Positions 1 to 62,203 of a stretch of DNA of 62,203 nucleotides are shown here, piece by piece. The position numbers and the translations under genes were made by a program. The notes beneath the pieces were generated by a model. That model made no database searches and was not told the origin of the DNA. It saw only the letters and a list, made by a program, of their open reading frames with translations. This stretch comes from Erysipelotrichales bacterium (GTDB taxonomy: Bacteria > Bacillota_I > Bacilli_A > Erysipelotrichales > Erysipelotrichaceae), in NCBI GenBank assembly GCA_910576345.1, contig CAJTIT010000016.1, positions 1-62,203 on the forward strand, written 5' to 3'. The stretch's first letter is position 1, and the number at the start of each line of letters is the position of its first letter.

Positions 1-53
1 ACTGCATTATTTCTGAATTCATTGTCAAATGATTTTCTTGTTTTTTTGGTCAC
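1..53 (-). CDS. IS3-family transposase OrfA, N-terminus only (runs off window)
   Basis: Reading leftward from a GTG at 53, preceded by a strong GGAGGA ribosome binding site, the first 18 residues are VTKKTRKSFDNEFRNNAV. A basic start followed by FDxEFRxxAV is typical of the helix-turn-helix OrfA of IS3-family elements, which binds the IS ends and is joined to OrfB by frameshifting. Only the first 53 bases are in the window, so family rests on this short motif and the rest of the element cannot be assessed. It lies beside an IS30-type remnant, suggesting one IS inserted into or next to another. Confidence 0.6.
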   Translation of the reverse strand, partial: MTKKTRKSFDNEFRNNA

Positions 54-142
54 GCTTATTCCTCCTTCAAATCCTCTCATTTAACATTGTACCAGATGTT
101 ATTAATGTTCTCTATTAGTTTTGTACACTTTTTATTCTAACA
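54..142 (-). mobile_element. Probable left end of the IS3-type element
   Basis: This non-coding stretch separates the IS3-type orfA start from the point where the IS30-type reading frame breaks off. It holds the orfA ribosome binding site (about 57-63, reverse strand) and an AT-rich stretch with TTGTACACTTTTTATT at about 120-135 that could be a terminal inverted repeat. The exact IS boundary cannot be fixed because the other end is outside the window. Confidence 0.4.
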
Positions 143-598
143 TCAAATGACGGAAGCAATATCATGGAGTTCAGAGTAAGTGAGGTTAATGCCTTCTCTG
201 GAATCAACGAGAGAATAACGATATTCAGCATGAGCACGTTGAGCAGAATAGAAGCGTTTGGTAAGCTTACAGGAGCTTTTTTTGTCACAGACGTTACAAA
301 CACCTTTGTACTTATCACGGATCTTACAAGGGATAGGAATACGTTTTGGACATTCGCTCTTACAAAAAGCATTGAAACCACAAGAAGCGATATTCTGACA
401 GTCATAAGTACCGATAGCAGAGACACCTTGACGCGAGAACTTGACCTCAAAAGAATGTTTTTTGATTTCTTTACAGATGGAAGATTTATCCATACCAATA
501 ACGAGAGCAATAGCAGATTTAGATGAATTATTGTTAAGACCTTGTTCAATGAAATTGCGATATTGTAGGTCTAAATGTTTTGAACCTTTGATATTCAT
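143..598 (-). pseudogene. IS30-family transposase, truncated (N-terminal part)
   Basis: From ATG at 598 (AAGGAGG ribosome binding site just upstream) the frame encodes about 151 residues. It begins MNIKGSKHLDLQYRNFIEQG and continues through an IS30-type helix-turn-helix (SKSAIALVIGMDKSSICKEIKKH) and a Cys-rich segment (GFNAFCKSECPKR, VCNVCDKKSSCKL) found in one IS30 subgroup. The DDE catalytic domain, which would make the protein about 350-450 residues, is missing. The frame ends at a stop next to the putative IS3 end, so the element is dead. A longer in-frame start to 643 exists but lacks a ribosome binding site. Confidence 0.75.
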
Positions 599-791
599 AA
601 GAAAGTCCTCCTTAGCAAATAAAAAAGACCACAATAAGGGCAATATAATGATAAGAAATTGTAAGAGAAAAATCTACATGAAAATAAGTGGAATATTCTG
701 TAAATGTAAATTCAACATTTTCCTGATGGTGTGGAATTTTCTTTTTCACTTCACGAAACATAACGAAACTTGATTATTTCCCAATATGTAC

Positions 792-820
792 TTTTCATTT
801 CCCACCAAATCAGCTATAAT
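792..820 (+). promoter_or_regulatory. Possible sigma-A promoter upstream of rsmG
   Basis: TTTTCA at 792-797 and a perfect TATAAT at 815-820 are separated by 17 bases. The 599-917 interval otherwise shows no gene. A second AT-rich TATAAT lies near 891-896, closer to rsmG. In other Firmicutes mnmG precedes rsmG in one operon; here rsmG follows IS debris and would need its own promoter. Confidence 0.4.
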
Positions 821-917
821 AATATACCGCAGACATCACCGCAAAAAGTCATGAAAGTAAAGCTGGAATGTCATAGAATTTATTTGTTATAATAATAACT
901 GGAACGGAGGCATCGTA

Positions 918-1622
918 TTGCATATATTCGACAAGGAAATTTTCAAAAAAGAATTACAAAAACAAGGCATTACGCTGACGCCCAAACAAGAACAACAATT
1001 CAAAGACTATGTGGCGATGCTTCAAGAATGGAACCAAAAGATGAATTTAACTGCGATCACAGAAGAAAATGCGATTTATGAAAAGCATTTTTATGACAGT
1101 ATTCTGCCGTTTGTTGGAATGGAAGAACCAATACATTTGTGTGATGTTGGCGCAGGTGCCGGATTCCCATCCATTCCACTGAAAATTGTTTTTCCTAAAT
1201 GGAAAGTGACGATCGTTGAACCGCTTCATAAACGTATCCGGTTTTTGAAAGCGCTGGGTGAAGCATTATCCATTGATGTGACATTAAAACATATGCGCGG
1301 AGAAGATTTCGCAAAACAACATCGCGAACAGTTTGATCTGGTAACCGCAAGAGCAGTGGCCAATTTACCGATATTGAGTGAGCTGTGCATACCACTTGTA
1401 AAAGTAAACGGTATCTTTTTAGCGATGAAAGGCGCAAGCGGAGATGATGAGGCACAACATGCAACAAACGCCATACAGTGTCTGGGATGCAGGTTAAGCA
1501 AGCGGATGGAAACAGAGTTAAGTGATGGATCCAAACGTGTCAATCTCATATATGAAAAAGTAAAGAAAACGCCGCAACAATATCCACGTGCGTTTTCACA
1601 AATAAAGAAACATCCATTATAA
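918..1622 (+). CDS. rsmG: 16S rRNA (guanine-N7) methyltransferase RsmG (GidB)
   Basis: The 234-residue product has the usual RsmG length and fold. Residues ~15-60 form the helical N-terminus with LTAITEENAIYEKHFYDS, and the SAM-binding Rossmann motif (VGAGAGFPSIPLKIVFP) lies near residue 75. Later come the VEPLHKRIRFL and TARAVANLPILSELC motifs. The enzyme methylates G527 of 16S rRNA in the 530 loop using S-adenosylmethionine. The start is TTG at 918 with GGAACGGAGG ending 7 bases upstream. It heads a four-gene run with parB-like, parA and parB genes at gaps of 12-21 bases, the arrangement found beside oriC in Firmicutes. The usual upstream partners mnmE/mnmG are not in view; IS remnants occupy that side. 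Confidence 0.95.
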   Translation: MHIFDKEIFKKELQKQGITLTPKQEQQFKDYVAMLQEWNQKMNLTAITEENAIYEKHFYDSILPFVGMEEPIHLCDVGAGAGFPSIPLKIVFPKWKVTIVEPLHKRIRFLKALGEALSIDVTLKHMRGEDFAKQHREQFDLVTARAVANLPILSELCIPLVKVNGIFLAMKGASGDDEAQHATNAIQCLGCRLSKRMETELSDGSKRVNLIYEKVKKTPQQYPRAFSQIKKHPL

Positions 1623-1635
1623 GGAGGATATACCT

Positions 1636-2400
1636 ATGCGTATCAGTAAAATAGTGACAATTGATGAAATACAGCCCAATCCTTATCAACCAAGGTTGGA
1701 ATTCAATAACGAGGCATTGATGGAACTGGCACAGTCGATTCGTGAAAACGGATTGATTCAGCCGATTACAGTGCGAGAATGTGAAAATGGGTATCAAATC
1801 GTCGCAGGTGAGCGTAGATACCGTGCATTGAAATTAAATGGCATGTTTGATATTCCGGTCATTGTTATGGATGCCAATGAGCTCCAAATGGCAGAAATGG
1901 CATTGGTGGAGAATATCCAGCGAGAGAATTTAAGCGCAATCGAAGAAGCAAAGTCTTATATCGATATCATGAAATATGCGAATTTGAATCAATCGCAGTT
2001 GGCATTGAAAATTGGAAAATCACAATCCTCAATTGCCAACAAGATTCGCCTGTTAAATCTGGAGGACAATATTCAAAATGCGGTGAATGCCAAACTGATT
2101 TCGGAGCGACATGCACGTGCGCTTTTGGGTGTTGATCCGGAAAAACAACAGGACTATTTGGATAAAATTTTAAAGAAAGGATTATCCGTATCACAGACGG
2201 AAAAAATGGTCAGGGCTGACAAAGAACAAGAACAACCAAAGAAAAAAGTAATGTTGAAAGGGATTACGCGCAATATGAAAATCGCCTTAAATACGATACG
2301 GCAAGCATTAAAAATGGTAGAAAAAGCTGGCATTGAGTTAGAGACGAAAGAAGAAGAAAGCGAAGATTATGTAACAGTGACCATTCGCTTTCAGAAATAG
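1636..2400 (+). CDS. noc: ParB/Noc-family CTPase, probable nucleoid-occlusion-type paralogue
   Basis: The 254-residue ParB-family protein has the N-terminal CTP-binding/ParB-Srx fold with IQPNPYQPR and GERRYRA motifs (residues ~12-75), then a helix-turn-helix (QLALKIGKSQSSIANKIRLL, ~118-140) and a dimerisation C-terminus. It lies between rsmG and parA exactly where noc lies in Bacillus. It differs from B. subtilis Noc in starting directly at the ParB domain: the N-terminal amphipathic helix that tethers Noc to the membrane is not visible. Function as a nucleoid occlusion factor is therefore inferred from position only; it could be a second ParB. A good AAGGAGGATAT ribosome binding site supports the ATG at 1636. 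Confidence 0.85.
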   Translation: MRISKIVTIDEIQPNPYQPRLEFNNEALMELAQSIRENGLIQPITVRECENGYQIVAGERRYRALKLNGMFDIPVIVMDANELQMAEMALVENIQRENLSAIEEAKSYIDIMKYANLNQSQLALKIGKSQSSIANKIRLLNLEDNIQNAVNAKLISERHARALLGVDPEKQQDYLDKILKKGLSVSQTEKMVRADKEQEQPKKKVMLKGITRNMKIALNTIRQALKMVEKAGIELETKEEESEDYVTVTIRFQK

Positions 2401-2421
2401 GAAGGCAAAGGTCGATCAAGC

Positions 2422-3195
2422 ATGGGAAAAATTATCGCAATATCCAATCAAAAAGGCGGCGTAGGAAAAACGACGACATCCATCAATCTTGCGGCAGGTC
2501 TTGGCTATTTGGGCAATCGTGTTCTTTTGGTTGATTTGGATCCGCAAGGGAATGCGACACAAGGAGTGGGCGCCAATATTTCCAATAATCAGCTGTCCGT
2601 ATATAATTTGATAATGGAAAATTATAGAGTGGAAGATGTGCGTATGAAAATATCCGCTCCACCAATTGATATTATCCCTTCCAGCATCAATTTAGCTGGT
2701 GCGGATTTACAGATGGCGAAATTCGAGGTCGGAAGAGAAGAAATGGTCAAGAAAAAGCTGGATCCGATTAAGGATCAGTATGATTTCATCATTATTGATT
2801 GCCCTCCTTCTTTGGGATTGCTGAATACGAATGCGCTGACGGCGGCAGATTCTGTGATGATACCGGTGCAGTGTGAATATTATGCGCTGGAAGGTGTGAC
2901 GCAGTTGTTGTTGACCATCCGCCTTGTGCAGCAGCTGTTCAATCATGATTTGGTGATTGAAGGCGTGGTCTTGACAATGTTTGATGCGCGTACCAAGCTA
3001 AGCGTGGAAGTCCAGCAGGAAGTGCGCACCCACTTCAAAGACAAGGTGTATCGCAGCTATATTCCCAGAAATATCAAGCTAAGTGAGGCACCGTCAAGAG
3101 GAATGAGCATCTTTGAATATGATGTGCGCTGTGAAGGCGCAAAAGCATATGCAGGTCTTGCGAATGAAGTCGTAAAAAGCAATCGAAAAAGATAA
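2422..3195 (+). CDS. parA: Chromosome-partitioning ATPase ParA (Soj)
   Basis: The 257-residue product is a deviant-Walker ParA ATPase. It has KGGVGKTTTSINLAAGL at residues ~10-26, the LLVDLDPQGNAT Walker A' motif, and the DFIIIDCPPSLGLL Walker B motif. The conserved EGVVLTMFDARTKLS and IPRNIKLSEAPSRG motifs follow. It binds DNA in the ATP state and, with ParB-parS, moves and segregates the origin region; in Bacillus Soj also regulates DnaA. It sits 21 bases after the Noc-like gene and 12 before parB, clearly one operon. Full length, nothing unusual. Confidence 0.96.
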   Translation: MGKIIAISNQKGGVGKTTTSINLAAGLGYLGNRVLLVDLDPQGNATQGVGANISNNQLSVYNLIMENYRVEDVRMKISAPPIDIIPSSINLAGADLQMAKFEVGREEMVKKKLDPIKDQYDFIIIDCPPSLGLLNTNALTAADSVMIPVQCEYYALEGVTQLLLTIRLVQQLFNHDLVIEGVVLTMFDARTKLSVEVQQEVRTHFKDKVYRSYIPRNIKLSEAPSRGMSIFEYDVRCEGAKAYAGLANEVVKSNRKR

Positions 3196-3207
3196 GGAGG
3201 AATATTT

Positions 3208-4089
3208 GTGGCCAAAAAAGAAAATGCCCTAGGTAAGGGATTGAGCGCGATTTTTGGAGATCGCATTGATGATGTTTTGGAAGATATTCAGCAAGGCGCA
3301 AATAATGAATATGATGTGCAAAAATTTGAAGTTTCGATTCATGATATTAAGCCAAATCCTTATCAGCCAAGAAAAGTGTTTGATGATGATAAAATTCAAG
3401 AGTTGGCAGATTCAATTGCGCTTCACGGTGTATTCACGCCCATTTTGATCAAAAAATCGGTGCAGGGATATGAATTAATCACCGGTGAGCGCAGACTTCG
3501 TGCCAGTAAACTTGCGGGCAAACAGACGATTCCGGCCATTCTAATGGATTTTGATGACCGGCAGATGATGGAAATCGCATTATTGGAAAACATTCAAAGA
3601 GAAGATTTGAATGCGATTGAAGAAGCGCTTGGATATGAAAAGCTGATTAAAAAGATCGGTTACACACAAGAGGAATTGGCCAATCGTATCGGCAAGTCCA
3701 GAGAACATGTGGCGAATTTGTTACGATTACTGAAATTGCCGGAGAGTGTGCAGAATTATGTGGTCACAAAGCAGCTGAGTATGGGACATGTGCGTGCTCT
3801 ATTGGCGTTAAAAGAAGAAAAATTGATGGAAGAAGTTGCACAAAAAGCAATACAGCTTCATCTTTCTGTGCGCGCTGTTGAAACAATGGTTAAAAATATC
3901 AATGATCCAAAAGAAAAACCGGTATCCAAACAGCGTGATGTCAATTTGGATCCGATACAGAAGCGACTTCAATCCAAATTTCAGACAAAGGTGAAAGTGG
4001 ATGATAAGGCCATTACCATTCGTTATGTGGACACACAAGATTTGAATCGCATTTTGGAATTATTGGATTGTTTAGAAGAAGAATTATAG
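3208..4089 (+). CDS. parB: Chromosome-partitioning protein ParB (Spo0J)
   Basis: This 293-residue ParB begins MAKKENALGKGLSAIFG, the short N-terminal segment that stimulates the ParA ATPase. The CTP-binding domain carries IKPNPYQPRKVFDD and ITGERRLRASK. The parS-binding helix-turn-helix is at YTQEELANRIGKSREHVANL (about residues 150-170), and a C-terminal dimerisation region follows. The GTG start at 3208 is preceded by AAGGAGG with ideal spacing. It completes the parA-parB pair. I did not see a site close to the parS consensus (TGTTTCACGTGAAACA) in the window, so it presumably acts on parS sites elsewhere near the origin. Confidence 0.96.
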   Translation: MAKKENALGKGLSAIFGDRIDDVLEDIQQGANNEYDVQKFEVSIHDIKPNPYQPRKVFDDDKIQELADSIALHGVFTPILIKKSVQGYELITGERRLRASKLAGKQTIPAILMDFDDRQMMEIALLENIQREDLNAIEEALGYEKLIKKIGYTQEELANRIGKSREHVANLLRLLKLPESVQNYVVTKQLSMGHVRALLALKEEKLMEEVAQKAIQLHLSVRAVETMVKNINDPKEKPVSKQRDVNLDPIQKRLQSKFQTKVKVDDKAITIRYVDTQDLNRILELLDCLEEEL

Positions 4090-4117
4090 GCATGGAGTAT
4101 ATTCATGCTTTTTTTGT

Positions 4118-4147
4118 TTGGAATAGATTCGGTTTTGTTTGTATAAT
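4118..4147 (+). promoter_or_regulatory. Sigma-A-type promoter upstream of the amidase gene
   Basis: TTGGAA (4118-4123) and TATAAT (4142-4147) are separated by 18 bases, in the 155-base gap between parB and the amidase. Transcription would leave an untranslated leader of about 90 bases. Confidence 0.55.
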
Positions 4148-4244
4148 AAAAATTGTGTGTTTTCATCATTTCTATTTTTGATTTATGGATAGATAAGTTT
4201 TAAATTGATATCTTTTCACATATATATAAGATAGGTGAATGCAT

Positions 4245-4925
4245 ATGAAGATAAAGAAAACATACTGGTGGATTGTGGTTACGGTGATTGGCTTTGCCTT
4301 GGCATGTGCGATGAAAGTAGAGGCAGATATGAAAGAAAATGCTCCTTTAAGCGGCGTAGTGATTGTCGTTGATCCGGGTCATGGGGGAAAGGATGATGGA
4401 GCGCGCGCAGAAGGCGTAAAGGAACAAGATATCAATCTGGCGATTTCTATGAAGTTGAAAAGTGCATTGGAGACACAAGGAGCCAAAGTGATTTTAACAA
4501 GGGATGGCGCGTATGATCTCGCAAGCGAAGGCGCTAAAAATCGAAAGAAAGAGGATATGCGAAAGCGTGCCGATATAATCAATGCAGAACCTGTTGATTT
4601 ATTTATCAGTGTGCATTTGAATGCATATGCGAATACGTCGATTCATGGTGCACATGCTTTTTATCGTAAAGATGATGTGGCCAGTATAGAATTGGCAGAG
4701 GAAATCCAAAAGGAATTTAATGCCTTGACGGGTGTTGAAAAAGAGAAAAAAAGTGGCGATTATTTTATTCTGAATGAAACAAATCGTCCGGGCGTATTGG
4801 TGGAATGTGGTTTCTTGTCTAATGCGGATGATCGAGAAAAATTATGTGATAAGGGGTATCAAACCAAATTGGCAGATGCGATTACACGCAGTATTTTATC
4901 TTATCTGCATGTTTTAACAATTTAG
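4245..4925 (+). CDS. cwlD: N-acetylmuramoyl-L-alanine amidase, CwlD-like (Amidase_3)
   Basis: The protein has 226 residues from ATG 4245, chosen because AGGTG ends 7 bases before it (an ATG at 4239 is too close). An N-terminal signal anchor (WWIVVTVIGFALACAM) is followed by an Amidase_3 domain. Zinc ligands are the His of VDPGHGG, the Glu of EGVKEQDINL and the His of SVHLNAY; the catalytic Glu lies in VLVECGFLSN. It cleaves the bond between muramic acid and the stem peptide. In spore formers CwlD makes muramic-delta-lactam in spore cortex. The size, single domain and origin-proximal location fit CwlD, but a general cell-wall amidase is possible. Confidence 0.85.
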   Translation: MKIKKTYWWIVVTVIGFALACAMKVEADMKENAPLSGVVIVVDPGHGGKDDGARAEGVKEQDINLAISMKLKSALETQGAKVILTRDGAYDLASEGAKNRKKEDMRKRADIINAEPVDLFISVHLNAYANTSIHGAHAFYRKDDVASIELAEEIQKEFNALTGVEKEKKSGDYFILNETNRPGVLVECGFLSNADDREKLCDKGYQTKLADAITRSILSYLHVLTI

Positions 4926-4987
4926 TAGGAAAAATTTGAATTGGAATTGTTTCAGTTGAATAAAATCGAAAAAACAAAAAAAAACTA

Positions 4988-5016
4988 TTGTAAAAGTTGT
5001 TTTTCTGTGTTATCAT
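4988..5016 (+). promoter_or_regulatory. Promoter of the tRNA-Glu gene
   Basis: TTGTAA (4988-4993), a 17-base spacer, and TATCAT (5011-5016) preceded by an extended -10 TGT lie about 40 bases before the tRNA. Confidence 0.65.
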
Positions 5017-5055
5017 ATTAAAGCACTTGTGATAAGTGATCATACAGTTAAAAAT

Positions 5056-5131
5056 GGCGCGTTGGAGAAACGGTTAACTCACATGCCTTTCACGCATGCA
5101 TTCACGGGTTCGAATCCCGTACGCGTCACCA
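5056..5131 (+). tRNA. tRNA-Glu (anticodon UUC)
   Basis: Seventy-six bases fold into a full cloverleaf. The acceptor stem is GGCGCGT/ACGCGTC (one G-T pair) with encoded CCA. The anticodon stem CATGC/GCATG carries the loop CTTTCAC (anticodon TTC), and the T arm is ACGGG-TTCGAAT-CCCGT. Its last 13 bases, with two bases beyond, are repeated at 15938-15952, marking it as the attachment site of the integrated element that follows. Confidence 0.95.
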
Positions 5132-5133
5132 AT
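5119..5133 (+). repeat. Left attachment repeat (attL core, tRNA 3' end)
   Basis: GTACGCGTCACCAAT is identical to 15938-15952; flanking bases diverge on both sides. It spans the last 13 bases of tRNA-Glu, so integration leaves the tRNA intact. Confidence 0.85.
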
Positions 5134-5143
5134 TTGCTTGCAA

Positions 5144-5168
5144 CAGGAACATGTGTTTCTGTTTTTTT
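5144..5168 (+). terminator. Rho-independent terminator after tRNA-Glu (element-borne)
   Basis: CAGGAAC-ATGT-GTTTCTG forms a 7-bp stem followed by seven T. It lies inside the element, so the element supplies a replacement terminator for the tRNA transcript. Confidence 0.7.
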
Positions 5169-5374
5169 GTTTCTAAAAACATACAAAAGTCGATGTATTG
5201 GGACTTTTTGACACTCATGAAGTGAATACATGTAAAACTTCGTACACCTTTTTCAGCGAATGTAAAAACACATTTTGAGACTTTTCCGATTTTGGAGAAG
5301 TTTTTTTCATGTGCAACGCTGAAAACAAAACGAAATACATTTATTTCAAAACTAAAAAAGGAGTTGATAGTAAA

Positions 5375-5485
5375 ATGAAAGTTTGTTCTGCTTTTCTGGT
5401 TGGATTTAAGCTTGCGGTTGAATATTTCAATCAGATAACGAAAATTAAGCAATATGCGAAAAGGAAACGTAATCAACGTGGATGA
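5375..5485 (+). CDS. Small basic protein, 36 residues (unknown)
   Basis: The ATG at 5375 follows AAAAAAGGAG with good spacing. The peptide begins MKVCSAFLVGFKLAVEYF and ends in a run of Lys/Arg (KRKRNQRG), so it is an amphipathic or weakly hydrophobic helix with a basic tail. It overlaps the next small frame by 8 bases and is the first gene of a three-gene left-end cluster. No family recognised. The strong ribosome binding site and overlap make it more likely real than chance. Confidence 0.45.
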   Translation: MKVCSAFLVGFKLAVEYFNQITKIKQYAKRKRNQRG

Positions 5486-5579
5486 CAAAGTGAAGCTTGC
5501 CGGATTTATCATCGGCATAATCTTTGTGGTAATTGTGGAACTTGTGGAATGTCAACGTGAGAAAGGAGCGAAAGCATGA
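5478..5579 (+). CDS. Small single-pass membrane peptide, 33 residues (unknown)
   Basis: A GTG-initiated frame encodes DDKVKLAG followed by a transmembrane helix (FIIGIIFVVIVELV) and a charged tail. Its stop overlaps the ATG of the next gene (ATGA), indicating translational coupling. The ribosome binding site is weak (AAGGA 12 bases upstream). Function unknown; it could be a small membrane effector or regulator of the element. Confidence 0.4.
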   Translation: MDDKVKLAGFIIGIIFVVIVELVECQREKGAKA

Positions 5580-5950
5580 GTAAAGAAAGCACGACAAAAA
5601 CAAAAGAGCCGACAGACGCATTGAAATCACTTCCCGAAGTGATGGGAGATGCGGTACTTCATTCTACAAAGTATTGTAATCTTTTAAAACAATGCAGGAT
5701 TGACGGTGAACATCCTGAGGAGTATTTTGCGTTGGAGGAAATACTAATCAAGGACAAAAACAGAAAGGAGTTACGCTTTGCCTATTACCATCGCATGTTG
5801 GATCGAAGCTGTACGAAAAAGGATTTTCGCTTAGTACCGAGATGTACGGACATGACGGAACTGCAATTCATTCAGCTGATTAAGAAAGCGATTGAAACGA
5901 ATTTCTTTTCCGATGAAATGGTAAAGTATTTAAAAAATGCCTTGAAGTAG
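5576..5950 (+). CDS. Hypothetical protein, 124 residues, element left end
   Basis: The soluble, charged protein is mostly helical and contains PEEYFALEEILIKDKNRKELRFAYYHRMLDRSC. The ATG at 5576 has GAAAGGAG 7 bases upstream and overlaps the preceding stop. No known domain recognised. A strong terminator follows at 5966, so these three small genes form one short transcript at the left end. Integrated elements often keep accessory or control functions in this position; nothing more can be inferred. Confidence 0.6.
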   Translation: MSKESTTKTKEPTDALKSLPEVMGDAVLHSTKYCNLLKQCRIDGEHPEEYFALEEILIKDKNRKELRFAYYHRMLDRSCTKKDFRLVPRCTDMTELQFIQLIKKAIETNFFSDEMVKYLKNALK

Positions 5951-5965
5951 GCAGGTGTTTTACAT

Positions 5966-6005
5966 GAGTCCATTACATATATTCATGTAATGAACTCTTT
6001 TTTTT
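5966..6005 (+). terminator. Rho-independent terminator
   Basis: GAGTCCATTACAT pairs with ATGTAATGAACTC (one mismatch, 6-base loop) and is followed by eight T. Confidence 0.85.
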
Positions 6006-6134
6006 ATGTCTTTATAAACAGGTAAGTCATGAAGTCATCCAAAGTGAAGGGAGTGATGAAATACAAGTAATTTTTGTTTTTAGTGTTCAAGTTTTTAAAA
6101 GATAGTGATAGAATAAAGAAAGCAGGTGTAAAAA

Positions 6135-6398
6135 ATGGAAAACGATCTGAGCGTACTGAAAGCATTTTATGAAATGAAATCGGCATTCGGTCAAGCAATC
6201 TATGAAAAGAAACAGGAACGAAATCTTACGTACCAAAAGCTTGAAGAAATGTGCAACATCAGTCATAATTATCTTTCGGATATTGTGCATGGCATTGTCA
6301 ACGTAAGTATGATGTCGATGGTTAAAATTGCACAAGGATTGGAAATGCCGTTGAGTGAATTATTTGTACGTGCCGATGAAATAATAAAGGAGAGATAG
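6135..6398 (+). CDS. XRE-family (Cro/CI-type) transcriptional regulator, 87 residues
   Basis: Most of the protein is one helix-turn-helix domain: LTYQKLEEMCNISHNYLSDIVHGIVNVSMMSMVKIAQGLEMPLSELF (about residues 33-79, cited in full across the fold). AGGTG precedes the ATG at 6135. It is followed two bases later by a 123-residue unknown gene, probably co-transcribed. Together with the opposite-strand XRE gene at 6941 it may form the element's regulatory switch, although the two are not directly divergent. Confidence 0.8.
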   Translation: MENDLSVLKAFYEMKSAFGQAIYEKKQERNLTYQKLEEMCNISHNYLSDIVHGIVNVSMMSMVKIAQGLEMPLSELFVRADEIIKER

Positions 6399-6400
6399 CA

Positions 6401-6772
6401 ATGATAAAAGTACATTATGATGAATTAGAAGCTTTGCCCGATGAATTAGATGAAACAAAATTCGTAAAGGAGACATTCAAAAATCCTTGTTGCAACATAG
6501 ACGTAACATACACTTGGAAAATCTGCGGGAGTTGTGTGCAAATTAACTTAAGATATGAAGTACAAATAAAAGACGGTGAAACGAATGTTTTGCGATACTG
6601 TGCGCCATATCTTTTGCGATATTCCAAGGATAAATATGATGAATACGGTTTGAAAACGATTGCGGAAAGTGCGGGAAATGAAACGCAAAAGGACGCAATG
6701 TCACGTTTAATGTTTCCGATCATGGCATACTTTCAAACAAAGATTTCATTTCTGAATGTCAGCATGAATTAA
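6401..6772 (+). CDS. Hypothetical protein, 123 residues
   Basis: The ATG at 6401 is preceded by AAAGGAGAG and lies two bases after the XRE regulator, so the two are co-translated. The product is soluble with a beta-rich middle (NIDVTYTWKICGSCVQINLRYEVQIKDGE) and four Cys, two as CC at residues ~30-31. No family recognised. Operon position suggests a role linked to the regulator. Confidence 0.65.
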   Translation: MIKVHYDELEALPDELDETKFVKETFKNPCCNIDVTYTWKICGSCVQINLRYEVQIKDGETNVLRYCAPYLLRYSKDKYDEYGLKTIAESAGNETQKDAMSRLMFPIMAYFQTKISFLNVSMN

Positions 6773-6799
6773 AATAACATAGATAAATGATGTGAGCAG

Positions 6800-6828
6800 C
6801 ACTAATCAAGCAGATTGGTGTTTTTTTT
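6800..6828 (+). terminator. Rho-independent terminator
   Basis: CACTAATC-AAGCA-GATTGGTG (8 bp, one G-T pair) is followed by eight T; it ends the XRE/123-residue operon. Confidence 0.8.
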
Positions 6829-6886
6829 CATTTGTTGTAAAGGAGATGATTTATCAATAAAAAAGAAGGTCTTATCATGAAATCAT

Positions 6887-6932
6887 ATCTGGGTCATGAG
6901 GCGATAATTGTCCCTCATGACTTCCCCCAGAT
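6887..6932. repeat. Inverted repeat just downstream of the reverse XRE gene
   Basis: Two stacked arms, ATCTGG and GTCATGAGG, pair with CCTCATGAC and CCAGAT around a 9-10 base loop. It lies immediately after the stop of the reverse-strand regulator. It lacks a clear T run in either direction, so it may be a factor-independent terminator of poor quality or a protein-binding palindrome. Confidence 0.5.
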
Positions 6933-6940
6933 AAACTTAG

Positions 6941-7171
6941 TTATTTTTGCGGTGGGACATATTCGATTAAATCATTGAGATTACAATTTAAAGCGAAACA
7001 TAATCGAGCAAGTACAGCGACATCTAAACGCTGAACGGTGTTGTCTCGGTATTTTCGTAATTGTGTCCTTTGCATTTCGGCACGAAAGGATAGTTTGTTG
7101 AGAGAGATATTCCTTTCTTTCATAAGCTCATCTAAATGAATTTTAATCGTTCCGTATTCTAAATCTTCCAT
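6941..7171 (-). CDS. XRE-family small regulator, 76 residues
   Basis: This is a single Cro/CI-type helix-turn-helix: LDELMKERNISLNKLSFRAEMQRTQLRKYR, then VAVLARLCFALNCNLNDLIEYVPP. The latter is the hallmark C-terminal helix of the HTH_26 group. The reverse-strand start at 7171 follows AAAGGAGG. It is transcribed away from the LRR surface gene, whose promoter lies in the shared 143-base gap, so it may repress that gene. That is inference from arrangement. Confidence 0.8.
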   Translation of the reverse strand: MEDLEYGTIKIHLDELMKERNISLNKLSFRAEMQRTQLRKYRDNTVQRLDVAVLARLCFALNCNLNDLIEYVPPQK

Positions 7172-7221
7172 GATAAAAGACCTCCTTTGTGTATATATAT
7201 GGTAAATTATTTGAGGAAATA

Positions 7222-7250
7222 TTGTAATGGGTAAATAAATATGTTATTAT
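7222..7250 (+). promoter_or_regulatory. Promoter of the LRR surface-protein gene
   Basis: TTGTAA (7222-7227), 17-base spacer, TATTAT (7245-7250), about 65 bases upstream of the start codon and next to the divergent XRE regulator. Confidence 0.55.
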
Positions 7251-7314
7251 AACTATGAGCAAGAAAATAACCAGTGTAAGTATACAATATAAAGAAAGAG
7301 AGTGAAAACAAATT

Positions 7315-9663
7315 ATGAAGAAATTTTTGAATTTGTGCTTGGCATTGTGTTTGTTGTGCGGATTGAACGGTGTACACAGTGTTAATGCAGAGGAAGGTCA
7401 AACTGGCGATGATGAAATCATCAAGTGCAATGACCAAGGTATTCCTGATCCAGCATTGTATGCGGCAGTACTAGAAGCAGGAGACAGAAATAAAGACGGT
7501 ATTTTGACGAAAGCGGAAGCTGAGGGAATTAGAGGGGTATATGCCTATGATGGTGAAATAAAAAATTTACAAGGTATTGAAAAGCTGATAAATTTGACTC
7601 AATTAGAGTTGAGTAGTAGTAAAATAACTGATTTAAAAGAGATCGTGAAGCTAACAAATTTAACAGGTTTGTCCTTGAGCGACACAGGAATAACCAGTAT
7701 CAAAGGCATTGAAAATCTAACGAATTTAACTAGGTTGAATTTGAGTAACACAGGTATTACCAGTATCAAAGGTATTGAAAATCTAACAAATTTAACTGAT
7801 TTGAATTTAGATTTTACACGAATAACCAGTCTGCAAGGCATTGAGAAGCTCACAAAGTTAACTAGTTTACATTTGGATTGTGCAGGTATTACTAGTATAG
7901 AAGGTATTGAGAAGCTCACAAAGTTAACTAGTTTACATTTGAGCAGTGAAGGTATTACTAGTATAGAAGGCATTGAAAATTTAACAAACCTAACTGATTT
8001 GAGTTTAAGGTTTACAGGTATCACAAGTCTGAAAGGCATTGAAAATCTAACTAATTTGACTCGTTTAGATTTGTATGAAACAAAAATTACCAGTTTGAAA
8101 GGCATTGAAAATCTAACTAATTTGACATATCTGGATTTAGAAGGAATAAATATCGCCGATCTGCAAGGCATTGAAAATCTAACAAACTTAACTGATTTAA
8201 TTATACGCTATAATAATTTATCAGTGTTGCCTGATTTAACTAAGTTAGTAAATTTAGATGCAAGCAATATGGGGTGGCTGGAGCGTAAATTTGTTGATGG
8301 AAACAATATAATGACAGAAGAATTTCTTGCCAAACTACCAAAACAAATCACAGATAAAATTAGAAGCAAAGAGATTGTAATCAATCAAAATGAACTTAAC
8401 TTAAAAGTAAACGAGCCTATTTATTATTTTGATTCATGTTTATTATTTCCATCAGATTCAGAATGCAGAAACTTTGTTGATGATCGAGAATTGAAAATAG
8501 GTCTGAAAGACAATCAAGGAAATATAGACTATAATAACAAATTTTTCACTGATACTGATGATATGAATATCGTAATGATAGGAGAAGTTGTTGATAGAAA
8601 TGAATATTCTTGTCTTGTGAATAAAAATCATAAGGATTTTGAAGCTTTTGATAAAGGCATGAAAGAATACTGGTCAACATCAAACAGTAAATATTTAGGT
8701 GGTGAGAACATTCATGACTTGGCATGGTATATAGTAGAAAAATATAATTTGAGCGACAGTATACTTGATTATAATACCAGTAGTTGTGGAGTTGGTTCGG
8801 CAGGTAGTAGATATAAATTTGCGGTAGTCCCAATTCGTGCAGGTTCTACCTATGTAACATTCCGTAATGGTTTCTACGCTATTAAGGTGAAAGTAAATGT
8901 TGTAGATGATACTGATGACAATACTGCTGATATACCGAATGATGATAATAATGTCGACAAGCCAAGTGTAGATGAAAATAAACCAAAACACGAGTATGTC
9001 AATTCTGATAATGGAATACCTACAAACACATCAGATAAGCTGCGTGATGATAATGTTTTGGGAATGACAATAAACATGCCTAATTCTGATACAGCTACTT
9101 CGGATATTTTCCAAGCATTGAAAGAAACAGGTAAAAACTTAACATTCAATGTTATAGGAGAGAATGATCGAACAAAATACTCTTGGACATTCGAAGGAAA
9201 CGAGATTGAAAATCCTGACATGGATTTAGATTTAAGTATTAACTTTGAAACAGAGAAACAACAAGAAATTCAAAATATTACGAATCAAAGTAATATGTTC
9301 TATGTCTCCTTTGTGCATCATGGTGAATTACCTGGTAAAGCATGGGTTAAAGTAGATGTGAGTGATAAGTTTAAAGACGGTGATTATATCTATCTGTACT
9401 ATTATAATGAGGAAAAAGGAACAATCGAAAGAAAAGGTCATGGCTATGAAGTGAAAGACGGCTATGCAGAATTTGAAATAGACCATTGCTCCGTATATTT
9501 CTTCACAAAAGAGCCAGTTAAAACAGACAGTAAGAAAGACAGCAACATGATTAAAAACACCGCAACAGACGGCTCACAGTCGAATGCTTCGACAATCGTT
9601 CTTGCTGTAATGGTTCTTGGATTGTTGGGATTTGTGGTAATCAAGAATAAAGCAACAGAATAA
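7315..9663 (+). CDS. Secreted leucine-rich-repeat (internalin-like) surface protein
   Basis: The product has 782 residues. A signal peptide (about 1-26, ending VNAEE) precedes an EF-hand-like segment, DRNKDGILTKAE, near residues 56-68. About ten 22-residue internalin-type repeats follow, of the form LTNLTxLxLxxTxITSIKGIEN (about residues 80-310). The DNA is correspondingly a 66-base near-repeat (about 7560-8250). A beta-rich region comes next, then an acidic Asp/Asn linker (about 525-560), another extracellular domain and a C-terminal helix (STIVLAVMVLGLLGFVVI) with a short basic tail. No LPxTG is visible before the helix, so it may be membrane-held. Internalin repeats bind proteins; ligand unknown. 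As cargo of a mobile element it could alter adhesion or act as a phage-receptor decoy. Confidence 0.85.
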   Translation: MKKFLNLCLALCLLCGLNGVHSVNAEEGQTGDDEIIKCNDQGIPDPALYAAVLEAGDRNKDGILTKAEAEGIRGVYAYDGEIKNLQGIEKLINLTQLELSSSKITDLKEIVKLTNLTGLSLSDTGITSIKGIENLTNLTRLNLSNTGITSIKGIENLTNLTDLNLDFTRITSLQGIEKLTKLTSLHLDCAGITSIEGIEKLTKLTSLHLSSEGITSIEGIENLTNLTDLSLRFTGITSLKGIENLTNLTRLDLYETKITSLKGIENLTNLTYLDLEGINIADLQGIENLTNLTDLIIRYNNLSVLPDLTKLVNLDASNMGWLERKFVDGNNIMTEEFLAKLPKQITDKIRSKEIVINQNELNLKVNEPIYYFDSCLLFPSDSECRNFVDDRELKIGLKDNQGNIDYNNKFFTDTDDMNIVMIGEVVDRNEYSCLVNKNHKDFEAFDKGMKEYWSTSNSKYLGGENIHDLAWYIVEKYNLSDSILDYNTSSCGVGSAGSRYKFAVVPIRAGSTYVTFRNGFYAIKVKVNVVDDTDDNTADIPNDDNNVDKPSVDENKPKHEYVNSDNGIPTNTSDKLRDDNVLGMTINMPNSDTATSDIFQALKETGKNLTFNVIGENDRTKYSWTFEGNEIENPDMDLDLSINFETEKQQEIQNITNQSNMFYVSFVHHGELPGKAWVKVDVSDKFKDGDYIYLYYYNEEKGTIERKGHGYEVKDGYAEFEIDHCSVYFFTKEPVKTDSKKDSNMIKNTATDGSQSNASTIVLAVMVLGLLGFVVIKNKATE

Positions 9664-9674
9664 AAACAAAATTT

Positions 9675-9708
9675 GAGATAAACCAATCGTGGTTTATCTC
9701 ATTTTTTT
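9675..9708 (+). terminator. Rho-independent terminator after the LRR gene
   Basis: GAGATAAACC-AATCGT-GGTTTATCTC, a perfect 10-bp stem, followed by ATTTTTTT. Confidence 0.9.
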
Positions 9709-9733
9709 AATGGTAAAACAAAGGAGCAAATAG

Positions 9734-10033
9734 ATGAAAAACAGATACATCACAAGAAAGGTGCATAATGAAATCCCTTTGGACATTCAAATCATTCTAT
9801 GGGGAATTTGGGGTAAACATAGTGTTGATCGTAATGGTAATGTAGATTGGTTGCAGGTGTTTGAAATCAAAGTAAATGATGATGAATATATCATAAAGCA
9901 TTGGAGTGAAAAGCCTAAGTATTCACATGAGAAACACATTCCGAAAAAGTATTTGTCTGATGTTGATGAATGTAAGTTATACATCATTGATGACAATGAA
10001 TATGCGACAATGCTGTTTCCTGATGAACGATAA
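9734..10033 (+). CDS. DUF960-family protein, 99 residues
   Basis: The pattern RYITRKVHNEIPLDIQIILW, then VDWLQVFEI, then a His/Glu-Lys-Pro stretch and a C-terminal YIIDDNEYATMLFPDE matches the DUF960 family. That family of short proteins is common on Gram-positive mobile elements and phages and has no established function. AAAGGAG precedes the ATG at 9734. It is flanked by terminators and so is probably transcribed alone. Confidence 0.75.
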   Translation: MKNRYITRKVHNEIPLDIQIILWGIWGKHSVDRNGNVDWLQVFEIKVNDDEYIIKHWSEKPKYSHEKHIPKKYLSDVDECKLYIIDDNEYATMLFPDER

Positions 10034-10090
10034 GCGAAAACCAGCCATTCCACTATACATAATCAAAGTGTGAAAAATGACACATCAATA

Positions 10091-10122
10091 AAGTCAAGGC
10101 AAATAGCTGCCTTGGCTTAAAT
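10091..10122 (+). terminator. Hairpin terminator (weak T run)
   Basis: AAGTCAAGGCA pairs with TGCCTTGGCTT (11 bp, one G-T pair, 6-base loop), followed only by AAATTTT. Confidence 0.5.
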
Positions 10123-10223
10123 TTTACCCTAAAACATAAGAAAATATAGACAGGTGATGAAAAGTACACCTTGAATGTAAACCGTGCAATAAAGCATAAA
10201 AAAGGAGCTTTTAAGCATAGTCT

Positions 10224-10246
10224 AAGCTGGATAAACTATCCAGTTT
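10224..10246 (+). repeat. Short hairpin in the leader of the 110-residue gene
   Basis: AAGCTGGAT-AAACT-ATCCAGTTT forms a 9-bp stem (one G-T pair) about 45 bases before the next start codon. It could be part of a terminator or leader structure. Confidence 0.4.
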
Positions 10247-10289
10247 TCTAAGATCCTCTATGATCCAGTGAGAAAGGAAATGATAAACA

Positions 10290-10622
10290 ATGGAAATCAC
10301 GAATAAAAACAAAGAACAGGTGCTAAACCACTTAACGCAGATTGGTGCAATCACATTAAAAAATCATGTACAAGAAACATTAGAAATCAACGAAAAGGAG
10401 TATCCTGTGGGAAGTGAATACGGAACGGACAAAGGATACGGAGCGAGACTGTTTCTCATAAAAGACGTGAAGCAACTGATACAGGTGAAAGAAACACATT
10501 CACTGTGCGGATTAGTTGCTGAGCATGAAATCATCATACACGAGGATAACGGCATGATTGGAATGTTTGTACTATACATGATGGGTGATGACAGTGCGAT
10601 TGCCTTATTTCTGATTGAATGA
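10290..10622 (+). CDS. Hypothetical protein, 110 residues
   Basis: The compact alpha/beta protein contains EINEKEYPVGSEYGTDKGYGARLFLIKDV and a hydrophobic end (GMFVLYMMGDDSAIALFLIE). An AAAGGA lies about 12 bases before the ATG at 10290, a little far. No family recognised. Flanking hairpins indicate single-gene transcription within the element. Confidence 0.55.
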   Translation: MEITNKNKEQVLNHLTQIGAITLKNHVQETLEINEKEYPVGSEYGTDKGYGARLFLIKDVKQLIQVKETHSLCGLVAEHEIIIHEDNGMIGMFVLYMMGDDSAIALFLIE

Positions 10623-10627
10623 TAATA

Positions 10628-10668
10628 AATGACGGCAGGTGTTGAACCCCCTACCATCATTTTTTTTC
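10628..10668 (+). terminator. Terminator
   Basis: AATGACGGCAGG pairs with CCTACCATCATT (two mismatches) and is followed by eight T. Confidence 0.6.
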
Positions 10669-10682
10669 TAGACAGTCGTTTG

Positions 10683-11282
10683 TTATAATTTGCTATTTTC
10701 CTCTTTAATATCCATTTCAATAGATTTAAAAACTTCTCCAAGATCGTCTGCGTCATAAACGTAACAATTTTTATCATTAATACTTAATTCCCTTAATTCT
10801 GTTTTATAAGATACTATGATTCGTTTTATATTGTGCGATACATCAATTACTTTAATATCGACGATATCCCGTTGTTTTTCATTTAGGATTTTGAGTAGTG
10901 CTTGATAGTCATCTTGTTTTGAATCAATAATAATAGTGCGCATATCATAAACTTTTAAATCATTTTTAACATATATGTTTTTTAGTTTTTCTTCCATACC
11001 TTCGTCATAATCAACGAGATAAAAATAACCATCTTCATTTTTTAAAGGTTTATCGTTTTCGTCTGTTGCAAGACCTTTGATACTGCGTAATGCCTTTGAA
11101 AGATATGAAGAGTTTTCTGCAACATCGTTATCATCATCATAGCATTTTAAATAATAGTCTGTGCAATCACTAAGACTTCTACAATTACGGACTTTAATAA
11201 TTTCTTTTAATCTCCTGCGCCTTAGCTCTATATCTGATATATTGCTATCATATATCAGCTTGATCTGTTTTTCATTTTTCAT
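10683..11282 (-). CDS. Hypothetical protein, 199 residues, possibly a regulator
   Basis: The soluble acidic protein is transcribed opposite to its neighbours from ATG 11282, with AAAGGAG upstream on the reverse strand. Residues ~15-75 are basic and helical (ELRRRRLKEIIKVRNC). The C-terminal half alternates strands and helices (TIIIDSKQDDYQALLKIL, VIDVSHNIKRIIVSYKTEL). That two-part build, DNA-binding-like N-terminus plus alpha/beta C-terminus, loosely recalls ArgR-type regulators, but I cannot match conserved residues. Being divergent from the replication genes it could control them. Confidence 0.6.
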   Translation of the reverse strand: MKNEKQIKLIYDSNISDIELRRRRLKEIIKVRNCRSLSDCTDYYLKCYDDDNDVAENSSYLSKALRSIKGLATDENDKPLKNEDGYFYLVDYDEGMEEKLKNIYVKNDLKVYDMRTIIIDSKQDDYQALLKILNEKQRDIVDIKVIDVSHNIKRIIVSYKTELRELSINDKNCYVYDADDLGEVFKSIEMDIKEENSKL

Positions 11283-11563
11283 AAATGCTCTCCTTTTTTA
11301 TGTAAAGTATATCACGATATACCAAAAAATTCCATTTTAAGAAATTTATTCCAATTTCGCTCAGAGAACTCCGCCGAACAAAAATTGTCTTTTTAGAAAA
11401 TTTCCAAAATAGTCGATGATTTTAAAAAAAAATGGAAAATAGGATGTTGTATACTGCTGCCACAGCAAAAGCAATGACTCATTCGTCAGCACCTGCTACT
11501 GTGAAGCTTGAAGGAAATAGCGCGCGTTCCTGATAGCATTCTAAAAGAAAGGAGAAATAAAAA
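11283..11563. other. Divergent intergenic region before the replication genes
   Basis: No gene is visible in these 281 bases. They separate the reverse-strand regulator-like gene from the OB-like/DUF927 pair and must contain both promoters. The left half is AT-rich. The right half is GC-richer and contains GCGCGCG at about 11520. No iteron array was recognised. Confidence 0.4.
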
Positions 11564-11965
11564 ATGGAATTAAACGAATTTTTGGAACAAACGGTTCCGA
11601 CCTATGAGGATCATAAAATAGAGAAGGGTGTCTACTTTGCGAAAATCACTAATGTAGAGCCTCTCTCTAACGAAAGGATCAAAATAAAATTTGATTTAGA
11701 AATGGAAGATGGGAGTATTTATCCTCTCACCCTACGAACCAATTTGGTGCCCCGACATAGTTGGGACATGATCAACAGATTGGCTGAAGCCTGTGAATCT
11801 AAGAAACTAAAAGATTTCATAGGCTGCCAAGTCTGGGTGAGCGTCGTAATCAACGAGCGCTCAGATAACATCCGATACGAGAATGTACAGGATGTCATGA
11901 AAGTAGGAGAGGAGGATGAATTTGAGTATGAATTGAGTCCTAAAGGCTACTTCATAAAGCGGTAG
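11564..11965 (+). CDS. Putative OB-fold/ssDNA-binding-like small protein, 133 residues
   Basis: The protein resembles the DUF669-like, single-strand-DNA-associated proteins placed before replication helicases in phages and islands. An N-terminal helix (LNEFLEQTVPTYEDHKIEKG) is followed by a beta-barrel-like stretch (VYFAKITNVEPLSNERIKIKFDLEMEDGS) and a FIGCQVWVSVVINE strand pair. The start at 11564 has AGAAAGGAG. It precedes the DUF927 ATPase by 98 bases containing a large inverted repeat. Role in element replication is inferred from fold impression and location. Confidence 0.5.
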   Translation: MELNEFLEQTVPTYEDHKIEKGVYFAKITNVEPLSNERIKIKFDLEMEDGSIYPLTLRTNLVPRHSWDMINRLAEACESKKLKDFIGCQVWVSVVINERSDNIRYENVQDVMKVGEEDEFEYELSPKGYFIKR

Positions 11966-11968
11966 ATA

Positions 11969-12028
11969 ATGCGGAACGGGATTATCTTTAAGGTTATTAG
12001 CTTTCCGATAATCCCGTGAATCCCGCAT
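11969..12028. repeat. Large imperfect palindrome between the OB-like and DUF927 genes
   Basis: Outer arms ATGCGG/CCGCAT and perfect inner 10-base arms CGGGATTATC/GATAATCCCG surround a 20-base loop. A similar ATGCGGGAACG recurs at about 13822, just after the DUF927 gene. It could be a replication origin or operator; no T run follows, so it is not a typical terminator. Confidence 0.6.
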
Positions 12029-12063
12029 TTCATCAACATATATAGAAAGGAAAGTGATTAACT

Positions 12064-13803
12064 ATGATTGATGAAAAGGATGAAGCACCAAAGAATGAAA
12101 ATGATGAATGTATCTCTCCCTTTAAGGTCGAGGATGATGTCATCTACAAATGGAAAGAAAAAGACAATGTGTACGATTTTGTTGCAAATTCCATCGCTAT
12201 CAAAGAGCGTTTGAAATCCATCGACGATAACACTTGGTATCTAACGCTGAAGTTTAAAGATCCATCGGGACAAGTGAAAGAAAAAACGATATCCCAGGAT
12301 CAGTTGAAGCGAACGGATTTACTTGCTTTGATGAACAGCGGAATAGATATAACGGAAGGCAATGTTACAGATGTCCGAAGCTATTTGAACTATTCCTTGA
12401 GGACGGATAAGATACCCGTTCGTAATGTTCATAAAACGCTTGGGTGGTTGTACAATGACGGTGAACGTACTAATACATATCTGCTTGATAAAGCCATCGG
12501 CGGTGATATTGAAAGTAAATACATCGGTAACGTAAACATTAAAGCGAAAGGTAAATACGAAGACTATGAAAACTTCATAAAGAAAGAATTGGCTGATTCT
12601 CCTTACCTGCAACTGGCACTTACGCTGGGACTGACTGCACCGATATTAGCTATCTTGGCAGATGAGAAAGATTTAGAAAATCTATTCGTAAATCTATCGG
12701 GAAACAGCAGTACAGGTAAAAGCACAGCACTTGCATTGGCGATGTCCTGCTGGGGCAAAGCATCAGTTTCTGATAGTAAAGGAAGTCTAATCAAAAGCTG
12801 GAGTGCCACTGAGAATGCTCTGTTTAAAAGTATCTCATCACAAGGCTTGCATGGTTTCCCTGTCTGTCGTGATGAATGCGGAGCAAATAATATAAAGCAT
12901 TTCAATAACTTTGTATATCGCTTCTGCAGCGGCTCTGATAAAAGCAGATTGAACAGTGATTGCTTACTTCAGGAAAGTCAATCGTTCAAAACCGTAATGA
13001 TTTCCAGTGGTGAAGTAAGGATACAAGATTTGATGAAAGAGCATACCTTGGGCAGTAATGTCGTAAGGCTTACGGAATTTAATAACTTCCCTTGGACTAA
13101 GGATGCGGAACAATCAGATCGAATTAAACAATTCGTATCTCGTAATTACGGTACGTTTGGTAAAACATTTGTGACTTTTCTTTGTCAATATGATTACGAT
13201 GAGTTTTATGAAGTTTGGGAAGATTGTACAAATGATTTAAAACCGAGGATAAAGCCATACGTAAAGCATTTCGCAGATAGGATTGCCAGTAAATTAGCCT
13301 TGTTCGTAACGACATTTCGGTTCTTAATAACAATGCTTGATGTTAGTTGGGATGATGAAAAGATAAATGAAATTTTGATAGATAGCGCTAAGGATAAAGT
13401 CGATGAGATTAACCTAGCTAAGAAAGCCTACGATATTATAATGACATTTGTGGCTGAGAATGCGAGTCATTTCTATACTTTTTCAGGGTCATCGTACAAT
13501 ATAAAAAATCGTATTGTTCAAACCTGTTCTGCAACCATCTGGGGAAAGCAGAATGATAATGATGTTACAATCACAAGAACTAAGGTTGAACAAATACTGC
13601 TGTCTAATGGCTTTAAAAATCCTAAGTTGGTGTATATGAAACTGAAAGAAAGCGGGGCGCTGATAGCTGAGAATGACGGTAATCGGAATAACTATTTTAA
13701 CCGAAGAACCGTAACTAACAGCGTTAAAATCCCTGTCATTGTGTTAAAAAAGAATGTTTCATTCGATGATACACCTGATGACAGAGATAATTGTGCAGAC
13801 TAA
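12064..13803 (+). CDS. DUF927-domain replication ATPase/helicase-like protein
   Basis: The product has 579 residues. The DUF927 core (about residues 130-420) contains HKTLGWLYNDG, LGLTAPILAIL, the Walker A GNSSTGKSTALALAMSCWG (near 217-235), a Walker B-like FPVCRDECGAN and sensor-like TVMISSGEVRI. DUF927 proteins are P-loop ATPases associated with primases and replicative helicases on plasmids, islands and phage satellites. No separate primase domain is visible, so this is the ATPase part only. AGAAAGGAAAG precedes the start at 12064. It probably drives excised-element replication, possibly at the palindrome upstream. Confidence 0.8.
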   Translation: MIDEKDEAPKNENDECISPFKVEDDVIYKWKEKDNVYDFVANSIAIKERLKSIDDNTWYLTLKFKDPSGQVKEKTISQDQLKRTDLLALMNSGIDITEGNVTDVRSYLNYSLRTDKIPVRNVHKTLGWLYNDGERTNTYLLDKAIGGDIESKYIGNVNIKAKGKYEDYENFIKKELADSPYLQLALTLGLTAPILAILADEKDLENLFVNLSGNSSTGKSTALALAMSCWGKASVSDSKGSLIKSWSATENALFKSISSQGLHGFPVCRDECGANNIKHFNNFVYRFCSGSDKSRLNSDCLLQESQSFKTVMISSGEVRIQDLMKEHTLGSNVVRLTEFNNFPWTKDAEQSDRIKQFVSRNYGTFGKTFVTFLCQYDYDEFYEVWEDCTNDLKPRIKPYVKHFADRIASKLALFVTTFRFLITMLDVSWDDEKINEILIDSAKDKVDEINLAKKAYDIIMTFVAENASHFYTFSGSSYNIKNRIVQTCSATIWGKQNDNDVTITRTKVEQILLSNGFKNPKLVYMKLKESGALIAENDGNRNNYFNRRTVTNSVKIPVIVLKKNVSFDDTPDDRDNCAD

Positions 13804-14047
13804 TCGCAAAAAATAAGGTAAATGCGGGAACGTCAGTTGTGTAAACTGATTTCATCATCATCATTAAGGTGTTTAAATGATGATAAAATCGCTTTCCAAA
13901 CTGCCTTGTTCCCTACTCCACATAACTATTCATTTACGTTCATTGTTTAAACATTCACTTTGACATAATGTGATATGAAAAACTAAGTGAATGATACGTT
14001 TTAAAGAAATTGCATGTTCATATATTATAAATTTGGAGGTAAACATA

Positions 14048-14161
14048 ATGAAAGATAATAATGTAAATGCTGAATCATCAAATGCTTTAAAGGATAAGAT
14101 AATTAAAATCCTAAGCAAGATAGTGCTTGATTACTTGGAGAAAGGGGGTGAAGCAGCATGA
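14048..14161 (+). CDS. Small acidic-helical protein, 37 residues, coupled to integrase
   Basis: The ATG at 14048 has TTTGGAGGT 8 bases upstream. The peptide runs MKDNNVNAESSNALKDKIIK to LDYLEKGGEAA and is predicted mostly helical. Its stop overlaps the integrase start (ATGA), so integrase translation is probably coupled to it. No family recognised. A size and place next to the integrase would also suit a recombination directionality factor, but there is no direct evidence. Confidence 0.55.
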   Translation: MKDNNVNAESSNALKDKIIKILSKIVLDYLEKGGEAA

Positions 14162-15792
14162 TACCTGTTTACGTGTACACTCGATTCAGTTCGGTAATGC
14201 AACAAGATACATCCCATGAATATCAGCTTGAGCAATGCCAAAGGTATTGTGAACAGCATGGCTACAAAATAGTCCATCACTACAAAGACAGTGCCGTAAG
14301 TGCTACAACCGTCAATCGTGAGGATCTACAAAACATGATAAACGACGTCAAACGAGGAAATGTGAAAATCGTTGTCGTGTTTAAACTGGAACGTATTTTC
14401 CGTGATGTAAAGGGCGGACTCAGTGTGATTGAGGAATTGGATTCATGGGGTTGCCACATCGAAAGTACCTGTGAAAATTTCGACGATGATTCAGCTGACG
14501 GTCGCTTCCTGCTTCAGCTTCAATTAGCTTTGGCTGAGCGCTATATCAATCAATTGAAAGTCTACACCAAAACAGCATGTATCAATCAAGCTAAGACAGG
14601 CAAGTATTTGGGTGGTAAACCACCGTTTGGCTTCATTCTGTCGGAAGATAAAAAACTGATAAAAGACCCTGACAATTACAAAACGATTGAAACCATCTTC
14701 AGAATGTTTTACGAAGGTGCGACATACAAAGAAATCGCCGAACATCTAAACGTACATCACATGTACAATGCCAATCATAAACCATGGAGTTCAAGATCTG
14801 ATTTTAATTCAATCATCAGAAATAAAAAGTATTGCGGATACTACGTTTACAATCGAACAGAGTCAAGACGTAATAATAAGAAAAATCATCGTAAACATAA
14901 ACCGAAAGATGAAATCATTGAAATCAAGGGCGGAGTAGAAGCCATTGTCAGTGAGGAAATTTGGCAAACATGTAATGACGTCATGTCAAGTCGCACAAGA
15001 AGCGGCGGTCATAATGCGAAGCAAATGTATAAGCTATCGGGAATATTGAAATGCGGATATTGCGGAAGTAATTTCGGAGGATGTAATCACGGTGTCAAAG
15101 TAATCGGCAAAGAACCTTATCGTACCTATCGCTGTAATAATGCAGATTCTTTGGCTAAATCAAAATGCAGGTGCAGAGAAATCAATGCGAGCTACATAGA
15201 AAAATTGGCAACACAATGTCTGTGTCATTACCTTGACAGTAAAGAGAACATTCAGCGCATTGTTGAAGCGGTGAACAAAAGTATCGAACAAATAGCAGGT
15301 AACAACAAGAACCTTGAACGATTAAGTAAAAAGCTGAATGAATGCGAGGAAAGCATAAAGAACCTTGTTTCAGTGATGGAAAAAGGAAATACAAGCGAAG
15401 TGATTGTGCAAAGATTAAATGAATTGGAAAAGGAAAAGACCGAATTATTTGCCAAGGTGGAAACTGCCAAAAAGAATAAGGAAGCAGTTAAGCCAGTAAC
15501 TGTGAAGCAGGTAAAAAGCTTGTTTGATGAATCACTGAACGTATTAAAACTATCTACAAGCAAAGATGTAAAAACACTGTTGAAGCTGTTCTATAAAGAA
15601 ATCGTCATTGACAATGAAAAAATCGTTTTAAAAATCAGCATGGATTCCTTTTTCAACGGCAGCTTTGATACTCCGTTAGAAACACTGACGTTTGATCGAG
15701 AACAGGTGTTGAAATGTAAGGGAACACTGGCAAGATTAAGGTATCGTAAGAATAAAGAAATGTATCTCCGAAATTTAGCTATGGCTAACTAA
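14158..15792 (+). CDS. Large serine recombinase (integrase of the element)
   Basis: The product has 544 residues. An N-terminal resolvase domain (about 1-145) holds VYTRFSS with the nucleophilic Ser, FKLERIFRDVKGG and AERYINQL. A Recombinase domain follows (GGKPPFGF, EGATYKEIAEHLN). Next is a zinc ribbon (LKCGYCGSNFGG with CNN and CRC Cys, about 298-340), and then a long coiled coil (about 370-450) as in integrases that control synapsis. Length is standard. GAGAAAGGGGGTGA precedes the ATG. It lies 145 bases from the right attachment repeat, as expected for the enzyme that integrates and excises this element. Use of a tRNA 3' end as target is atypical for the family. Confidence 0.93.
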   Translation: MIPVYVYTRFSSVMQQDTSHEYQLEQCQRYCEQHGYKIVHHYKDSAVSATTVNREDLQNMINDVKRGNVKIVVVFKLERIFRDVKGGLSVIEELDSWGCHIESTCENFDDDSADGRFLLQLQLALAERYINQLKVYTKTACINQAKTGKYLGGKPPFGFILSEDKKLIKDPDNYKTIETIFRMFYEGATYKEIAEHLNVHHMYNANHKPWSSRSDFNSIIRNKKYCGYYVYNRTESRRNNKKNHRKHKPKDEIIEIKGGVEAIVSEEIWQTCNDVMSSRTRSGGHNAKQMYKLSGILKCGYCGSNFGGCNHGVKVIGKEPYRTYRCNNADSLAKSKCRCREINASYIEKLATQCLCHYLDSKENIQRIVEAVNKSIEQIAGNNKNLERLSKKLNECEESIKNLVSVMEKGNTSEVIVQRLNELEKEKTELFAKVETAKKNKEAVKPVTVKQVKSLFDESLNVLKLSTSKDVKTLLKLFYKEIVIDNEKIVLKISMDSFFNGSFDTPLETLTFDREQVLKCKGTLARLRYRKNKEMYLRNLAMAN

Positions 15793-15937
15793 AAAAATAT
15801 GTTGCATTTGGTGTCTGAGACTGGTATAATAAATACGAAGTCAGAAGGCACTTTTTAAATATCTACATAAAGTGCGAAAATCAATGTAACATGTTTGGTA
15901 AAACGTATGTTGTTAAGCCAAACCTTTTCGTCGTACT

Positions 15938-15952
15938 GTACGCGTCACCAAT
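15938..15952 (+). repeat. Right attachment repeat (attR core)
   Basis: GTACGCGTCACCAAT duplicates 5119-5133 exactly, with different flanks. It is the displaced original tRNA-Glu 3' end or the element's copy. Confidence 0.85.
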
Positions 15953-15963
15953 ATGAAAATTAG

Positions 15964-16004
15964 GTAGCGATGAAATTATTATGATGGTTTATTCGCTACT
16001 TTTT
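15964..16004 (+). terminator. Probable original tRNA-Glu terminator, displaced by integration
   Basis: GTAGCGA pairs with TCGCTAC around a 22-base loop and is followed by TTTTT. It begins 12 bases after the right attachment repeat, where the tRNA's terminator would stand in the empty site. Confidence 0.6.
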
Positions 16005-16106
16005 ATGTGAATACCAAAATACTCTAGAGAAGACATTATAAGAGAAGAATGTGATCCGCTTGTACCATGTTATCATTAGTTGTTCTCTTTAAAAAAATAT
16101 TTATTT

Positions 16107-16138
16107 ATGGTCAGTCTTAATTGATTGGCCATTTTTTT
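16107..16138 (+). terminator. Rho-independent terminator
   Basis: ATGGTCA pairs with TGGCCAT (one G-T pair), followed by seven T. No complete gene is seen immediately upstream. Confidence 0.6.
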
Positions 16139-16187
16139 GTCTAAAACAAGAAATTGGCTGTGTGGTCAAAGTAATTAAGACGAAAGG

Positions 16188-16391
16188 ATGATAGAAATGA
16201 CCAGGAACAAGTTCATGAAACAAAATTACAAGTTTGTCGATTATGAAGTTATGGTGCGATTGGTGGGAAAACGTTTAGCTGAAGAAAAAATTGAAAAAGG
16301 TATGACAATCAATATGTTGTCTATCACATCCGGAGTGAATCGAAATATCATTCTACATTATAAAACCTGTAGAAAAAGACTGCGGCGGTAA
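16188..16391 (+). pseudogene. XRE-type regulator remnant, 67 residues
   Basis: The sequence FVDYEVMVRLVGKRLAEEKIEKGMTINMLSITSGVNRNIILHYKTC is the first half of a Cro/CI helix-turn-helix. It stops after the recognition-helix region, and the C-terminal helices of the fold are missing. The last codons run into a hairpin that looks like the terminator of the opposite-strand gene, so the 3' end was probably lost. GACGAAAGGATG precedes the start region. Could instead be a very short functional binder. Confidence 0.5.
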
Positions 16392-16405
16392 AACCGTCAC
16401 AGTCT
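16371..16405 (-). terminator. Terminator of the Cys-rich gene (reverse strand)
   Basis: AGACTG-C-GGCGGT pairs with ACCGTC-A-CAGTCT (12 of 13 pairs) and, read on the reverse strand, is followed by TTTTT. Confidence 0.7.
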
Positions 16406-16456
16406 AATTAAAGGGGAGGAATATCATAACGAAGAACTCTTAAAGGGAGACATCAA

Positions 16457-16711
16457 TTACCAGCAGCGGTTGCAGCGGTGCAGATTGCGTAAATACAATG
16501 CCGCAGAGCGATCTTCACAAGCACGACGCGCCAAGATTCTGTTGTTTACGCGTACAGCCTGACGAAATGCAGCATCGCCACATTGATTGTTGCATCCACA
16601 GTTGTGATCACATCCGCAAGTATCGCGATCGCATCCACAGTTGTTGAAGAATTCACCTCCGTCATAGAAGCGGTTTCTTCCGCATTCGCAGCAGTTACAG
16701 TTGTTAAACAT
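16457..16711 (-). CDS. Cysteine-rich small protein, 84 residues (spore-coat-like?)
   Basis: The N-terminal half contains about 13 Cys in CxC and CGC motifs (CNCCECGRNR, CGCDRDTCGCDHNCGCN), then a Cys-poor Arg-rich stretch and a final CNRCW. The reverse-strand start at 16711 has AGAAAGGAG. Such small proteins with dense Cys and Asn/Gly resemble exosporium/coat or metal-binding peptides of Firmicutes, but I recognise no specific family. A dedicated terminator indicates independent expression. With a CotJC-like protein 3 kb away, a sporulation role is possible, by inference only. Confidence 0.75.
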   Translation of the reverse strand: MFNNCNCCECGRNRFYDGGEFFNNCGCDRDTCGCDHNCGCNNQCGDAAFRQAVRVNNRILARRACEDRSAALYLRNLHRCNRCW

Positions 16712-16845
16712 ACTACATTCTCCTTTCTTATCGGCTTTTCATCAGCCTCACTTTATGTTATGAAGATGAAGGATCATGATATAGGGGAAAAGCCTGTTAT
16801 TACTATCTGAAGAATAGGCGAATGGTAAAGATAGAAGAATGAAAA

Positions 16846-16879
16846 GAAAAAAGGCAAAATGCCTACAAGACATTTGCCT
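16846..16879 (-). terminator. Terminator of the hydrolase gene (reverse strand)
   Basis: On the reverse strand AGGCAAATG pairs with CATTTTGCCT (one bulge), followed by six T. Confidence 0.75.
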
Positions 16880-16887
16880 GTTTTCAA

Positions 16888-17859
16888 TTATTTCATGTAT
16901 GTATCTATAAACGCAAAAATATGTTCATAATACATATTGGGATCCACATCACTGCTGGCGCCATGTCCTGCCCCTTCAATCAGAAGAAGCTCTTTTTCAC
17001 CGGTATATGCTTCATATAATTCCACACCCATTTCGGTTGGAACATAATCATCCGCATCGCCATGAATGAACAGAATCGGCAGTGTTGCTTTCTCTAATTG
17101 CTTTAATGCATCGGCACTTGAAAAAGAATAACCGGCACGAATAGAAGAAATCATATCGGCTATTGGAAGAAATGGAAATGAAGGCAAATGGAACCGCTCT
17201 TTCAGCTGTGCTTTGAACATGCCATATGCACTTGTATAACCACAATCTTCAATGAGTAATTTTACATTATCCGGCAACGCTTCACCAACGCTCATCATCA
17301 AAGTAGCCGCACCCATCGATTCTCCATATAAGACAATTTCGGCTTGCTCATCTTGTGCCAATATCTTGTCAATCCATATTTTGACATCATCTTTTTCTAG
17401 CCAACCCATGCCCAAATAGTTTCCTTCGCTATTTCCTCGACCTCTTTGATCAGGTGCCAATATATGAAACTCTTTTTCCGCAAAACGATAAGCTGCCGGC
17501 ATGATATCACGATGATCGACCGTATAACCATGTAGAGCCAAAACATAACGATGTGTAGATTTAGGGTTTTTATAAAACTGTGCAGATAATTTAAGATCAT
17601 CATTACTTGTGATTGTCCATTCTTCCACTTCGATATTTTTGACCCAATTATCGTATGCGACTTGTGCATCGCTATCCTGTATTCCGGTATAAACATCTGA
17701 ACCCATTGAACCAATATGACCCTGCTCATCCACATACAATGCATATGTAACCAGATAATTACCCGCACATAAGATGATGATCAGCGACAAGGCAATAATG
17801 GTCCCAATTACACCATACCAAAACTTTTTATTCTTCCAAAACATTTTATCTTTCCACAT
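16888..17859 (-). CDS. Membrane-anchored alpha/beta hydrolase (BAAT/dienelactone-like)
   Basis: The protein has 323 residues from ATG 17859, chosen because AGAAAGAAGG lies upstream; a longer frame to 18021 would overlap the divergent gene's promoter. An N-terminal anchor (FWYGVIGTIIALSLIIILCAGNYLV) is followed by an alpha/beta hydrolase core with LALHGYTVDHRD. The nucleophile elbow is YGESMGAATL, the acid lies in FIHGDADDYVPTEM and the His in GAGHGASS, so the Ser-Asp-His triad is complete. Family members are esterases/peptidases of broad specificity acting outside the membrane. Substrate unknown. Terminator follows. Confidence 0.85.
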   Translation of the reverse strand: MWKDKMFWKNKKFWYGVIGTIIALSLIIILCAGNYLVTYALYVDEQGHIGSMGSDVYTGIQDSDAQVAYDNWVKNIEVEEWTITSNDDLKLSAQFYKNPKSTHRYVLALHGYTVDHRDIMPAAYRFAEKEFHILAPDQRGRGNSEGNYLGMGWLEKDDVKIWIDKILAQDEQAEIVLYGESMGAATLMMSVGEALPDNVKLLIEDCGYTSAYGMFKAQLKERFHLPSFPFLPIADMISSIRAGYSFSSADALKQLEKATLPILFIHGDADDYVPTEMGVELYEAYTGEKELLLIEGAGHGASSDVDPNMYYEHIFAFIDTYMK

Positions 17860-18054
17860 GAAAGTACAAACCTTCTTTCTTACAATGGGGATATTATAAG
17901 AGATAATGTTTTGAATGTCAAATTGTTTTTGTGAAAATACAAAAATGAGCATATAACAAATTTTCGTAAATACATTTGCCACATTAACAAAAACAATGAA
18001 TAGAATTATTACAACATCCATGCTATACTATAGAAAAAAAGGATGATGCCATAA

Positions 18055-18657
18055 ATGAAACAAAAAGTGGTACCAGCCGCAGAAGAATGGATATATGTAT
18101 TCATTGAACTTCCCATGATGATTGTCTATTGTATATTTTTCTTTATTTGTTGTTTCTGCATGAAAAACGATGAATACATACCGGTGAGTATAGTTTTCAT
18201 TTTCATCGGTCTATGGAATGTCACAAGAGGACTCGTACGGATCATGCAAGCACAAAAACAGCGAAAACAATGCTTAGAAACTTGTACAAGCAAGTGTGGA
18301 ACGATTGCTGGATGTGAAATGAAAACCGTAACTTCTCATTTTTCAAATAGGCATATAACATCACAGCCTGCATATGTATTGAAAATAAAGATCATCGATA
18401 CATTTAGCGGTAAAGAACAAATCGTGGACAGTGTTCCCTATTTTTGCCCTGTGTATGCATTGATTGCATCACCATACGTTCATGTTTATATGGAACAAAT
18501 ACAGTGTAAACAACAATTAGATGAACCGGATGTCGTGCATGTGAGTGAAAATGAAGAACATACGTTTAAAAAAAGAAAACGTTCCATCCTCATTGCGTAT
18601 GCAATCAAATGTATCGGTTTCTTTATCCTTGTATGTTATGCCGCATTTAATTTATGA
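18055..18657 (+). CDS. DUF3592-like membrane protein, 200 residues
   Basis: Two N-terminal transmembrane helices (LPMMIVYCIFFFICCFCM, IPVSIVFIFIGLWNVTRGLV) precede a beta-rich domain of about 90 residues containing GTIAGCEMKTVTSHFSNRH. One C-terminal helix (SILIAYAIKCIGFFILVCYAAF) closes the protein. The layout resembles DUF3592-type proteins, without established function. AAAAAAGGATG precedes the ATG at 18055. It is divergent from the hydrolase. Confidence 0.7.
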   Translation: MKQKVVPAAEEWIYVFIELPMMIVYCIFFFICCFCMKNDEYIPVSIVFIFIGLWNVTRGLVRIMQAQKQRKQCLETCTSKCGTIAGCEMKTVTSHFSNRHITSQPAYVLKIKIIDTFSGKEQIVDSVPYFCPVYALIASPYVHVYMEQIQCKQQLDEPDVVHVSENEEHTFKKRKRSILIAYAIKCIGFFILVCYAAFNL

Positions 18658-18695
18658 TCCTATCTATATAGGATAAGTAAATCAGATAAAAGAAA

Positions 18696-18756
18696 AAACC
18701 TCTTTCAATACGATATGGTTGGCTTATCAGCGAACCTAAAGTAAAGAAAGAGGTTT
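18696..18756. repeat. 11-bp perfect inverted repeat, possible structured RNA or terminator
   Basis: AAACCTCTTTC (18696-18706) and GAAAGAGGTTT (18746-18756) enclose 39 bases that contain a smaller GGTT...AACC pairing. A second set of pairings (GATTCAC...GTGAATC, GGATG...CATCC) lies at about 18776-18832. The 163-base gap holds no gene. Confidence 0.5.
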
Positions 18757-18820
18757 ATCTTATGAAAGACATCAGTGATTCACGCACATAAAAGTGATGG
18801 ATGTAAAACATCCTATGTAT

Positions 18821-19225
18821 TTAATGTGAATCGTATTGCCCTTTCGTGGCTGCACGTTGTTCAAACTTTGCTTTTGACACTAAAAAGCGTTCATGGACAG
18901 CCTCGCCGATCACATCACATGCATCCTTAGCGATGATTTCAAAAGTGATTTTTTTACGATCCACCGCAGTAACACAAGCTTCTATAAACACCTGCATGCC
19001 ACTAGGCGTAGCGGCGTCATGAGAGGTATGCATCATCACACCGACACTTGTCTCTCCGTCTTCCAGAAAATCACGCAAAGCCTGCGCTGCCGCATGTTCC
19101 ATCCATGCAATCATCACAGGGGTAGCCAACACAGCCACATCTCCTGAACCTACATGAATTGCCAAATCATCTTTGCTCACACAATGCTCTTCTTTATACA
19201 CACACGGAAATTTAATTTCTTTCAT
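18821..19225 (-). CDS. FlK-like thioesterase (hot-dog fold)
   Basis: The protein has 134 residues from ATG 19225, chosen for AAAGGAG 7 bases upstream; a longer frame reaches 19312. The hot-dog thioesterase pattern of the fluoroacetyl-CoA thioesterase group is seen in LATPVMIAWMEHAAAQALRD (Thr and Glu), then VGVMMHTSHDAATPSG (His), then VFIEACVTAVDRKKITFEI. These carry the Thr-Glu-His catalytic residues known for FlK. It would hydrolyse a small acyl-CoA; natural substrate unknown. It is divergent from the CotJC-like gene. Confidence 0.85.
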   Translation of the reverse strand: MKEIKFPCVYKEEHCVSKDDLAIHVGSGDVAVLATPVMIAWMEHAAAQALRDFLEDGETSVGVMMHTSHDAATPSGMQVFIEACVTAVDRKKITFEIIAKDACDVIGEAVHERFLVSKAKFEQRAATKGQYDSH

Positions 19226-19374
19226 AAGTTTCTCCTTTGCTCTTTTAACAACCTGTATTGTAACGGATGTAATATAAATATGCAAGCCCTCATCTTCATG
19301 AAACTCGAACAATCACATTGTCGGTATAATAAGTGCATACTTAGCCATAATAAGTCTTATAAGGAAGTGATACG

Positions 19375-20049
19375 ATGATCGAAATGAAAAAAGAACTGCT
19401 AATGGATGTGCACGTCGACCGTCCCGATTTTCAAAACTATCTACTGATTGACAGAGAGTTTCAAGGAACGAAACTAGGACTTGCCAGCGCCATGAGCTAC
19501 ATAAGAGACAGTTTTATGATCAATAATGATGATTTTCGTTTTTTCTACTATCAAATGGGCATTAATTGTATCAATCATATGGAACTGATCGCCAAATTGC
19601 TTCATCTTCTTCATGGCAGCGACGATCGTTATTATGATGAAGACAACGATGATACGCCGACACATGAGCTGATCGAACCACTCATGGAAAAACAATCCAT
19701 ACAACCAATCGCACAGGAACATGTGAACAATGATATTACCGCTGCGACGATATATCATTTGGAAGACGAAGAACGCCAAATCAAGTTGTATCAAGAAATG
19801 GATGCAAAGATACAGGATCTTAAAGCACATGACGTATTTGCGTTCATCATCAAAGAAAAAAAAGAGCATGTTCGGATTTTGAAAGGTATTTTGCATACAT
19901 TGAAGGAACCAAATGAAGTAAAAGATTTTGGACTTTCACCAGATTCTCATAATGCGTTTTCGCCCAATGCAGGGAATTACTTTGATAAGCCAAATCCGGA
20001 ATTTATCAATCCCTCACAGCTAAAAACGCTTCATGACGATCACTCATAA
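19375..20049 (+). CDS. Manganese-catalase/CotJC-like ferritin-fold protein
   Basis: The 224-residue protein has a four-helix ferritin-like core. DREFQGTKLGLASAMSYI supplies the first Glu ligand, CINHMELIAKLLHLL a Glu plus His, HLEDEERQIKLYQEM a Glu and EKKEHVRILKGIL a final Glu plus His. This is the di-manganese ligand set of Mn catalases and the spore-coat protein CotJC. Such proteins decompose hydrogen peroxide or form part of the spore coat. ATAAGGAAGTGAT precedes the start. The C-terminal Asn/Pro-rich tail resembles other catalase-like coat proteins. CotJA/CotJB are not adjacent. Confidence 0.8.
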   Translation: MIEMKKELLMDVHVDRPDFQNYLLIDREFQGTKLGLASAMSYIRDSFMINNDDFRFFYYQMGINCINHMELIAKLLHLLHGSDDRYYDEDNDDTPTHELIEPLMEKQSIQPIAQEHVNNDITAATIYHLEDEERQIKLYQEMDAKIQDLKAHDVFAFIIKEKKEHVRILKGILHTLKEPNEVKDFGLSPDSHNAFSPNAGNYFDKPNPEFINPSQLKTLHDDHS

Positions 20050-20128
20050 AAACGAATAAAAAAACGTATATATAAAACAATGGCTTTTCTCACTTGTTTT
20101 CGATATAATGTATCCATGAGGTGAGGAT

Positions 20129-21094
20129 ATGCGCAAGCCAAAAGACAAAAAACAAAAACTCATACAAAAGCGGAAACGACAGGGCATGCAGGATCTCCGC
20201 TTTTTGACGTTGGTATTGTTTCTTGGCTTGTTTTTTTATACAATTTTCAATTTCTTTATCGTTATGAAACTTACGGTGCCAGATGTAGATCTTATGCGCG
20301 AATATGTGTTGTCTGCGTGCTTATCATTGGTATCTTGGTGTATTGTGTTTCGTATGCTTTGGAGGTTTAATCGATTGGGGCGATATGTATATTGGTGCGT
20401 ATTGGGTTTACAGGGATATCTGTATCGTGATGCATGGCATTTATGGAATCTGGCAATGGAACCAAACGCAATGAAATTTTGTTTTTTGTCATTGTTTGCG
20501 CTAAAATGTCTGCTTTTGTTATATGGGGGATGGAAATTACTTGTATCTTCCACGATACGCAATATTTGGAATATCGATAATCTATTTGACGATGAGTTAC
20601 TGCGCTTGGAGATGAGTGACAAACCGGAAGTTTTGCCAAAACCGACACCGAAGTCGCAGGTGAGATCCAGACAGCGGTGGAAAAAAGCCGCCATTCGTTT
20701 GGGCGTTTGTTTATATGTGACGACTCTTGCGATTTTTGTTGTTTTGAGTGTGTTGACAGCGCAGCTTCCCCAGTGGAAGGACGGCCTTCGTTTGATTCAG
20801 TATCAGCTGTTTTCCGAGTGCTTGTTTTCTGCGCTTGTATGGGGAGTTCCTATGATTACGATGGTGTTAGGTAAAGAATGGAGCGCATATATGATACTGG
20901 TATCCTGGAGTGCGGAGGTACTAAAGCTGATCGTTTCTTTTCAGGATTTGGCGTTGTTAATGAAAACAAGCGAGGTTGTTTTTTTAATCAAATTGTTATA
21001 TGTGATGATGGAGATTTTGCGATTTGTATTGATCGCATTTGCTTGTCACAGTGTATTTCATCCTACACAGTTGTTTCAAAAATCAAACAAGTAA
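20129..21094 (+). CDS. Polytopic membrane protein, 321 residues (unknown)
   Basis: A Lys/Arg-rich cytoplasmic start (about 25 residues) is followed by around eight hydrophobic helices. Four lie before a charged loop (about residues 150-190, NLFDDELLRLEMSDKPEV) and four after it. GAGGTGAGGAT precedes the start at 20129. No family signature recognised. Neighbours do not suggest a role. Confidence 0.65.
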   Translation: MRKPKDKKQKLIQKRKRQGMQDLRFLTLVLFLGLFFYTIFNFFIVMKLTVPDVDLMREYVLSACLSLVSWCIVFRMLWRFNRLGRYVYWCVLGLQGYLYRDAWHLWNLAMEPNAMKFCFLSLFALKCLLLLYGGWKLLVSSTIRNIWNIDNLFDDELLRLEMSDKPEVLPKPTPKSQVRSRQRWKKAAIRLGVCLYVTTLAIFVVLSVLTAQLPQWKDGLRLIQYQLFSECLFSALVWGVPMITMVLGKEWSAYMILVSWSAEVLKLIVSFQDLALLMKTSEVVFLIKLLYVMMEILRFVLIAFACHSVFHPTQLFQKSNK

Positions 21095-21254
21095 AAAAAT
21101 AAGTGTGATTGTTTTGATGCATGTGGTATGAAAGTTACGGCGCTATCTGTTTTTCATAGACAGATCCATTTTATTTCATATTTTTTTATTGTTTGGTTTT
21201 ACGGACATTTTGTTTGTCGTATGGTATACTGTTATCTGAAAAGAGGGCGAAACA

Positions 21255-21914
21255 ATGAATGTGAATAAAAGAATCGATCATACGCTTTTGAAAGCTGATG
21301 CGAAGAAAGAAAATATCGTTCAATTATGCGAAGAGGCCAAGAAGTATGGTTTTGCGAGTGTGTGCGTGAATAGCGGTTGGGTTAAACAATGCGTGGAATC
21401 ATTAAAAGATAGTGATATATCCGTATGTACTGTGGTTGGTTTTCCTCTTGGCGCAATGCGTTCAAAGGCGAAAGCGTTTGAGGCAAAAGACGCAGTAGAA
21501 AATGGTGCGGATGAAATCGATATGGTTATCAATATAGGCGCTTTAAAAGACGGTAATTTGGATTTGGTGAAACAGGATATTGACATGGTCGTTCAGGCAG
21601 TGGAAGGACGCATCGTAAAAGTGATTTTGGAGACATGTTTGTTGAGCAAAGATGAAATTGTCAGCGGATGTGAGATCTGTATGTCAGCGCATGTGGATTA
21701 TGTGAAGACGTCTACAGGTTTTTCTCATGGAGGAGCGAGTGTGGATGATGTGAAATTGATGAAAGAAACCGTGGGCGATCGATGCAAGATAAAAGCATCC
21801 GGTGGTATCAAAACTTATCAAGAGATGATGGAGATGATAGAAGCAGGGGCGGATCGTATTGGCACCAGTAAGGGCGTGCAGATCGTATGTGAGAAATCGA
21901 TGCATCGTGATTAG
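21255..21914 (+). CDS. deoC: Deoxyribose-phosphate aldolase
   Basis: The 219-residue DeoC is full length. N-terminal IDHTLLKADA, CTVVGFPLGAM, the EIDMVINIGALKDG segment, the Schiff-base Lys in VDYVKTSTGFSHGGA and the phosphate-binding KASGGIKTYQEMMEM motif are all present. It converts 2-deoxyribose-5-phosphate to glyceraldehyde-3-phosphate and acetaldehyde in deoxynucleoside catabolism. No other deo gene is adjacent; a TATACT-like -10 lies about 30 bases upstream. Confidence 0.96.
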   Translation: MNVNKRIDHTLLKADAKKENIVQLCEEAKKYGFASVCVNSGWVKQCVESLKDSDISVCTVVGFPLGAMRSKAKAFEAKDAVENGADEIDMVINIGALKDGNLDLVKQDIDMVVQAVEGRIVKVILETCLLSKDEIVSGCEICMSAHVDYVKTSTGFSHGGASVDDVKLMKETVGDRCKIKASGGIKTYQEMMEMIEAGADRIGTSKGVQIVCEKSMHRD

Positions 21915-21928
21915 GATAGTGTCGGGGA

Positions 21929-23341
21929 TTGGAATGGGGCGTGATGGATGTGAAACAGAGTGCATATCATGAAGGCGGTATTGTCTCTTCGCTGTTTCGG
22001 CTGGCATTACCGCTGTTTTTCTTAAATTTCATTAATTCCTTATATAATTTGGTAGATACGTTTTGGGTTGGACAGCTAGGCGAATTGCAGGTGGGAGCCG
22101 TATCGTTGGTTGGTCCGATTTTTTGGTGCGCACAATCGCTTGCGAGCGGTTTGTCAGCGGCGGCACTTGCCTTGATTGGTACCAGACTTGGTGAACATAA
22201 ATATAAAGAAGCAAGTCGTTTTGCGACAGCCTTGTTATGGGTATCGCTCATAATAGGAATCGTGTTGAGCGTGTGTACAATTTTTGGCACAAAACTTATT
22301 TTGCATATGATTGAAACACCACCGGAATTGTTTGGGGACAGTACATTGTATTTATATGGAATTTCATTTGATTATGTCGCTTTGTTGATACTGAATGTAT
22401 ATATGTCCATTTGTCAAAGCGAAGGCAACAGCCACCTTGGTGTAAAAGTGAATGTACTGGCTTCTGTTTTCAATGTGATTTTGGATCCGTTGTTCATTTT
22501 TGTGTTTCATTTGGATGTATTTGGCGCCGCACTTGCGACTTCTGTTTCCAAATGGCTGGTCATGCCTTTGATTGCATATCATTTAACACATTCAAAAGGA
22601 AATATACAAGTACAGTTTCGCGGCTTTCATTTTCATAAGCAGGATTTGAAATTGATTTTTCGTGTATGTATTCCGGCATCGGGAGGTCAGCTTTTGGAAA
22701 GCTTTGGCTTTGTGATCTTGAATCGTTATATCGTGTCTTATGGGGCAAGTGCAATGTCTGCTTATGGGGTGGGAAATAAGATTGTGAATTTATCGGGCAT
22801 TCCTTTGGTGTCTTTCAGCGCGGCATCTTCGACGATTGTGGCGCATAGTCTTGGCGCGCATCAACCTGAACGCTGTAAGGAGTGTTATCGCAAAACATGG
22901 TTCTTGGCACAGGCTTTTACCATCGGTTTAAGTATATTGACGTTTCTGCTTGCGAAACCGTTTATTTATTTGTTTGTGCCGGAAGCCACAGCACAACTGG
23001 TTTGTCAAGCACAGGAATTTATCTTTTTTGCGTTGGTTGGCGGTGTGTTTATGTGTTGGTATTCAATCATCTGCGGTTTGTTCAATGGTGCCGGATATAC
23101 AAAATACACGTTTATCTTAGGCATTTTGCGATTATGGATTTTCCGCCTACCGCTGATTTGGATATTTGAGCGCGTGACGTCGCTGGGAATTACCGGTATC
23201 TGGATTGCGATGATCGCTAGTAACTTAATGGAATGTCTTGTTGCACAATGGATGTATGCACAAGGCAGCTGGCTGAACAGTATGATTTTGAGTGAAGATA
23301 CTGTTGTCTCAGCTTTTGAAAAGAAAGAGGAAAGTATGTGA
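21929..23341 (+). CDS. MATE-family multidrug/Na+ efflux transporter
   Basis: The 470-residue protein has about 12 transmembrane helices in two MATE repeats. Family motifs include LFRLALPLFFLNFINSLYNLVDTFWVGQLG at the N-terminus (about residues 20-50), GNSHLGVKVNVLASVFNVILDP, and AYGVGNKIVNLSGIPLVSFSAA in the second half. It exports cationic compounds using a Na+ or H+ gradient. The start is uncertain: TTG 21929 or ATG 21944 are both possible with poor ribosome binding sites. It follows deoC by 14 bases and may share its transcript. Confidence 0.92.
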   Translation: MEWGVMDVKQSAYHEGGIVSSLFRLALPLFFLNFINSLYNLVDTFWVGQLGELQVGAVSLVGPIFWCAQSLASGLSAAALALIGTRLGEHKYKEASRFATALLWVSLIIGIVLSVCTIFGTKLILHMIETPPELFGDSTLYLYGISFDYVALLILNVYMSICQSEGNSHLGVKVNVLASVFNVILDPLFIFVFHLDVFGAALATSVSKWLVMPLIAYHLTHSKGNIQVQFRGFHFHKQDLKLIFRVCIPASGGQLLESFGFVILNRYIVSYGASAMSAYGVGNKIVNLSGIPLVSFSAASSTIVAHSLGAHQPERCKECYRKTWFLAQAFTIGLSILTFLLAKPFIYLFVPEATAQLVCQAQEFIFFALVGGVFMCWYSIICGLFNGAGYTKYTFILGILRLWIFRLPLIWIFERVTSLGITGIWIAMIASNLMECLVAQWMYAQGSWLNSMILSEDTVVSAFEKKEESM

Positions 23342-23400
23342 GTGCATGTGCGGCTGTGATAAAAATATGATATGATTATACACGAAAAGGAGCTGATCAT

Positions 23401-24630
23401 GTGAGAGATTCTATGATTGAACAAGCAATTGAAAAGGAGTATCAACGACAACTGGCGAATATCGAATTAATCGCATCGGAGAATTATGTATCCGGTGATG
23501 TGTTAAAGGCATGCGGCAGTATTTTGACCAACAAATACGCTGAGGGGTATCCGGGGCGTCGATACTATGGCGGATGTGTGCATGTGGATGAAGTGGAAGA
23601 AATCGCTGTTGCGCGTGCCAAAGAATTATTTGGATGTGAACATGCGAATGTGCAGCCGCATTCCGGATCACAGGCGAATATGGGCGTCTACATGGCGCTG
23701 TTAGAGCCGCAGGATACTGTTTTGGGTATGAATTTAACTTCCGGTGGTCATTTAACGCATGGACATCCATTGAATTTTAGCGGAACGATTTATCACTTTG
23801 TGGATTATGAAGTGCGAAGAGATGACGAGACGATTGATTATGAGGATGTGCGTAAAAAAGCGTTGGAGTGCAAACCGAAACTGATTGTGGTAGGGGCAAG
23901 CGCTTATCCACGCATCATTGATTTTGCGAGATTTCGAGAAATCGCGGATGAAGTGGGCGCATATCTAATGGCGGATATGGCGCATATTGCTGGTTTGGTT
24001 GCCGCCGGTCTTCACCCAAGTCCGGTACCCTATTGTGATTTTGTGACAACGACGACACATAAAACATTACGTGGTCCTAGGGGAGGCATGATTTTGTGTA
24101 AAGAAAAATATGCAAATCTGTTGGATAAAAAAATCTTTCCGGGTATCCAAGGTGGTCCGCTGATGCATGTGATTGCGGCAAAAGCGGTTTGTTTGTGTGA
24201 AGCACTGCGTCCGGAGTTTAAGGAATATCAGAAACAAGTGATTAAGAACAGTCAAGTCATGGCAGAAACGCTGAAAGCGGAATCTTTTCGTTTGGTAAGT
24301 GGTGGAACGGATAATCATTTGTGTCTTGTGGATGTTAAATCGTCACTCAATCTCTCTGGAAAACAAGCAGAAAAGCTATTGGATGAGGTAGGCATTACTT
24401 GTAATAAAAATACCATTCCATTTGATTTGGAAAAACCGTTTGTGACCAGTGGTATTCGTTTAGGAAGTGCAGCTATGACAACACGCGGTTTTAAGGAAGA
24501 TGAATTTAAACAAGTGGCGTTATGGATTAGTGAAGTTTTGAAACACCCTAACGATGAAGCATATCGCAAAAAAATTCAAGCAGAGGTTTGGAAACTGACT
24601 GCAGAGTATCCACTACCAAGTGATCACTGA
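23401..24630 (+). CDS. glyA: Serine hydroxymethyltransferase
   Basis: The 409-residue GlyA is full length, with GTG start at 23401 and AAAAGGAGCT upstream. Conserved features are [46 protein letters not shown], and the PLP-binding Lys in [14 protein letters not shown] (about residue 220). It interconverts serine and glycine, charging tetrahydrofolate with a one-carbon unit. A good terminator follows. Confidence 0.97.
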
Positions 24631-24687
24631 TTTTATGTTTTCGATATATTTTGTTTGTCATTGTTAGTTTGATGAAGATGTAGAATT

Positions 24688-24716
24688 GCTTTCACTGTTT
24701 CAGTGAAGGCTTTTTT
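24688..24716 (+). terminator. Terminator of glyA
   Basis: GCTTTCACTG pairs with CAGTGAAGGC (10 bp, loop TTT to within a base), followed by six T. Confidence 0.85.
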
Positions 24717-25019
24717 GTATGATTATGGAAGTTATCCTTATACAGGAATCGTTAAAATTTTTTAATAAAGGACATAACAATGAATGTGTATGGTTGAATG
24801 CTCTGATTGAAAAAGTTAAAGATGCGAATGAAAGTGAATATGAAAGTGCATGTTGGGCGGAATTTAAAAATGCTTTGTATGCGGCAAAATTATTCACATA
24901 GTCTACATTAGTGAATTGGAGTAGATCCAATCAATGGAACGATGGTTTCAATCGTTTTGGTAAGTATCATGATGATTTACTTAACCAAAAAGATGGAAAA
25001 TGTATTCGGATCTTAATTA

Positions 25020-25370
25020 TGTTTTATTAGAATAAAAAACGTGTAGCACTTTGTAACATAAAAATGTCTGTAATTTTTTTACGTGCGATTATATCTTTCA
25101 ATACGATGGAATCATAAATACCATCAAGATAAAGTTGGAGATCTTTGCCTTTATCCAATTATAGTGTATAAGGGAATGAACTATTATGTATGTAATCTTG
25201 ATACAGACGTTCAATCGAAGTCTGATTTGGAAATGCGGATACATATTCTTTGAAGGACAGCGGCAACATTTTGATTTTTATATAGTGACCATATAAGAAT
25301 GTGGAAAGTTCGTCAGATTAAAGATCTGCGTTGGATCCTGTTATATGAATGTCACAGTTCTTTAACAGCG
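25020..25370 (-). pseudogene. Decayed AAA ATPase of the AAA_14/DUF4143 family
   Basis: One reverse-strand frame reads LLKNCDIHITGSNADL, stop, then SDELSTFLYGHYIKIKMLPL, SFKEYVSAF, ERLYQDYIHNSSFPYTL, stop, then YLDGIYDSIVLKDIIARKK and MLQSATRFLF. This is the centre of the widespread AAA_14/DUF4143 predicted ATPases (the GSN, SGRYI, PLSFKEY and VLKDI motifs). Two in-frame stops, absence of the Walker A half, and a frameshifted continuation leftward to about 24960 (DPNTFSIFLVK) show a dead remnant. The family's function is poorly known. It explains most of the otherwise empty 24.7-25.4 kb gap. Confidence 0.85.
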
Positions 25371-25420
25371 TATATAAAAAGAGTGAAAGATGATTGCTTT
25401 CACTCTAAAATCGATATCTT

Positions 25421-27576
25421 TTATTGTCTCATTGCTTTTCTTTTGAAGAAAACATAGAATAAAGCGCTTGACAACATTAATGCGATCCAAATGATTTTAT
25501 GATCTTCTACACCTGTAACCGGTGATTTTGATTGGTTTGAAACCGATGGTTTTTGTGTGTCCTTGTGATCTGTTTGATCATTTCCTACATTTGGTTTGTT
25601 TTCTTCTTGATTAACGCTATCTTTATTTTTTGTATATACTGCGCTGATTGTCATATCGCTGACGATTTGTTTGCCATCATTGTCCCATACAGGCGCTGTT
25701 TCATCAAATCCGATTTTTTCAGGGATTGCCGGCGCAGATGCATCTTTACCATGTTGGATGATTTGAGTACTAATGACTTTTCCATCTGCTTTGTATATTA
25801 CGGTATATTCATTGATGGTATACACAGCGTGAATGTTTTGATCTGCGGTAATGTTTTTTCCATCATGATTCCAAGTTGGAGCGATTCGATCATAACCATA
25901 TTTGAAAGGGATCGCCGGCTGTTTGGCATCTTGACCATAGGCAATACGTTGTGTGTCAATGATCGTATCATTAGCGATATATGTCACTGTGTATTGATTA
26001 GGTGTATATTCTGCGACGATATCTAAATCGGATTGGATGTTTTTACCATCATGGCTCCATTTTGGCGCTGTTTGATCATAACCGGTTTTTTCCGGAATGG
26101 CTGGCAAATCAACATGAAAGCCTTTTTTCACTGTTTTTGTGTCAATGATCGTTCCATCTACAATAAGGTTTACTGTAAAATACGTTGTTTTGACCAATGT
26201 TTCTGTTATTTCAATATCATGATCTGTAATGGTAAATGTATCTGTAATGGTATCATAGTCCGGCATTGTGATTTCATATGTATATGTTCCTGCCTTTAAC
26301 ATATAAGTACCATCCGCTTGTGAAGTGATCTCCTGATTGTTTTCATCCGTCACACGGATAACAGCGCCTACAGGTTCAATCGTAAAAGTTGTTTCATATG
26401 TCGGACTGCGCCATAGGTACCATCTTCATTTTGTTGCGGAACAAAAGAATCTGCGCAATATTCTAAAAGAATTTCTTTTTTGAATGTACCACCGTTAATA
26501 CCGGTTGCGCTTGGCGCTTGAAAAGCGCCTTTGACCGCTGTTTCACCGGTTTCTCCATCCCAATAATTGTTTTCTAATGAAATCGTTGTATCGGTACCGA
26601 TGATTTGTCCTTTGATCATCTCTTTTTGATCATCACCGCAATTCAACATGACATTGTTTTGAATTGTGATATTTGCATTATCTGCGATACCGTTGAAACG
26701 AATGACGCGGTCGCTGACATTGGAAATATAATTTTCTTGGATGAGAATATTGCCTTTTGCATGATTTTGGTTAGATTGAAGCGCAAATGCATTATGTGTC
26801 GTATTGTCAATGGTATTGTTTTTTAATGTGACACCATCAATACCTCCAATATATACTGCTTGAAAATAGTCGTTGAATGTACAATTTTGAACGGTAATGT
26901 CTTTATAATATTCCTGTTCCGTTAGCATTTTGACACCGGTAAACGATGTATCTTTCATATTGTCTTTGTTTCCTAAAAACGTACAGTTTTCAAATGTAAG
27001 ATTTTTGACTTCATTATCGGTGTTTTTCATTGGATAATAAGTGGACTGAAACCCTTTTTGAAAAGTCAATCCAGAAAATTTGATGTTTTTAAGCCCGCTG
27101 TCTTGGTAATAAGTTACACCATTGCCAGTACTTACATTACGAACGTAGTCAAATCCGCTCGTATGTTGGTGTCCCGCGATATGCTTCATACCATAAATTT
27201 CAACGCCTTCTGCGGCAGTAAAAGTTACATTTTCTAAATTCCGCACATATCTGGAGTGCACATTGATAATCGTTGAAATGTTTTCAGACCATGGGGTTGG
27301 ATCTGTTTCCAAACCACTGTTTACATGGTTGTAATACTTCGTTTGACTGCCTTCATAGCTGGTTGGGCGTGCCAGTTCAAGTGTTTCCGTGATATCTTCT
27401 GTAAAATGAATCGTCTTGCCGTTGATGTCACCGTATTTACCATCCAGCACATCTTGTGCTTGTTTGGCATTTACAGAAATGACATCACCGCTCATGTCGG
27501 GTATCGTTTGTGCAAATACGGATATATCCGGCAGTAAAGAGAGCGCCAGCAAGATGGTGAACAATCGTTTACTCAT
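25421..27576 (-). pseudogene. Beta-helix surface adhesin, split by one frameshift
   Basis: Two adjacent frames form one gene. The upstream part (27576-26368, 402 residues) has a signal peptide (LFTILLALSLLPDISVFAQ), then parallel beta-helix repeats with Asn ladders (DITVQNCTF, NILIQENYI, NITIQNNVML). Near 26399-26410 the frame is lost. The other frame continues without a break (PTYETTFTIEPVGAVIRVTD), then encodes three 60-70-residue repeats of the Listeria-Bacteroides type (YTVTYIANDTIIDTQ, YGYDRIAPTWNHDGK). The end is a cell-wall sorting signal: SPVTG, a hydrophobic helix and KRKAMRQ. A one-base indel explains the break; no homopolymer lies there, so simple mutation is likelier than phase variation. 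Start at 27576 has GAGGAGG. Confidence 0.85.
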
Positions 27577-27783
27577 TTTGTATCCTCCTCATTTTCTATC
27601 TTTTATATTGTACTATATATTCTGCGAAATGAAAAGTAAACAACCGTAGTTTGATGATGTTTAATGTTTTTACCATAAAATTATAATATGGGATACTTAT
27701 GTAGAAAGTTCAAAAGAATTTAAAATAGCATAGACATTTGATATAATAAATTATATTTTATGATAAAAACGGAGAAGCAATGT

Positions 27784-28713
27784 ATGAAAGAGAATATTTA
27801 TCGAGCATTTGTGGAGAGCTTAAAAATAGAAAAAGTGTTATTGCTAAATGACTATAAGGAATACTATGATAAATTCCGTAAAGTCACATACAACATATAT
27901 AAAAGAATCTGTGATTCAAATTCAGTTACAGAAGCTTCGTTTCGTGATGACTTTGCCAAGCAGTACAATAAGTTGAGACAAGATCTATTGGAAGTATATC
28001 GCTATTATGTAAAAGGAGATGTATTGCGAGCCAGTACGAAGATGAGTAACATATTTTTTCGAAGAAAATATTACAATAAAAAATTTTGTGAATATTTTTT
28101 AACATCTGAGGAAAATGTAACGCTTTACAGAGCAAGAAAAGATAAAGAACTTATAAAAAAACCGGATGACTTACTGAATCAAATGTTTCATATCGCCTTT
28201 ATAAAGCGTGAAAAAGTTGGGAATTGCAGATTTAGTGTTTCAGGACTACCTTGTTTATATTTAGGTTCTTCAATCAAATGTTGCAGAAAAGAATTAGGTG
28301 CAGAAACAATAGATGAATTGACGATATGTACTTATCATCATATGGATTATTTTCCATATTATGATTTAACACTGAACGAAGAAGATATTGTTGATTTCAA
28401 TCAATTAAAGATTTATTTGTTAAAATCGTTGATAATACAAGCAATTTCATTTCGTGTTTATCCTGAAAAAGAAAGCAAACCCAATTTTACACCTCACTAT
28501 GTTATTTCGCAGCTATTAACGGCAGCCGTTGTCGCAAATGGCATTAAAAGTAAACAACCTCAATGTATACGTTATCGCTCGGTAAAATTTTTAGTAGATC
28601 ATCATCAATATAATTATGTTTTTATTCCTCAAATTCATAATTATCGATATGACAAACTTTATGATATGCAGTTATATAATAAGTTTGAAATCAATTTATG
28701 GCAGAAAAGATAA
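27784..28713 (+). CDS. RES-domain protein (possible NAD-degrading toxin)
   Basis: The protein has 309 residues from ATG 27784, chosen because GGAG lies 9 bases upstream; an earlier ATG at 27760 is in frame. An N-terminal helical region of about 115 residues precedes a RES domain: VTLYRARKDKE (Arg), MFHIAFIKREKVGNCRFSVSGLPCLYLGSS, and CCRKELGAE (Glu). RES toxins degrade NAD+ or ADP-ribosylate targets and normally pair with a Xre-type antitoxin. No antitoxin gene is adjacent. The long N-terminal extension is shared with Firmicute RES proteins that lack one. A phage-defence or nucleotide-processing role is possible but unproven. Confidence 0.75.
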   Translation: MKENIYRAFVESLKIEKVLLLNDYKEYYDKFRKVTYNIYKRICDSNSVTEASFRDDFAKQYNKLRQDLLEVYRYYVKGDVLRASTKMSNIFFRRKYYNKKFCEYFLTSEENVTLYRARKDKELIKKPDDLLNQMFHIAFIKREKVGNCRFSVSGLPCLYLGSSIKCCRKELGAETIDELTICTYHHMDYFPYYDLTLNEEDIVDFNQLKIYLLKSLIIQAISFRVYPEKESKPNFTPHYVISQLLTAAVVANGIKSKQPQCIRYRSVKFLVDHHQYNYVFIPQIHNYRYDKLYDMQLYNKFEINLWQKR

Positions 28714-28822
28714 GTTTAAATCAACACAGATGAGAATTCATACGTTTATTTAGAACCATATTATATTATTTGGTTTGCGTATAAATATTCATCAAAACAC
28801 AGATAAACAAAAGACTCTTACA

Positions 28823-28852
28823 TTGCGCTTTTGACTTGTTTTGTTGTATAAT
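28823..28852 (+). promoter_or_regulatory. Promoter of the ecfA1-ecfA2-ecfT operon
   Basis: TTGCGC (28823-28828), 18-base spacer, TATAAT (28847-28852), about 26 bases before the ecfA1 start. Confidence 0.6.
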
Positions 28853-28877
28853 GAAGTGAACTTTTCGAGGTGATGAA

Positions 28878-29705
28878 ATGGAAAAAATAAAACTGGAAAA
28901 CTTGCATTTTTCCTATAATCAAGAAACACCTGTAATTAAGAATGTATCACTTTCTATTGAGGAAGGTACTTATACGACCATTATTGGACATAATGGTTCC
29001 GGAAAATCAACCATTGCGAAATTAATGATTGGATTGTTGGAAGCGCAAAGTGGATCCATTATAATCGATCGGCTTCCATTGGATGAAGCACATATTCATG
29101 ATATCCGCAATCGCATAGGCATTGTGTTTCAAAATCCGGATAATCAATTTATTGGCGCGACTGTTGCGGATGATATTGCATTCGGATTGGAAAATCATCA
29201 AGTACCAAGTGAACAAATGCAGAATATCATTGAAACATATGCAAAAAAAGTCTCTATGTCAAAATTTTTAAATAGTGAACCGACCAAGTTATCTGGCGGA
29301 CAGAAACAACGTGTTGCGATTGCCGGTGTCCTTGCGATGAAACCCCAAATTATTATATTTGACGAAGCGACAAGTATGCTGGATCCACAAGGGAAGGCAG
29401 AGATCAATGCGCTGATACAAGAAATCCATCGTGAAGAGAATCTAACAATGATTTCCATTACCCATGATATTGAAGAGGTCGCACATAGCGATCATGTCAT
29501 TGTACTGGATCAAGGACAAATTGTGATGGAAGGAAAACCGGAGGATGTTCTCATGCATGATCAAAAGCTGATTGAATTGTCACTGGATATTCCAAATGCA
29601 TTGAAGTTTCAAAAAGAATTATGGAAACAAGGAGTGAAGCTGTCTCCTTGTATCACAATGGAAAAGGTGGTGGAAGAAGTATGCCAATTACGTTTCAAAA
29701 ACTAA
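28878..29705 (+). CDS. ecfA1: ECF transporter ATPase EcfA1
   Basis: The 275-residue ABC ATPase has Walker A GHNGSGKST (about residue 38), Q-loop VFQNPDNQF, signature LSGGQKQRVAIA, Walker B IIIFDEATSMLDP and switch His in ISITHDIEE. The FDEATSMLDP variant marks EcfA1 of group-II ECF vitamin transporters. It pairs with EcfA2 and EcfT to energise separate substrate-binding S components; no S component is nearby, so the module is shared. Its end overlaps ecfA2. Confidence 0.95.
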   Translation: MEKIKLENLHFSYNQETPVIKNVSLSIEEGTYTTIIGHNGSGKSTIAKLMIGLLEAQSGSIIIDRLPLDEAHIHDIRNRIGIVFQNPDNQFIGATVADDIAFGLENHQVPSEQMQNIIETYAKKVSMSKFLNSEPTKLSGGQKQRVAIAGVLAMKPQIIIFDEATSMLDPQGKAEINALIQEIHREENLTMISITHDIEEVAHSDHVIVLDQGQIVMEGKPEDVLMHDQKLIELSLDIPNALKFQKELWKQGVKLSPCITMEKVVEEVCQLRFKN

Positions 29706-30541
29706 CGCATGAATATAATGCAGGAACACCTTTTTCCTATTTGGCGCTTGACCATATTGATCTAAACTTGCAAGAAGGAAAAATCACAGCGATTATCGGT
29801 GAAACAGGAAGTGGAAAATCAACACTGGTGCAGCATTTAAACGCATTGCTTTTGCCTACGGAAGGTAGTTTGAAAATACTAGATCGTGAAATCAGCGCAT
29901 CAGAGAAGCCAAAGCATTTGAAATCACTGCGTAAACATGTCGGGTTGGTATTCCAATTTCCGGAATATCAATTATTTGAAGAAACCATTGCGAAAGATAT
30001 TGCGTTTGGACCGAAAAATTTCGGCGCAAGTGAAGAAGAAGCGTTACAGCGCGCAAAAGATGTGATCACATTGGTTGGTTTGGACGAAAGCTATTTAGAG
30101 CGTAGTCCGTTTGAATTATCAGGTGGACAGAAACGGCGTGTTGCGATTGCGGGTATTTTGGCAATGGATCCCGATATTCTTGTGCTGGATGAGCCGGCAG
30201 CCGGCTTGGATCCGCAAGGCGCCAAAGAAATGATGGAGTTGTTTGTTCGTCTGCATACGGAATTTCACAAGACGATTTTCATTGTGACACATGACATGGA
30301 ACATGTGCTTCGCTATTGTGATGAAGTTGTGGTCATGGATCATGGCCATGTGAAAACAACATGCAGCGTTTCTTCGTTTTTTCAAGATCCATCGATATTA
30401 AAAGAGATGGGCATCCATCCACCGGCAGTTGTTTCTTTAAGAGAATCACTTCGTGAAGTCGGTTTTGAAATCGACGCTTCCATTTTGACAATGGAACAGT
30501 TGGCACAAGCGGTTGCGAAAGAGGTGGGTCATCATGAATAA
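29681..30541 (+). CDS. ecfA2: ECF transporter ATPase EcfA2
   Basis: The protein has 286 residues from ATG 29681 (AAGGTGGTGGAAG upstream), overlapping the end of ecfA1 by 25 bases. Walker A is GETGSGKST, the Q-loop is VFQFPEYQLF, the signature LSGGQKRRVAIA and Walker B ILVLDEPAAGLDP. The VFQFPEYQLFE and DEPAAGLDP motifs are typical of EcfA2. It forms the heterodimeric motor with EcfA1. An in-frame start at 29621 is possible but less likely. Confidence 0.95.
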   Translation: MPITFQKLTHEYNAGTPFSYLALDHIDLNLQEGKITAIIGETGSGKSTLVQHLNALLLPTEGSLKILDREISASEKPKHLKSLRKHVGLVFQFPEYQLFEETIAKDIAFGPKNFGASEEEALQRAKDVITLVGLDESYLERSPFELSGGQKRRVAIAGILAMDPDILVLDEPAAGLDPQGAKEMMELFVRLHTEFHKTIFIVTHDMEHVLRYCDEVVVMDHGHVKTTCSVSSFFQDPSILKEMGIHPPAVVSLRESLREVGFEIDASILTMEQLAQAVAKEVGHHE

Positions 30542-31331
30542 TATTGCGTTAGGAAGATATTTGCCTTTGGATTCTTGTATTCATCGTCTGGACCCACGTG
30601 CCAAAATCATTGCGCTGATTTTAATGATGGTTGCGATCTTTCTTCCGGCAGGCTGGATTGGTTATGCACTGCTTGGATGCGCTGTTCTATGCTTGACGGT
30701 GCTGGCAAAATTAAAAATGAATTTTTTATGGCGTTCTATGAAACCAATGATGTTTATGTTGGTGTTTTTGCTCATTATAAATTTGTTCATGTTACAAAAC
30801 GGAACCATATTGTTTGAAATTGGATCTTTCCCCATCTATAGCGATGCAGTTTTTCAAACATTGTATATAACCGTTCGATTGATGCTTATGATCATATTGA
30901 CAACAGTATTGACCGCTACGACCAAACCGTTGGATCTGACTTTGGGCATTGAACATTTATTAAGTCCTTTTAAAGTCATTCATTTGCCGGCGCATGAAAT
31001 CGCTATGATGATTTCAATAGCGCTTCGCTTCATTCCTACATTGATTGAGGAAACACAACGTATTATGAAAGCACAGGCTTCTCGTGGTGTTGATATGGAA
31101 GAAGGCAAACTGAAAGAAAAAATCATGTCGATACTTTCGCTGATCGTTCCATTATTTGTGTCGGCTTTTCAACATGCGGATGATTTGGCGAATGCGATGG
31201 AAGCACGCGGTTATGTACCGGATCGAACACGTACAAGATATAAACAGCTGCATATGCATATAGGCGATTATGTGATATTTGCGATATGCTTTTTGATTTT
31301 GGGTGGCCTGCTTGTTTTCCTATGGATATGA
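30534..31331 (+). CDS. ecfT: ECF transporter transmembrane protein EcfT
   Basis: The protein has 265 residues from ATG 30534 (GAGGTGGG upstream), overlapping ecfA2. N-terminal SCIHRLDPRAKIIALILMM is the EcfT hallmark. Five or six transmembrane helices follow. The cytoplasmic coupling helices carry the Ala-Arg-Gly motifs KAQASRGVDMEEG and AMEARGYVPDRTRTRY, which contact the two ATPases. It holds the S component in the membrane. Confidence 0.95.
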   Translation: MNNIALGRYLPLDSCIHRLDPRAKIIALILMMVAIFLPAGWIGYALLGCAVLCLTVLAKLKMNFLWRSMKPMMFMLVFLLIINLFMLQNGTILFEIGSFPIYSDAVFQTLYITVRLMLMIILTTVLTATTKPLDLTLGIEHLLSPFKVIHLPAHEIAMMISIALRFIPTLIEETQRIMKAQASRGVDMEEGKLKEKIMSILSLIVPLFVSAFQHADDLANAMEARGYVPDRTRTRYKQLHMHIGDYVIFAICFLILGGLLVFLWI

Positions 31332-32071
31332 AACGATGGAAAGTTACATGCAGCTATGATGGTTCTTCTTATGCAGGATGGCAGCGCCAAAGCAATGCGC
31401 AAGGTATCCAACAGGTGATTGAGGAAATGTTGTCGAAGCTGCATCATGCGCCAATTAAAATCTGTGCCAGTGGAAGAACCGATGCAGGTGTACATGCCAT
31501 TGGTCAGGTGTTTCATTTTGACAGTGATAAAGATATTGATGAATCGCATTGGAAAATGGCGATGAATGCCATGCTGCCAAAAGATATTCGTATTCAAAAG
31601 GTAGAACGTGTCATTTCCGATTTTCATGCACGGTTTCATGCGGTTTCCAAGCGTTACGATTATTTGATTTCCAATGAAACGGATAATCCGTTCTTGCAGG
31701 ATTATATGGATTTGATTTCTGTGTCACTGGATGTTGCTTATATGCAAGAATGTAGTCGAATATTTTTGGGAACACATGATTTCACCAGTTTCACCAGCGC
31801 AAAAATTGATGCAAGAAAATCTCGTATCAAAACAATTACAAAGCTGGATGTGATTCAAGAAGATCGTTGTATTCGCATTCTTATGGAAGGTGATGGTTTC
31901 CTACGTTACATGGTGAGGATGATAGCGCAGACGTTAATAGAAGCAGGAAAACATCGTCTAAGTAAAGAGGAAATACAAAACATGTTGGATCGTAAAGATA
32001 AACAGGCTTGTCGTTATAAAGCGCCAGCCTGTGGTTTGTATTTGGTTCAAGTTTATTATGAAAGGAAATGA
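31322..32071 (+). CDS. truA: tRNA pseudouridine synthase A
   Basis: The protein has 249 residues from ATG 31322 (or 31328), overlapping the ecfT stop by 10 bases, so probably translated by coupling. VTCSYDGSSYAGWQRQ, the catalytic Asp in SGRTDAGVHAIGQVFHF and MVRMIAQTLIEAGKHRLS identify TruA, which makes pseudouridine 38-40 in the tRNA anticodon arm. The order ecfA1-ecfA2-ecfT-truA is conserved in Firmicutes. Confidence 0.95.
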   Translation: MDMKRWKVTCSYDGSSYAGWQRQSNAQGIQQVIEEMLSKLHHAPIKICASGRTDAGVHAIGQVFHFDSDKDIDESHWKMAMNAMLPKDIRIQKVERVISDFHARFHAVSKRYDYLISNETDNPFLQDYMDLISVSLDVAYMQECSRIFLGTHDFTSFTSAKIDARKSRIKTITKLDVIQEDRCIRILMEGDGFLRYMVRMIAQTLIEAGKHRLSKEEIQNMLDRKDKQACRYKAPACGLYLVQVYYERK

Positions 32072-32073
32072 AG

Positions 32074-32865
32074 ATGAAAGCAAATTATCATACACATACC
32101 AAACGCTGTCATCATGCGATTGGAAATGATGAGGATTATGTATTGGCTGCGATTGCCGGTGGATTTGATGAAATTGGCTTTTCCGATCATACGCCTTGGA
32201 AGTATGACAGTGATTTTGTTGCACATATGCGCATGAAACTATCTGCTTTTCATGAGTATAAACAAAGCGTTCTTGCTTTAAAGGAGAAATATAAAGATCA
32301 GATTTCCATTTTATTGGGTTTGGAAGCAGAGTACTATCCCCGATATATGGATTGGTTAAAACAGTTTGTTCATGATGAACATATGGATTATATCATCTTT
32401 GGCAATCATTATTATCGCACCGATGAAGACGGTATCTATTTTGGTACTGCTTGTAGTAACGAGGCGTACTTGGATATATATGCAAAGGAATGTATCAAAG
32501 GAATGGAAAGTGGTTTATACAGTTATTTGTGCCATCCGGAGTTGTTTATGCGCGCGTATCCAAGATTTGATCGTCATTGTGAGCGCATTACGAAAGAGAT
32601 TTGTATGTGCGCGAAACATTGGAACATTCCTTTGGAGTATAATTTGGCAGGCTTACAATATAATGTGATCAATGGTATTGAAGAATATCCGCATCATCGT
32701 TTTTGGGAAATTGCGAAAGATTGCGGATGTAGCGCAATTATTGGTGTTGATGCACACCATTATGAGGCGTTGAGCGATATACGATATTGGAATCAGGCGG
32801 TATCGTATTTGGATGAAGAATTACACATTAAGCGTATTGAGCGTCTTGAACATTTTGGATTTTAA
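32074..32865 (+). CDS. PHP-domain phosphatase (HisK/histidinol-phosphatase-like)
   Basis: The protein has 263 residues. ATG 32074 is chosen because AAAGG lies 8 bases upstream; an ATG at 32068 is too close. The PHP metal site is visible: NYHTHTKRCHHA, IGFSDHTPW, LGLEAEYYP, FGNHYYR, CHPELFMR and GVDAHHYEAL. Such proteins hydrolyse phosphate monoesters, for example histidinol phosphate. No histidine genes are near, so the substrate is open. It overlaps truA and belongs to the same operon. Confidence 0.85.
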   Translation: MKANYHTHTKRCHHAIGNDEDYVLAAIAGGFDEIGFSDHTPWKYDSDFVAHMRMKLSAFHEYKQSVLALKEKYKDQISILLGLEAEYYPRYMDWLKQFVHDEHMDYIIFGNHYYRTDEDGIYFGTACSNEAYLDIYAKECIKGMESGLYSYLCHPELFMRAYPRFDRHCERITKEICMCAKHWNIPLEYNLAGLQYNVINGIEEYPHHRFWEIAKDCGCSAIIGVDAHHYEALSDIRYWNQAVSYLDEELHIKRIERLEHFGF

Positions 32866-32893
32866 TATACGTGAGATGGGAGGATTGGTTAAC

Positions 32894-33562
32894 ATGGGAT
32901 TATTGGATCATTTTCACAAGAAAAACAAAATGTATTTATATACAGAAAAAGAATTGGATCTGTATGAGCACTTTATCATCGAACAATTTGGTGATTTTGA
33001 TAATGTGATTCATGAAATTTTTTCACCGGATATTCATCTGGATATCGTGATTGTACCACCCACTTCACAACATGATTACTACACGCTTATCACTATGGGT
33101 ATGGGGGCCTATCCAATGCATATTCCAAAAGAGTTGGAAGATGAAGAGTTAGAGCGTTGTGAATTGGTTATGTATCTGCCTTCCGATTGGAAAATTGACT
33201 CTGATAAGGAAGAGGATTACTGGCCAATTCGTGTTTGCAAAATGTTGGGGAGGTTACCGATTGAAGAAAAATCTTGGCTGGGAGCAGGCCATTCTATGTC
33301 TTTTGATGCTGCATGTACGCCTTTTGCAGATAATACAAAATTGTGTAGTGTCATGCTTTTAAATGCTTTAAATAAGGATCGTAAAGTATGTGATCTACAA
33401 ATGGAGAGAAAAGGAAAAATCAATTTCTATCAGTTGTTTCCACTTTATAAAGAGGAACTTGAATTTAAACAGGAATATGGTATGGAAGAGTTAATGAAGT
33501 TGTTTTTTAAGGAAAAGTTTTCTCTTGTTTTGGATATCCATCGTAAAAATTATGGCAAATGA
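32894..33562 (+). CDS. SUFU-domain (suppressor-of-fused-like) protein
   Basis: The protein has 222 residues from ATG 32894 (GGGAGG 10 bases upstream). The SUFU pattern is seen in HLDIVIVPPTSQHDYYTLITMGMGAYPM, ERCELVMYLPSDW and PIRVCKMLGRLP, with WLGAGHSM later. Bacterial SUFU proteins are found with polymorphic-toxin and contact-dependent systems as immunity proteins, but also alone. Here it sits at the end of a housekeeping operon, 1.2 kb before the tail locus. An immunity role is speculative. Confidence 0.8.
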   Translation: MGLLDHFHKKNKMYLYTEKELDLYEHFIIEQFGDFDNVIHEIFSPDIHLDIVIVPPTSQHDYYTLITMGMGAYPMHIPKELEDEELERCELVMYLPSDWKIDSDKEEDYWPIRVCKMLGRLPIEEKSWLGAGHSMSFDAACTPFADNTKLCSVMLLNALNKDRKVCDLQMERKGKINFYQLFPLYKEELEFKQEYGMEELMKLFFKEKFSLVLDIHRKNYGK

Positions 33563-33675
33563 GATACGCATGATTTACATATTCTTTTATGAAATGTGGA
33601 TCATGTTTTTATATTGGCAAAAGTTTTTAGCAGCCGTTACATTGATTCATATACTAAAATTAGGAGGCTGTGTTA

Positions 33676-33882
33676 ATGAATGTCGCAAAATATTTACAAA
33701 AAAAATCTGTAACTCGTGATAAATTATTATTTGTTGCATGGGAAGAATATGCGATTACAACAGAAATGTGCATCAGGAAATTTCGTAAGAACAATGAAAT
33801 CAGTGAAGAAATTAAGATTGAACCATTTGTATTTATTGAATGGCTTGCCACTATAGGATATCATAGAAAACAAGCAGATTAA
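33676..33882 (+). CDS. Hypothetical protein, 68 residues
   Basis: ATG 33676 with TTAGGAGG 9 bases upstream. The protein is charged and helical (VAKYLQKKSVTRDKLLFVAWEEYAI, then FVFIEWLATIGYHRKQAD). No family recognised. It stands alone between the SUFU gene and a terminator. Confidence 0.6.
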   Translation: MNVAKYLQKKSVTRDKLLFVAWEEYAITTEMCIRKFRKNNEISEEIKIEPFVFIEWLATIGYHRKQAD

Positions 33883-34023
33883 AAGTGTTTTAATAATTCT
33901 TACATAAACAAAAATGAAACAGAATTTTAGTCCCTGAATTGCAAGTAGAAAGTGAAAATAAGAGAAAGAAGTTAAAAATAGAAACAAGTACTATCAAATA
34001 AACCAATGTAAGCTGGTTCAATT

Positions 34024-34068
34024 AAGAAAGATTGTTCAGCGAAAATATAGCCGAATCTTTCTTTTTTT
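34024..34068 (+). terminator. Terminator
   Basis: AAGAAAGATT pairs with AATCTTTCTT around a 20-base loop, followed by TTTTT. Confidence 0.7.
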
Positions 34069-34344
34069 GTTGTTGATCTGCCGATTTATGGAACGAGAAA
34101 CAGATTTATCCACATTGTTGATATCCGTATCTTTTTTGGTGAATTTAAAAATAGATGAGAAGTGCTTACCATAGAATTTATGGATTAGTTTTTATTAGAT
34201 ATGCGTTTTATCATTCTGGGAAGATCAATCGGTTTAAGGACGATTTTATTCTGATGAAAGAAAGCATCGTGTTTAGTGATTTCACGAATGATGTATTTAC
34301 AATGTTCAAAAGAAAGATGTTTAAATTTTGAAGAAGGTGTGGTT

Positions 34345-34407
34345 GTCCATAGAAACGTATCCTTTCTGTTGTGGAGGATTAATGATACCATTTCTATGGA
34401 CTTTTTT
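34345..34407 (+). terminator. Hairpin with T run (possible terminator)
   Basis: GTCCATAGAAA (34345-34355) pairs perfectly with TTTCTATGGAC (34391-34401) around a 35-base loop, followed by six T. Confidence 0.5.
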
Positions 34408-34571
34408 CATTCTCTCTTGATTCCGCTTTCATTTTACAATAGGCAATAGAATTCTAGTCGAAAAGAATGATAGTCAAATCAATAAAACTATGATATGATA
34501 GTAAATATTTTGAGAGAGTTAATGTCTTTAGTGAATACGTCTTTCATAAATAGGTTTTATACAAACATTCT

Positions 34572-34616
34572 AATCAGCGTTTTTTGAGTGTTATGCTCAT
34601 GAAATGCTGATTTTCT
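34572..34616 (+). terminator. Long hairpin before the RNA polymerase gene
   Basis: AATCAGCGTTTT...TGAG pairs with CTCA...GAAATGCTGATT (16 of 17 positions pair), followed by TTTTCTTTT. It would insulate the tail locus from upstream transcription or act as an attenuator. Confidence 0.6.
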
Positions 34617-34803
34617 TTTATTATATTTAAACCTATGAAACATGCTTGTCTTAGCAATAAGATGATATAAAAAGGTAAATGAGGATCTGATGAAAAATCA
34701 GACAGATTGATGCGTTCATTTAAAAAATAATACAAATATTTCACGCAAAAAAAACATGCCCTTTTGTGAAACAATAAAAAAAATTACGCAGGAGGGCAAA
34801 CAG

Positions 34804-37368
34804 GTGAAACATTGTAATCAATTTCCAAAAAATCTTACAGTTGAAAGAGAAATAATGTTGAAATCTGATAAACTGCAAGAAGGTCGATTGTTTTTGGATG
34901 AAGTAAACAAGCTGAAACAAGAACATTGGACTGAAAAAGAAATAGCAGCACATTTTCACTTAACGATTAAAGAATTAAGAATGCACAAATCTCAAGCAAA
35001 AAAACAAATAAGGGGATATGAAATTACGTATGCGAAAAAGCTGCGAATCGAAGGAAAGTCCTATCAAGAAATAGCAGATATCATGGGCTATAACAATGAT
35101 TCATCCGTACGTTCATTGCTAAATACTTCAGCAGAAAATAGAATGAATCTGGTAAAAAAAACAGCAGATATTTTAAAAACGCTTGTAGATGAAAAAGGAA
35201 TGATCGAAGTAGGGGCAGGGGTAGAATTAGAAATGAACATATCTAGAAATAGATTTGAGGAAGCGTTATTCCTCCTTAAATCTCAAAAATATTTGGTTTA
35301 CAAGGCAAGAGTCGCACAATTAACAAATCCTAGAAAATATACAACCATAACAGTTCTATGCCCGCCAGGTACAAAATATAAAGAGATTTATCATTTCAAA
35401 AGCATTCATACAGTAGTCGACTATCAACTAAGACAAACAGATGATGCCTATGATGATCATCCATTTATTTATCCAAAAAGCATGGACTCTAAGCGGTTGA
35501 AAATTTGTTATGCTGAAGAAGGTGGACTTCAAAAAGACGGATTGATTGAATTAAGAAGAAATGTTGCGGATTTATCTTTAGGAAACGCGCATTATGCACA
35601 AATTCGTATTTTGGTTGATCATCATTATTATCTAAAAGGTATGGCTGTTTACACTGACCATTTGCCTGATGGTATCGATGTTCTTTTTTATACGAGTAAA
35701 CCTTCCTCTATGAGTATGGAAAATGTTCTTAAACCAATCAAAGAGGATGCGGATAATCCGTTTGGTTCATTGATTAAAGAGCGGGGAGGACAAAGTTTTT
35801 ATATGGATGATAAAGGAAAACAATGTCTTTCATTGATCAACAAGAGATCAGACGAGGGAGATTGGTCACAATGGACAGACAAGCTACCATCTCAATTCCT
35901 TTCCAAACAAAGTCTTACATTGATTCAAACGCAACTAGAAAGGACGATAACGGAACGGAAGAAACAATTGGAAACAATCTGTTCTATCAAGCAGCCAACA
36001 ATAAAAAAACATATGCTTAATAGTTTTGCTGAAGATTGTGATTCTGCTGCTATTCATTTGAAAGCAACTGCACTGCCAGGACAAAAATTTCAAGTATTGC
36101 TGCCGCTTCCTTCATTAAAAGATACGGAAGTGTACGCACCACAGTTTGCAAACATGGAAAAAGTAGCACTTATCCGATTCCCTCATGGAGGCATTTTTGA
36201 AATTCCCATCCTTACTGTAAACAATGAACATGCAGAAGCGAAAGAGCACTATGGTGAATTATCAGACGCAATAGTTATCAATGATAGAGTGGCAAAAGTT
36301 TTATCCGGTGCAGATTTTGACGGTGATTGTGTTATGGTTATTCCCGTAAATGAAAAATTAAAGATTAAACATTCTTCACCATTAAAAGAATTGGAGGGAT
36401 TTGAACCTGAATTCTTATATGGAACAGTAAGGAAGAACGATGGTTATTATAATAAAAAAAACAAAAAAATACATGTAATGAATAATACACAGATAGAAAT
36501 GGGAAAAATTTCAAATTTGATTACGGATATGACTTTGAAAAATGCATCCATTCAAGAAATTGCAAGAGCAGTTCGTCACAGTATGGTTGTTATTGATGCA
36601 GAAAAGCATAAGTTAGATTATAAACAAAGTGCAGTGGATCATAATATTGCGGAACTAAAAAGAAAATATCAAGGAAAAATTGATAAAAACGGAGTCTATC
36701 ATGAAGGAGTTTCTACTCTGCTTTCAAAAGCGAAATCGGATCAGCCAGTATTGAAAAGGCAAGGAGATCCTATTATTGATAAGGAAACAGGAGAACTTCA
36801 TTATAAAGAAGTTAAAGAAGAATATATAGATAAAAAATCTGGAAAGAAAAAATTAAAGATGATGATGAGTACAAAAATGGCTGAAACAAAAAATGCATAT
36901 GAACTATCGTCAGGAACACCAAAGGAAGCATTGTATGCAGAATATGCGAATGCTTGTAAGTCACTGGCGAATCAAGCAAGGAAAGAAATGCTGAAAATAA
37001 AGAAAGAGAAAATTTCAATCGATGTAAAACGCCAATATCGCAGTGAAATCGCATCTTTGCAAAAGAAACTGAAAGAATCACTAAAAAATGCACCGCGTGA
37101 AAGAATCGCGCAAATTGAAGCAAATGCAGAAATCAATATGTTAATAAAAAACTGTCCTGATTTATCAAAAGGAGAATTGTCAAAGCGTAAGCAACAAGCT
37201 TTATTCAAAGCAAGAATGCATTACCATGCCAAAAGGAAAATGATTCAAGTTACAAAATTAGAGTGGCAGGCAATTCAGGCAGGCGCACTCAGTGAAAACA
37301 AATTATCGCAATTGATGCATTTTATCGATATGAATGAATGTAAGGAGCACATGAAAAATGATTGTTAA
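34804..37368 (+). CDS. YonO-like single-subunit DNA-dependent RNA polymerase
   Basis: The protein has 854 residues from GTG 34804, with GGAGGG exactly 7 bases upstream; a longer frame to 34756 lacks one. The N-terminus has two helix-turn-helix-like units (WTEKEIAAHFHLTIKEL and KSYQEIADIMGYNNDSSVRSLL, about 35-105). The core resembles the beta-prime active site: KVALIRFPHGGIFEIPIL, then the catalytic SGADFDGDCVMVIP with DFDGD at 504-508, whose three Asp bind Mg2+. A Lys-rich helical C-terminus follows. This double-psi-barrel type is known from YonO of phage SPbeta (about 900 residues), which transcribes late phage genes. Here it precedes the tail genes on the same strand, so it probably transcribes them. 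Often annotated as RNA-dependent RNA polymerase; that is the alternative reading. Confidence 0.88.
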   Translation: MKHCNQFPKNLTVEREIMLKSDKLQEGRLFLDEVNKLKQEHWTEKEIAAHFHLTIKELRMHKSQAKKQIRGYEITYAKKLRIEGKSYQEIADIMGYNNDSSVRSLLNTSAENRMNLVKKTADILKTLVDEKGMIEVGAGVELEMNISRNRFEEALFLLKSQKYLVYKARVAQLTNPRKYTTITVLCPPGTKYKEIYHFKSIHTVVDYQLRQTDDAYDDHPFIYPKSMDSKRLKICYAEEGGLQKDGLIELRRNVADLSLGNAHYAQIRILVDHHYYLKGMAVYTDHLPDGIDVLFYTSKPSSMSMENVLKPIKEDADNPFGSLIKERGGQSFYMDDKGKQCLSLINKRSDEGDWSQWTDKLPSQFLSKQSLTLIQTQLERTITERKKQLETICSIKQPTIKKHMLNSFAEDCDSAAIHLKATALPGQKFQVLLPLPSLKDTEVYAPQFANMEKVALIRFPHGGIFEIPILTVNNEHAEAKEHYGELSDAIVINDRVAKVLSGADFDGDCVMVIPVNEKLKIKHSSPLKELEGFEPEFLYGTVRKNDGYYNKKNKKIHVMNNTQIEMGKISNLITDMTLKNASIQEIARAVRHSMVVIDAEKHKLDYKQSAVDHNIAELKRKYQGKIDKNGVYHEGVSTLLSKAKSDQPVLKRQGDPIIDKETGELHYKEVKEEYIDKKSGKKKLKMMMSTKMAETKNAYELSSGTPKEALYAEYANACKSLANQARKEMLKIKKEKISIDVKRQYRSEIASLQKKLKESLKNAPRERIAQIEANAEINMLIKNCPDLSKGELSKRKQQALFKARMHYHAKRKMIQVTKLEWQAIQAGALSENKLSQLMHFIDMNECKEHMKNDC

Positions 37369-37452
37369 ATACTGTTTGTTTTTAATTGATTATAAGAAAC
37401 TTACATGAACATAAAATGAAGTCATTATGAATAAAGAAAGAAGGTGATCTAT

Positions 37453-37518
37453 ATGCATTTTATAAAAAATATGTATTTAATTGTTCCGATGAACAAACAT
37501 CCTGTAAAATTTATGTAA
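37453..37518 (+). CDS. Possible 21-residue peptide between polymerase and tail genes
   Basis: ATG 37453 has AAGGTG 6 bases upstream and encodes MHFIKNMYLIVPMNKHPVKF with one more residue. It is short enough to be chance, but the ribosome binding site is good. No known family. Confidence 0.25.
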   Translation: MHFIKNMYLIVPMNKHPVKFM

Positions 37519-37550
37519 TCTAAAAAGACATCTTCGTTTAATGACAAGAA

Positions 37551-37559
37551 TGTTATAAT
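37551..37559 (+). promoter_or_regulatory. Extended -10 promoter before the tail structural genes
   Basis: TGT-TATAAT (37551-37559) is an extended -10 element without a clear -35. Host sigma-A polymerase could start here; the phage-type polymerase may use another, unrecognised sequence in the same 330-base gap (37369-37697). Confidence 0.45.
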
Positions 37560-37641
37560 GGCCGGTCAATGATATGAACTGCACTTTTTGATTACCGTGA
37601 TTTAAATGGATGGAATGTTCAGGTAGACAAGGAGGATGTAA

Positions 37642-37683
37642 ATGGAACAAGAGAAAATTTTCTTTCTTTTCCTTAGGAAATAG
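37642..37683 (+). CDS. Possible 13-residue leader peptide
   Basis: ATG 37642 has AAGGAGG 7 bases upstream and encodes MEQEKIFFLFLRK. Its stop abuts the ribosome binding site of the tail terminator gene, which suggests translational coupling or a leader. Confidence 0.35.
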   Translation: MEQEKIFFLFLRK

Positions 37684-37697
37684 AAGGAGGTGCTGTT

Positions 37698-38033
37698 ATG
37701 AATAATAGACAAGCATTACAGGTAGAATTAGAAAAGCTTTTAGGAAGTTCAAATGTGTTTGATCACTCTACAATGTCTACAGAAATGCAGTATCCGGCAA
37801 TTGTGTATCAAAGACATGGGGTCAATCGCACATTTGCTAACAACACGGTATACGGTCAAAGTTATTTATATGAAATAACAGTGATACACCGTGATTTAGA
37901 TAATGAGATAGTAGAAAAAATGTTACATATGCCCTCATTTACTTTTGATCGGCAATATATAACAAATGATCTCATTTATGATGTATTTATATTAAAATAT
38001 GAAATAGGAGGAAAACAATTATGGCAAAATTAA
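37698..38033 (+). CDS. Tail terminator-like protein, 111 residues
   Basis: This small alpha/beta protein (NNRQALQVELEKLLGSSNVF, then YPAIVYQRHGVNRTFANN and YLYEITVIHRD) stands immediately before the tube gene. That is the canonical position of the siphophage tail terminator/completion protein. AGAAGGAGGTG gives a perfect ribosome binding site. It caps the tail tube and, in phages, joins it to the head. In a tail-only particle it would close the end. Family identity is from shape and order. Confidence 0.65.
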   Translation: MNNRQALQVELEKLLGSSNVFDHSTMSTEMQYPAIVYQRHGVNRTFANNTVYGQSYLYEITVIHRDLDNEIVEKMLHMPSFTFDRQYITNDLIYDVFILKYEIGGKQLWQN

Positions 38034-38686
38034 CATGGGATAATAACGGAGAACGTTTCTATGAAGTGGGCGTAAAACAATGTGCTTTATATGTACAAGC
38101 GGAAGGTGGAACATATCCAAAAGGTGTTGCTTGGAATGGGATCACGACTGTTACGGAAAGTCCGTCTGGTGCAGAAACTACAGCATTATATGCAGATGAT
38201 ATCAAATATTTGAGCATGATGTCTAATGAAGAATTTGGAGCAACCATTGAAGCATATACATACCCGGATGAATTCGCTGTATGCGATGGATCCGCTTCTT
38301 TGGCAAAAGGCGTTACGATTGCACAGCAGCCAAGAAAAACGTTCGGTTTGGCTTATAAAACAAATTTAGGAAATGATGTACAGGGAAATGATTATGGATA
38401 TAAACTCCATTTGATTTATGGAGCCTTGGCAGCTCCATCGGAAAAAGGATATACTACCATTAATGATAGCCCTGAGGCCATCACATTCTCATGGGCAGTC
38501 ACAACAACGCCTGTCAAGGTAGATGGATTCAAACCTACTGCCAGCTTGACGATTGATTCTACAAAAGCAGATGCGACAAAACTTGCAGAACTGGAAGCAA
38601 TTCTTTTTGGTGATGAGTCTGCAGAAGCTAGGCTTCCATTACCAAATGAAGTTGCAGAATTAATGGATGTTCAAGAAGGCAACTAA
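38021..38686 (+). CDS. Major tail (tube) protein
   Basis: The 221-residue protein is of the phi13/TP901-type major tail family: TWDNNGERFYEVGVKQCALY, ITTVTESPSGAETTALYADDIKYL, FGATIEAYTYPDEFAVCDG, then FGLAYKTNLGNDVQGNDYGYKLHLIYG and a C-terminal TPVKVDGFKPTASLTIDST. Subunits stack into hexameric rings forming the tube. It overlaps the preceding gene by 13 bases. A hairpin follows, as is common after highly expressed tube genes. Confidence 0.9.
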   Translation: MAKLTWDNNGERFYEVGVKQCALYVQAEGGTYPKGVAWNGITTVTESPSGAETTALYADDIKYLSMMSNEEFGATIEAYTYPDEFAVCDGSASLAKGVTIAQQPRKTFGLAYKTNLGNDVQGNDYGYKLHLIYGALAAPSEKGYTTINDSPEAITFSWAVTTTPVKVDGFKPTASLTIDSTKADATKLAELEAILFGDESAEARLPLPNEVAELMDVQEGN

Positions 38687-38707
38687 GAGTACGTATGGAT
38701 ATAAAAC

Positions 38708-38746
38708 AAAGGGAGATGCTTGCTGAAACAGTTTGCACTCCCTTTT
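38708..38746 (+). terminator. Attenuator-like hairpin after the tube gene
   Basis: AAAGGGAG-A-TGC pairs with GCA-CTCCCTTT, followed by a short TTTTACTT. Partial termination here would raise tube expression relative to the downstream genes. Confidence 0.6.
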
Positions 38747-38770
38747 ACTTAAAAGAAAAGGAGAACAAAA

Positions 38771-39181
38771 ATGTTAAAAAAGACAATTACATATATGGAT
38801 TATAATGGGGTGGAGAGAACAGAAGATTTTTATTTCAATCTTTCAAAACCTGAATTATTAGAAATGGAACTTGGAACAACGGGTGGATTTAGCGAAATGA
38901 TGAATAAAATTATTGCGGCAAAAGATACTGCATCTTTAATTAAGACATTTAAAGAGCTGATTTTGAAGTCATATGGCGTTAAAAGTGAAGATGGAAAAAG
39001 GTTCATGAAATCAAAAGAACTTTCAGAAGCATTTTCACAGACAGAGGCTTATGTGAATCTTTATATGGAATTATCAACCAATGATCAAGCCGCATCTGCG
39101 TTTGCGAATGGCATCATTCCAAAAGAATTGGCGAAAGCTGCGATAGAACAAACCGCACGAATCGAAAACACGGATGCTTAA
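38771..39181 (+). CDS. Tail assembly chaperone (gpG-like), 136 residues
   Basis: The helical protein starts LKKTITYMDYNGVERTEDFYFNLSKPELLEMELGTTGGFSEM, typical of the Gram-positive tail chaperone placed between tube and tape measure. AAAAGGAG precedes the ATG. It binds the tape measure during tail assembly. Its end overlaps the next gene by 8 bases; the frame relation is +1 (or -2), and no classic -1 slippery heptamer was found. Confidence 0.8.
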   Translation: MLKKTITYMDYNGVERTEDFYFNLSKPELLEMELGTTGGFSEMMNKIIAAKDTASLIKTFKELILKSYGVKSEDGKRFMKSKELSEAFSQTEAYVNLYMELSTNDQAASAFANGIIPKELAKAAIEQTARIENTDA

Positions 39182-39716
39182 AATTCAGATTAACGAAAGT
39201 GAATTGTGGGATGAAAATAAACAGGAGTTTATATTCATTCATGATCATACACTATGTTTAGAACATTCGCTGGTATCTATTTCAAAATGGGAATCGAAAT
39301 GGCATAAGCCGTTTTTATCAAAGGAATCAAAAACGCTGGAAGAAACATTAGATTATATTCGATGCATGACGATTACACAAAATGTAAGACCGGAAGTATA
39401 CCAATGCATAGATTCTGAGCATATTCAGATAATTAATCACTATATTGATAATTCTATGACGGCTACATGGTTTTCAAGTCAAAGGAATCAGGGCGGTAAC
39501 AGGGAACAAGTAACAAGTGAATTGATTTACTACTGGATGGTCGCATTGAATATACCATTTGAATGTCAGAAATGGCATTTAAATCGTTTGTTGACATTAA
39601 TAAAGATTTGCAACATTAAAAATCAGCCGGCAAAAAGAAGAAGTAGAAATGAATTAATGAGTAGGAATGCAGCACTCAATGCAGCAAGAAAGAAACAGCT
39701 TCATTCAAAAGGTTGA
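39174..39716 (+). CDS. Tail assembly chaperone, second protein, 180 residues
   Basis: The motifs KIQINESELWDENKQEF, LEHSLVSISKWESKWHKPFLS and TLEETLDYIRCMTITQNV match a common Firmicute phage protein in the gpGT-equivalent slot, normally annotated as hypothetical or tail chaperone. The C-terminus is basic. The ATG lies inside the end of the previous gene with no clear ribosome binding site, so it is translated by re-initiation or frameshift. Confidence 0.75.
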   Translation: MLKIQINESELWDENKQEFIFIHDHTLCLEHSLVSISKWESKWHKPFLSKESKTLEETLDYIRCMTITQNVRPEVYQCIDSEHIQIINHYIDNSMTATWFSSQRNQGGNREQVTSELIYYWMVALNIPFECQKWHLNRLLTLIKICNIKNQPAKRRSRNELMSRNAALNAARKKQLHSKG

Positions 39717-39731
39717 TAAGGAGGATTTTAA

Positions 39732-40652
39732 ATGAAAATAATGATATTATGCGGACATGGAAATGATATCAATCATTATGATCCGGGTGCAATAGGGTGT
39801 GGATTTGTAGAAGCAAAAGAAACGATCATCTATGGCAATAAAATTGCGGAATTTTTACGTAAATATGCAACTGTTGATGTGTTTGAGGACAATATGTATC
39901 ATTTGCTTTTTGGTAGAAGTGGCAGTTTTGATTTTACACCATATGATTATGTCTTGGAATGTCATCTGAATAGCGCTGAAAATGTTTCTGCACATGGTAC
40001 AGAGATATATGTTACAACAAGTGAAAAAGAAATTACTGTGGAATGCGCAATTATGCGGCGTTTGTCAAAGTATTTTACTTTGCGTGACAATGATGCTGTT
40101 TTTGATGGAGTAAAACGATACAACTGGGGAGTAATCCATGCAATCAAAACACAGGATCAAGTATCATCAGCATTGTTAGAATTATGCTTTATCAGCAATC
40201 AATCCGATATGAATATCTATCAAAATAAGTTAAATGCGATATGTAAAGATATTGCAGAAGGAATTGCAGAGGGATTTCAGCTACGTCAATCCGAAGATAT
40301 AATTGAATTGCCCAAACAACCTGTTATTGCTAAACCTGTACATGGAGAAACTGGAAATTATAAAAAAACAGACGCAGAGATTGCTCAAGAAGTCATCAAT
40401 GGAATTTGGGGAAATGGACAAGTTCGAATTGAAAAATTAAGAAATGCAGGATATGATCCTCATGTGATACAGAAACTGGTAAATGCGCATTATGGTGTAA
40501 GCAGTGTTTCTCATAAAAAAACAATTGATCAGTTAGCACAGGAAGTTATTCATGGAGATTGGGGTAACGGGATGGAGCGAAAGATGAATTTGGAAAAAGC
40601 AGGTTATAATTACAAAGTAATTCAAGTAAGGGTTAATCAATTGTTGTCATAG
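39732..40652 (+). CDS. Amidase_3 endolysin with two Cpl-7 (CW_7) repeats
   Basis: The product has 306 residues. An N-terminal Amidase_3 domain (about 1-185) has ILCGHGNDINHYDPGA (zinc His), a Glu after GCGFVEAKE, LECHLNSAENV (zinc His) and ALLELCFISNQ (catalytic Glu). Two C-terminal repeats follow: IAQEVINGIWGNGQVRIEKL and LAQEVIHGDWGNGMERKMNL, the Cpl-7 type cell-wall-binding motif. It cleaves peptidoglycan and with the holin would release particles. Its place between chaperones and tape measure is unusual; most phages put lysins at the end. AAGGAGG precedes the start. Confidence 0.88.
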   Translation: MKIMILCGHGNDINHYDPGAIGCGFVEAKETIIYGNKIAEFLRKYATVDVFEDNMYHLLFGRSGSFDFTPYDYVLECHLNSAENVSAHGTEIYVTTSEKEITVECAIMRRLSKYFTLRDNDAVFDGVKRYNWGVIHAIKTQDQVSSALLELCFISNQSDMNIYQNKLNAICKDIAEGIAEGFQLRQSEDIIELPKQPVIAKPVHGETGNYKKTDAEIAQEVINGIWGNGQVRIEKLRNAGYDPHVIQKLVNAHYGVSSVSHKKTIDQLAQEVIHGDWGNGMERKMNLEKAGYNYKVIQVRVNQLLS

Positions 40653-40696
40653 TATTTTTTGAAATAAAATATTTAAATTACATTAGGATAAATAGC

Positions 40697-40724
40697 GGCT
40701 GATGTTTTATCAGCCTATTTTTTT
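40697..40724 (+). terminator. Terminator between amidase and tape measure
   Basis: GGCTGAT-GTTTT-ATCAGCC, a perfect 7-bp stem followed by TATTTTTTT. Tape measure transcription must read through it or restart. Confidence 0.8.
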
Positions 40725-40748
40725 ATAAATCGCATGATGGGAGGTAGT

Positions 40749-43700
40749 ATGCGTATGGATAAATTAATGGATAAACAAGTTGCTAAGAAGCAGTTTGATT
40801 CTGCACAATTTGAAAAAAATGTGCAAGCCTCCATGAAGACATTGGATAAATGGAAAAGTTCATTGAATTTAGAGAAAGAAATGAAAGGATTTGCAGAGCT
40901 AACCAGTCTTGCTGATAAGGTTTCTTTTGATAAACTTTCATCCAGTGTTGAACGATTAAGTAAACAGTTTGCAGAAATGGGTGCAATAGAGAAACAGGTA
41001 TCTAAGAATTTTATTCAGTCAATGATACAGTTTATGAATAAAACCCATGCGTTTAATGCTGCATGCAAATCAATGAAAAATATGAATGAGCAGTTTCAAA
41101 GTGAAAACCAAATGAAGTATTCATTTGAATTATTGCCTTTGGTAAACGTAGATGGTGCATGGAAAACATTAGGACAAATGAGTGCCATACTTGGAGGTGT
41201 TACTAGTCTAACAATACTTTATGGAAAAATTGTAGATAAAGATACGTCTCAAAGCATAAAATATACAGGTGATATGTTTAACAACATGTCCGGTGCGGTT
41301 TCTGTCATCTCAGATGCATTAGGACAGCTTTCCGGATTATCAAACAAGGAAATCGAACAAGGTTTACAGAATATGTTCAGCATAGGTATGCTGTTTGGAG
41401 TTTTCATAGGTGTTTCTGCACTTGGTGGAAAGAATACGGATAAAACAGGATCCATGTTCTTGCATATGTCTGAAGCATGTAAGACAATAGGGGAAGCAAT
41501 TCAAATAATAAATGGTTTCTCTATTGGAGATTTAAAAAAAGGTGTAAAAATTATTGCAGGATTTGAAGTTTTGTTTACAGCTATGGTTGCTGTTTCTAAA
41601 ATAGCTGGTGATAATAGTGATAAAGCAGGAAGTATGATGAAGGATATGTCACATGCAATCATGATGATGGTAAACGCAATAGCATTATTAAATCTTATGG
41701 ATGAAGATGACGTCATACGTGGTACAGCGTGCATTGTTTCATTGGGCGCAATGTTTGCTCTATTATTAAGCGTAAGTAGCAATACTGGGAAAAGCACAGG
41801 CACTGTTTTATTGATAGCAGGTGTAGTTGCAGGCTTGGCAGGTATTGTTTATCTTTTGTCAGGATTGCCAGCAGAAAATGCGATTGGGGCTGCTACTGCT
41901 TTATCTGAACTTTTGATTGCGTTCTCACTATCTTTGAAAATTCTTGAAAAAATAGATGGTATGAATGCATATGGATCCATTGTGTTTATGACGGGAATTG
42001 TTGGCGCTTTGGGTGGCATCTTATATCTTCTGCAAGGAATGCCGATGTCTTCCGCAATCGGTGCTGCGACTTCACTGTCAATTTTGTTATTGGCTTTATC
42101 AGGCGCAACTGCAACTTTAAGTAATGTAGATGAAGTATCAATAAAAGCTATTGGGGCTATTGCGGCAATGACATTGGTGATAGGGGCACTTGGTTATATC
42201 TTGTCGCAACTTCAAGAATTACATCCTGAAGCAGCGCTTGGTATTGCAACGTCTTTATCAGAACTCATCCTTGCTTTGTCAGCAGCATGTGTGATATTAG
42301 AAGTAGCAGGTATTGGTGGTACTGCAGTGTTGTATGGAGTTGCAGGATTGATTGCCCTAGTATCTTCTATGGGTTTATTGATGGCAGGTATTGGTGCTTT
42401 GATTGAATGGATTCCAGATCTTCAGAATTTTGTTGAACATGCAATCCCAATTCTTGGATCAATAGGTGAAGGAATAGGTTCATTCTTTGGTGGCTTAGTA
42501 GCTGGCCTTGCGGGAGAAATATTAGAATTAATACCTGCTTTAGGAGAATCATTATCACAATTTGCTGTGAATTTAGAACCATTTCTTGCGATGACAAATA
42601 ATCTTGATTCAGCAAAAATGGCTGGAGTAGAATCATTGGCTAAAGCAATTCTGTGTTTAACAGCAGCCAACTTGATTGATGGCGTTACACGGTTTCTTGG
42701 ATTTGGATCCTCTGACTTAGAATCATTTGGTGGCCAGCTTGGCGCATTTGGCAAAGGTATTGCTAATTTTTCAAAAGAAATTGAAGAAAATGGCGGTATT
42801 GATTCAGAAGCAGTTCAAGCAGCTGCTGATGCAGGTGCAGTCATTGCACAATTGAAAAACAGTCTTCCAAGAGAAGGAGGCTGGTTTGGAACTGTGTTTG
42901 GCAATCAAGATTTAGAGGAATTTGGCAATCAAATGGTTTACTTTGGCGCTGCAGTTTGTCATTTCTCCAATACGATTGAAGAGAATGGTGGAATTAATGA
43001 TAATGCAGTTCAAGCTGCAGCAAATGCTGGGACATTGATTGCAAATCTAAAGAATAGTCTGCCTAAAGAAGGTGGATGGTTTGGTTCTGTATTTGGAGAT
43101 CAAGATTTAATTTCATTTGGTAATCAAATGGTTTATTTTGGCGCTGCAGTTTGCAAATTCTCAAATACAATTGAAGAGAACGGCGGAATAAATCAAGACG
43201 CAGTTCAGGCAGCGGCTAGTGCTGGAATGATCATAGCAAAATTAAAAACAGCATTACCTACTGAAGGTGGCTGGTTTGGGACAGTATTTGGAGAACAAGA
43301 TTTAGCGAAGTTTGGAGAACAAATGGTAAGTTTTGGATCAGCAGTTTGTGATTTTTCCAATACGCTTATGGAAAACGGTGGAATAGATATGAAAGCGGTC
43401 CAAAGTGCAGCGAACGCAGGCGCAATTATTGCGAATCTCCAAGAAAAATTACCTGATGGAGATTCTTGGGTTTCGGATTTTTTCGGAGGAAGTAAAGAAA
43501 GTCTTAGTGATTTTGGTGAGGATTTAAAAGCGTTTGGCGTGGGAATTGTAGAATTTTCTAATATCGCGGCTGATATTCAATTTGAGTCAGCAATTCATGC
43601 ACTTGATTTTGCAAGGCAGATGATTGATTTTGTGAATTTGCTCAACGAAGATAGTTTTGATATCGGCATTTTAGATAGCTTTGATATCAGTGCACTGGGA

Positions 43701-44846
43701 GAGGCAATTAAAAACTATTATGGTCAATTATCAGATATTGAGCCTGAAAAACTTACAGTTTCTGTAGACTCAGCTATGAAATTGGTTGCTTTAGTAAGCA
43801 GTATGAAAGATTTAGATTTTAAGGCAATATCAAACTTTAAAATTGATCAAATCGGATTAGCTATTCAATCTTATGCTGGCTATGTTACTGAAATTGACCC
43901 ATACAATGTAGTTACTTCTGTGATGGCAGCACAGAAATTGGTTGATCTTGTTAAAAGTACTTCTGGTATGGATACAAATGGTGTGCCATTATTTGTGGAT
44001 GCAGTCAACAATCTCGGTCAAATAACTGCGAATCAAGTTCTTGAATCTTTACAAAGTGCTTATATTGCAGGATTTAACAGTGACGTTTTTGTTCGTTTGG
44101 CACAGGTATGGATGGATCATATGATGACAGGAATGAAAGGCAGAGAGTTGCAGATGAAATTGACCATTGGATCAATTCTAATCTCTATGGTTGAATATAT
44201 GAAGGAACAAAATCAAAACTTTTATCAGGTAGGCGCATATCTAGTTGCAGGTTTTGCGAAAGGTATTGATGAAACTACATATAAGGTGGAAGCAAAAGCG
44301 TCTGCGATGGCAAGGAGAGCAGCAGAGGCTGCCAGAAAAGAATTGGATGAGCATTCACCTTCTCGTGTATTTTACAAGATTGGTGCATTTGCAGGAAAAG
44401 GATTTATCAATGCTTTAACTGATTATGGATTAAAGGCATACCATGCGGGAACAGATTTGGTAAATCAAGCCCATAATGGATTGAGCAAAGCAATTCCCCA
44501 TGTTGTATCGGCAATTCATCTGGATATGGATGCAACGCCTACAATAACACCTGTTCTTGATTTAAGTGATGTCTCGAGTGGTGCCGGGACTATTGGACGT
44601 ATGTTACGTATGTCTCCCTCTATTGGATTAATGAACAATGTAACAGCAATTGATGCGATGATGAACGCAAGCCATCGTAATACGAATCAAGATGTAGTGT
44701 CCGCAATACATGAATTAAAAAATACGTTTGGAAACTTTACGGGGAACACATATCATTTAGGCAATATCACATATGATGATGGAAGCTCAATTTCTGCTGC
44801 AGTCAAAGAGCTCATAAGGGCTGCCAAGATAGAAAGGAGGATGTGA
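40749..44846 (+). CDS. Tail tape measure protein
   Basis: The protein has about 1,365 residues. ATG 40749 has GGGAGG 4 bases upstream, while ATG 40755 would have better spacing. Amphipathic helices at the N-terminus are followed by many hydrophobic Ala/Gly-rich helices (about 150-620). Four perfect-length 65-residue repeats (195 bases each, starting 42714, 42909, 43104 and 43299) follow, with the core FGNQMVYFGAAVCxFSNTIE and GGWFGxVFG. The C-terminus has EAARKELDEHSPSRVFYKIG, frequent in tape measures. At about 0.15 nm per residue it predicts a tail near 200 nm (family rule, inference). Confidence 0.9.
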   Translation: MRMDKLMDKQVAKKQFDSAQFEKNVQASMKTLDKWKSSLNLEKEMKGFAELTSLADKVSFDKLSSSVERLSKQFAEMGAIEKQVSKNFIQSMIQFMNKTHAFNAACKSMKNMNEQFQSENQMKYSFELLPLVNVDGAWKTLGQMSAILGGVTSLTILYGKIVDKDTSQSIKYTGDMFNNMSGAVSVISDALGQLSGLSNKEIEQGLQNMFSIGMLFGVFIGVSALGGKNTDKTGSMFLHMSEACKTIGEAIQIINGFSIGDLKKGVKIIAGFEVLFTAMVAVSKIAGDNSDKAGSMMKDMSHAIMMMVNAIALLNLMDEDDVIRGTACIVSLGAMFALLLSVSSNTGKSTGTVLLIAGVVAGLAGIVYLLSGLPAENAIGAATALSELLIAFSLSLKILEKIDGMNAYGSIVFMTGIVGALGGILYLLQGMPMSSAIGAATSLSILLLALSGATATLSNVDEVSIKAIGAIAAMTLVIGALGYILSQLQELHPEAALGIATSLSELILALSAACVILEVAGIGGTAVLYGVAGLIALVSSMGLLMAGIGALIEWIPDLQNFVEHAIPILGSIGEGIGSFFGGLVAGLAGEILELIPALGESLSQFAVNLEPFLAMTNNLDSAKMAGVESLAKAILCLTAANLIDGVTRFLGFGSSDLESFGGQLGAFGKGIANFSKEIEENGGIDSEAVQAAADAGAVIAQLKNSLPREGGWFGTVFGNQDLEEFGNQMVYFGAAVCHFSNTIEENGGINDNAVQAAANAGTLIANLKNSLPKEGGWFGSVFGDQDLISFGNQMVYFGAAVCKFSNTIEENGGINQDAVQAAASAGMIIAKLKTALPTEGGWFGTVFGEQDLAKFGEQMVSFGSAVCDFSNTLMENGGIDMKAVQSAANAGAIIANLQEKLPDGDSWVSDFFGGSKESLSDFGEDLKAFGVGIVEFSNIAADIQFESAIHALDFARQMIDFVNLLNEDSFDIGILDSFDISALGEAIKNYYGQLSDIEPEKLTVSVDSAMKLVALVSSMKDLDFKAISNFKIDQIGLAIQSYAGYVTEIDPYNVVTSVMAAQKLVDLVKSTSGMDTNGVPLFVDAVNNLGQITANQVLESLQSAYIAGFNSDVFVRLAQVWMDHMMTGMKGRELQMKLTIGSILISMVEYMKEQNQNFYQVGAYLVAGFAKGIDETTYKVEAKASAMARRAAEAARKELDEHSPSRVFYKIGAFAGKGFINALTDYGLKAYHAGTDLVNQAHNGLSKAIPHVVSAIHLDMDATPTITPVLDLSDVSSGAGTIGRMLRMSPSIGLMNNVTAIDAMMNASHRNTNQDVVSAIHELKNTFGNFTGNTYHLGNITYDDGSSISAAVKELIRAAKIERRM
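42714..43493 (+). repeat. Four tandem 195-bp repeats within the tape measure gene
   Basis: Units start at 42714, 42909, 43104 and 43299 and each encode 65 residues with conserved FGxQM, AVQAAAxAG and EGGWFGxVFG segments. The last unit is more diverged. Changes in copy number would shift tail length by about 10 nm per unit. Confidence 0.85.
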
Positions 44847-44847
44847 A

Positions 44848-47448
44848 ATGCCAGCAGTAACGAATCTAAAAATACAATTGCAATCAGGTACAACAAACAC
44901 GTATTTTGCATCATGGGATTTCAATGATACTTATCGATCAACCACGACACAAACCGTTACTGCCCCATCGTCCATAAAAGTGGGTAACTGGGTAACGGTA
45001 AAATCTGGAGCGAAAGCATTTAATGGTGTTTCTCTAGCACCTCTTGTTTTTAATAACGGACCATGGGAAGTGATACAAATTGGTGGACAAGGATTACCAA
45101 ATACACGTGTGGTCATTCATAGAAACAAAAGTGGAACAAATGCAATAATGACACCTATACATATCAATAATTTAGTTGGAGAAAACCAAAGTTCAAGTTC
45201 TACACAAACTGTGGTTGCATATAATACATTAGAACATTATATAGTTGAGTGGTCTTATTATACAGGAGATGGTGTTTGGTTTACAGCACAATCATCCAAT
45301 ATTAAAAACAAATATGCGACTTATTCGCCACCAGCAAATGCTTTGCGATTTAGAGTTAGTGTAAAACCTGTTTCTAAAACGCATAAAGTAAACGGAGTAG
45401 ACACAGTTTATTGGACTGGTACCACCCTCACAAAGGTCTTTGAAATGGCGTATGCTCCTCCACAGAAACCATCTTCCGCTCCAAGTGTGAAAATTGAGAA
45501 ATACACGCTAGAAGCATCTTTAAACAATATTACGGATATAAGAGCGGATAAGATTGAGTTCCAGATTTTCAATGGAACGAAAATTTTGAAAACCATAAAT
45601 GCGAAAGTAGAAATGGCACAGGCTGCTTGTTCATTTGGAATTTCACCCGGAGGCAGTTACCGTGTTAGATGTCGTGCTGTGAATATAGTAGGAAGTTCTA
45701 AAGTTTATGGTGAGTGGTCAGCTTATTCCAATGCATTGAGCGCAGAACCGCCAGCTTTAAAAGGTATAGCAAATTTGAGAGCCAACTCTCCAACGGAAAT
45801 CTATATAGCATGGCAAGGCGTTGTTTCGGCTAAAAACTATACGATACAGTATACAACTAATAAAGATCATTTTGACGGATCCTCAGATGTGACCAAAATT
45901 GATACGGAACTATTATTTTATACAATTGGAAACTTAGAAACAGGCAAAGAATATTTTTTCCGTGTGAGAGCAAACAATAGTACAGGATCTTCTCCATGGA
46001 CGAAGGTAAAGTCCATTATCATAGGAAGAAAGCCAGCTGCCCCCACAACTTGGATGACAACCAATACCGCTATAACGGGTGAGTCAATAACACTTTATTG
46101 GCTCCATAATGCACAAGATAATTCTATTATTAAATCTGCAATTGTTGAAGTGTATATGGGTAAAGAAAAACATGATTATCTTCATACATATAACAGAAAT
46201 GAAGATAGTGCAGATACAGTATGTACAAGATTGATTGATACTTCTAAATGCAGTGAAGGGCTAGAAATCAAGTGGAGAGTGAAAACAGCGGGTGTTACCG
46301 GAGAATATGGAGATTGGTCGATCCAAAGAATGATTACAGTATATGCACCTCCAACACTGGAATTCACACTGACAGATACCAATGATGAGCTGATAGAAAC
46401 TCTGACATCTTTTCCATTTCGTTTTCATGCATTGGCCGGCCCTCATACACAAGCGCCAACGGGCTATCACCTTTCTATTGTTTCATTATCGATGTATGAG
46501 ACAGTGGATCAAGTTGGGAATCCCAAAATAGTGAATGAAGGCGAAGAAGTATTCTCTAAATATTATGACATAGGAACTTTTGATGATGGAAAGAATTTTC
46601 CTTTATTGACAGAGCTTTATCCTAATCATATTGATTTGACAAGCAATGTTAGATACAAAGCAATATGTGTTGCTTCCATGGATTCGGGGTTGACTGTAGA
46701 ATCTTTTTTAGAATTTGATGTGTTGTGGACAGAACTAAAATATGAACCAGATGCAGAAATAGGTATTGATTATGATACATATTCTGCTTATATTCGACCT
46801 TATTGCATTGATTATGATGACCATATCATTGATGAAGTAACGTTATCTGTATATCGTAGAGAGTTTGATGGCAGATTTACAGAAATTGCGACAGATATTG
46901 ATTCATATGCTAGCACAACGGTAATTGATCCACATCCTTCATTGGATTATGCAAGATATCGTATCGTAGCCACTGCTAAAGATACAGGTGCAGTCAGTTT
47001 CTATGATCCTCCAGGATATCCTGTGAAATGCAGCGATATCGTTCTACAGTGGAATGAAGAATGGTGTGATTTCGATGCACATGGTGAACAAATGCTGGAT
47101 GCGCCATCATGGACAGGTTCACTGTTAAAATTGCCATATAATATTGATATATCCGAAAATAATTCTATTGATGTAGAACTGGTTAAGTATATTGGACGAG
47201 CGCATCCGGTTAGTTATTATGGTACACAACTTGGAACCGGTTCCAGTTGGAACACAGTGATTCCTAAGGGCGATAAGGAAACATTATATGCACTTCGACG
47301 ATTGGCAATTTGGATGGGAGATGTTTATGTAAGGGAACCATCCGGTATTGGATATTGGGCAAACATATCTGTCTCTTTCAGCCAAAAACATTGCGATTCT
47401 AGTATACCGGTGTCAATAGATATCACAAGGGTGGAAGGAAGTGTGTAG
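44848..47448 (+). CDS. Baseplate/tail-tip protein with fibronectin type III domains
   Basis: The product has 866 residues. An N-terminal domain (about 1-115) contains IKVGNWVTVKSGAKAFNGV and GPWEVIQIGGQGLPNTRVVI. At least two or three fibronectin III-like modules follow (about 120-510, for example SPTEIYIAWQGVVSAKNYTIQY and GKEYFFRVRANNSTGSSPW). The C-terminal part is about 350 residues, beta-rich. It starts one base after the tape measure stop, with AGGAGGATGTG upstream, in the slot normally held by the distal tail protein. Fn3 modules often help binding to host polysaccharide. Confidence 0.8.
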   Translation: MPAVTNLKIQLQSGTTNTYFASWDFNDTYRSTTTQTVTAPSSIKVGNWVTVKSGAKAFNGVSLAPLVFNNGPWEVIQIGGQGLPNTRVVIHRNKSGTNAIMTPIHINNLVGENQSSSSTQTVVAYNTLEHYIVEWSYYTGDGVWFTAQSSNIKNKYATYSPPANALRFRVSVKPVSKTHKVNGVDTVYWTGTTLTKVFEMAYAPPQKPSSAPSVKIEKYTLEASLNNITDIRADKIEFQIFNGTKILKTINAKVEMAQAACSFGISPGGSYRVRCRAVNIVGSSKVYGEWSAYSNALSAEPPALKGIANLRANSPTEIYIAWQGVVSAKNYTIQYTTNKDHFDGSSDVTKIDTELLFYTIGNLETGKEYFFRVRANNSTGSSPWTKVKSIIIGRKPAAPTTWMTTNTAITGESITLYWLHNAQDNSIIKSAIVEVYMGKEKHDYLHTYNRNEDSADTVCTRLIDTSKCSEGLEIKWRVKTAGVTGEYGDWSIQRMITVYAPPTLEFTLTDTNDELIETLTSFPFRFHALAGPHTQAPTGYHLSIVSLSMYETVDQVGNPKIVNEGEEVFSKYYDIGTFDDGKNFPLLTELYPNHIDLTSNVRYKAICVASMDSGLTVESFLEFDVLWTELKYEPDAEIGIDYDTYSAYIRPYCIDYDDHIIDEVTLSVYRREFDGRFTEIATDIDSYASTTVIDPHPSLDYARYRIVATAKDTGAVSFYDPPGYPVKCSDIVLQWNEEWCDFDAHGEQMLDAPSWTGSLLKLPYNIDISENNSIDVELVKYIGRAHPVSYYGTQLGTGSSWNTVIPKGDKETLYALRRLAIWMGDVYVREPSGIGYWANISVSFSQKHCDSSIPVSIDITRVEGSV

Positions 47449-47449
47449 T

Positions 47450-48514
47450 ATGATTGATTGGACAGCAACCATGACACAAACTTTTGAGTATTATATCATC
47501 GATCCAAAAACGTGGAAAGAAGTGCGGAAACTAAACAATATTACATCTGTGACCATTCGTCATGAAAGTGATACAGAAACATTAGGTTCAGCTACAATTG
47601 ATGCGATCAATGCACTAGGAGAGGCATATGTAAGAATTTATATGATTGTTTTTCAAAATGGAATAAAAGAACGTATTCCTTTGGGAACCTATCTGGTACA
47701 AACACCATCATCCAGTTTTAACGGTAAAGTAAGGACAGTCAGTATGGATGCATACTCGCCTTTATTGGAATTGAAAGAATCTCCTCCGCCACTTGGATAT
47801 TCACTTTTGTCAGGAGATAATGTTATGAAAAAGGCATATCAGATTTGTCGCGAACATGTCAGAGCACCGATTGTAGAAACTGAATCGTCTGAAACTTTGC
47901 ATGTTAATTTTGTAGCAGATGCTTCTGACACTTGGCTTACTTTCTTAACTGATTTGATCGCAAATGCTAATTATGAATTCATGCTAGATGAAATGGGCTG
48001 TATCTTATTTTCTCCGAAGATGGATACAGCTTCACTTCAGCCAAAATGGACATATACGGATGATAACAGTTCAATTTTATATCCAGATATCATCTTGGAT
48101 CACGATCTTTATGGTATTCCAAATGTAGTAGAAGTAGTGTATTCAAAAGGAAGACTTCATTACACTGCTCGAATAGTGAACGATGATGAAAACAGCCCAA
48201 CCTCTACAATCAATCGTGGGCGTGAGATTATTCACAGAGTGGATAATCCGGATTTGATTGGCAATCCAACGAAACTGCAGATTCAAGAATACGCAGAACA
48301 GCTTTTGAGAGATTTATCATCTGTTGAGTATTCCATCAGTTATTCACATGGTTATTGTCCTGTAAGAGTGGGGGATTGTGTACGTTTAAATTATCATAGA
48401 GCAGGTATTACGGATATAAAGGCAAAAGTAGTAAGTCAGTCAATATCGTGTGGATCGGGTTGTCAAGTGAGTGAAAAAGCGGTGTTTACAACGAATTTGT
48501 GGGGTGATGTATGA
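47450..48514 (+). CDS. Tail hub/Tal-like protein (gp27-like), 354 residues
   Basis: ATG 47450 has GGAAGGAAG upstream. The pattern FEYYIIDPKTWKEVRKLNNI, IPLGTYLVQTPSSSFNG and a middle segment with AYQICREHVRAP and WLTFLTDLIANANYEFMLDE matches the gp27-like hub domain of siphophage tail-associated proteins. No peptidase domain is fused to it, so the particle's lytic activity must lie elsewhere. It overlaps the end of the Fn3 protein and the start of the fibre gene. Confidence 0.8.
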   Translation: MIDWTATMTQTFEYYIIDPKTWKEVRKLNNITSVTIRHESDTETLGSATIDAINALGEAYVRIYMIVFQNGIKERIPLGTYLVQTPSSSFNGKVRTVSMDAYSPLLELKESPPPLGYSLLSGDNVMKKAYQICREHVRAPIVETESSETLHVNFVADASDTWLTFLTDLIANANYEFMLDEMGCILFSPKMDTASLQPKWTYTDDNSSILYPDIILDHDLYGIPNVVEVVYSKGRLHYTARIVNDDENSPTSTINRGREIIHRVDNPDLIGNPTKLQIQEYAEQLLRDLSSVEYSISYSHGYCPVRVGDCVRLNYHRAGITDIKAKVVSQSISCGSGCQVSEKAVFTTNLWGDV

Positions 48515-51500
48515 TGAAATTAACAAATGATTTGTTGACACAATTTGTAAAAGTGACAAACAATGAACGTGCAGATATTAAAGAAATGACACTTTATGGT
48601 GTAGTGGCGATACAAGGGAGCGACATGTATGTGAAACTTGATGGTTCGGATGTACTCACTCCTGTTGAAACAATGACAGCTGTAAAAGAAGGAGAACGTG
48701 TATCTGTTGTTATAAAAAATCATCATGCGCTCATTACAGGTAATTTATCGGTTCCCTCAGCTAGAAATGATGATATGTTGGAAACAAAAGGTAAGTTGAC
48801 AGAATTTGAAACAGTTGTTGCGGATAAAGTAAGTACGAGCGATTTGGATGCACAGATAGGCAGAATTGATCAGCTTTTTACTGAAAATATTAAAGTTACA
48901 GGAAAATTGAATGCAGGAGAAGCTGCAATTTCAAAATTGGAAACAGATACCATAACTATAAAAGAAAACTTGACTGCAAACAATACGGATATAACGAATC
49001 TAAAAGCATCAAAATTGGATGCAAGTGTGGCAGATATTACGTTTGCGACAATTGATAAATTAAATGCGACAAATGCTGTTTTAAATAATTTAGAATCAAC
49101 TTATGGAGATTTTGTCGAATTGACTACAGATAATTTTACATCCACAAATGCTACGATAGAAAAATTGGATACGAAGTTTGCAAAGATTGATTTAGCGAAT
49201 ATTGAAAATGGCATTATTACATCAGCGATGATCGGAGCTGGAGTTATCGGTAATGCACATATCGCAGACGGTTCTATAACGGATGCCAAAATAGTGAATT
49301 TAACTGCCAATAAACTTACTGCTGGTACCATTGATGCAGCACAAATAGATGTCATCAATCTCAATTGTTCGAATTTAACTGTTGGTTCCATTAATGGGGC
49401 ACAAATTGGGAGTGGTGCCATTGATTGGAGCAAACTCAATACGGATGTGTCAACCTCTATTGACACAGCAAACACAAATGCTTCACAAGCACTGGCTGAT
49501 GCGGAAAATGCAAAAAATACAGCAGATAGCAAAAATAAAAATTATTACAGTTCTGTACAACCTGCTGGAAATAATTATCATATTGGCGATACTTGGTTCA
49601 ATTTGAGTGATCAAACGATTCATACTTGGAATGGAAACATTTGGGAGTTATGTTCGCTAGGGGAAAACAGTATTGCGGATGCGGCTATTACCAATGCAAA
49701 GATTTTTGCACTAGATGCAGGGAAAATAACAACCGGTTATTTAGATGCGAATCGTCTCAAGGCTAGTTCAATAACTTCTGAAAAAATTGATGTGAACGCA
49801 ATTCTTGGTAAGCATATTCATGGAGAAACTATTACAGGAGATAAATTGGCGATGCAAACAATAACAGCTGATAATATTTCTTCTGGTGCTATTCAAGCAA
49901 AGCATCTCAATGCTAATACAATATTATCTGATCATATAGCCTCAGGTGCTGTAACAGCTGATAAAATCGCATCGGATGCAATAAAAAGTAAGAATTATGA
50001 AAAGGGTGTTTCCGGTGCTTTTTTGAATTTAAAGGATGGAACTTTTGATAGTAGATATCTTAACTGGGATGAGAATGGGGTCATAACAGCCACGAAAGGA
50101 ACCATTGGCGGTGTAACAATTGATTTAAATTGTTTAACGGCAAGTGAAAAATATGTAAATAATGTAACAAAAAGTTTTCACATCTGGTCAACCGGATTGA
50201 TAAATCTGGAAAGTACTGGTAGTGGCATTGATTTTTCTTTAAATTTAGATGCGGCAGGTTTAACTATAAGTTCGCAACAATCATTTAGTGGTAGTGAACC
50301 TATCAAATCGTTTTTGAAACCAGATGCGATATCTTTTTATTATTTAGAAAATCATATGGGTAGTTTAGGGTATTATAGTGATGGAATTTCTTTAAAAGCG
50401 GAACTCAATCTGAAAATTGAAGCGAAAGATGTTCAAGTAAATAATACCAGCATTCATTTATCTGATAACCAAGGCATACAAAGAATAATAAGTTTACAAA
50501 GTACAGGAGATAATAAAAGTCATCATTGTTTTTTGTACAGCGGTTCAAATTCTGATGATATAGGTGTTGGATTATGGGATGCCAAAAACAGCACCAATAT
50601 TTGGAGATATTTAGATAATACAAAAGTCTTTGAAGTTAATAGACCTACAACAATTAATTCAACACTTACTTGTGCAGCAAACTTGATTATGAACAATGGT
50701 ATTGAACTTTATCACGCTACACCTTATATTGATTTTCATTATGCAAATTCAACAGAGGATTATACTGCTCGTATAATATCTACATCAACTTCGATGTTAC
50801 GCATTCAACATTCCAGCCTTTGGGTGGAATATACATTATCAGCTGGATGGATGGCTCTTCGAAGTAAGTATATTGGATTTTATGCTACAAATACAGATGC
50901 AGCAAATGCTACAAATAGGCATGGCTGGATAGGATTTGGAACGGGTACTACCAAATGGATGACAATTAAAAATGAATGTTGTGATGGTACTAACGCAGCA
51001 GGCATTGAGATTAATTTGTTTAAAAACAATGCATATTTGCGATGGGACTATACAACAGCAAACAACTATCTTAATTATCGAACGACATGCTCTGTTCATT
51101 GGTTTGATAAAACAATCAATGTTGCAGGTCTTACCAATCGTTCAACTTTAGAAACAAAAGCAAATATTATTGAATATGAGCAGCTTTTCAAAAGTAGATC
51201 AGAAAATGAAACATGTAATAATACAATGTTAAGCGCCTTGAATATTGTCCAAAACTCAAAAATCTATCAATATGATTTGAAAACGGAAATTTATGAAGGA
51301 ACCAATCTTAACAAACATTATGGTTTTGTTATTGGGAAAGAAGGAACACCACAACAGCTATTAAGTTATAATCCGGTAACAAAGAAACCTGAAGCGATTG
51401 ATCTATATTCGATGTCAAGTATTTCTTGGCAAGCAATAAAAGAATTGAGCAATTCTGTATATAATCAACAAAAGGATCAAGCAGATATGATCCAGCAATT

Positions 51501-51582
51501 AAAAGAGATGAAAAATGAAATAATTGAATTGCGTTTGAAATTAAGTATATTTGAAAATGCTAGTGAAATAACGCAATCTTAG
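48511..51582 (+). CDS. Tail fibre/receptor-binding protein with S74-type chaperone end
   Basis: The product has 1,023 residues. A small N-terminal attachment domain (about 1-85, YGVVAIQGSDMYVKLDGSDV) precedes a long shaft of short repeats: many IDxLNAT/ITADNI/GAIQAKHLNANT units (about 90-500). Beta-rich receptor domains follow, then a C-terminal segment starting NRSTLETKANI. Ser878 and Lys883 lie five residues apart, as in the Ser-Lys dyad of peptidase S74/endosialidase chaperones that cut themselves off after trimer folding. The final coiled coil (QQKDQADMIQQLKEMKNEI) fits that domain. Target range would be set by residues ~500-870. Confidence 0.85.
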   Translation: MMKLTNDLLTQFVKVTNNERADIKEMTLYGVVAIQGSDMYVKLDGSDVLTPVETMTAVKEGERVSVVIKNHHALITGNLSVPSARNDDMLETKGKLTEFETVVADKVSTSDLDAQIGRIDQLFTENIKVTGKLNAGEAAISKLETDTITIKENLTANNTDITNLKASKLDASVADITFATIDKLNATNAVLNNLESTYGDFVELTTDNFTSTNATIEKLDTKFAKIDLANIENGIITSAMIGAGVIGNAHIADGSITDAKIVNLTANKLTAGTIDAAQIDVINLNCSNLTVGSINGAQIGSGAIDWSKLNTDVSTSIDTANTNASQALADAENAKNTADSKNKNYYSSVQPAGNNYHIGDTWFNLSDQTIHTWNGNIWELCSLGENSIADAAITNAKIFALDAGKITTGYLDANRLKASSITSEKIDVNAILGKHIHGETITGDKLAMQTITADNISSGAIQAKHLNANTILSDHIASGAVTADKIASDAIKSKNYEKGVSGAFLNLKDGTFDSRYLNWDENGVITATKGTIGGVTIDLNCLTASEKYVNNVTKSFHIWSTGLINLESTGSGIDFSLNLDAAGLTISSQQSFSGSEPIKSFLKPDAISFYYLENHMGSLGYYSDGISLKAELNLKIEAKDVQVNNTSIHLSDNQGIQRIISLQSTGDNKSHHCFLYSGSNSDDIGVGLWDAKNSTNIWRYLDNTKVFEVNRPTTINSTLTCAANLIMNNGIELYHATPYIDFHYANSTEDYTARIISTSTSMLRIQHSSLWVEYTLSAGWMALRSKYIGFYATNTDAANATNRHGWIGFGTGTTKWMTIKNECCDGTNAAGIEINLFKNNAYLRWDYTTANNYLNYRTTCSVHWFDKTINVAGLTNRSTLETKANIIEYEQLFKSRSENETCNNTMLSALNIVQNSKIYQYDLKTEIYEGTNLNKHYGFVIGKEGTPQQLLSYNPVTKKPEAIDLYSMSSISWQAIKELSNSVYNQQKDQADMIQQLKEMKNEIIELRLKLSIFENASEITQS

Positions 51583-51595
51583 GAGGAAGGTAAAT

Positions 51596-51976
51596 ATGAA
51601 ATTAATAGAACTGATTAATGCTATGGAGGTAATTTCAAAGCTGTATAATTGCAAAAAGCTAAATGCAGTTACCGCTTATAGAATTGGGAAAAATGTAAAA
51701 CTAATTCAAGCGGAACTAGATGCTTATAATGAATCAAGAAAGAAACTGATCGAACAGTACTCTGATAAAGATGAACACGGAAATGCGATTATTAAAAATG
51801 ATCAATATCAGTTCTCTAAAGAGAATCAAGACAAATTTATCTCAAATATGAATGAAGTTCATCAAGAAGAAATTCAAACGGAATTTAAGAAAATAAAACT
51901 TGACCAATTGGATAAAGTTGAACTGTCCCCTATGGAATTAGAGTCGATTCATTTCTTGATTGAGGCGGAAGATTAA
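51596..51976 (+). CDS. DUF1617 phage protein, 126 residues
   Basis: The helical protein LIELINAMEVISKLYNCKKLNAVTAYRIGKNVKLIQAELDAYNE followed by a charged middle and LSPMELESIHFLIE matches DUF1617, a family always found between tail fibres and lysis genes in Firmicute phages. Function unknown. TAGGAGGAAGG precedes the ATG. Confidence 0.8.
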   Translation: MKLIELINAMEVISKLYNCKKLNAVTAYRIGKNVKLIQAELDAYNESRKKLIEQYSDKDEHGNAIIKNDQYQFSKENQDKFISNMNEVHQEEIQTEFKKIKLDQLDKVELSPMELESIHFLIEAED

Positions 51977-51997
51977 AATAGGAAGTAGGATGGATTT

Positions 51998-52204
51998 ATG
52001 TTTAAACAGGAATTGAAACAATGGATATATTCAGCAGCTATACGAGCGTTTAAAACAATAGCACAAACTGCCGTTTCATTAATTACAGTAGGGAGTTTAT
52101 TTACAGATGTTGATTGGGTAGGTATAATTTCTATTTCAATTACTGCTGGCATTGCTTCTTTATTAACAAGTGCTGCAGGTTTACCGGAAATTAATGAATT
52201 ATAG
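51998..52204 (+). CDS. Holin, r1t type
   Basis: The 68-residue protein KQWIYSAAIRAFKTIAQTAVSLITVGSLFTDVDWVGIISISITAGIASLLTSAAGLPE matches the phage r1t holin family: two transmembrane helices separated by a DVDW turn (motifs quoted across the protein). It would make lesions that let the amidase reach the wall and release particles. Confidence 0.9.
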   Translation: MFKQELKQWIYSAAIRAFKTIAQTAVSLITVGSLFTDVDWVGIISISITAGIASLLTSAAGLPEINEL

Positions 52205-52214
52205 AGGTGAGACT

Positions 52215-52556
52215 ATGTATGATATTTTCATATCTGTCGTTACAACAATCTTAAGTGGTTTATTATTATTTGTTATGAAAGATAATATAAGTATGAAAAA
52301 AAACAATAAAAGGATAAAAGAATCACAAAGATTTGAAGCACATGAGAAAGAAAAAATAAGGGATGAATTATTATTAGGTGTGGCTAGAGTATTATTAAGT
52401 GATAAAATTCAAGGTGCACTTTTGCGTGGAGAAACTACGCAAGCAGAATATGAAATCATTGAAGAACTTTACAAACCTTATATTGAACATGGTGGCAATG
52501 GTGTAGTGAAACATTTGTTTGAAGACAGATATCATAAACTTAAGGTAAGAAGGTAA
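52215..52556 (+). CDS. Small membrane protein, 113 residues, after the holin
   Basis: ATG 52215 has TAGAGGTGAG upstream. An N-terminal helix (IFISVVTTILSGLLLFVM) is followed by a cytoplasmic charged helical region (NKRIKESQRFEAHEKEKIRDELL) and RYHKLKVRR. Phage genes with this build next to holins are annotated as second holin or minor proteins. It ends at a strong terminator, closing the tail locus. Confidence 0.7.
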   Translation: MYDIFISVVTTILSGLLLFVMKDNISMKKNNKRIKESQRFEAHEKEKIRDELLLGVARVLLSDKIQGALLRGETTQAEYEIIEELYKPYIEHGGNGVVKHLFEDRYHKLKVRR

Positions 52557-52582
52557 GGAATGAAAAAATCCTTGCCTTTTCA
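52550..52582 (+). terminator. Terminator at the end of the tail locus
   Basis: AAGGTAAGGA pairs with TCCTTGCCTT (10 bp, one G-T pair), followed by TTCATTTTT. It overlaps the stop of the last gene. Confidence 0.85.
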
Positions 52583-52684
52583 TTTTTGACTTTAGGCTTT
52601 AGAAAAGTGAATTGGGTCTTTTATAAAAGCTATATTTATAGTAAAATAATAGAAGTTTCATTCACTAAAGAGGAAGTATTGTCT

Positions 52685-53848
52685 ATGACAAAAATTAAAA
52701 TTATAAACATTGTGTTTTTTGTTTCTTTTTTATTAATCATTACCATAGGATTTATAAAATCGTTTGTTTTTCCTGTCGATATCAATTATGCAGAGAATCG
52801 GACTGCTAATAAAATGCCATCGTTTACTTTTTCTTCCTTTCTTGATAAATCATATCAAGATAAATATGAAGATGCTTTGGCTGACCAAATACCTTTATCT
52901 TCTAAAATGAAGAAATTCGAAAAAACAGCCGAGTTAATCGCAAAGTTAGCTTTTTTTCAAATGGATGCGAATGAATATCATTGGATAAATTCTAATTTAC
53001 TTTATAAAGATGGATATTTAATTTATGCCGCTAGAGATTTTTCAAAAATCAAAGAACAATTGGATCATAAAATTCATAATCTAAATCAGGTGGTGGAACA
53101 AAAAAGTGATTTTAAAGCCTATTTGTATTATATTGAAAAAGATACTGATATGGATTTTGAGAGTGGCAGTAGATTAAATGCTTATGAATATATAACAAAT
53201 CGCTTAAACAGAAAATTTTCAACAAAAAAGTTTCGAATTGATAGTTTTGATGAATTTAAAAATTATTTTTATAAGACGGATCATCATTGGAACCATAAAG
53301 GATCCTATCGCGCATATAAAGAAATAGTAGAATGGATGGATGTTGGAAAACCTATATTGAATTCTGATGAGATTAGCTTACAATCTATTATGAGTGGTTC
53401 TAAGGCAGCAGGAATTGGAGGCACATCGCTTTTTAAAGAACAGCTTTTTGCATATCGGTTTGATATGCCTCGTCATGATATTTTTCTAAATGGAAAAAGG
53501 GAAGAACGTTATGGGAACTATATAGATTATTTTGAAAACAAAAAGGCAATAGGTAGTTACAGTGATTTTTATGGCGGGGATACTGGACTAATAGAATTTG
53601 ATTATCATCAAGATAAAAAAGATAATTTACTTATCATTGGGGAATCATATGATAATGCGATTAATGAATTACTGGCTAGCCATTTTAATCATACATATAA
53701 TGTAGATCTGAGAAATTATGAAAGAGAGAATGGCAAGGTCTTTAATTTTTTTCAATTTATAGAAGAACATGAAATTGACCGTGTTTTGTTGATAGGAAAT
53801 ATAGATTATTATGTTCTGGAAGAATTTGAATTGAAAGGAGGAGATTAA
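52685..53848 (+). CDS. DHHW-family (AlgJ/AlgX-like) O-acetylation partner
   Basis: The protein has 387 residues from ATG 52685 (AGAGGAAG upstream; longer frames lack one). An N-terminal membrane anchor (IINIVFFVSFLLIITIGFI) is followed by an extracellular SGNH-like domain with the diagnostic YKTDHHWNHKGSY motif (Asp-His-His-Trp near residue 200), and FYGGDTGLIEF and LLIIGESYDNAINELL. Such proteins work with AlgI-like MBOAT acyltransferases to O-acetylate extracellular polysaccharides. It runs straight into the MBOAT gene. Confidence 0.85.
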   Translation: MTKIKIINIVFFVSFLLIITIGFIKSFVFPVDINYAENRTANKMPSFTFSSFLDKSYQDKYEDALADQIPLSSKMKKFEKTAELIAKLAFFQMDANEYHWINSNLLYKDGYLIYAARDFSKIKEQLDHKIHNLNQVVEQKSDFKAYLYYIEKDTDMDFESGSRLNAYEYITNRLNRKFSTKKFRIDSFDEFKNYFYKTDHHWNHKGSYRAYKEIVEWMDVGKPILNSDEISLQSIMSGSKAAGIGGTSLFKEQLFAYRFDMPRHDIFLNGKREERYGNYIDYFENKKAIGSYSDFYGGDTGLIEFDYHQDKKDNLLIIGESYDNAINELLASHFNHTYNVDLRNYERENGKVFNFFQFIEEHEIDRVLLIGNIDYYVLEEFELKGGD

Positions 53849-55273
53849 ATGTTATTTTGTAGCTTGACATTTTTGTTCTCTTTTCTGCCTTGTTTATTGA
53901 TTGTGTATTTTCTAATTCCTAAAAAATATATTCATATTAAAAATTTTATCTTATTGATGTTTTCTTTATGTTTCTATGCATGGGGAGAACCTAAGTATAT
54001 CATTCTGATGTTGGGAACCGTTTTGATTAGTTACTTATTTGGACTGGGAATTCATTTCTATCAGGAAAAGCATAATCAAAAAATGAAAGGTTTATTGTTT
54101 GTTTTCTCTGTTATTGTGGTATTAAGCAGTCTTGTGTATTTCAAATACATGAATTTTCTTTTGGATAATTTAGTAATGTTCTTGCCCTTTGATTTTACTG
54201 TTACAGATATTGCATTACCGATCGGTATCAGTTTTTATACATTTCAGATTTTATCTTATTTAATCGATTTATATCGTGGTAAGATAAAGGTACAAAAGGA
54301 TTTTTTTCATCTAGCGTTGTATATTTCTTTTTTTCCACAGTTAATCGCAGGTCCTATCGTACAATATGAAACGATTGAAAACCAGTTAACCAATCGAAAG
54401 GAATCATTTGACAAAATCATTGACGGTTTAGAACGCTTTATCATAGGGCTGGGAAAGAAGGTTATTATAGCTAATCAAGTTGCCGTTATAGCAGATGCGA
54501 TTTATAACAGTCCAACATTGAGTTATTATACGTCTGTTGTATATATTCTCGGAATGTTATCATATACGTTTCAGATTTATTTTGATTTTTCTGGTTATAG
54601 TGATATGGCAATCGGTCTAGGTAAAATATTTGGATTTGAATTTTTGGAAAATTTCAACTATCCTTATATTTCGAAAAGTATCACAGAGTTTTGGAAAAGA
54701 TGGCATATCAGTTTAACGACATTTTTCAGAGAATATATTTATATTCCGCTGGGAGGCAATCGAGTCTCTAAGGGGAAATGGATAAGAAATATGTTCGTTG
54801 TGTGGCTTTTAACTGGTTTATGGCATGGTGCTGCTTGGAATTTTATTTTATGGGGGTTGTATTATTTTGTATTGTTATATCTAGAAAAAACAGTATTGAA
54901 AAGTAAGTGGAAACAAATGCCGTCTGTAATACAATATGCCTTAACGTTTATATTGATCAATTTTGGTTGGTTGATGTTTCGTTTGAACAATCTTGCGGAT
55001 TTGAAAATAGTACTGGTTGGTTTGATAACGAATTGTGGCAACGTTGGAATCATTGGTTTATGCAGTGAGAATCCATCAGTGATCGTTGCGCTTATTTTCT
55101 GCATTTTGGCGCCATTATGTATGAGTGATTTTGGACATAAGATGCATATCAAATATGTAGATTACATAGGATATCAGCTAATTAGAAAATTTTGCCTGCT
55201 TGGCTTATTTGTGATTTGTGTTATGTTTTTGGTTAGTTCCACCTATAATCCATTTATCTATTTTCGATTTTAA
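53849..55273 (+). CDS. MBOAT-family membrane O-acyltransferase (AlgI/DltB-like)
   Basis: The 474-residue protein has about 11 transmembrane helices. MBOAT motifs are LPIGISFYTFQILSYLIDLYRG, FFPQLIAGPIVQY, FDFSGYSDMAIGLGKIFGF, FWKRWHISLTTFFREYIYIPLGGNR, and the catalytic His in LTGLWHGAAWNFILWGLYY. It moves acetyl groups from the cytoplasm to an exported polymer with its DHHW partner, which it follows with no gap. No dltACD genes are present, so a polysaccharide rather than teichoic acid D-alanylation is likely. Confidence 0.92.
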   Translation: MLFCSLTFLFSFLPCLLIVYFLIPKKYIHIKNFILLMFSLCFYAWGEPKYIILMLGTVLISYLFGLGIHFYQEKHNQKMKGLLFVFSVIVVLSSLVYFKYMNFLLDNLVMFLPFDFTVTDIALPIGISFYTFQILSYLIDLYRGKIKVQKDFFHLALYISFFPQLIAGPIVQYETIENQLTNRKESFDKIIDGLERFIIGLGKKVIIANQVAVIADAIYNSPTLSYYTSVVYILGMLSYTFQIYFDFSGYSDMAIGLGKIFGFEFLENFNYPYISKSITEFWKRWHISLTTFFREYIYIPLGGNRVSKGKWIRNMFVVWLLTGLWHGAAWNFILWGLYYFVLLYLEKTVLKSKWKQMPSVIQYALTFILINFGWLMFRLNNLADLKIVLVGLITNCGNVGIIGLCSENPSVIVALIFCILAPLCMSDFGHKMHIKYVDYIGYQLIRKFCLLGLFVICVMFLVSSTYNPFIYFRF

Positions 55274-55340
55274 TGGGAAATCTTTTCAATCAAAGTTTGT
55301 CATTGATTTATCATCAAAGATAGAGAAGCCTGTGGCAACA

Positions 55341-55367
55341 ACACTCATGAAAATGAGTGTTTTTTTG
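55341..55367 (+). terminator. Terminator after the MBOAT gene
   Basis: ACACTCAT-GAAA-ATGAGTGT, perfect 8-bp stem with a GNRA-type loop, followed by seven T. Confidence 0.9.
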
Positions 55368-55452
55368 TGTTTTGGTATGCGAATTATTTTTTTACATTTA
55401 TTGTATTTTTTTTGGAAATGTATAAACTTAAATGAAAAATATATTATTTTTG

Positions 55453-55481
55453 TTGACTAATTTGTTTGAATAAAGTAACAT
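55453..55481 (+). promoter_or_regulatory. Promoter of the sigma factor gene
   Basis: TTGACT (55453-55458), 17-base spacer, TAACAT (55476-55481), 26 bases before the start codon. Confidence 0.65.
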
Positions 55482-55506
55482 AAAAATAGACTGGCGGTGA
55501 AACTTT

Positions 55507-56505
55507 ATGTATGAAAAGATGAGTGATGAAGAACTTTTAGAAATCTTACATGAAGATGAAGGAGCGTTCAATGAAATTTATCGGCGTTATCATAAGTTGG
55601 TATATTTTGTGGCTTACGATATGTGTCACAGTGATGCGGATGCCAAAGATGTCCTTCAGGAAACGTTCATCAAGCTACGAAAAGCGACGCATGATCTAAG
55701 AGAAAAAAATAAATTCAAATACTGGCTGAATGTTGTAACAATTTCAAAATGTAAAGATTTATTCAAAAAAAACAAGTATGGCAATATTGATGAAAACAGT
55801 CCTTATGTAAAAAACAACCAGATTGAAGAGCGAAGATATATGTTGCCGGAAAAAGCAATGCACTACGACAATGATAAGAAATTATTATATACATTTATTG
55901 AGCGCTTACCGCATAATCAAAGGCAAGTGCTGATCATGAAATATATAAGCGATCTGTCTTTGCAGGAAATTGCATCGGCACTCAATATTTCAGAAGGGAC
56001 AGTGAAAAGCAGACTTCATTATGCAAAAGATTCTTTACGGGGCATGGTGGAGAATTATAATCATCAAGAATATAATAAACCGTTGAATTTTGAAAGCATG
56101 GATTTGATGATTGCCGGTGCGTTTTCTTATGCGCTGAAGCAATTACATGATATATCTTGGATCACAAAAAAACCAAAATTAAAATGGAATCAAAAAAATT
56201 TAGCGATGGGCGCCAGTATGATCGCTGTGATAAGTATATGTGTTGGTGGTACGTATCTGCTTCATGATGCAGATAAAACAGATCCATCCAATGCTATCGC
56301 AGAAAATATCGGACAGTATCGACAAGCGTATTTCACACTGATGGATTTTGCGGCTACAGAATCGGATATGGAAGCAAAATCAAAAGAAGAATTGAAAAGT
56401 GTAAAAAAGTATGTTGATTTGTTAAAGAATTCCAATAACCAATATTATCGCTTATTGGTAAAGCAAAACTGGATCAATATGTATGAAAAACAGCTGAAAA
56501 AATAA
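55507..56505 (+). CDS. ECF-type sigma factor fused to a transmembrane anchor and outer domain
   Basis: The product has 332 residues. Sigma region 2 (about 15-85) reads IYRRYHKLVYFVAYDMCHSDADAKDVLQETFIKLRK. Region 4 (about 120-175) reads RLPHNQRQVLIMKYISDLSLQEIASALNISEGTVKSRLHYAKDSLR. A linker, one transmembrane helix (MGASMIAVISICVGGTYLL, about 238-256) and an outer domain of about 75 residues follow. The fusion places an activator and its own membrane sensor in one chain, instead of a separate anti-sigma factor. It lies 125 bases before the giant surface protein gene, its likely target. GGCGGTG precedes the start at 55507. Confidence 0.88.
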   Translation: MYEKMSDEELLEILHEDEGAFNEIYRRYHKLVYFVAYDMCHSDADAKDVLQETFIKLRKATHDLREKNKFKYWLNVVTISKCKDLFKKNKYGNIDENSPYVKNNQIEERRYMLPEKAMHYDNDKKLLYTFIERLPHNQRQVLIMKYISDLSLQEIASALNISEGTVKSRLHYAKDSLRGMVENYNHQEYNKPLNFESMDLMIAGAFSYALKQLHDISWITKKPKLKWNQKNLAMGASMIAVISICVGGTYLLHDADKTDPSNAIAENIGQYRQAYFTLMDFAATESDMEAKSKEELKSVKKYVDLLKNSNNQYYRLLVKQNWINMYEKQLKK

Positions 56506-56630
56506 TTTTGAATTTTTTTTGAACATTCCATCATTACCTGTCGTCACAGTTACAACAAGGAGGACTGTATCTTTTTGTGTCCTCATTTGTAGCTTTGTTT
56601 TTAATGTCAAAATGGAAAGGAAAGAGACGT

Positions 56631-59600
56631 ATGTGGAAAAGGTTGATGATTGCATTGTTTATGTTGTTGAGTGCTTTTTCTGTGGGATATGCGTATTACA
56701 ATATCAGATTAAATGCGGTGCAAACTGCTTATCTTGCCGGAGGCACCGTATCCGGAAGAATAAATCAAAGTCCATCTAATCTAAGCGTGAATAATGCCGG
56801 CATGCAAAAAGGTGACAGAATACTTATGGGAGTGGAAAATCCGTTTGATGGCGATCCTATGGCATGGATTTTATCAAATTTTATTAATAATTACACTGAT
56901 TATGATGATAATGGATGTTCTACAACATGGACAAATATTTGCTCCTCTACAACTCCAAAATCTGCATGGTTTGTACAGTCGGATCGAAAAATAGCTTATT
57001 TAAGCAGCGGACTTACAACCTCTGATTTTACCATGGGAAAGTATGATGCGGTAGGATATCCAAATTATCTTTATGCAACCTATGGACAAACAAGCTTGGT
57101 GAATGAAATTGATAACTTAAATACAATGATAAAAAATAGTGTCAGAGATGATAGATTATTGGCTGAAAGAGATCTGAAATTTCTTGTTGATAAAAAAACA
57201 ATATGTGATGCTGGCCCATCTGATACAGCTTCTTGTGATACCACTTTGTATAGTGGCTTTTATACTAACAACGAAACGGGGAAGAAAGTATTTACGATAG
57301 GGCAGGGGGAACGAAGCGATTCCGATAAATCTTTTTCTGAGTCTTATTATAGTAATGCTTTCATCTATTCTGTTCGATACAGTCTTATTTATGTAAACTA
57401 CTCTTATGATGCAGCAGGTAATTTTGGCATTCCCGTTTCTATCAATGCTGATTTGGCATTAAGACCATCAGCGTATTTTGACTTGTCAGATGTTGTGTTC
57501 TCTTTGTCAAAGGGAACAACAACGTCAATCGGAAATGTTACGCAGGGTTCTTTAACAGGACACACAAATGTTTATAATGCAGGAATAAATTGTAAGCCTA
57601 TGAAGCTTAGGATGTATAACAGTGCAATGACTGCTCAATTAAACAATGCAAAAAATGTTAACGGAAATAATATAAATCAGATTACTAAAGATAAAACTAT
57701 TAACTTGGAAGTGGACGCCAATGCAGGAAATGATGGATATGGCGGTGTATACACTGTTTCAGCTTTAGTATTTGATCAGAAAGGTGATTTTGCTTATTAT
57801 AAACCACTTGAAAATGCAAAAGGTTCTGGTTTGTATGAGTTTGATTTAACAGGTATACCAGTTGGAAAATACAAGATAGCAGTAGTTAATGAGGCTTATG
57901 ATGAAAATAGTACAGCCCCAGCTGATTCCAGTGCGATTAGCGATGTGTTGCCTTTAGAAATTGTCGAGCCGGTTAGTATAAAGACAACGGCAAAAACAGG
58001 ATTAGAATATAGCAAAAATGTAAATCAAAATGATACGGTTGCGACTTATATTGTAAGTAATGGAGCTGATCCAATAACAGTAACAATGGCGAGTGATTCC
58101 AGTGTCAGCGGACATGAAAATGATTATCAATTATTTGCAGTTTCTAATGATAAAGTAATTGTAAATGATTTAAGTGGGTTAAATGCCGGTGATTACTATT
58201 TCAAACTTAATGCAGTTGATTCCAACGGGGATCCTAATGGTGGAGTTAACTCCAGTACTGTTCATATTATTGTTGCTAAAACGAATACTTCTATTGTGTT
58301 CGACGATCCCAATCAAACCAAGAAAAGTGTAACGGATGCCGCAACATCTTGGAATGAAACGGCTAGCGCATCGCCAAGTGATGGAGTGAAGGTCACATAT
58401 TCCAAAGTCGGTGGAGATATCAGTTTGATTGACATTGATCCTGATAGTGGTGCGATAACGTATAAAGGGAATGGCTCTTACGGCAAAGTAAAGATCAGAG
58501 CCACTGCCGATGATGATCCTAACACCGGTAATGATAATTATAATTCTGCCTATGTTGAAAAAGAGATTGTAGTTTATGCTCAAGTAGACGGAAGTGTTAC
58601 ACCGGATCCAAAATCAAGTGATGCGAATGTGCCTACCTTTACTGCCAATGATGCGAATGTGAAGATCGGCGGAACGATAGGAACGATAAAAGGTGAACCG
58701 GGTACACCCGATGATGTTTCCGGAAGTAAGATCACTTATACGTATGGAATCAAAAGTGACGGAAACGGATCCTTCTTTGCGGTCAATCCGAGTACCGGTG
58801 TGATCACCACCAAAGCGAATCTTGGAGTAGACACTTATCACATTACGGTAACGGTATCGGATAAATGGAGTACGAAGGAAATACCGGTGACGATCAATGT
58901 AGGATTGGCAAAAGCAGAGAACCTACAATACTATGAAAACAAAACTTCAAGTACTGTGATCAATACGAAAACAGTAAACTTCACCGATAAAAATGTAGAA
59001 GTGTTCGCAACCGTAAAGGGAAGCAGTAATTCCAATCCGGTGAAATATGAAATCAAGGATGGCAGTACAAACGTGATAGAAGTCAATTCGACAAGTGGTG
59101 CGGTTACGATCAGAGGAACCGGAACGGTAACGATCGTCGCAACGAAGAAAGGGGCAAGCGGTCAAGCAGATGCCAGAGCGGAATTAACCTTTACGGTAAC
59201 GGCAGGAGCACAGAATTTCATTTATACGACGGATTCCACCTTATCCAAAGAAATGCCAAAAAACAGTAGTACCGGTAAGTATAACACTTATGAAAAAACG
59301 TATGAACCTAGCGGAACGTTCAATGTATATACGACAGGCAATCCATCGGGAACTACGGTCACATATCGGTTAAAGGCGGGAAGTAATACGGATGTGATAT
59401 CCGTAGACAGTGATGGAACGGTTCATATCTTAAATGCTTCACGAAGTGCTGATATCGGTCATGTGACGATCGAGGCAATCAGTCATGATCCAAGCGGAAA
59501 TTATAGTGATAAAATGATTGAATTACCGATTACGATCAAAAAAGGCACAAGAAAAGTAGAATTTGCGGATGATCCAGTTTATGTAGTAAATGGAACCGGA

Positions 59601-61688
59601 AGTGTAACGCCAATCATAAAGGTAGATGGTAGTCCTGATACAGAAGGTACCGCAGTGATAGAAGTGGACGTAAATCAGTCTTCTATCGCATGGACGAACA
59701 ATGGAAAAGAAATCCAATACAGCTATAGTGGGGATGACGGAAAAGATATCAAGCTTCAAGTGAGCCTACCAGGTAATCGAAATTATGAGAATGCGGAAGG
59801 TAAAGGAACATTGCACATACTAGGAACCAATGAAGCAATGTTAACAGTATCGACACCGGGCAAGATCAACTATGGAGACCATTTTACGATACGCTCTACA
59901 CAAGACGACTCCATGAGTGAAAATGTCAAGTATACCTTTACGGTAGATAACACAATCTTTGTATCCAATCCTGATGTAAACGGAAATGCAGCAGAATTTG
60001 ATGCATTGAAGTACAGTGGAAATTCAGAAGTAACAATCAGAGTTACTCGAACGGCAGATGGAGAAGTACCATTAAGCAAAACAGTGAAAATAAAAGTACT
60101 TCCCAAAGACATCAACATCATTGTTGATGACAAGATGAAACAAAAGGGAGAAGAGAATCCCGAACTAACGTTCCAAGATTTCACAAGTCAGCTGGTGAGA
60201 TGGAATGGCGTACAAGATGTGGTAGATTTGGACGATGTCGTATTAAGTACCACAGCGACAACGACAAGCAAAGCAGGAAGTTATCCAATTACCGGAAACA
60301 CAAAAACAATGAATACGACGTATCCGAATTACAATTTCATCTTTAAAGAAGGAAAGCTGATGGTAGACAGTAATGTAGATAAAGATGTGGATGGCGATGG
60401 AAAACCTGATTTCAATGATCCGGATGGCGATGGATGTCCTGACCTCAACATCAAATGGAAAGATGATAGTGGAAACTGGGTTGTGATCAATGGCGATCGA
60501 GATTATGATGGCATCCCAGATTTGAACATTGATAGTGATGGAGATGGAATACCAGACTTAAACATCGATACCGACACGGATGGAAAACCGGATATCAATC
60601 TTGTTATTCTAAAGAAAACAGATTGGAAACCGACAAAGTGTGTAGTACAAAGTGCGACAGTAAAAGAAGAATATTGTACAGGCACTAATGCGAAACCACA
60701 AATCAATGTGGACACAGACAATGACAACATTCCAAACATCAATATCGATACAAACGGCGATATGAAAGCAGATATCAACATTGATATAAACAAAGACAAC
60801 ATCGCAGATGTCAACCTTAATACAATAGAAACATGGAAACCCAATAAAGATTACAAACATCAAAACTTCTTATATGACACAATGGATACAATCAAACCAT
60901 ATCTGAATATTGATACGAATGGAGACAACTGCCCGGATATTAATCTGGATATGGATCAAGACGGTATCGCAGATCTAAACATTGATACAGATGATGATCA
61001 AATACCAAATGTAAATATCGATAGCACAGGAAGTGGCAAAGCAGATATGAATTTGGACACAAATGACGATGGAATTCCGGATGAAAATATCATCGAAATC
61101 ACAGAATGGAAACCGGATAAAAAAGTAGGGAATATCTGTACAATGATCATCCAACAGAATACAGAATTAGAGGATAATGGAGTCAAAGTAGAAAAACCGG
61201 ATGGAACATCGTTCTTACCAAACTTCGCATTGAAAGTAGAAGATGTCACAAATATAAAACAAACTGAAATCACAACAGATGCGAAAGAATTAATAGAAGA
61301 AAAGCAAGAAGTAAAGAAAGTATATGATGTAAAACTGTTGAAAGATGGAGTGGAAGTAAAACCGGATGGAATGATAAAAGTAAAGATACCATATGAAGGA
61401 ATCAATAATCCAATCTTAATCAGAAAGAATAATCATGGAAGCTATGAAAAGATCCATTATACGATTGAACAAGGATATTTGGTATATGAAACAGAAGAAC
61501 TAGGGATTGTATCGATCATAGGTGATAAAGAAACCAATACAAGTGTTATGGGAACATACACGCCCAATATAGGTGGAGCACTAACAGGAGATGAAACCTG
61601 TATCCATCTCAATCTATTACTCATGTTTATAAGTTTCTTAGTTCTAATGATTTTAAAAAGCAATAAACAGAAAGATACATTTCAATAA
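56631..61688 (+). CDS. Giant surface protein with Ig-like, MBG and Ca-binding repeats
   Basis: The protein has 1,685 residues from ATG 56631 (AAAGGAAAGAG upstream; the same start context recurs at 61839). A signal peptide (LMIALFMLLSAFSVGYA) precedes an N-terminal domain of about 300 residues (GDRILMGVENPFDGDPMAWIL). Cadherin/Ig-like modules follow (about 380-1150), then an MBG-type domain (about 1150-1245, QKGEENPELTFQDFTSQL). The thrombospondin-3-like region (about 1250-1490) repeats DxDxDGxPDxNIDxD, a calcium-binding pattern. The end is LTGDET, a hydrophobic helix and a Lys tail, a degenerate sortase-type signal. Role: adhesin, by architecture. The 5' third uses a different codon texture from the GC-richer middle, suggesting modular assembly. 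Confidence 0.85.
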   Translation: MWKRLMIALFMLLSAFSVGYAYYNIRLNAVQTAYLAGGTVSGRINQSPSNLSVNNAGMQKGDRILMGVENPFDGDPMAWILSNFINNYTDYDDNGCSTTWTNICSSTTPKSAWFVQSDRKIAYLSSGLTTSDFTMGKYDAVGYPNYLYATYGQTSLVNEIDNLNTMIKNSVRDDRLLAERDLKFLVDKKTICDAGPSDTASCDTTLYSGFYTNNETGKKVFTIGQGERSDSDKSFSESYYSNAFIYSVRYSLIYVNYSYDAAGNFGIPVSINADLALRPSAYFDLSDVVFSLSKGTTTSIGNVTQGSLTGHTNVYNAGINCKPMKLRMYNSAMTAQLNNAKNVNGNNINQITKDKTINLEVDANAGNDGYGGVYTVSALVFDQKGDFAYYKPLENAKGSGLYEFDLTGIPVGKYKIAVVNEAYDENSTAPADSSAISDVLPLEIVEPVSIKTTAKTGLEYSKNVNQNDTVATYIVSNGADPITVTMASDSSVSGHENDYQLFAVSNDKVIVNDLSGLNAGDYYFKLNAVDSNGDPNGGVNSSTVHIIVAKTNTSIVFDDPNQTKKSVTDAATSWNETASASPSDGVKVTYSKVGGDISLIDIDPDSGAITYKGNGSYGKVKIRATADDDPNTGNDNYNSAYVEKEIVVYAQVDGSVTPDPKSSDANVPTFTANDANVKIGGTIGTIKGEPGTPDDVSGSKITYTYGIKSDGNGSFFAVNPSTGVITTKANLGVDTYHITVTVSDKWSTKEIPVTINVGLAKAENLQYYENKTSSTVINTKTVNFTDKNVEVFATVKGSSNSNPVKYEIKDGSTNVIEVNSTSGAVTIRGTGTVTIVATKKGASGQADARAELTFTVTAGAQNFIYTTDSTLSKEMPKNSSTGKYNTYEKTYEPSGTFNVYTTGNPSGTTVTYRLKAGSNTDVISVDSDGTVHILNASRSADIGHVTIEAISHDPSGNYSDKMIELPITIKKGTRKVEFADDPVYVVNGTGSVTPIIKVDGSPDTEGTAVIEVDVNQSSIAWTNNGKEIQYSYSGDDGKDIKLQVSLPGNRNYENAEGKGTLHILGTNEAMLTVSTPGKINYGDHFTIRSTQDDSMSENVKYTFTVDNTIFVSNPDVNGNAAEFDALKYSGNSEVTIRVTRTADGEVPLSKTVKIKVLPKDINIIVDDKMKQKGEENPELTFQDFTSQLVRWNGVQDVVDLDDVVLSTTATTTSKAGSYPITGNTKTMNTTYPNYNFIFKEGKLMVDSNVDKDVDGDGKPDFNDPDGDGCPDLNIKWKDDSGNWVVINGDRDYDGIPDLNIDSDGDGIPDLNIDTDTDGKPDINLVILKKTDWKPTKCVVQSATVKEEYCTGTNAKPQINVDTDNDNIPNINIDTNGDMKADINIDINKDNIADVNLNTIETWKPNKDYKHQNFLYDTMDTIKPYLNIDTNGDNCPDINLDMDQDGIADLNIDTDDDQIPNVNIDSTGSGKADMNLDTNDDGIPDENIIEITEWKPDKKVGNICTMIIQQNTELEDNGVKVEKPDGTSFLPNFALKVEDVTNIKQTEITTDAKELIEEKQEVKKVYDVKLLKDGVEVKPDGMIKVKIPYEGINNPILIRKNNHGSYEKIHYTIEQGYLVYETEELGIVSIIGDKETNTSVMGTYTPNIGGALTGDETCIHLNLLLMFISFLVLMILKSNKQKDTFQ
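60375..61095 (+). repeat. Repeat region encoding Asp-rich calcium-binding units
   Basis: Short near-repeats encode DxDGxPDxNIDxD units in two blocks separated by a WKPTKCVV or WKPNKDY spacer. The spacer ends with a recurring TEWKPDK/TDWKPTK-like motif, so a larger unit is itself duplicated three times. Confidence 0.8.
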
Positions 61689-61746
61689 TGAGAAGTCTTG
61701 TTAAGTAGACTTAAATAGAAATAGAAAAAACTTATTGAAATATATG

Positions 61747-61797
61747 TTTCTGAACAAAAAAACAGGCATTTTTAACTAAAAAACACCTGTTCAGAAA
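61747..61797. repeat. Inverted repeat between the two giant surface genes
   Basis: TTTCTGAACA (61747-61756) pairs perfectly with TGTTCAGAAA (61788-61797) around 31 AT-rich bases that include a competing ACAGG/CCTGT pairing. It may be the terminator of the first gene or a regulator site for the second. Confidence 0.55.
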
Positions 61798-61838
61798 TGT
61801 CTACATTTATAAATAGAAACAGAAAGGAAAGATGGCTT

Positions 61839-62203
61839 ATGTGGAAAAGAATTATGATCGCATTGTTTATGTTGTTGAGCGCTTTTTCTGTAGGGTATGC
61901 TTGTTATAATTTGAATTTGAATGCGGCTGGAACAAAATATCAAGTGCCTGCAAATGCTACTGTTAAATTAGGAGAAAAAGGCTTATTTCCAAATGGGCAT
62001 TCAGGTGATATGGCAAAAGGAGATAAAGTTTATATTGGATCAGATAATCCTAATACAGGAACACCATTGTCTTTTATGCTGTTGGTAAAGGAAACATATA
62101 ATACGTATTTACCTGTTTTTGATAGCTCCGATAATGTTACATTGGATACCACACAGCCATATGTGACTGGATGGTTTGCGATGGGAAATGAGAGCATAAA
62201 AGA
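61839..62203 (+). CDS. Paralogous giant surface protein, N-terminus only (runs off window)
   Basis: From ATG 61839 (AGAAAGGAAAGATGG upstream) the frame stays open to the window end (121 codons). The first 20 residues, WKRIMIALFMLLSAFSVGYA after Met, are almost identical to the upstream giant protein's. The next region is clearly homologous but diverged: GDMAKGDKVYIGSDNPNTGTPLSFML against GDRILMGVENPFDGDPMAWIL. This is a tandem duplicate, probably controlled by the same sigma factor. Confidence 0.9.
   Translation, partial: MWKRIMIALFMLLSAFSVGYACYNLNLNAAGTKYQVPANATVKLGEKGLFPNGHSGDMAKGDKVYIGSDNPNTGTPLSFMLLVKETYNTYLPVFDSSDNVTLDTTQPYVTGWFAMGNESIK

Follow-up and report, generated by a model that had tools for sequence, protein, structure and literature searches.

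YonO of phage SPbeta, a single-chain two-barrel RNA polymerase, transcribes the late genes of that phage (PMC5467207). The single-chain proteins P23-45 gp64 and P74-26 gp62 of Thermus phages are non-virion RNA polymerases that transcribe DNA and have promoters of their own; gp62, of about 590 aa, acts in lytic phage infection (PMC10770324). F-type tailocins, e.g. F-pyocin, Listeria monocin and rhizoviticin, are a different kind of system, in which a headless non-contractile tail comes with a set of lysis and fibre genes (PMC10811719). Our literature search found no F-type tailocin with a phage-type RNA polymerase. We know of no such polymerase in any F-type tailocin; to our knowledge, what turns tailocins on are repressors and activators together with the RNA polymerase of the host.

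Here we describe a locus in which the two kinds of system may have met. It lies in a stretch of 62,203 nucleotides from an Erysipelotrichales bacterium of the gut (hereafter the window), where a gene for a single-chain two-barrel RNA polymerase is followed by an island of tail genes. This island shares with the F-type tailocins a complete set of genes for a non-contractile tail, together with lysis and fibre genes, and head and packaging genes are absent. With somewhat better than even confidence, we read it as an HTH-RNA-polymerase phage that has been reduced in the chromosome to an F-type tailocin-like island with a polymerase dedicated to the tail operon.

The polymerase gene is found on the plus strand, within an open reading frame (34756..37368) of 870 codons without a stop. 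Two starts are in frame, an ATG at 34756 (870 aa) and a GTG at 34804, from which the gene spans 34804..37368 and encodes 854 aa. We consider the GTG the likelier start, because a Shine-Dalgarno sequence, AGGAGGG at 34790-34796, lies 7 nt before it, and because a 1-nt deletion at 34776 in a nearly identical contig (L113) would disturb only the longer frame. Residue numbers below nevertheless refer to the 870-aa frame. The gene is single-copy in the source genome. Searches of Pfam, NCBIfam and PDB sequences gave no strong match to the protein, and the profile of the phage family phrog_4291 matches residues 41-864 to profile positions 34-859 of 909 (E 6.7e-293).

A model of the polymerase made with AlphaFold2 from 80 homologs has a mean pLDDT of 86.3, with residues 1-36 disordered. 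Foldseek places this model closest to QDE-1 (E 8.5e-9), RDR2 of plants and P74-26 gp62. VIA-align, with alignments that span residues about 237-750, gives Z 16.5 for RDR2 (371 residues, 4.1 A), Z 16.4 for QDE-1, where residues 241-750 of the model lie on the two-barrel core at 683-1197, and Z 13.2 over 359 residues for gp62, at 13% identity. The catalytic barrel (residues 444-541) also fits the free double-psi barrel of p97-N with an rmsd of 1.8 A. The active-site motif, SGADFDGD in barrel DPBB-A, is encoded at 36304..36327 on the plus strand (residues 517-524, with DFDGD at 520-524) and is invariant in the 80-sequence alignment apart from one relative with DYDGD; two lysines, K294 and K315, are invariant as well. 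The original prediction, made from the DNA alone, of a single-chain polymerase with two double-psi barrels and an active site around an NADFDGD-type segment is thus borne out by the profile match and the model. Likeness to the multi-subunit enzymes was seen in the structure, where the part that beta-prime-type subunits share with the model is limited to some 80-230 residues surrounding the catalytic barrel; we found no sequence match to multi-subunit beta-prime.

Between the polymerase and the first tail gene lies a junction of 330 bp (37369..37697), where related phages have a small ORF, a cos-like region and the head module. The genes that follow are all on the plus strand. They begin with a tail terminator (37698..38033), whose phrog_78 match is modest (E 5.7e-7) and which has an ortholog in the full prophage G196, and a major tail protein (38021..38686; phrog_2645, E 4e-103). 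Two conserved genes occupy the position of tail-assembly chaperones, between the major tail protein and the tape measure (38771..39181, phrog_4282, E 3e-49; 39174..39716, phrog_4338, E 1e-77), and next to them is an endolysin with Amidase_3 and CW_7 repeats (39732..40652; Pfam, phrog_7698). The tape measure (40734..44846; phrog_4372, E 1.7e-54) has 1370 aa, as against 2244 aa in G196. It is followed by a tail protein with an fn3 domain (44848..47448; phrog_6977, Pfam fn3), a further tail protein (47441..48514; phrog_1887, E 1e-14), a tail fibre or receptor-binding candidate (48511..51582; phrog_1330 and others) and a small phage gene (51596..51976; phrog_1401, E 5e-18). The last member (52170..52556; phrog_4257, E 2e-12) encodes a small phage protein whose hydropathy shows a single membrane segment at the N-terminus, tentatively a holin. 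Three tandem 195-nt repeats are located in the tape measure gene at 42747-43331, and a 'tRNA' reported by ARAGORN at 42742, inside the same gene, is probably false.

We found no large terminase subunit (TerL), portal or capsid gene between the polymerase and the tail genes, no TerL of this phage family in the source genome, and no head-gene remnants in 33563-34755 or 37369-37697, the latter being without convincing similarity to phage loci. In phages of the family the usual order is VRR-Nuc and Cas4, polymerase, a small ORF, the genome end or cos, and then terminase, portal, capsid and tail. Where a locus had enough DNA upstream of the major tail protein, a capsid gene directly precedes it (98 of 102 loci). 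The headless exceptions are the window locus (its duplicates and L113 included) and a locus that we call L046. G196, a prophage from the same bacterial order, has matching genes in matching order, with a block of about 8-9 kb for terminase, portal, capsid and adaptor mid-way. The junction in the window is no assembly error, since it is repeated in L113, an independent metagenome contig from IMG/VR that is 99.85% identical over 34773-38846.

L046, the second headless case, comes from a mouse-gut Lachnospiraceae. Its genes are an integrase, an antirepressor, the polymerase, a major tail protein, an endolysin, a 328-aa tape measure, Dit, Tal and a fibre; the small ORF after the polymerase bears a raw deletion scar, and the tail terminator has been lost. 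Intact Lachnospiraceae phages have polymerases about 75% identical to that of L046, and among the loci checked in 397 further related genomes all were headed. A tree groups the window polymerase with that of L046 (SH-aLRT 91). Given a window branch that is very long and of deviating composition, and deletion ends that differ, this pairing neither establishes nor excludes one headless ancestor. The mobile-looking L046 element (550-21560) also carries two DUF6353 proteins.

A different headless tail locus is found in a sister species of the same genus (genome G002), between an LCP gene and MBOAT. This locus (L353, G002:C31:19000-37729, at 2465-15485 on the minus strand) is repressor-controlled, the regulators being cI-like and cro-like. 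Its tape measure is short and its major tail protein is a different one; its amidase is 64% and its fibre tip 44% identical to those of the island. It adjoins the same pair of DHHW and MBOAT genes as the island, on the other side and in opposite orientation. A headless locus near the same genes, under ordinary regulators there and with a polymerase here, supports reading the island as a tailocin.

To see what the window polymerase has lost, it must be compared with its family. By tblastn we found 250 related records from actinophages, from phages of Lactococcus and Faecalibacterium, and from oral and gut phages, and scans of genome and viral contigs added 160 more loci; a genome-wide scan with the lone window sequence gave nothing, and the alignment query succeeded. 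Named examples are phages of Gordonia, Arthrobacter and Streptomyces, Lactococcus phage 1706 and Faecalibacterium phage oengus. Homology is full-length at 34-48% identity, and up to 57% in gut phages. Of 146 distinct full-length relatives, 143 have an N-terminal tag of the form HxG..SGRYPWGSG, sought as SGR[YFW]xxG[ST]G; the window polymerase lacks it. The three tagless relatives are L046, which keeps its C-terminal HTH, and two frames that begin inside or after the motif and are probably truncated. At the other end, relatives usually carry an HTH of about 45 aa (Pfam HTH_38/HTH_23, E down to 6e-11), and the window polymerase stops short of it. As both tag and C-terminal HTH are gone, the window polymerase is best described as a reduced member of the family, not an extended one. 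The two are usual family traits found in this work, not published membership criteria; on sequence, membership is given by the profile match, and the missing termini mark a reduced variant.

Such losses might also be signs of decay. In this alternative, which we regard as unlikely though it is the strongest of the competitors, the locus is a decaying prophage remnant whose head module was deleted and whose remaining genes, the polymerase included, are drifting. The lost termini, the patchy presence in the genus and the raw scar and lost terminator of L046 would all fit. So would the divergence of the polymerase, which has an end branch of 1.07 (median 0.28) and seven changes at otherwise near-invariant sites. 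The window and L113 polymerases differ by four amino-acid changes to one silent change, one of them at the invariant R474; with these and the seven changes, constraint may recently have relaxed. However, none of the polymerase and tail ORFs is interrupted. When neutral drift was simulated to 56% identity, about 33 stops arose in the polymerase alone, with a minimum of 21, where the window gene has none, and the catalytic residues and fold are kept. From an open frame despite such strong divergence, we conclude that the polymerase was long kept for function while its constraints changed. The major tail protein is still 72-76% identical to those of phages. As a rule the polymerase exceeds the major tail protein in conservation by about 12 points, and in the window it falls about 6 points below; this reversal indicates that the acceleration is specific to the polymerase. 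That said, six other genomes of the genus lack the gene, and in viral contigs we found no closer or second, diverged copies of the tape measure or fibre, so lasting upkeep of the island in the population is unproven.

The borders of the island bear on a further possibility, that it is a tail-only satellite or helper whose tails serve another phage or capsid-forming element of the same cell, or are joined to its heads. The integrase and antirepressor kept in L046 imply that headless loci can be mobile. In the window, however, we found no integrase within the island and no convincing att-like direct repeat at its ends; the island has its own endolysin, and no matching terminase exists in the genome. 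We therefore regard this explanation as improbable. To the left are the chromosomal genes RES, ecfA, ecfA2, ecfT, truA, PHP and SUFU, and the ecf-truA-PHP order is kept in sister species that lack the island. To the right lie surface-modification genes of the DHHW and MBOAT types, together with genes for a sigma factor and for a protein of very large size.

The original prediction had explained the polymerase differently, as a YonO-family enzyme that gained an N-terminal promoter-binding region and hence needs no sigma factor. The two helix-turn-helix-like motifs that it quotes are indeed present, at residues about 62-74 and 105-122. The Pfam evidence is weak, a match to Sigma70_r4_2 with E 1.2e-4 falling under its cut-off, and PHROG profiles, including 'HTH DNA binding protein', match at E 1e-3 to 2e-4; the HTH character is above chance. 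In the whole model (pLDDT 86), and in the block modelled alone (pLDDT 89), helices 38-55/60-66/71-98 form HTH unit 1 (34867..35049, plus strand, residues 38-98) and helices 103-110/115-121/124-147 form HTH unit 2 (35062..35196, plus strand, residues 103-147, with a weak sigma-region-4-like Pfam match at 97-111). The block modelled alone consists of these two units, which share a long helix, and a winged helix (35122..35373, plus strand, residues 123-206) whose first helix is common with HTH unit 2. For residues about 123-206 the best VIA-align match is TFIIE-alpha; its Z of 7.9 is modest, and the weight comes from the uniformity of the 50 matches listed, all of winged-helix type. The proposal of two HTH-like units therefore stands; the winged helix had been overlooked, and so had the headless tail island, the more unusual feature of the locus.

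What has not stood is the notion that this region was added. About 146 distinct full-length phage relatives have the same N-terminus, and the phrog_4291 match takes in the HTHs along with SGADFDGD. A DNA-binding unit was lost from the window polymerase, not gained; its N-terminus is ordinary for the family, and it is the trimming and the setting of the enzyme that are unusual. The YonO-family assignment fares no better. A single chain, two double-psi barrels and a DxDGD motif place both enzymes in the same broad class, but family kinship is not demonstrable from sequence: tblastn with SPbeta YonO gave no match at E 10, and hhalign, run with a single YonO sequence, gave E 0.22 and a probability of 0.3% for a match around DxDGD. 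In addition, YonO is without a Pfam HTH. YonO was not among the matches listed from the viral structure library, which carries no weight against kinship. The fold and the HTH/HTH/winged-helix N-terminus are what can be said for a gained promoter-binding region, and we think such a gain still less probable than a satellite.

Least probable of all is an RNA-dependent enzyme that makes double-stranded RNA, an idea suggested by the nearest solved folds, which are eukaryotic RNA-dependent polymerases (QDE-1 and RDR2, at 15% identity, with other N- and C-terminal parts and an RNA interference role), and by records that name relatives 'RNA-dependent RNA polymerase' (others read 'helix-turn-helix DNA-binding domain protein'), since the phage analogues YonO and P23-45 gp64 transcribe DNA (PMC5467207, PMC10770324) and the window protein holds several DNA-binding-type units and adjoins late genes.

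We return to the explanation that we favour, a phage cut down to a tailocin-like island with its own polymerase. A phage of the HTH-RNA-polymerase lineage would have left only polymerase, tail, lysis and fibre genes in the chromosome. The polymerase would be expressed from a host promoter upstream of 34804, its N-terminal HTH/HTH/winged-helix block would bind DNA, and initiation would take place in the gap 37369-37697, a candidate site for the tail-operon promoter. From there, acting on a DNA template, the enzyme would transcribe the tail genes as an operon (37698 to about 52556), leading to particles that may kill. The late-operon role is proposed by analogy with YonO and the SPbeta late genes (PMC5467207), and promoter recognition by the HTH units independently of sigma is plausible on the same comparison. 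With a single remaining operon to serve, the polymerase may have lost its C-terminal HTH.

Searches for a promoter motif found none. Enriched k-mers after polymerase genes were only the conserved small ORF and C/G-rich cos-like sequence, a sigma-70 scan did no better than shuffles, repeats within the window held no promoter motif, and approximate intergenic repeats were at shuffle level, except marginally. A cos-like motif occurs in the window at chance level.

The N-terminal tag may have gone for another reason, namely that the capsid went. Tags of the type HxG..KWG are found in short proteins of these phages, 113 of 123 of them in head modules (0.179 per kb there vs 0.012 elsewhere), and none are found in the window or L046. 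We infer that the polymerase tag is kin to these head-associated tags, and it probably targets or docks the polymerase on the phage head. The correlation of tag loss with head loss comprises two headless cases, and the likeness of the two tag types was judged by eye. A hint that relatives may be virion-packaged comes from Lactococcus phage 1706, where the polymerase homolog ORF75 (L029 1833-4922) is annotated as a structural protein. The compound proposal, a tailocin with its own polymerase and a phrog_4291 tag that served head-targeting for virion delivery and was lost along with the head, is one that we put forward tentatively and rate below even. Examples of the short head-module proteins, with tags of the type HHGI(K/L)G(M/Q)KWGVRR about 15x denser there, are at L018:2386 and L018:4643; we found no paper on KWGVRR-type tags.

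If this reading is correct, a tailocin governed by its own single-chain polymerase would represent a new principle of control. An enzyme trimmed for one operon would also lend itself, as a naturally minimal system, to the question of how single-chain polymerases with two barrels find promoters, which has been open since YonO, and the tag correlation would predict in which phages the virion delivers the polymerase.

Some further observations concern the surroundings. A SUFU-domain protein is encoded at 32813-33562, left of the island. The pair of DHHW/AlgX-like and MBOAT (DltB-like) genes lies at 52586-55273 and adjoins tail loci in two species; the pair could modify the cell surface and so shield the producer. 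A sigma-factor gene and, after it, a gene for a very large protein recur in the window (55507-61688), in L364 (12098-16001) and in L348 (3264-9958), and two of the three places are near tail genes of the genus. Elsewhere in the source genome, L364 and L365 (G000:C4 and C23) carry more genes for tail, holin and endolysin, and these are related to the G002 locus. Finally, at 12064-15792 of the window a large serine recombinase comes after a DUF927 primase/helicase-like gene, and the two are probably another integrated element.
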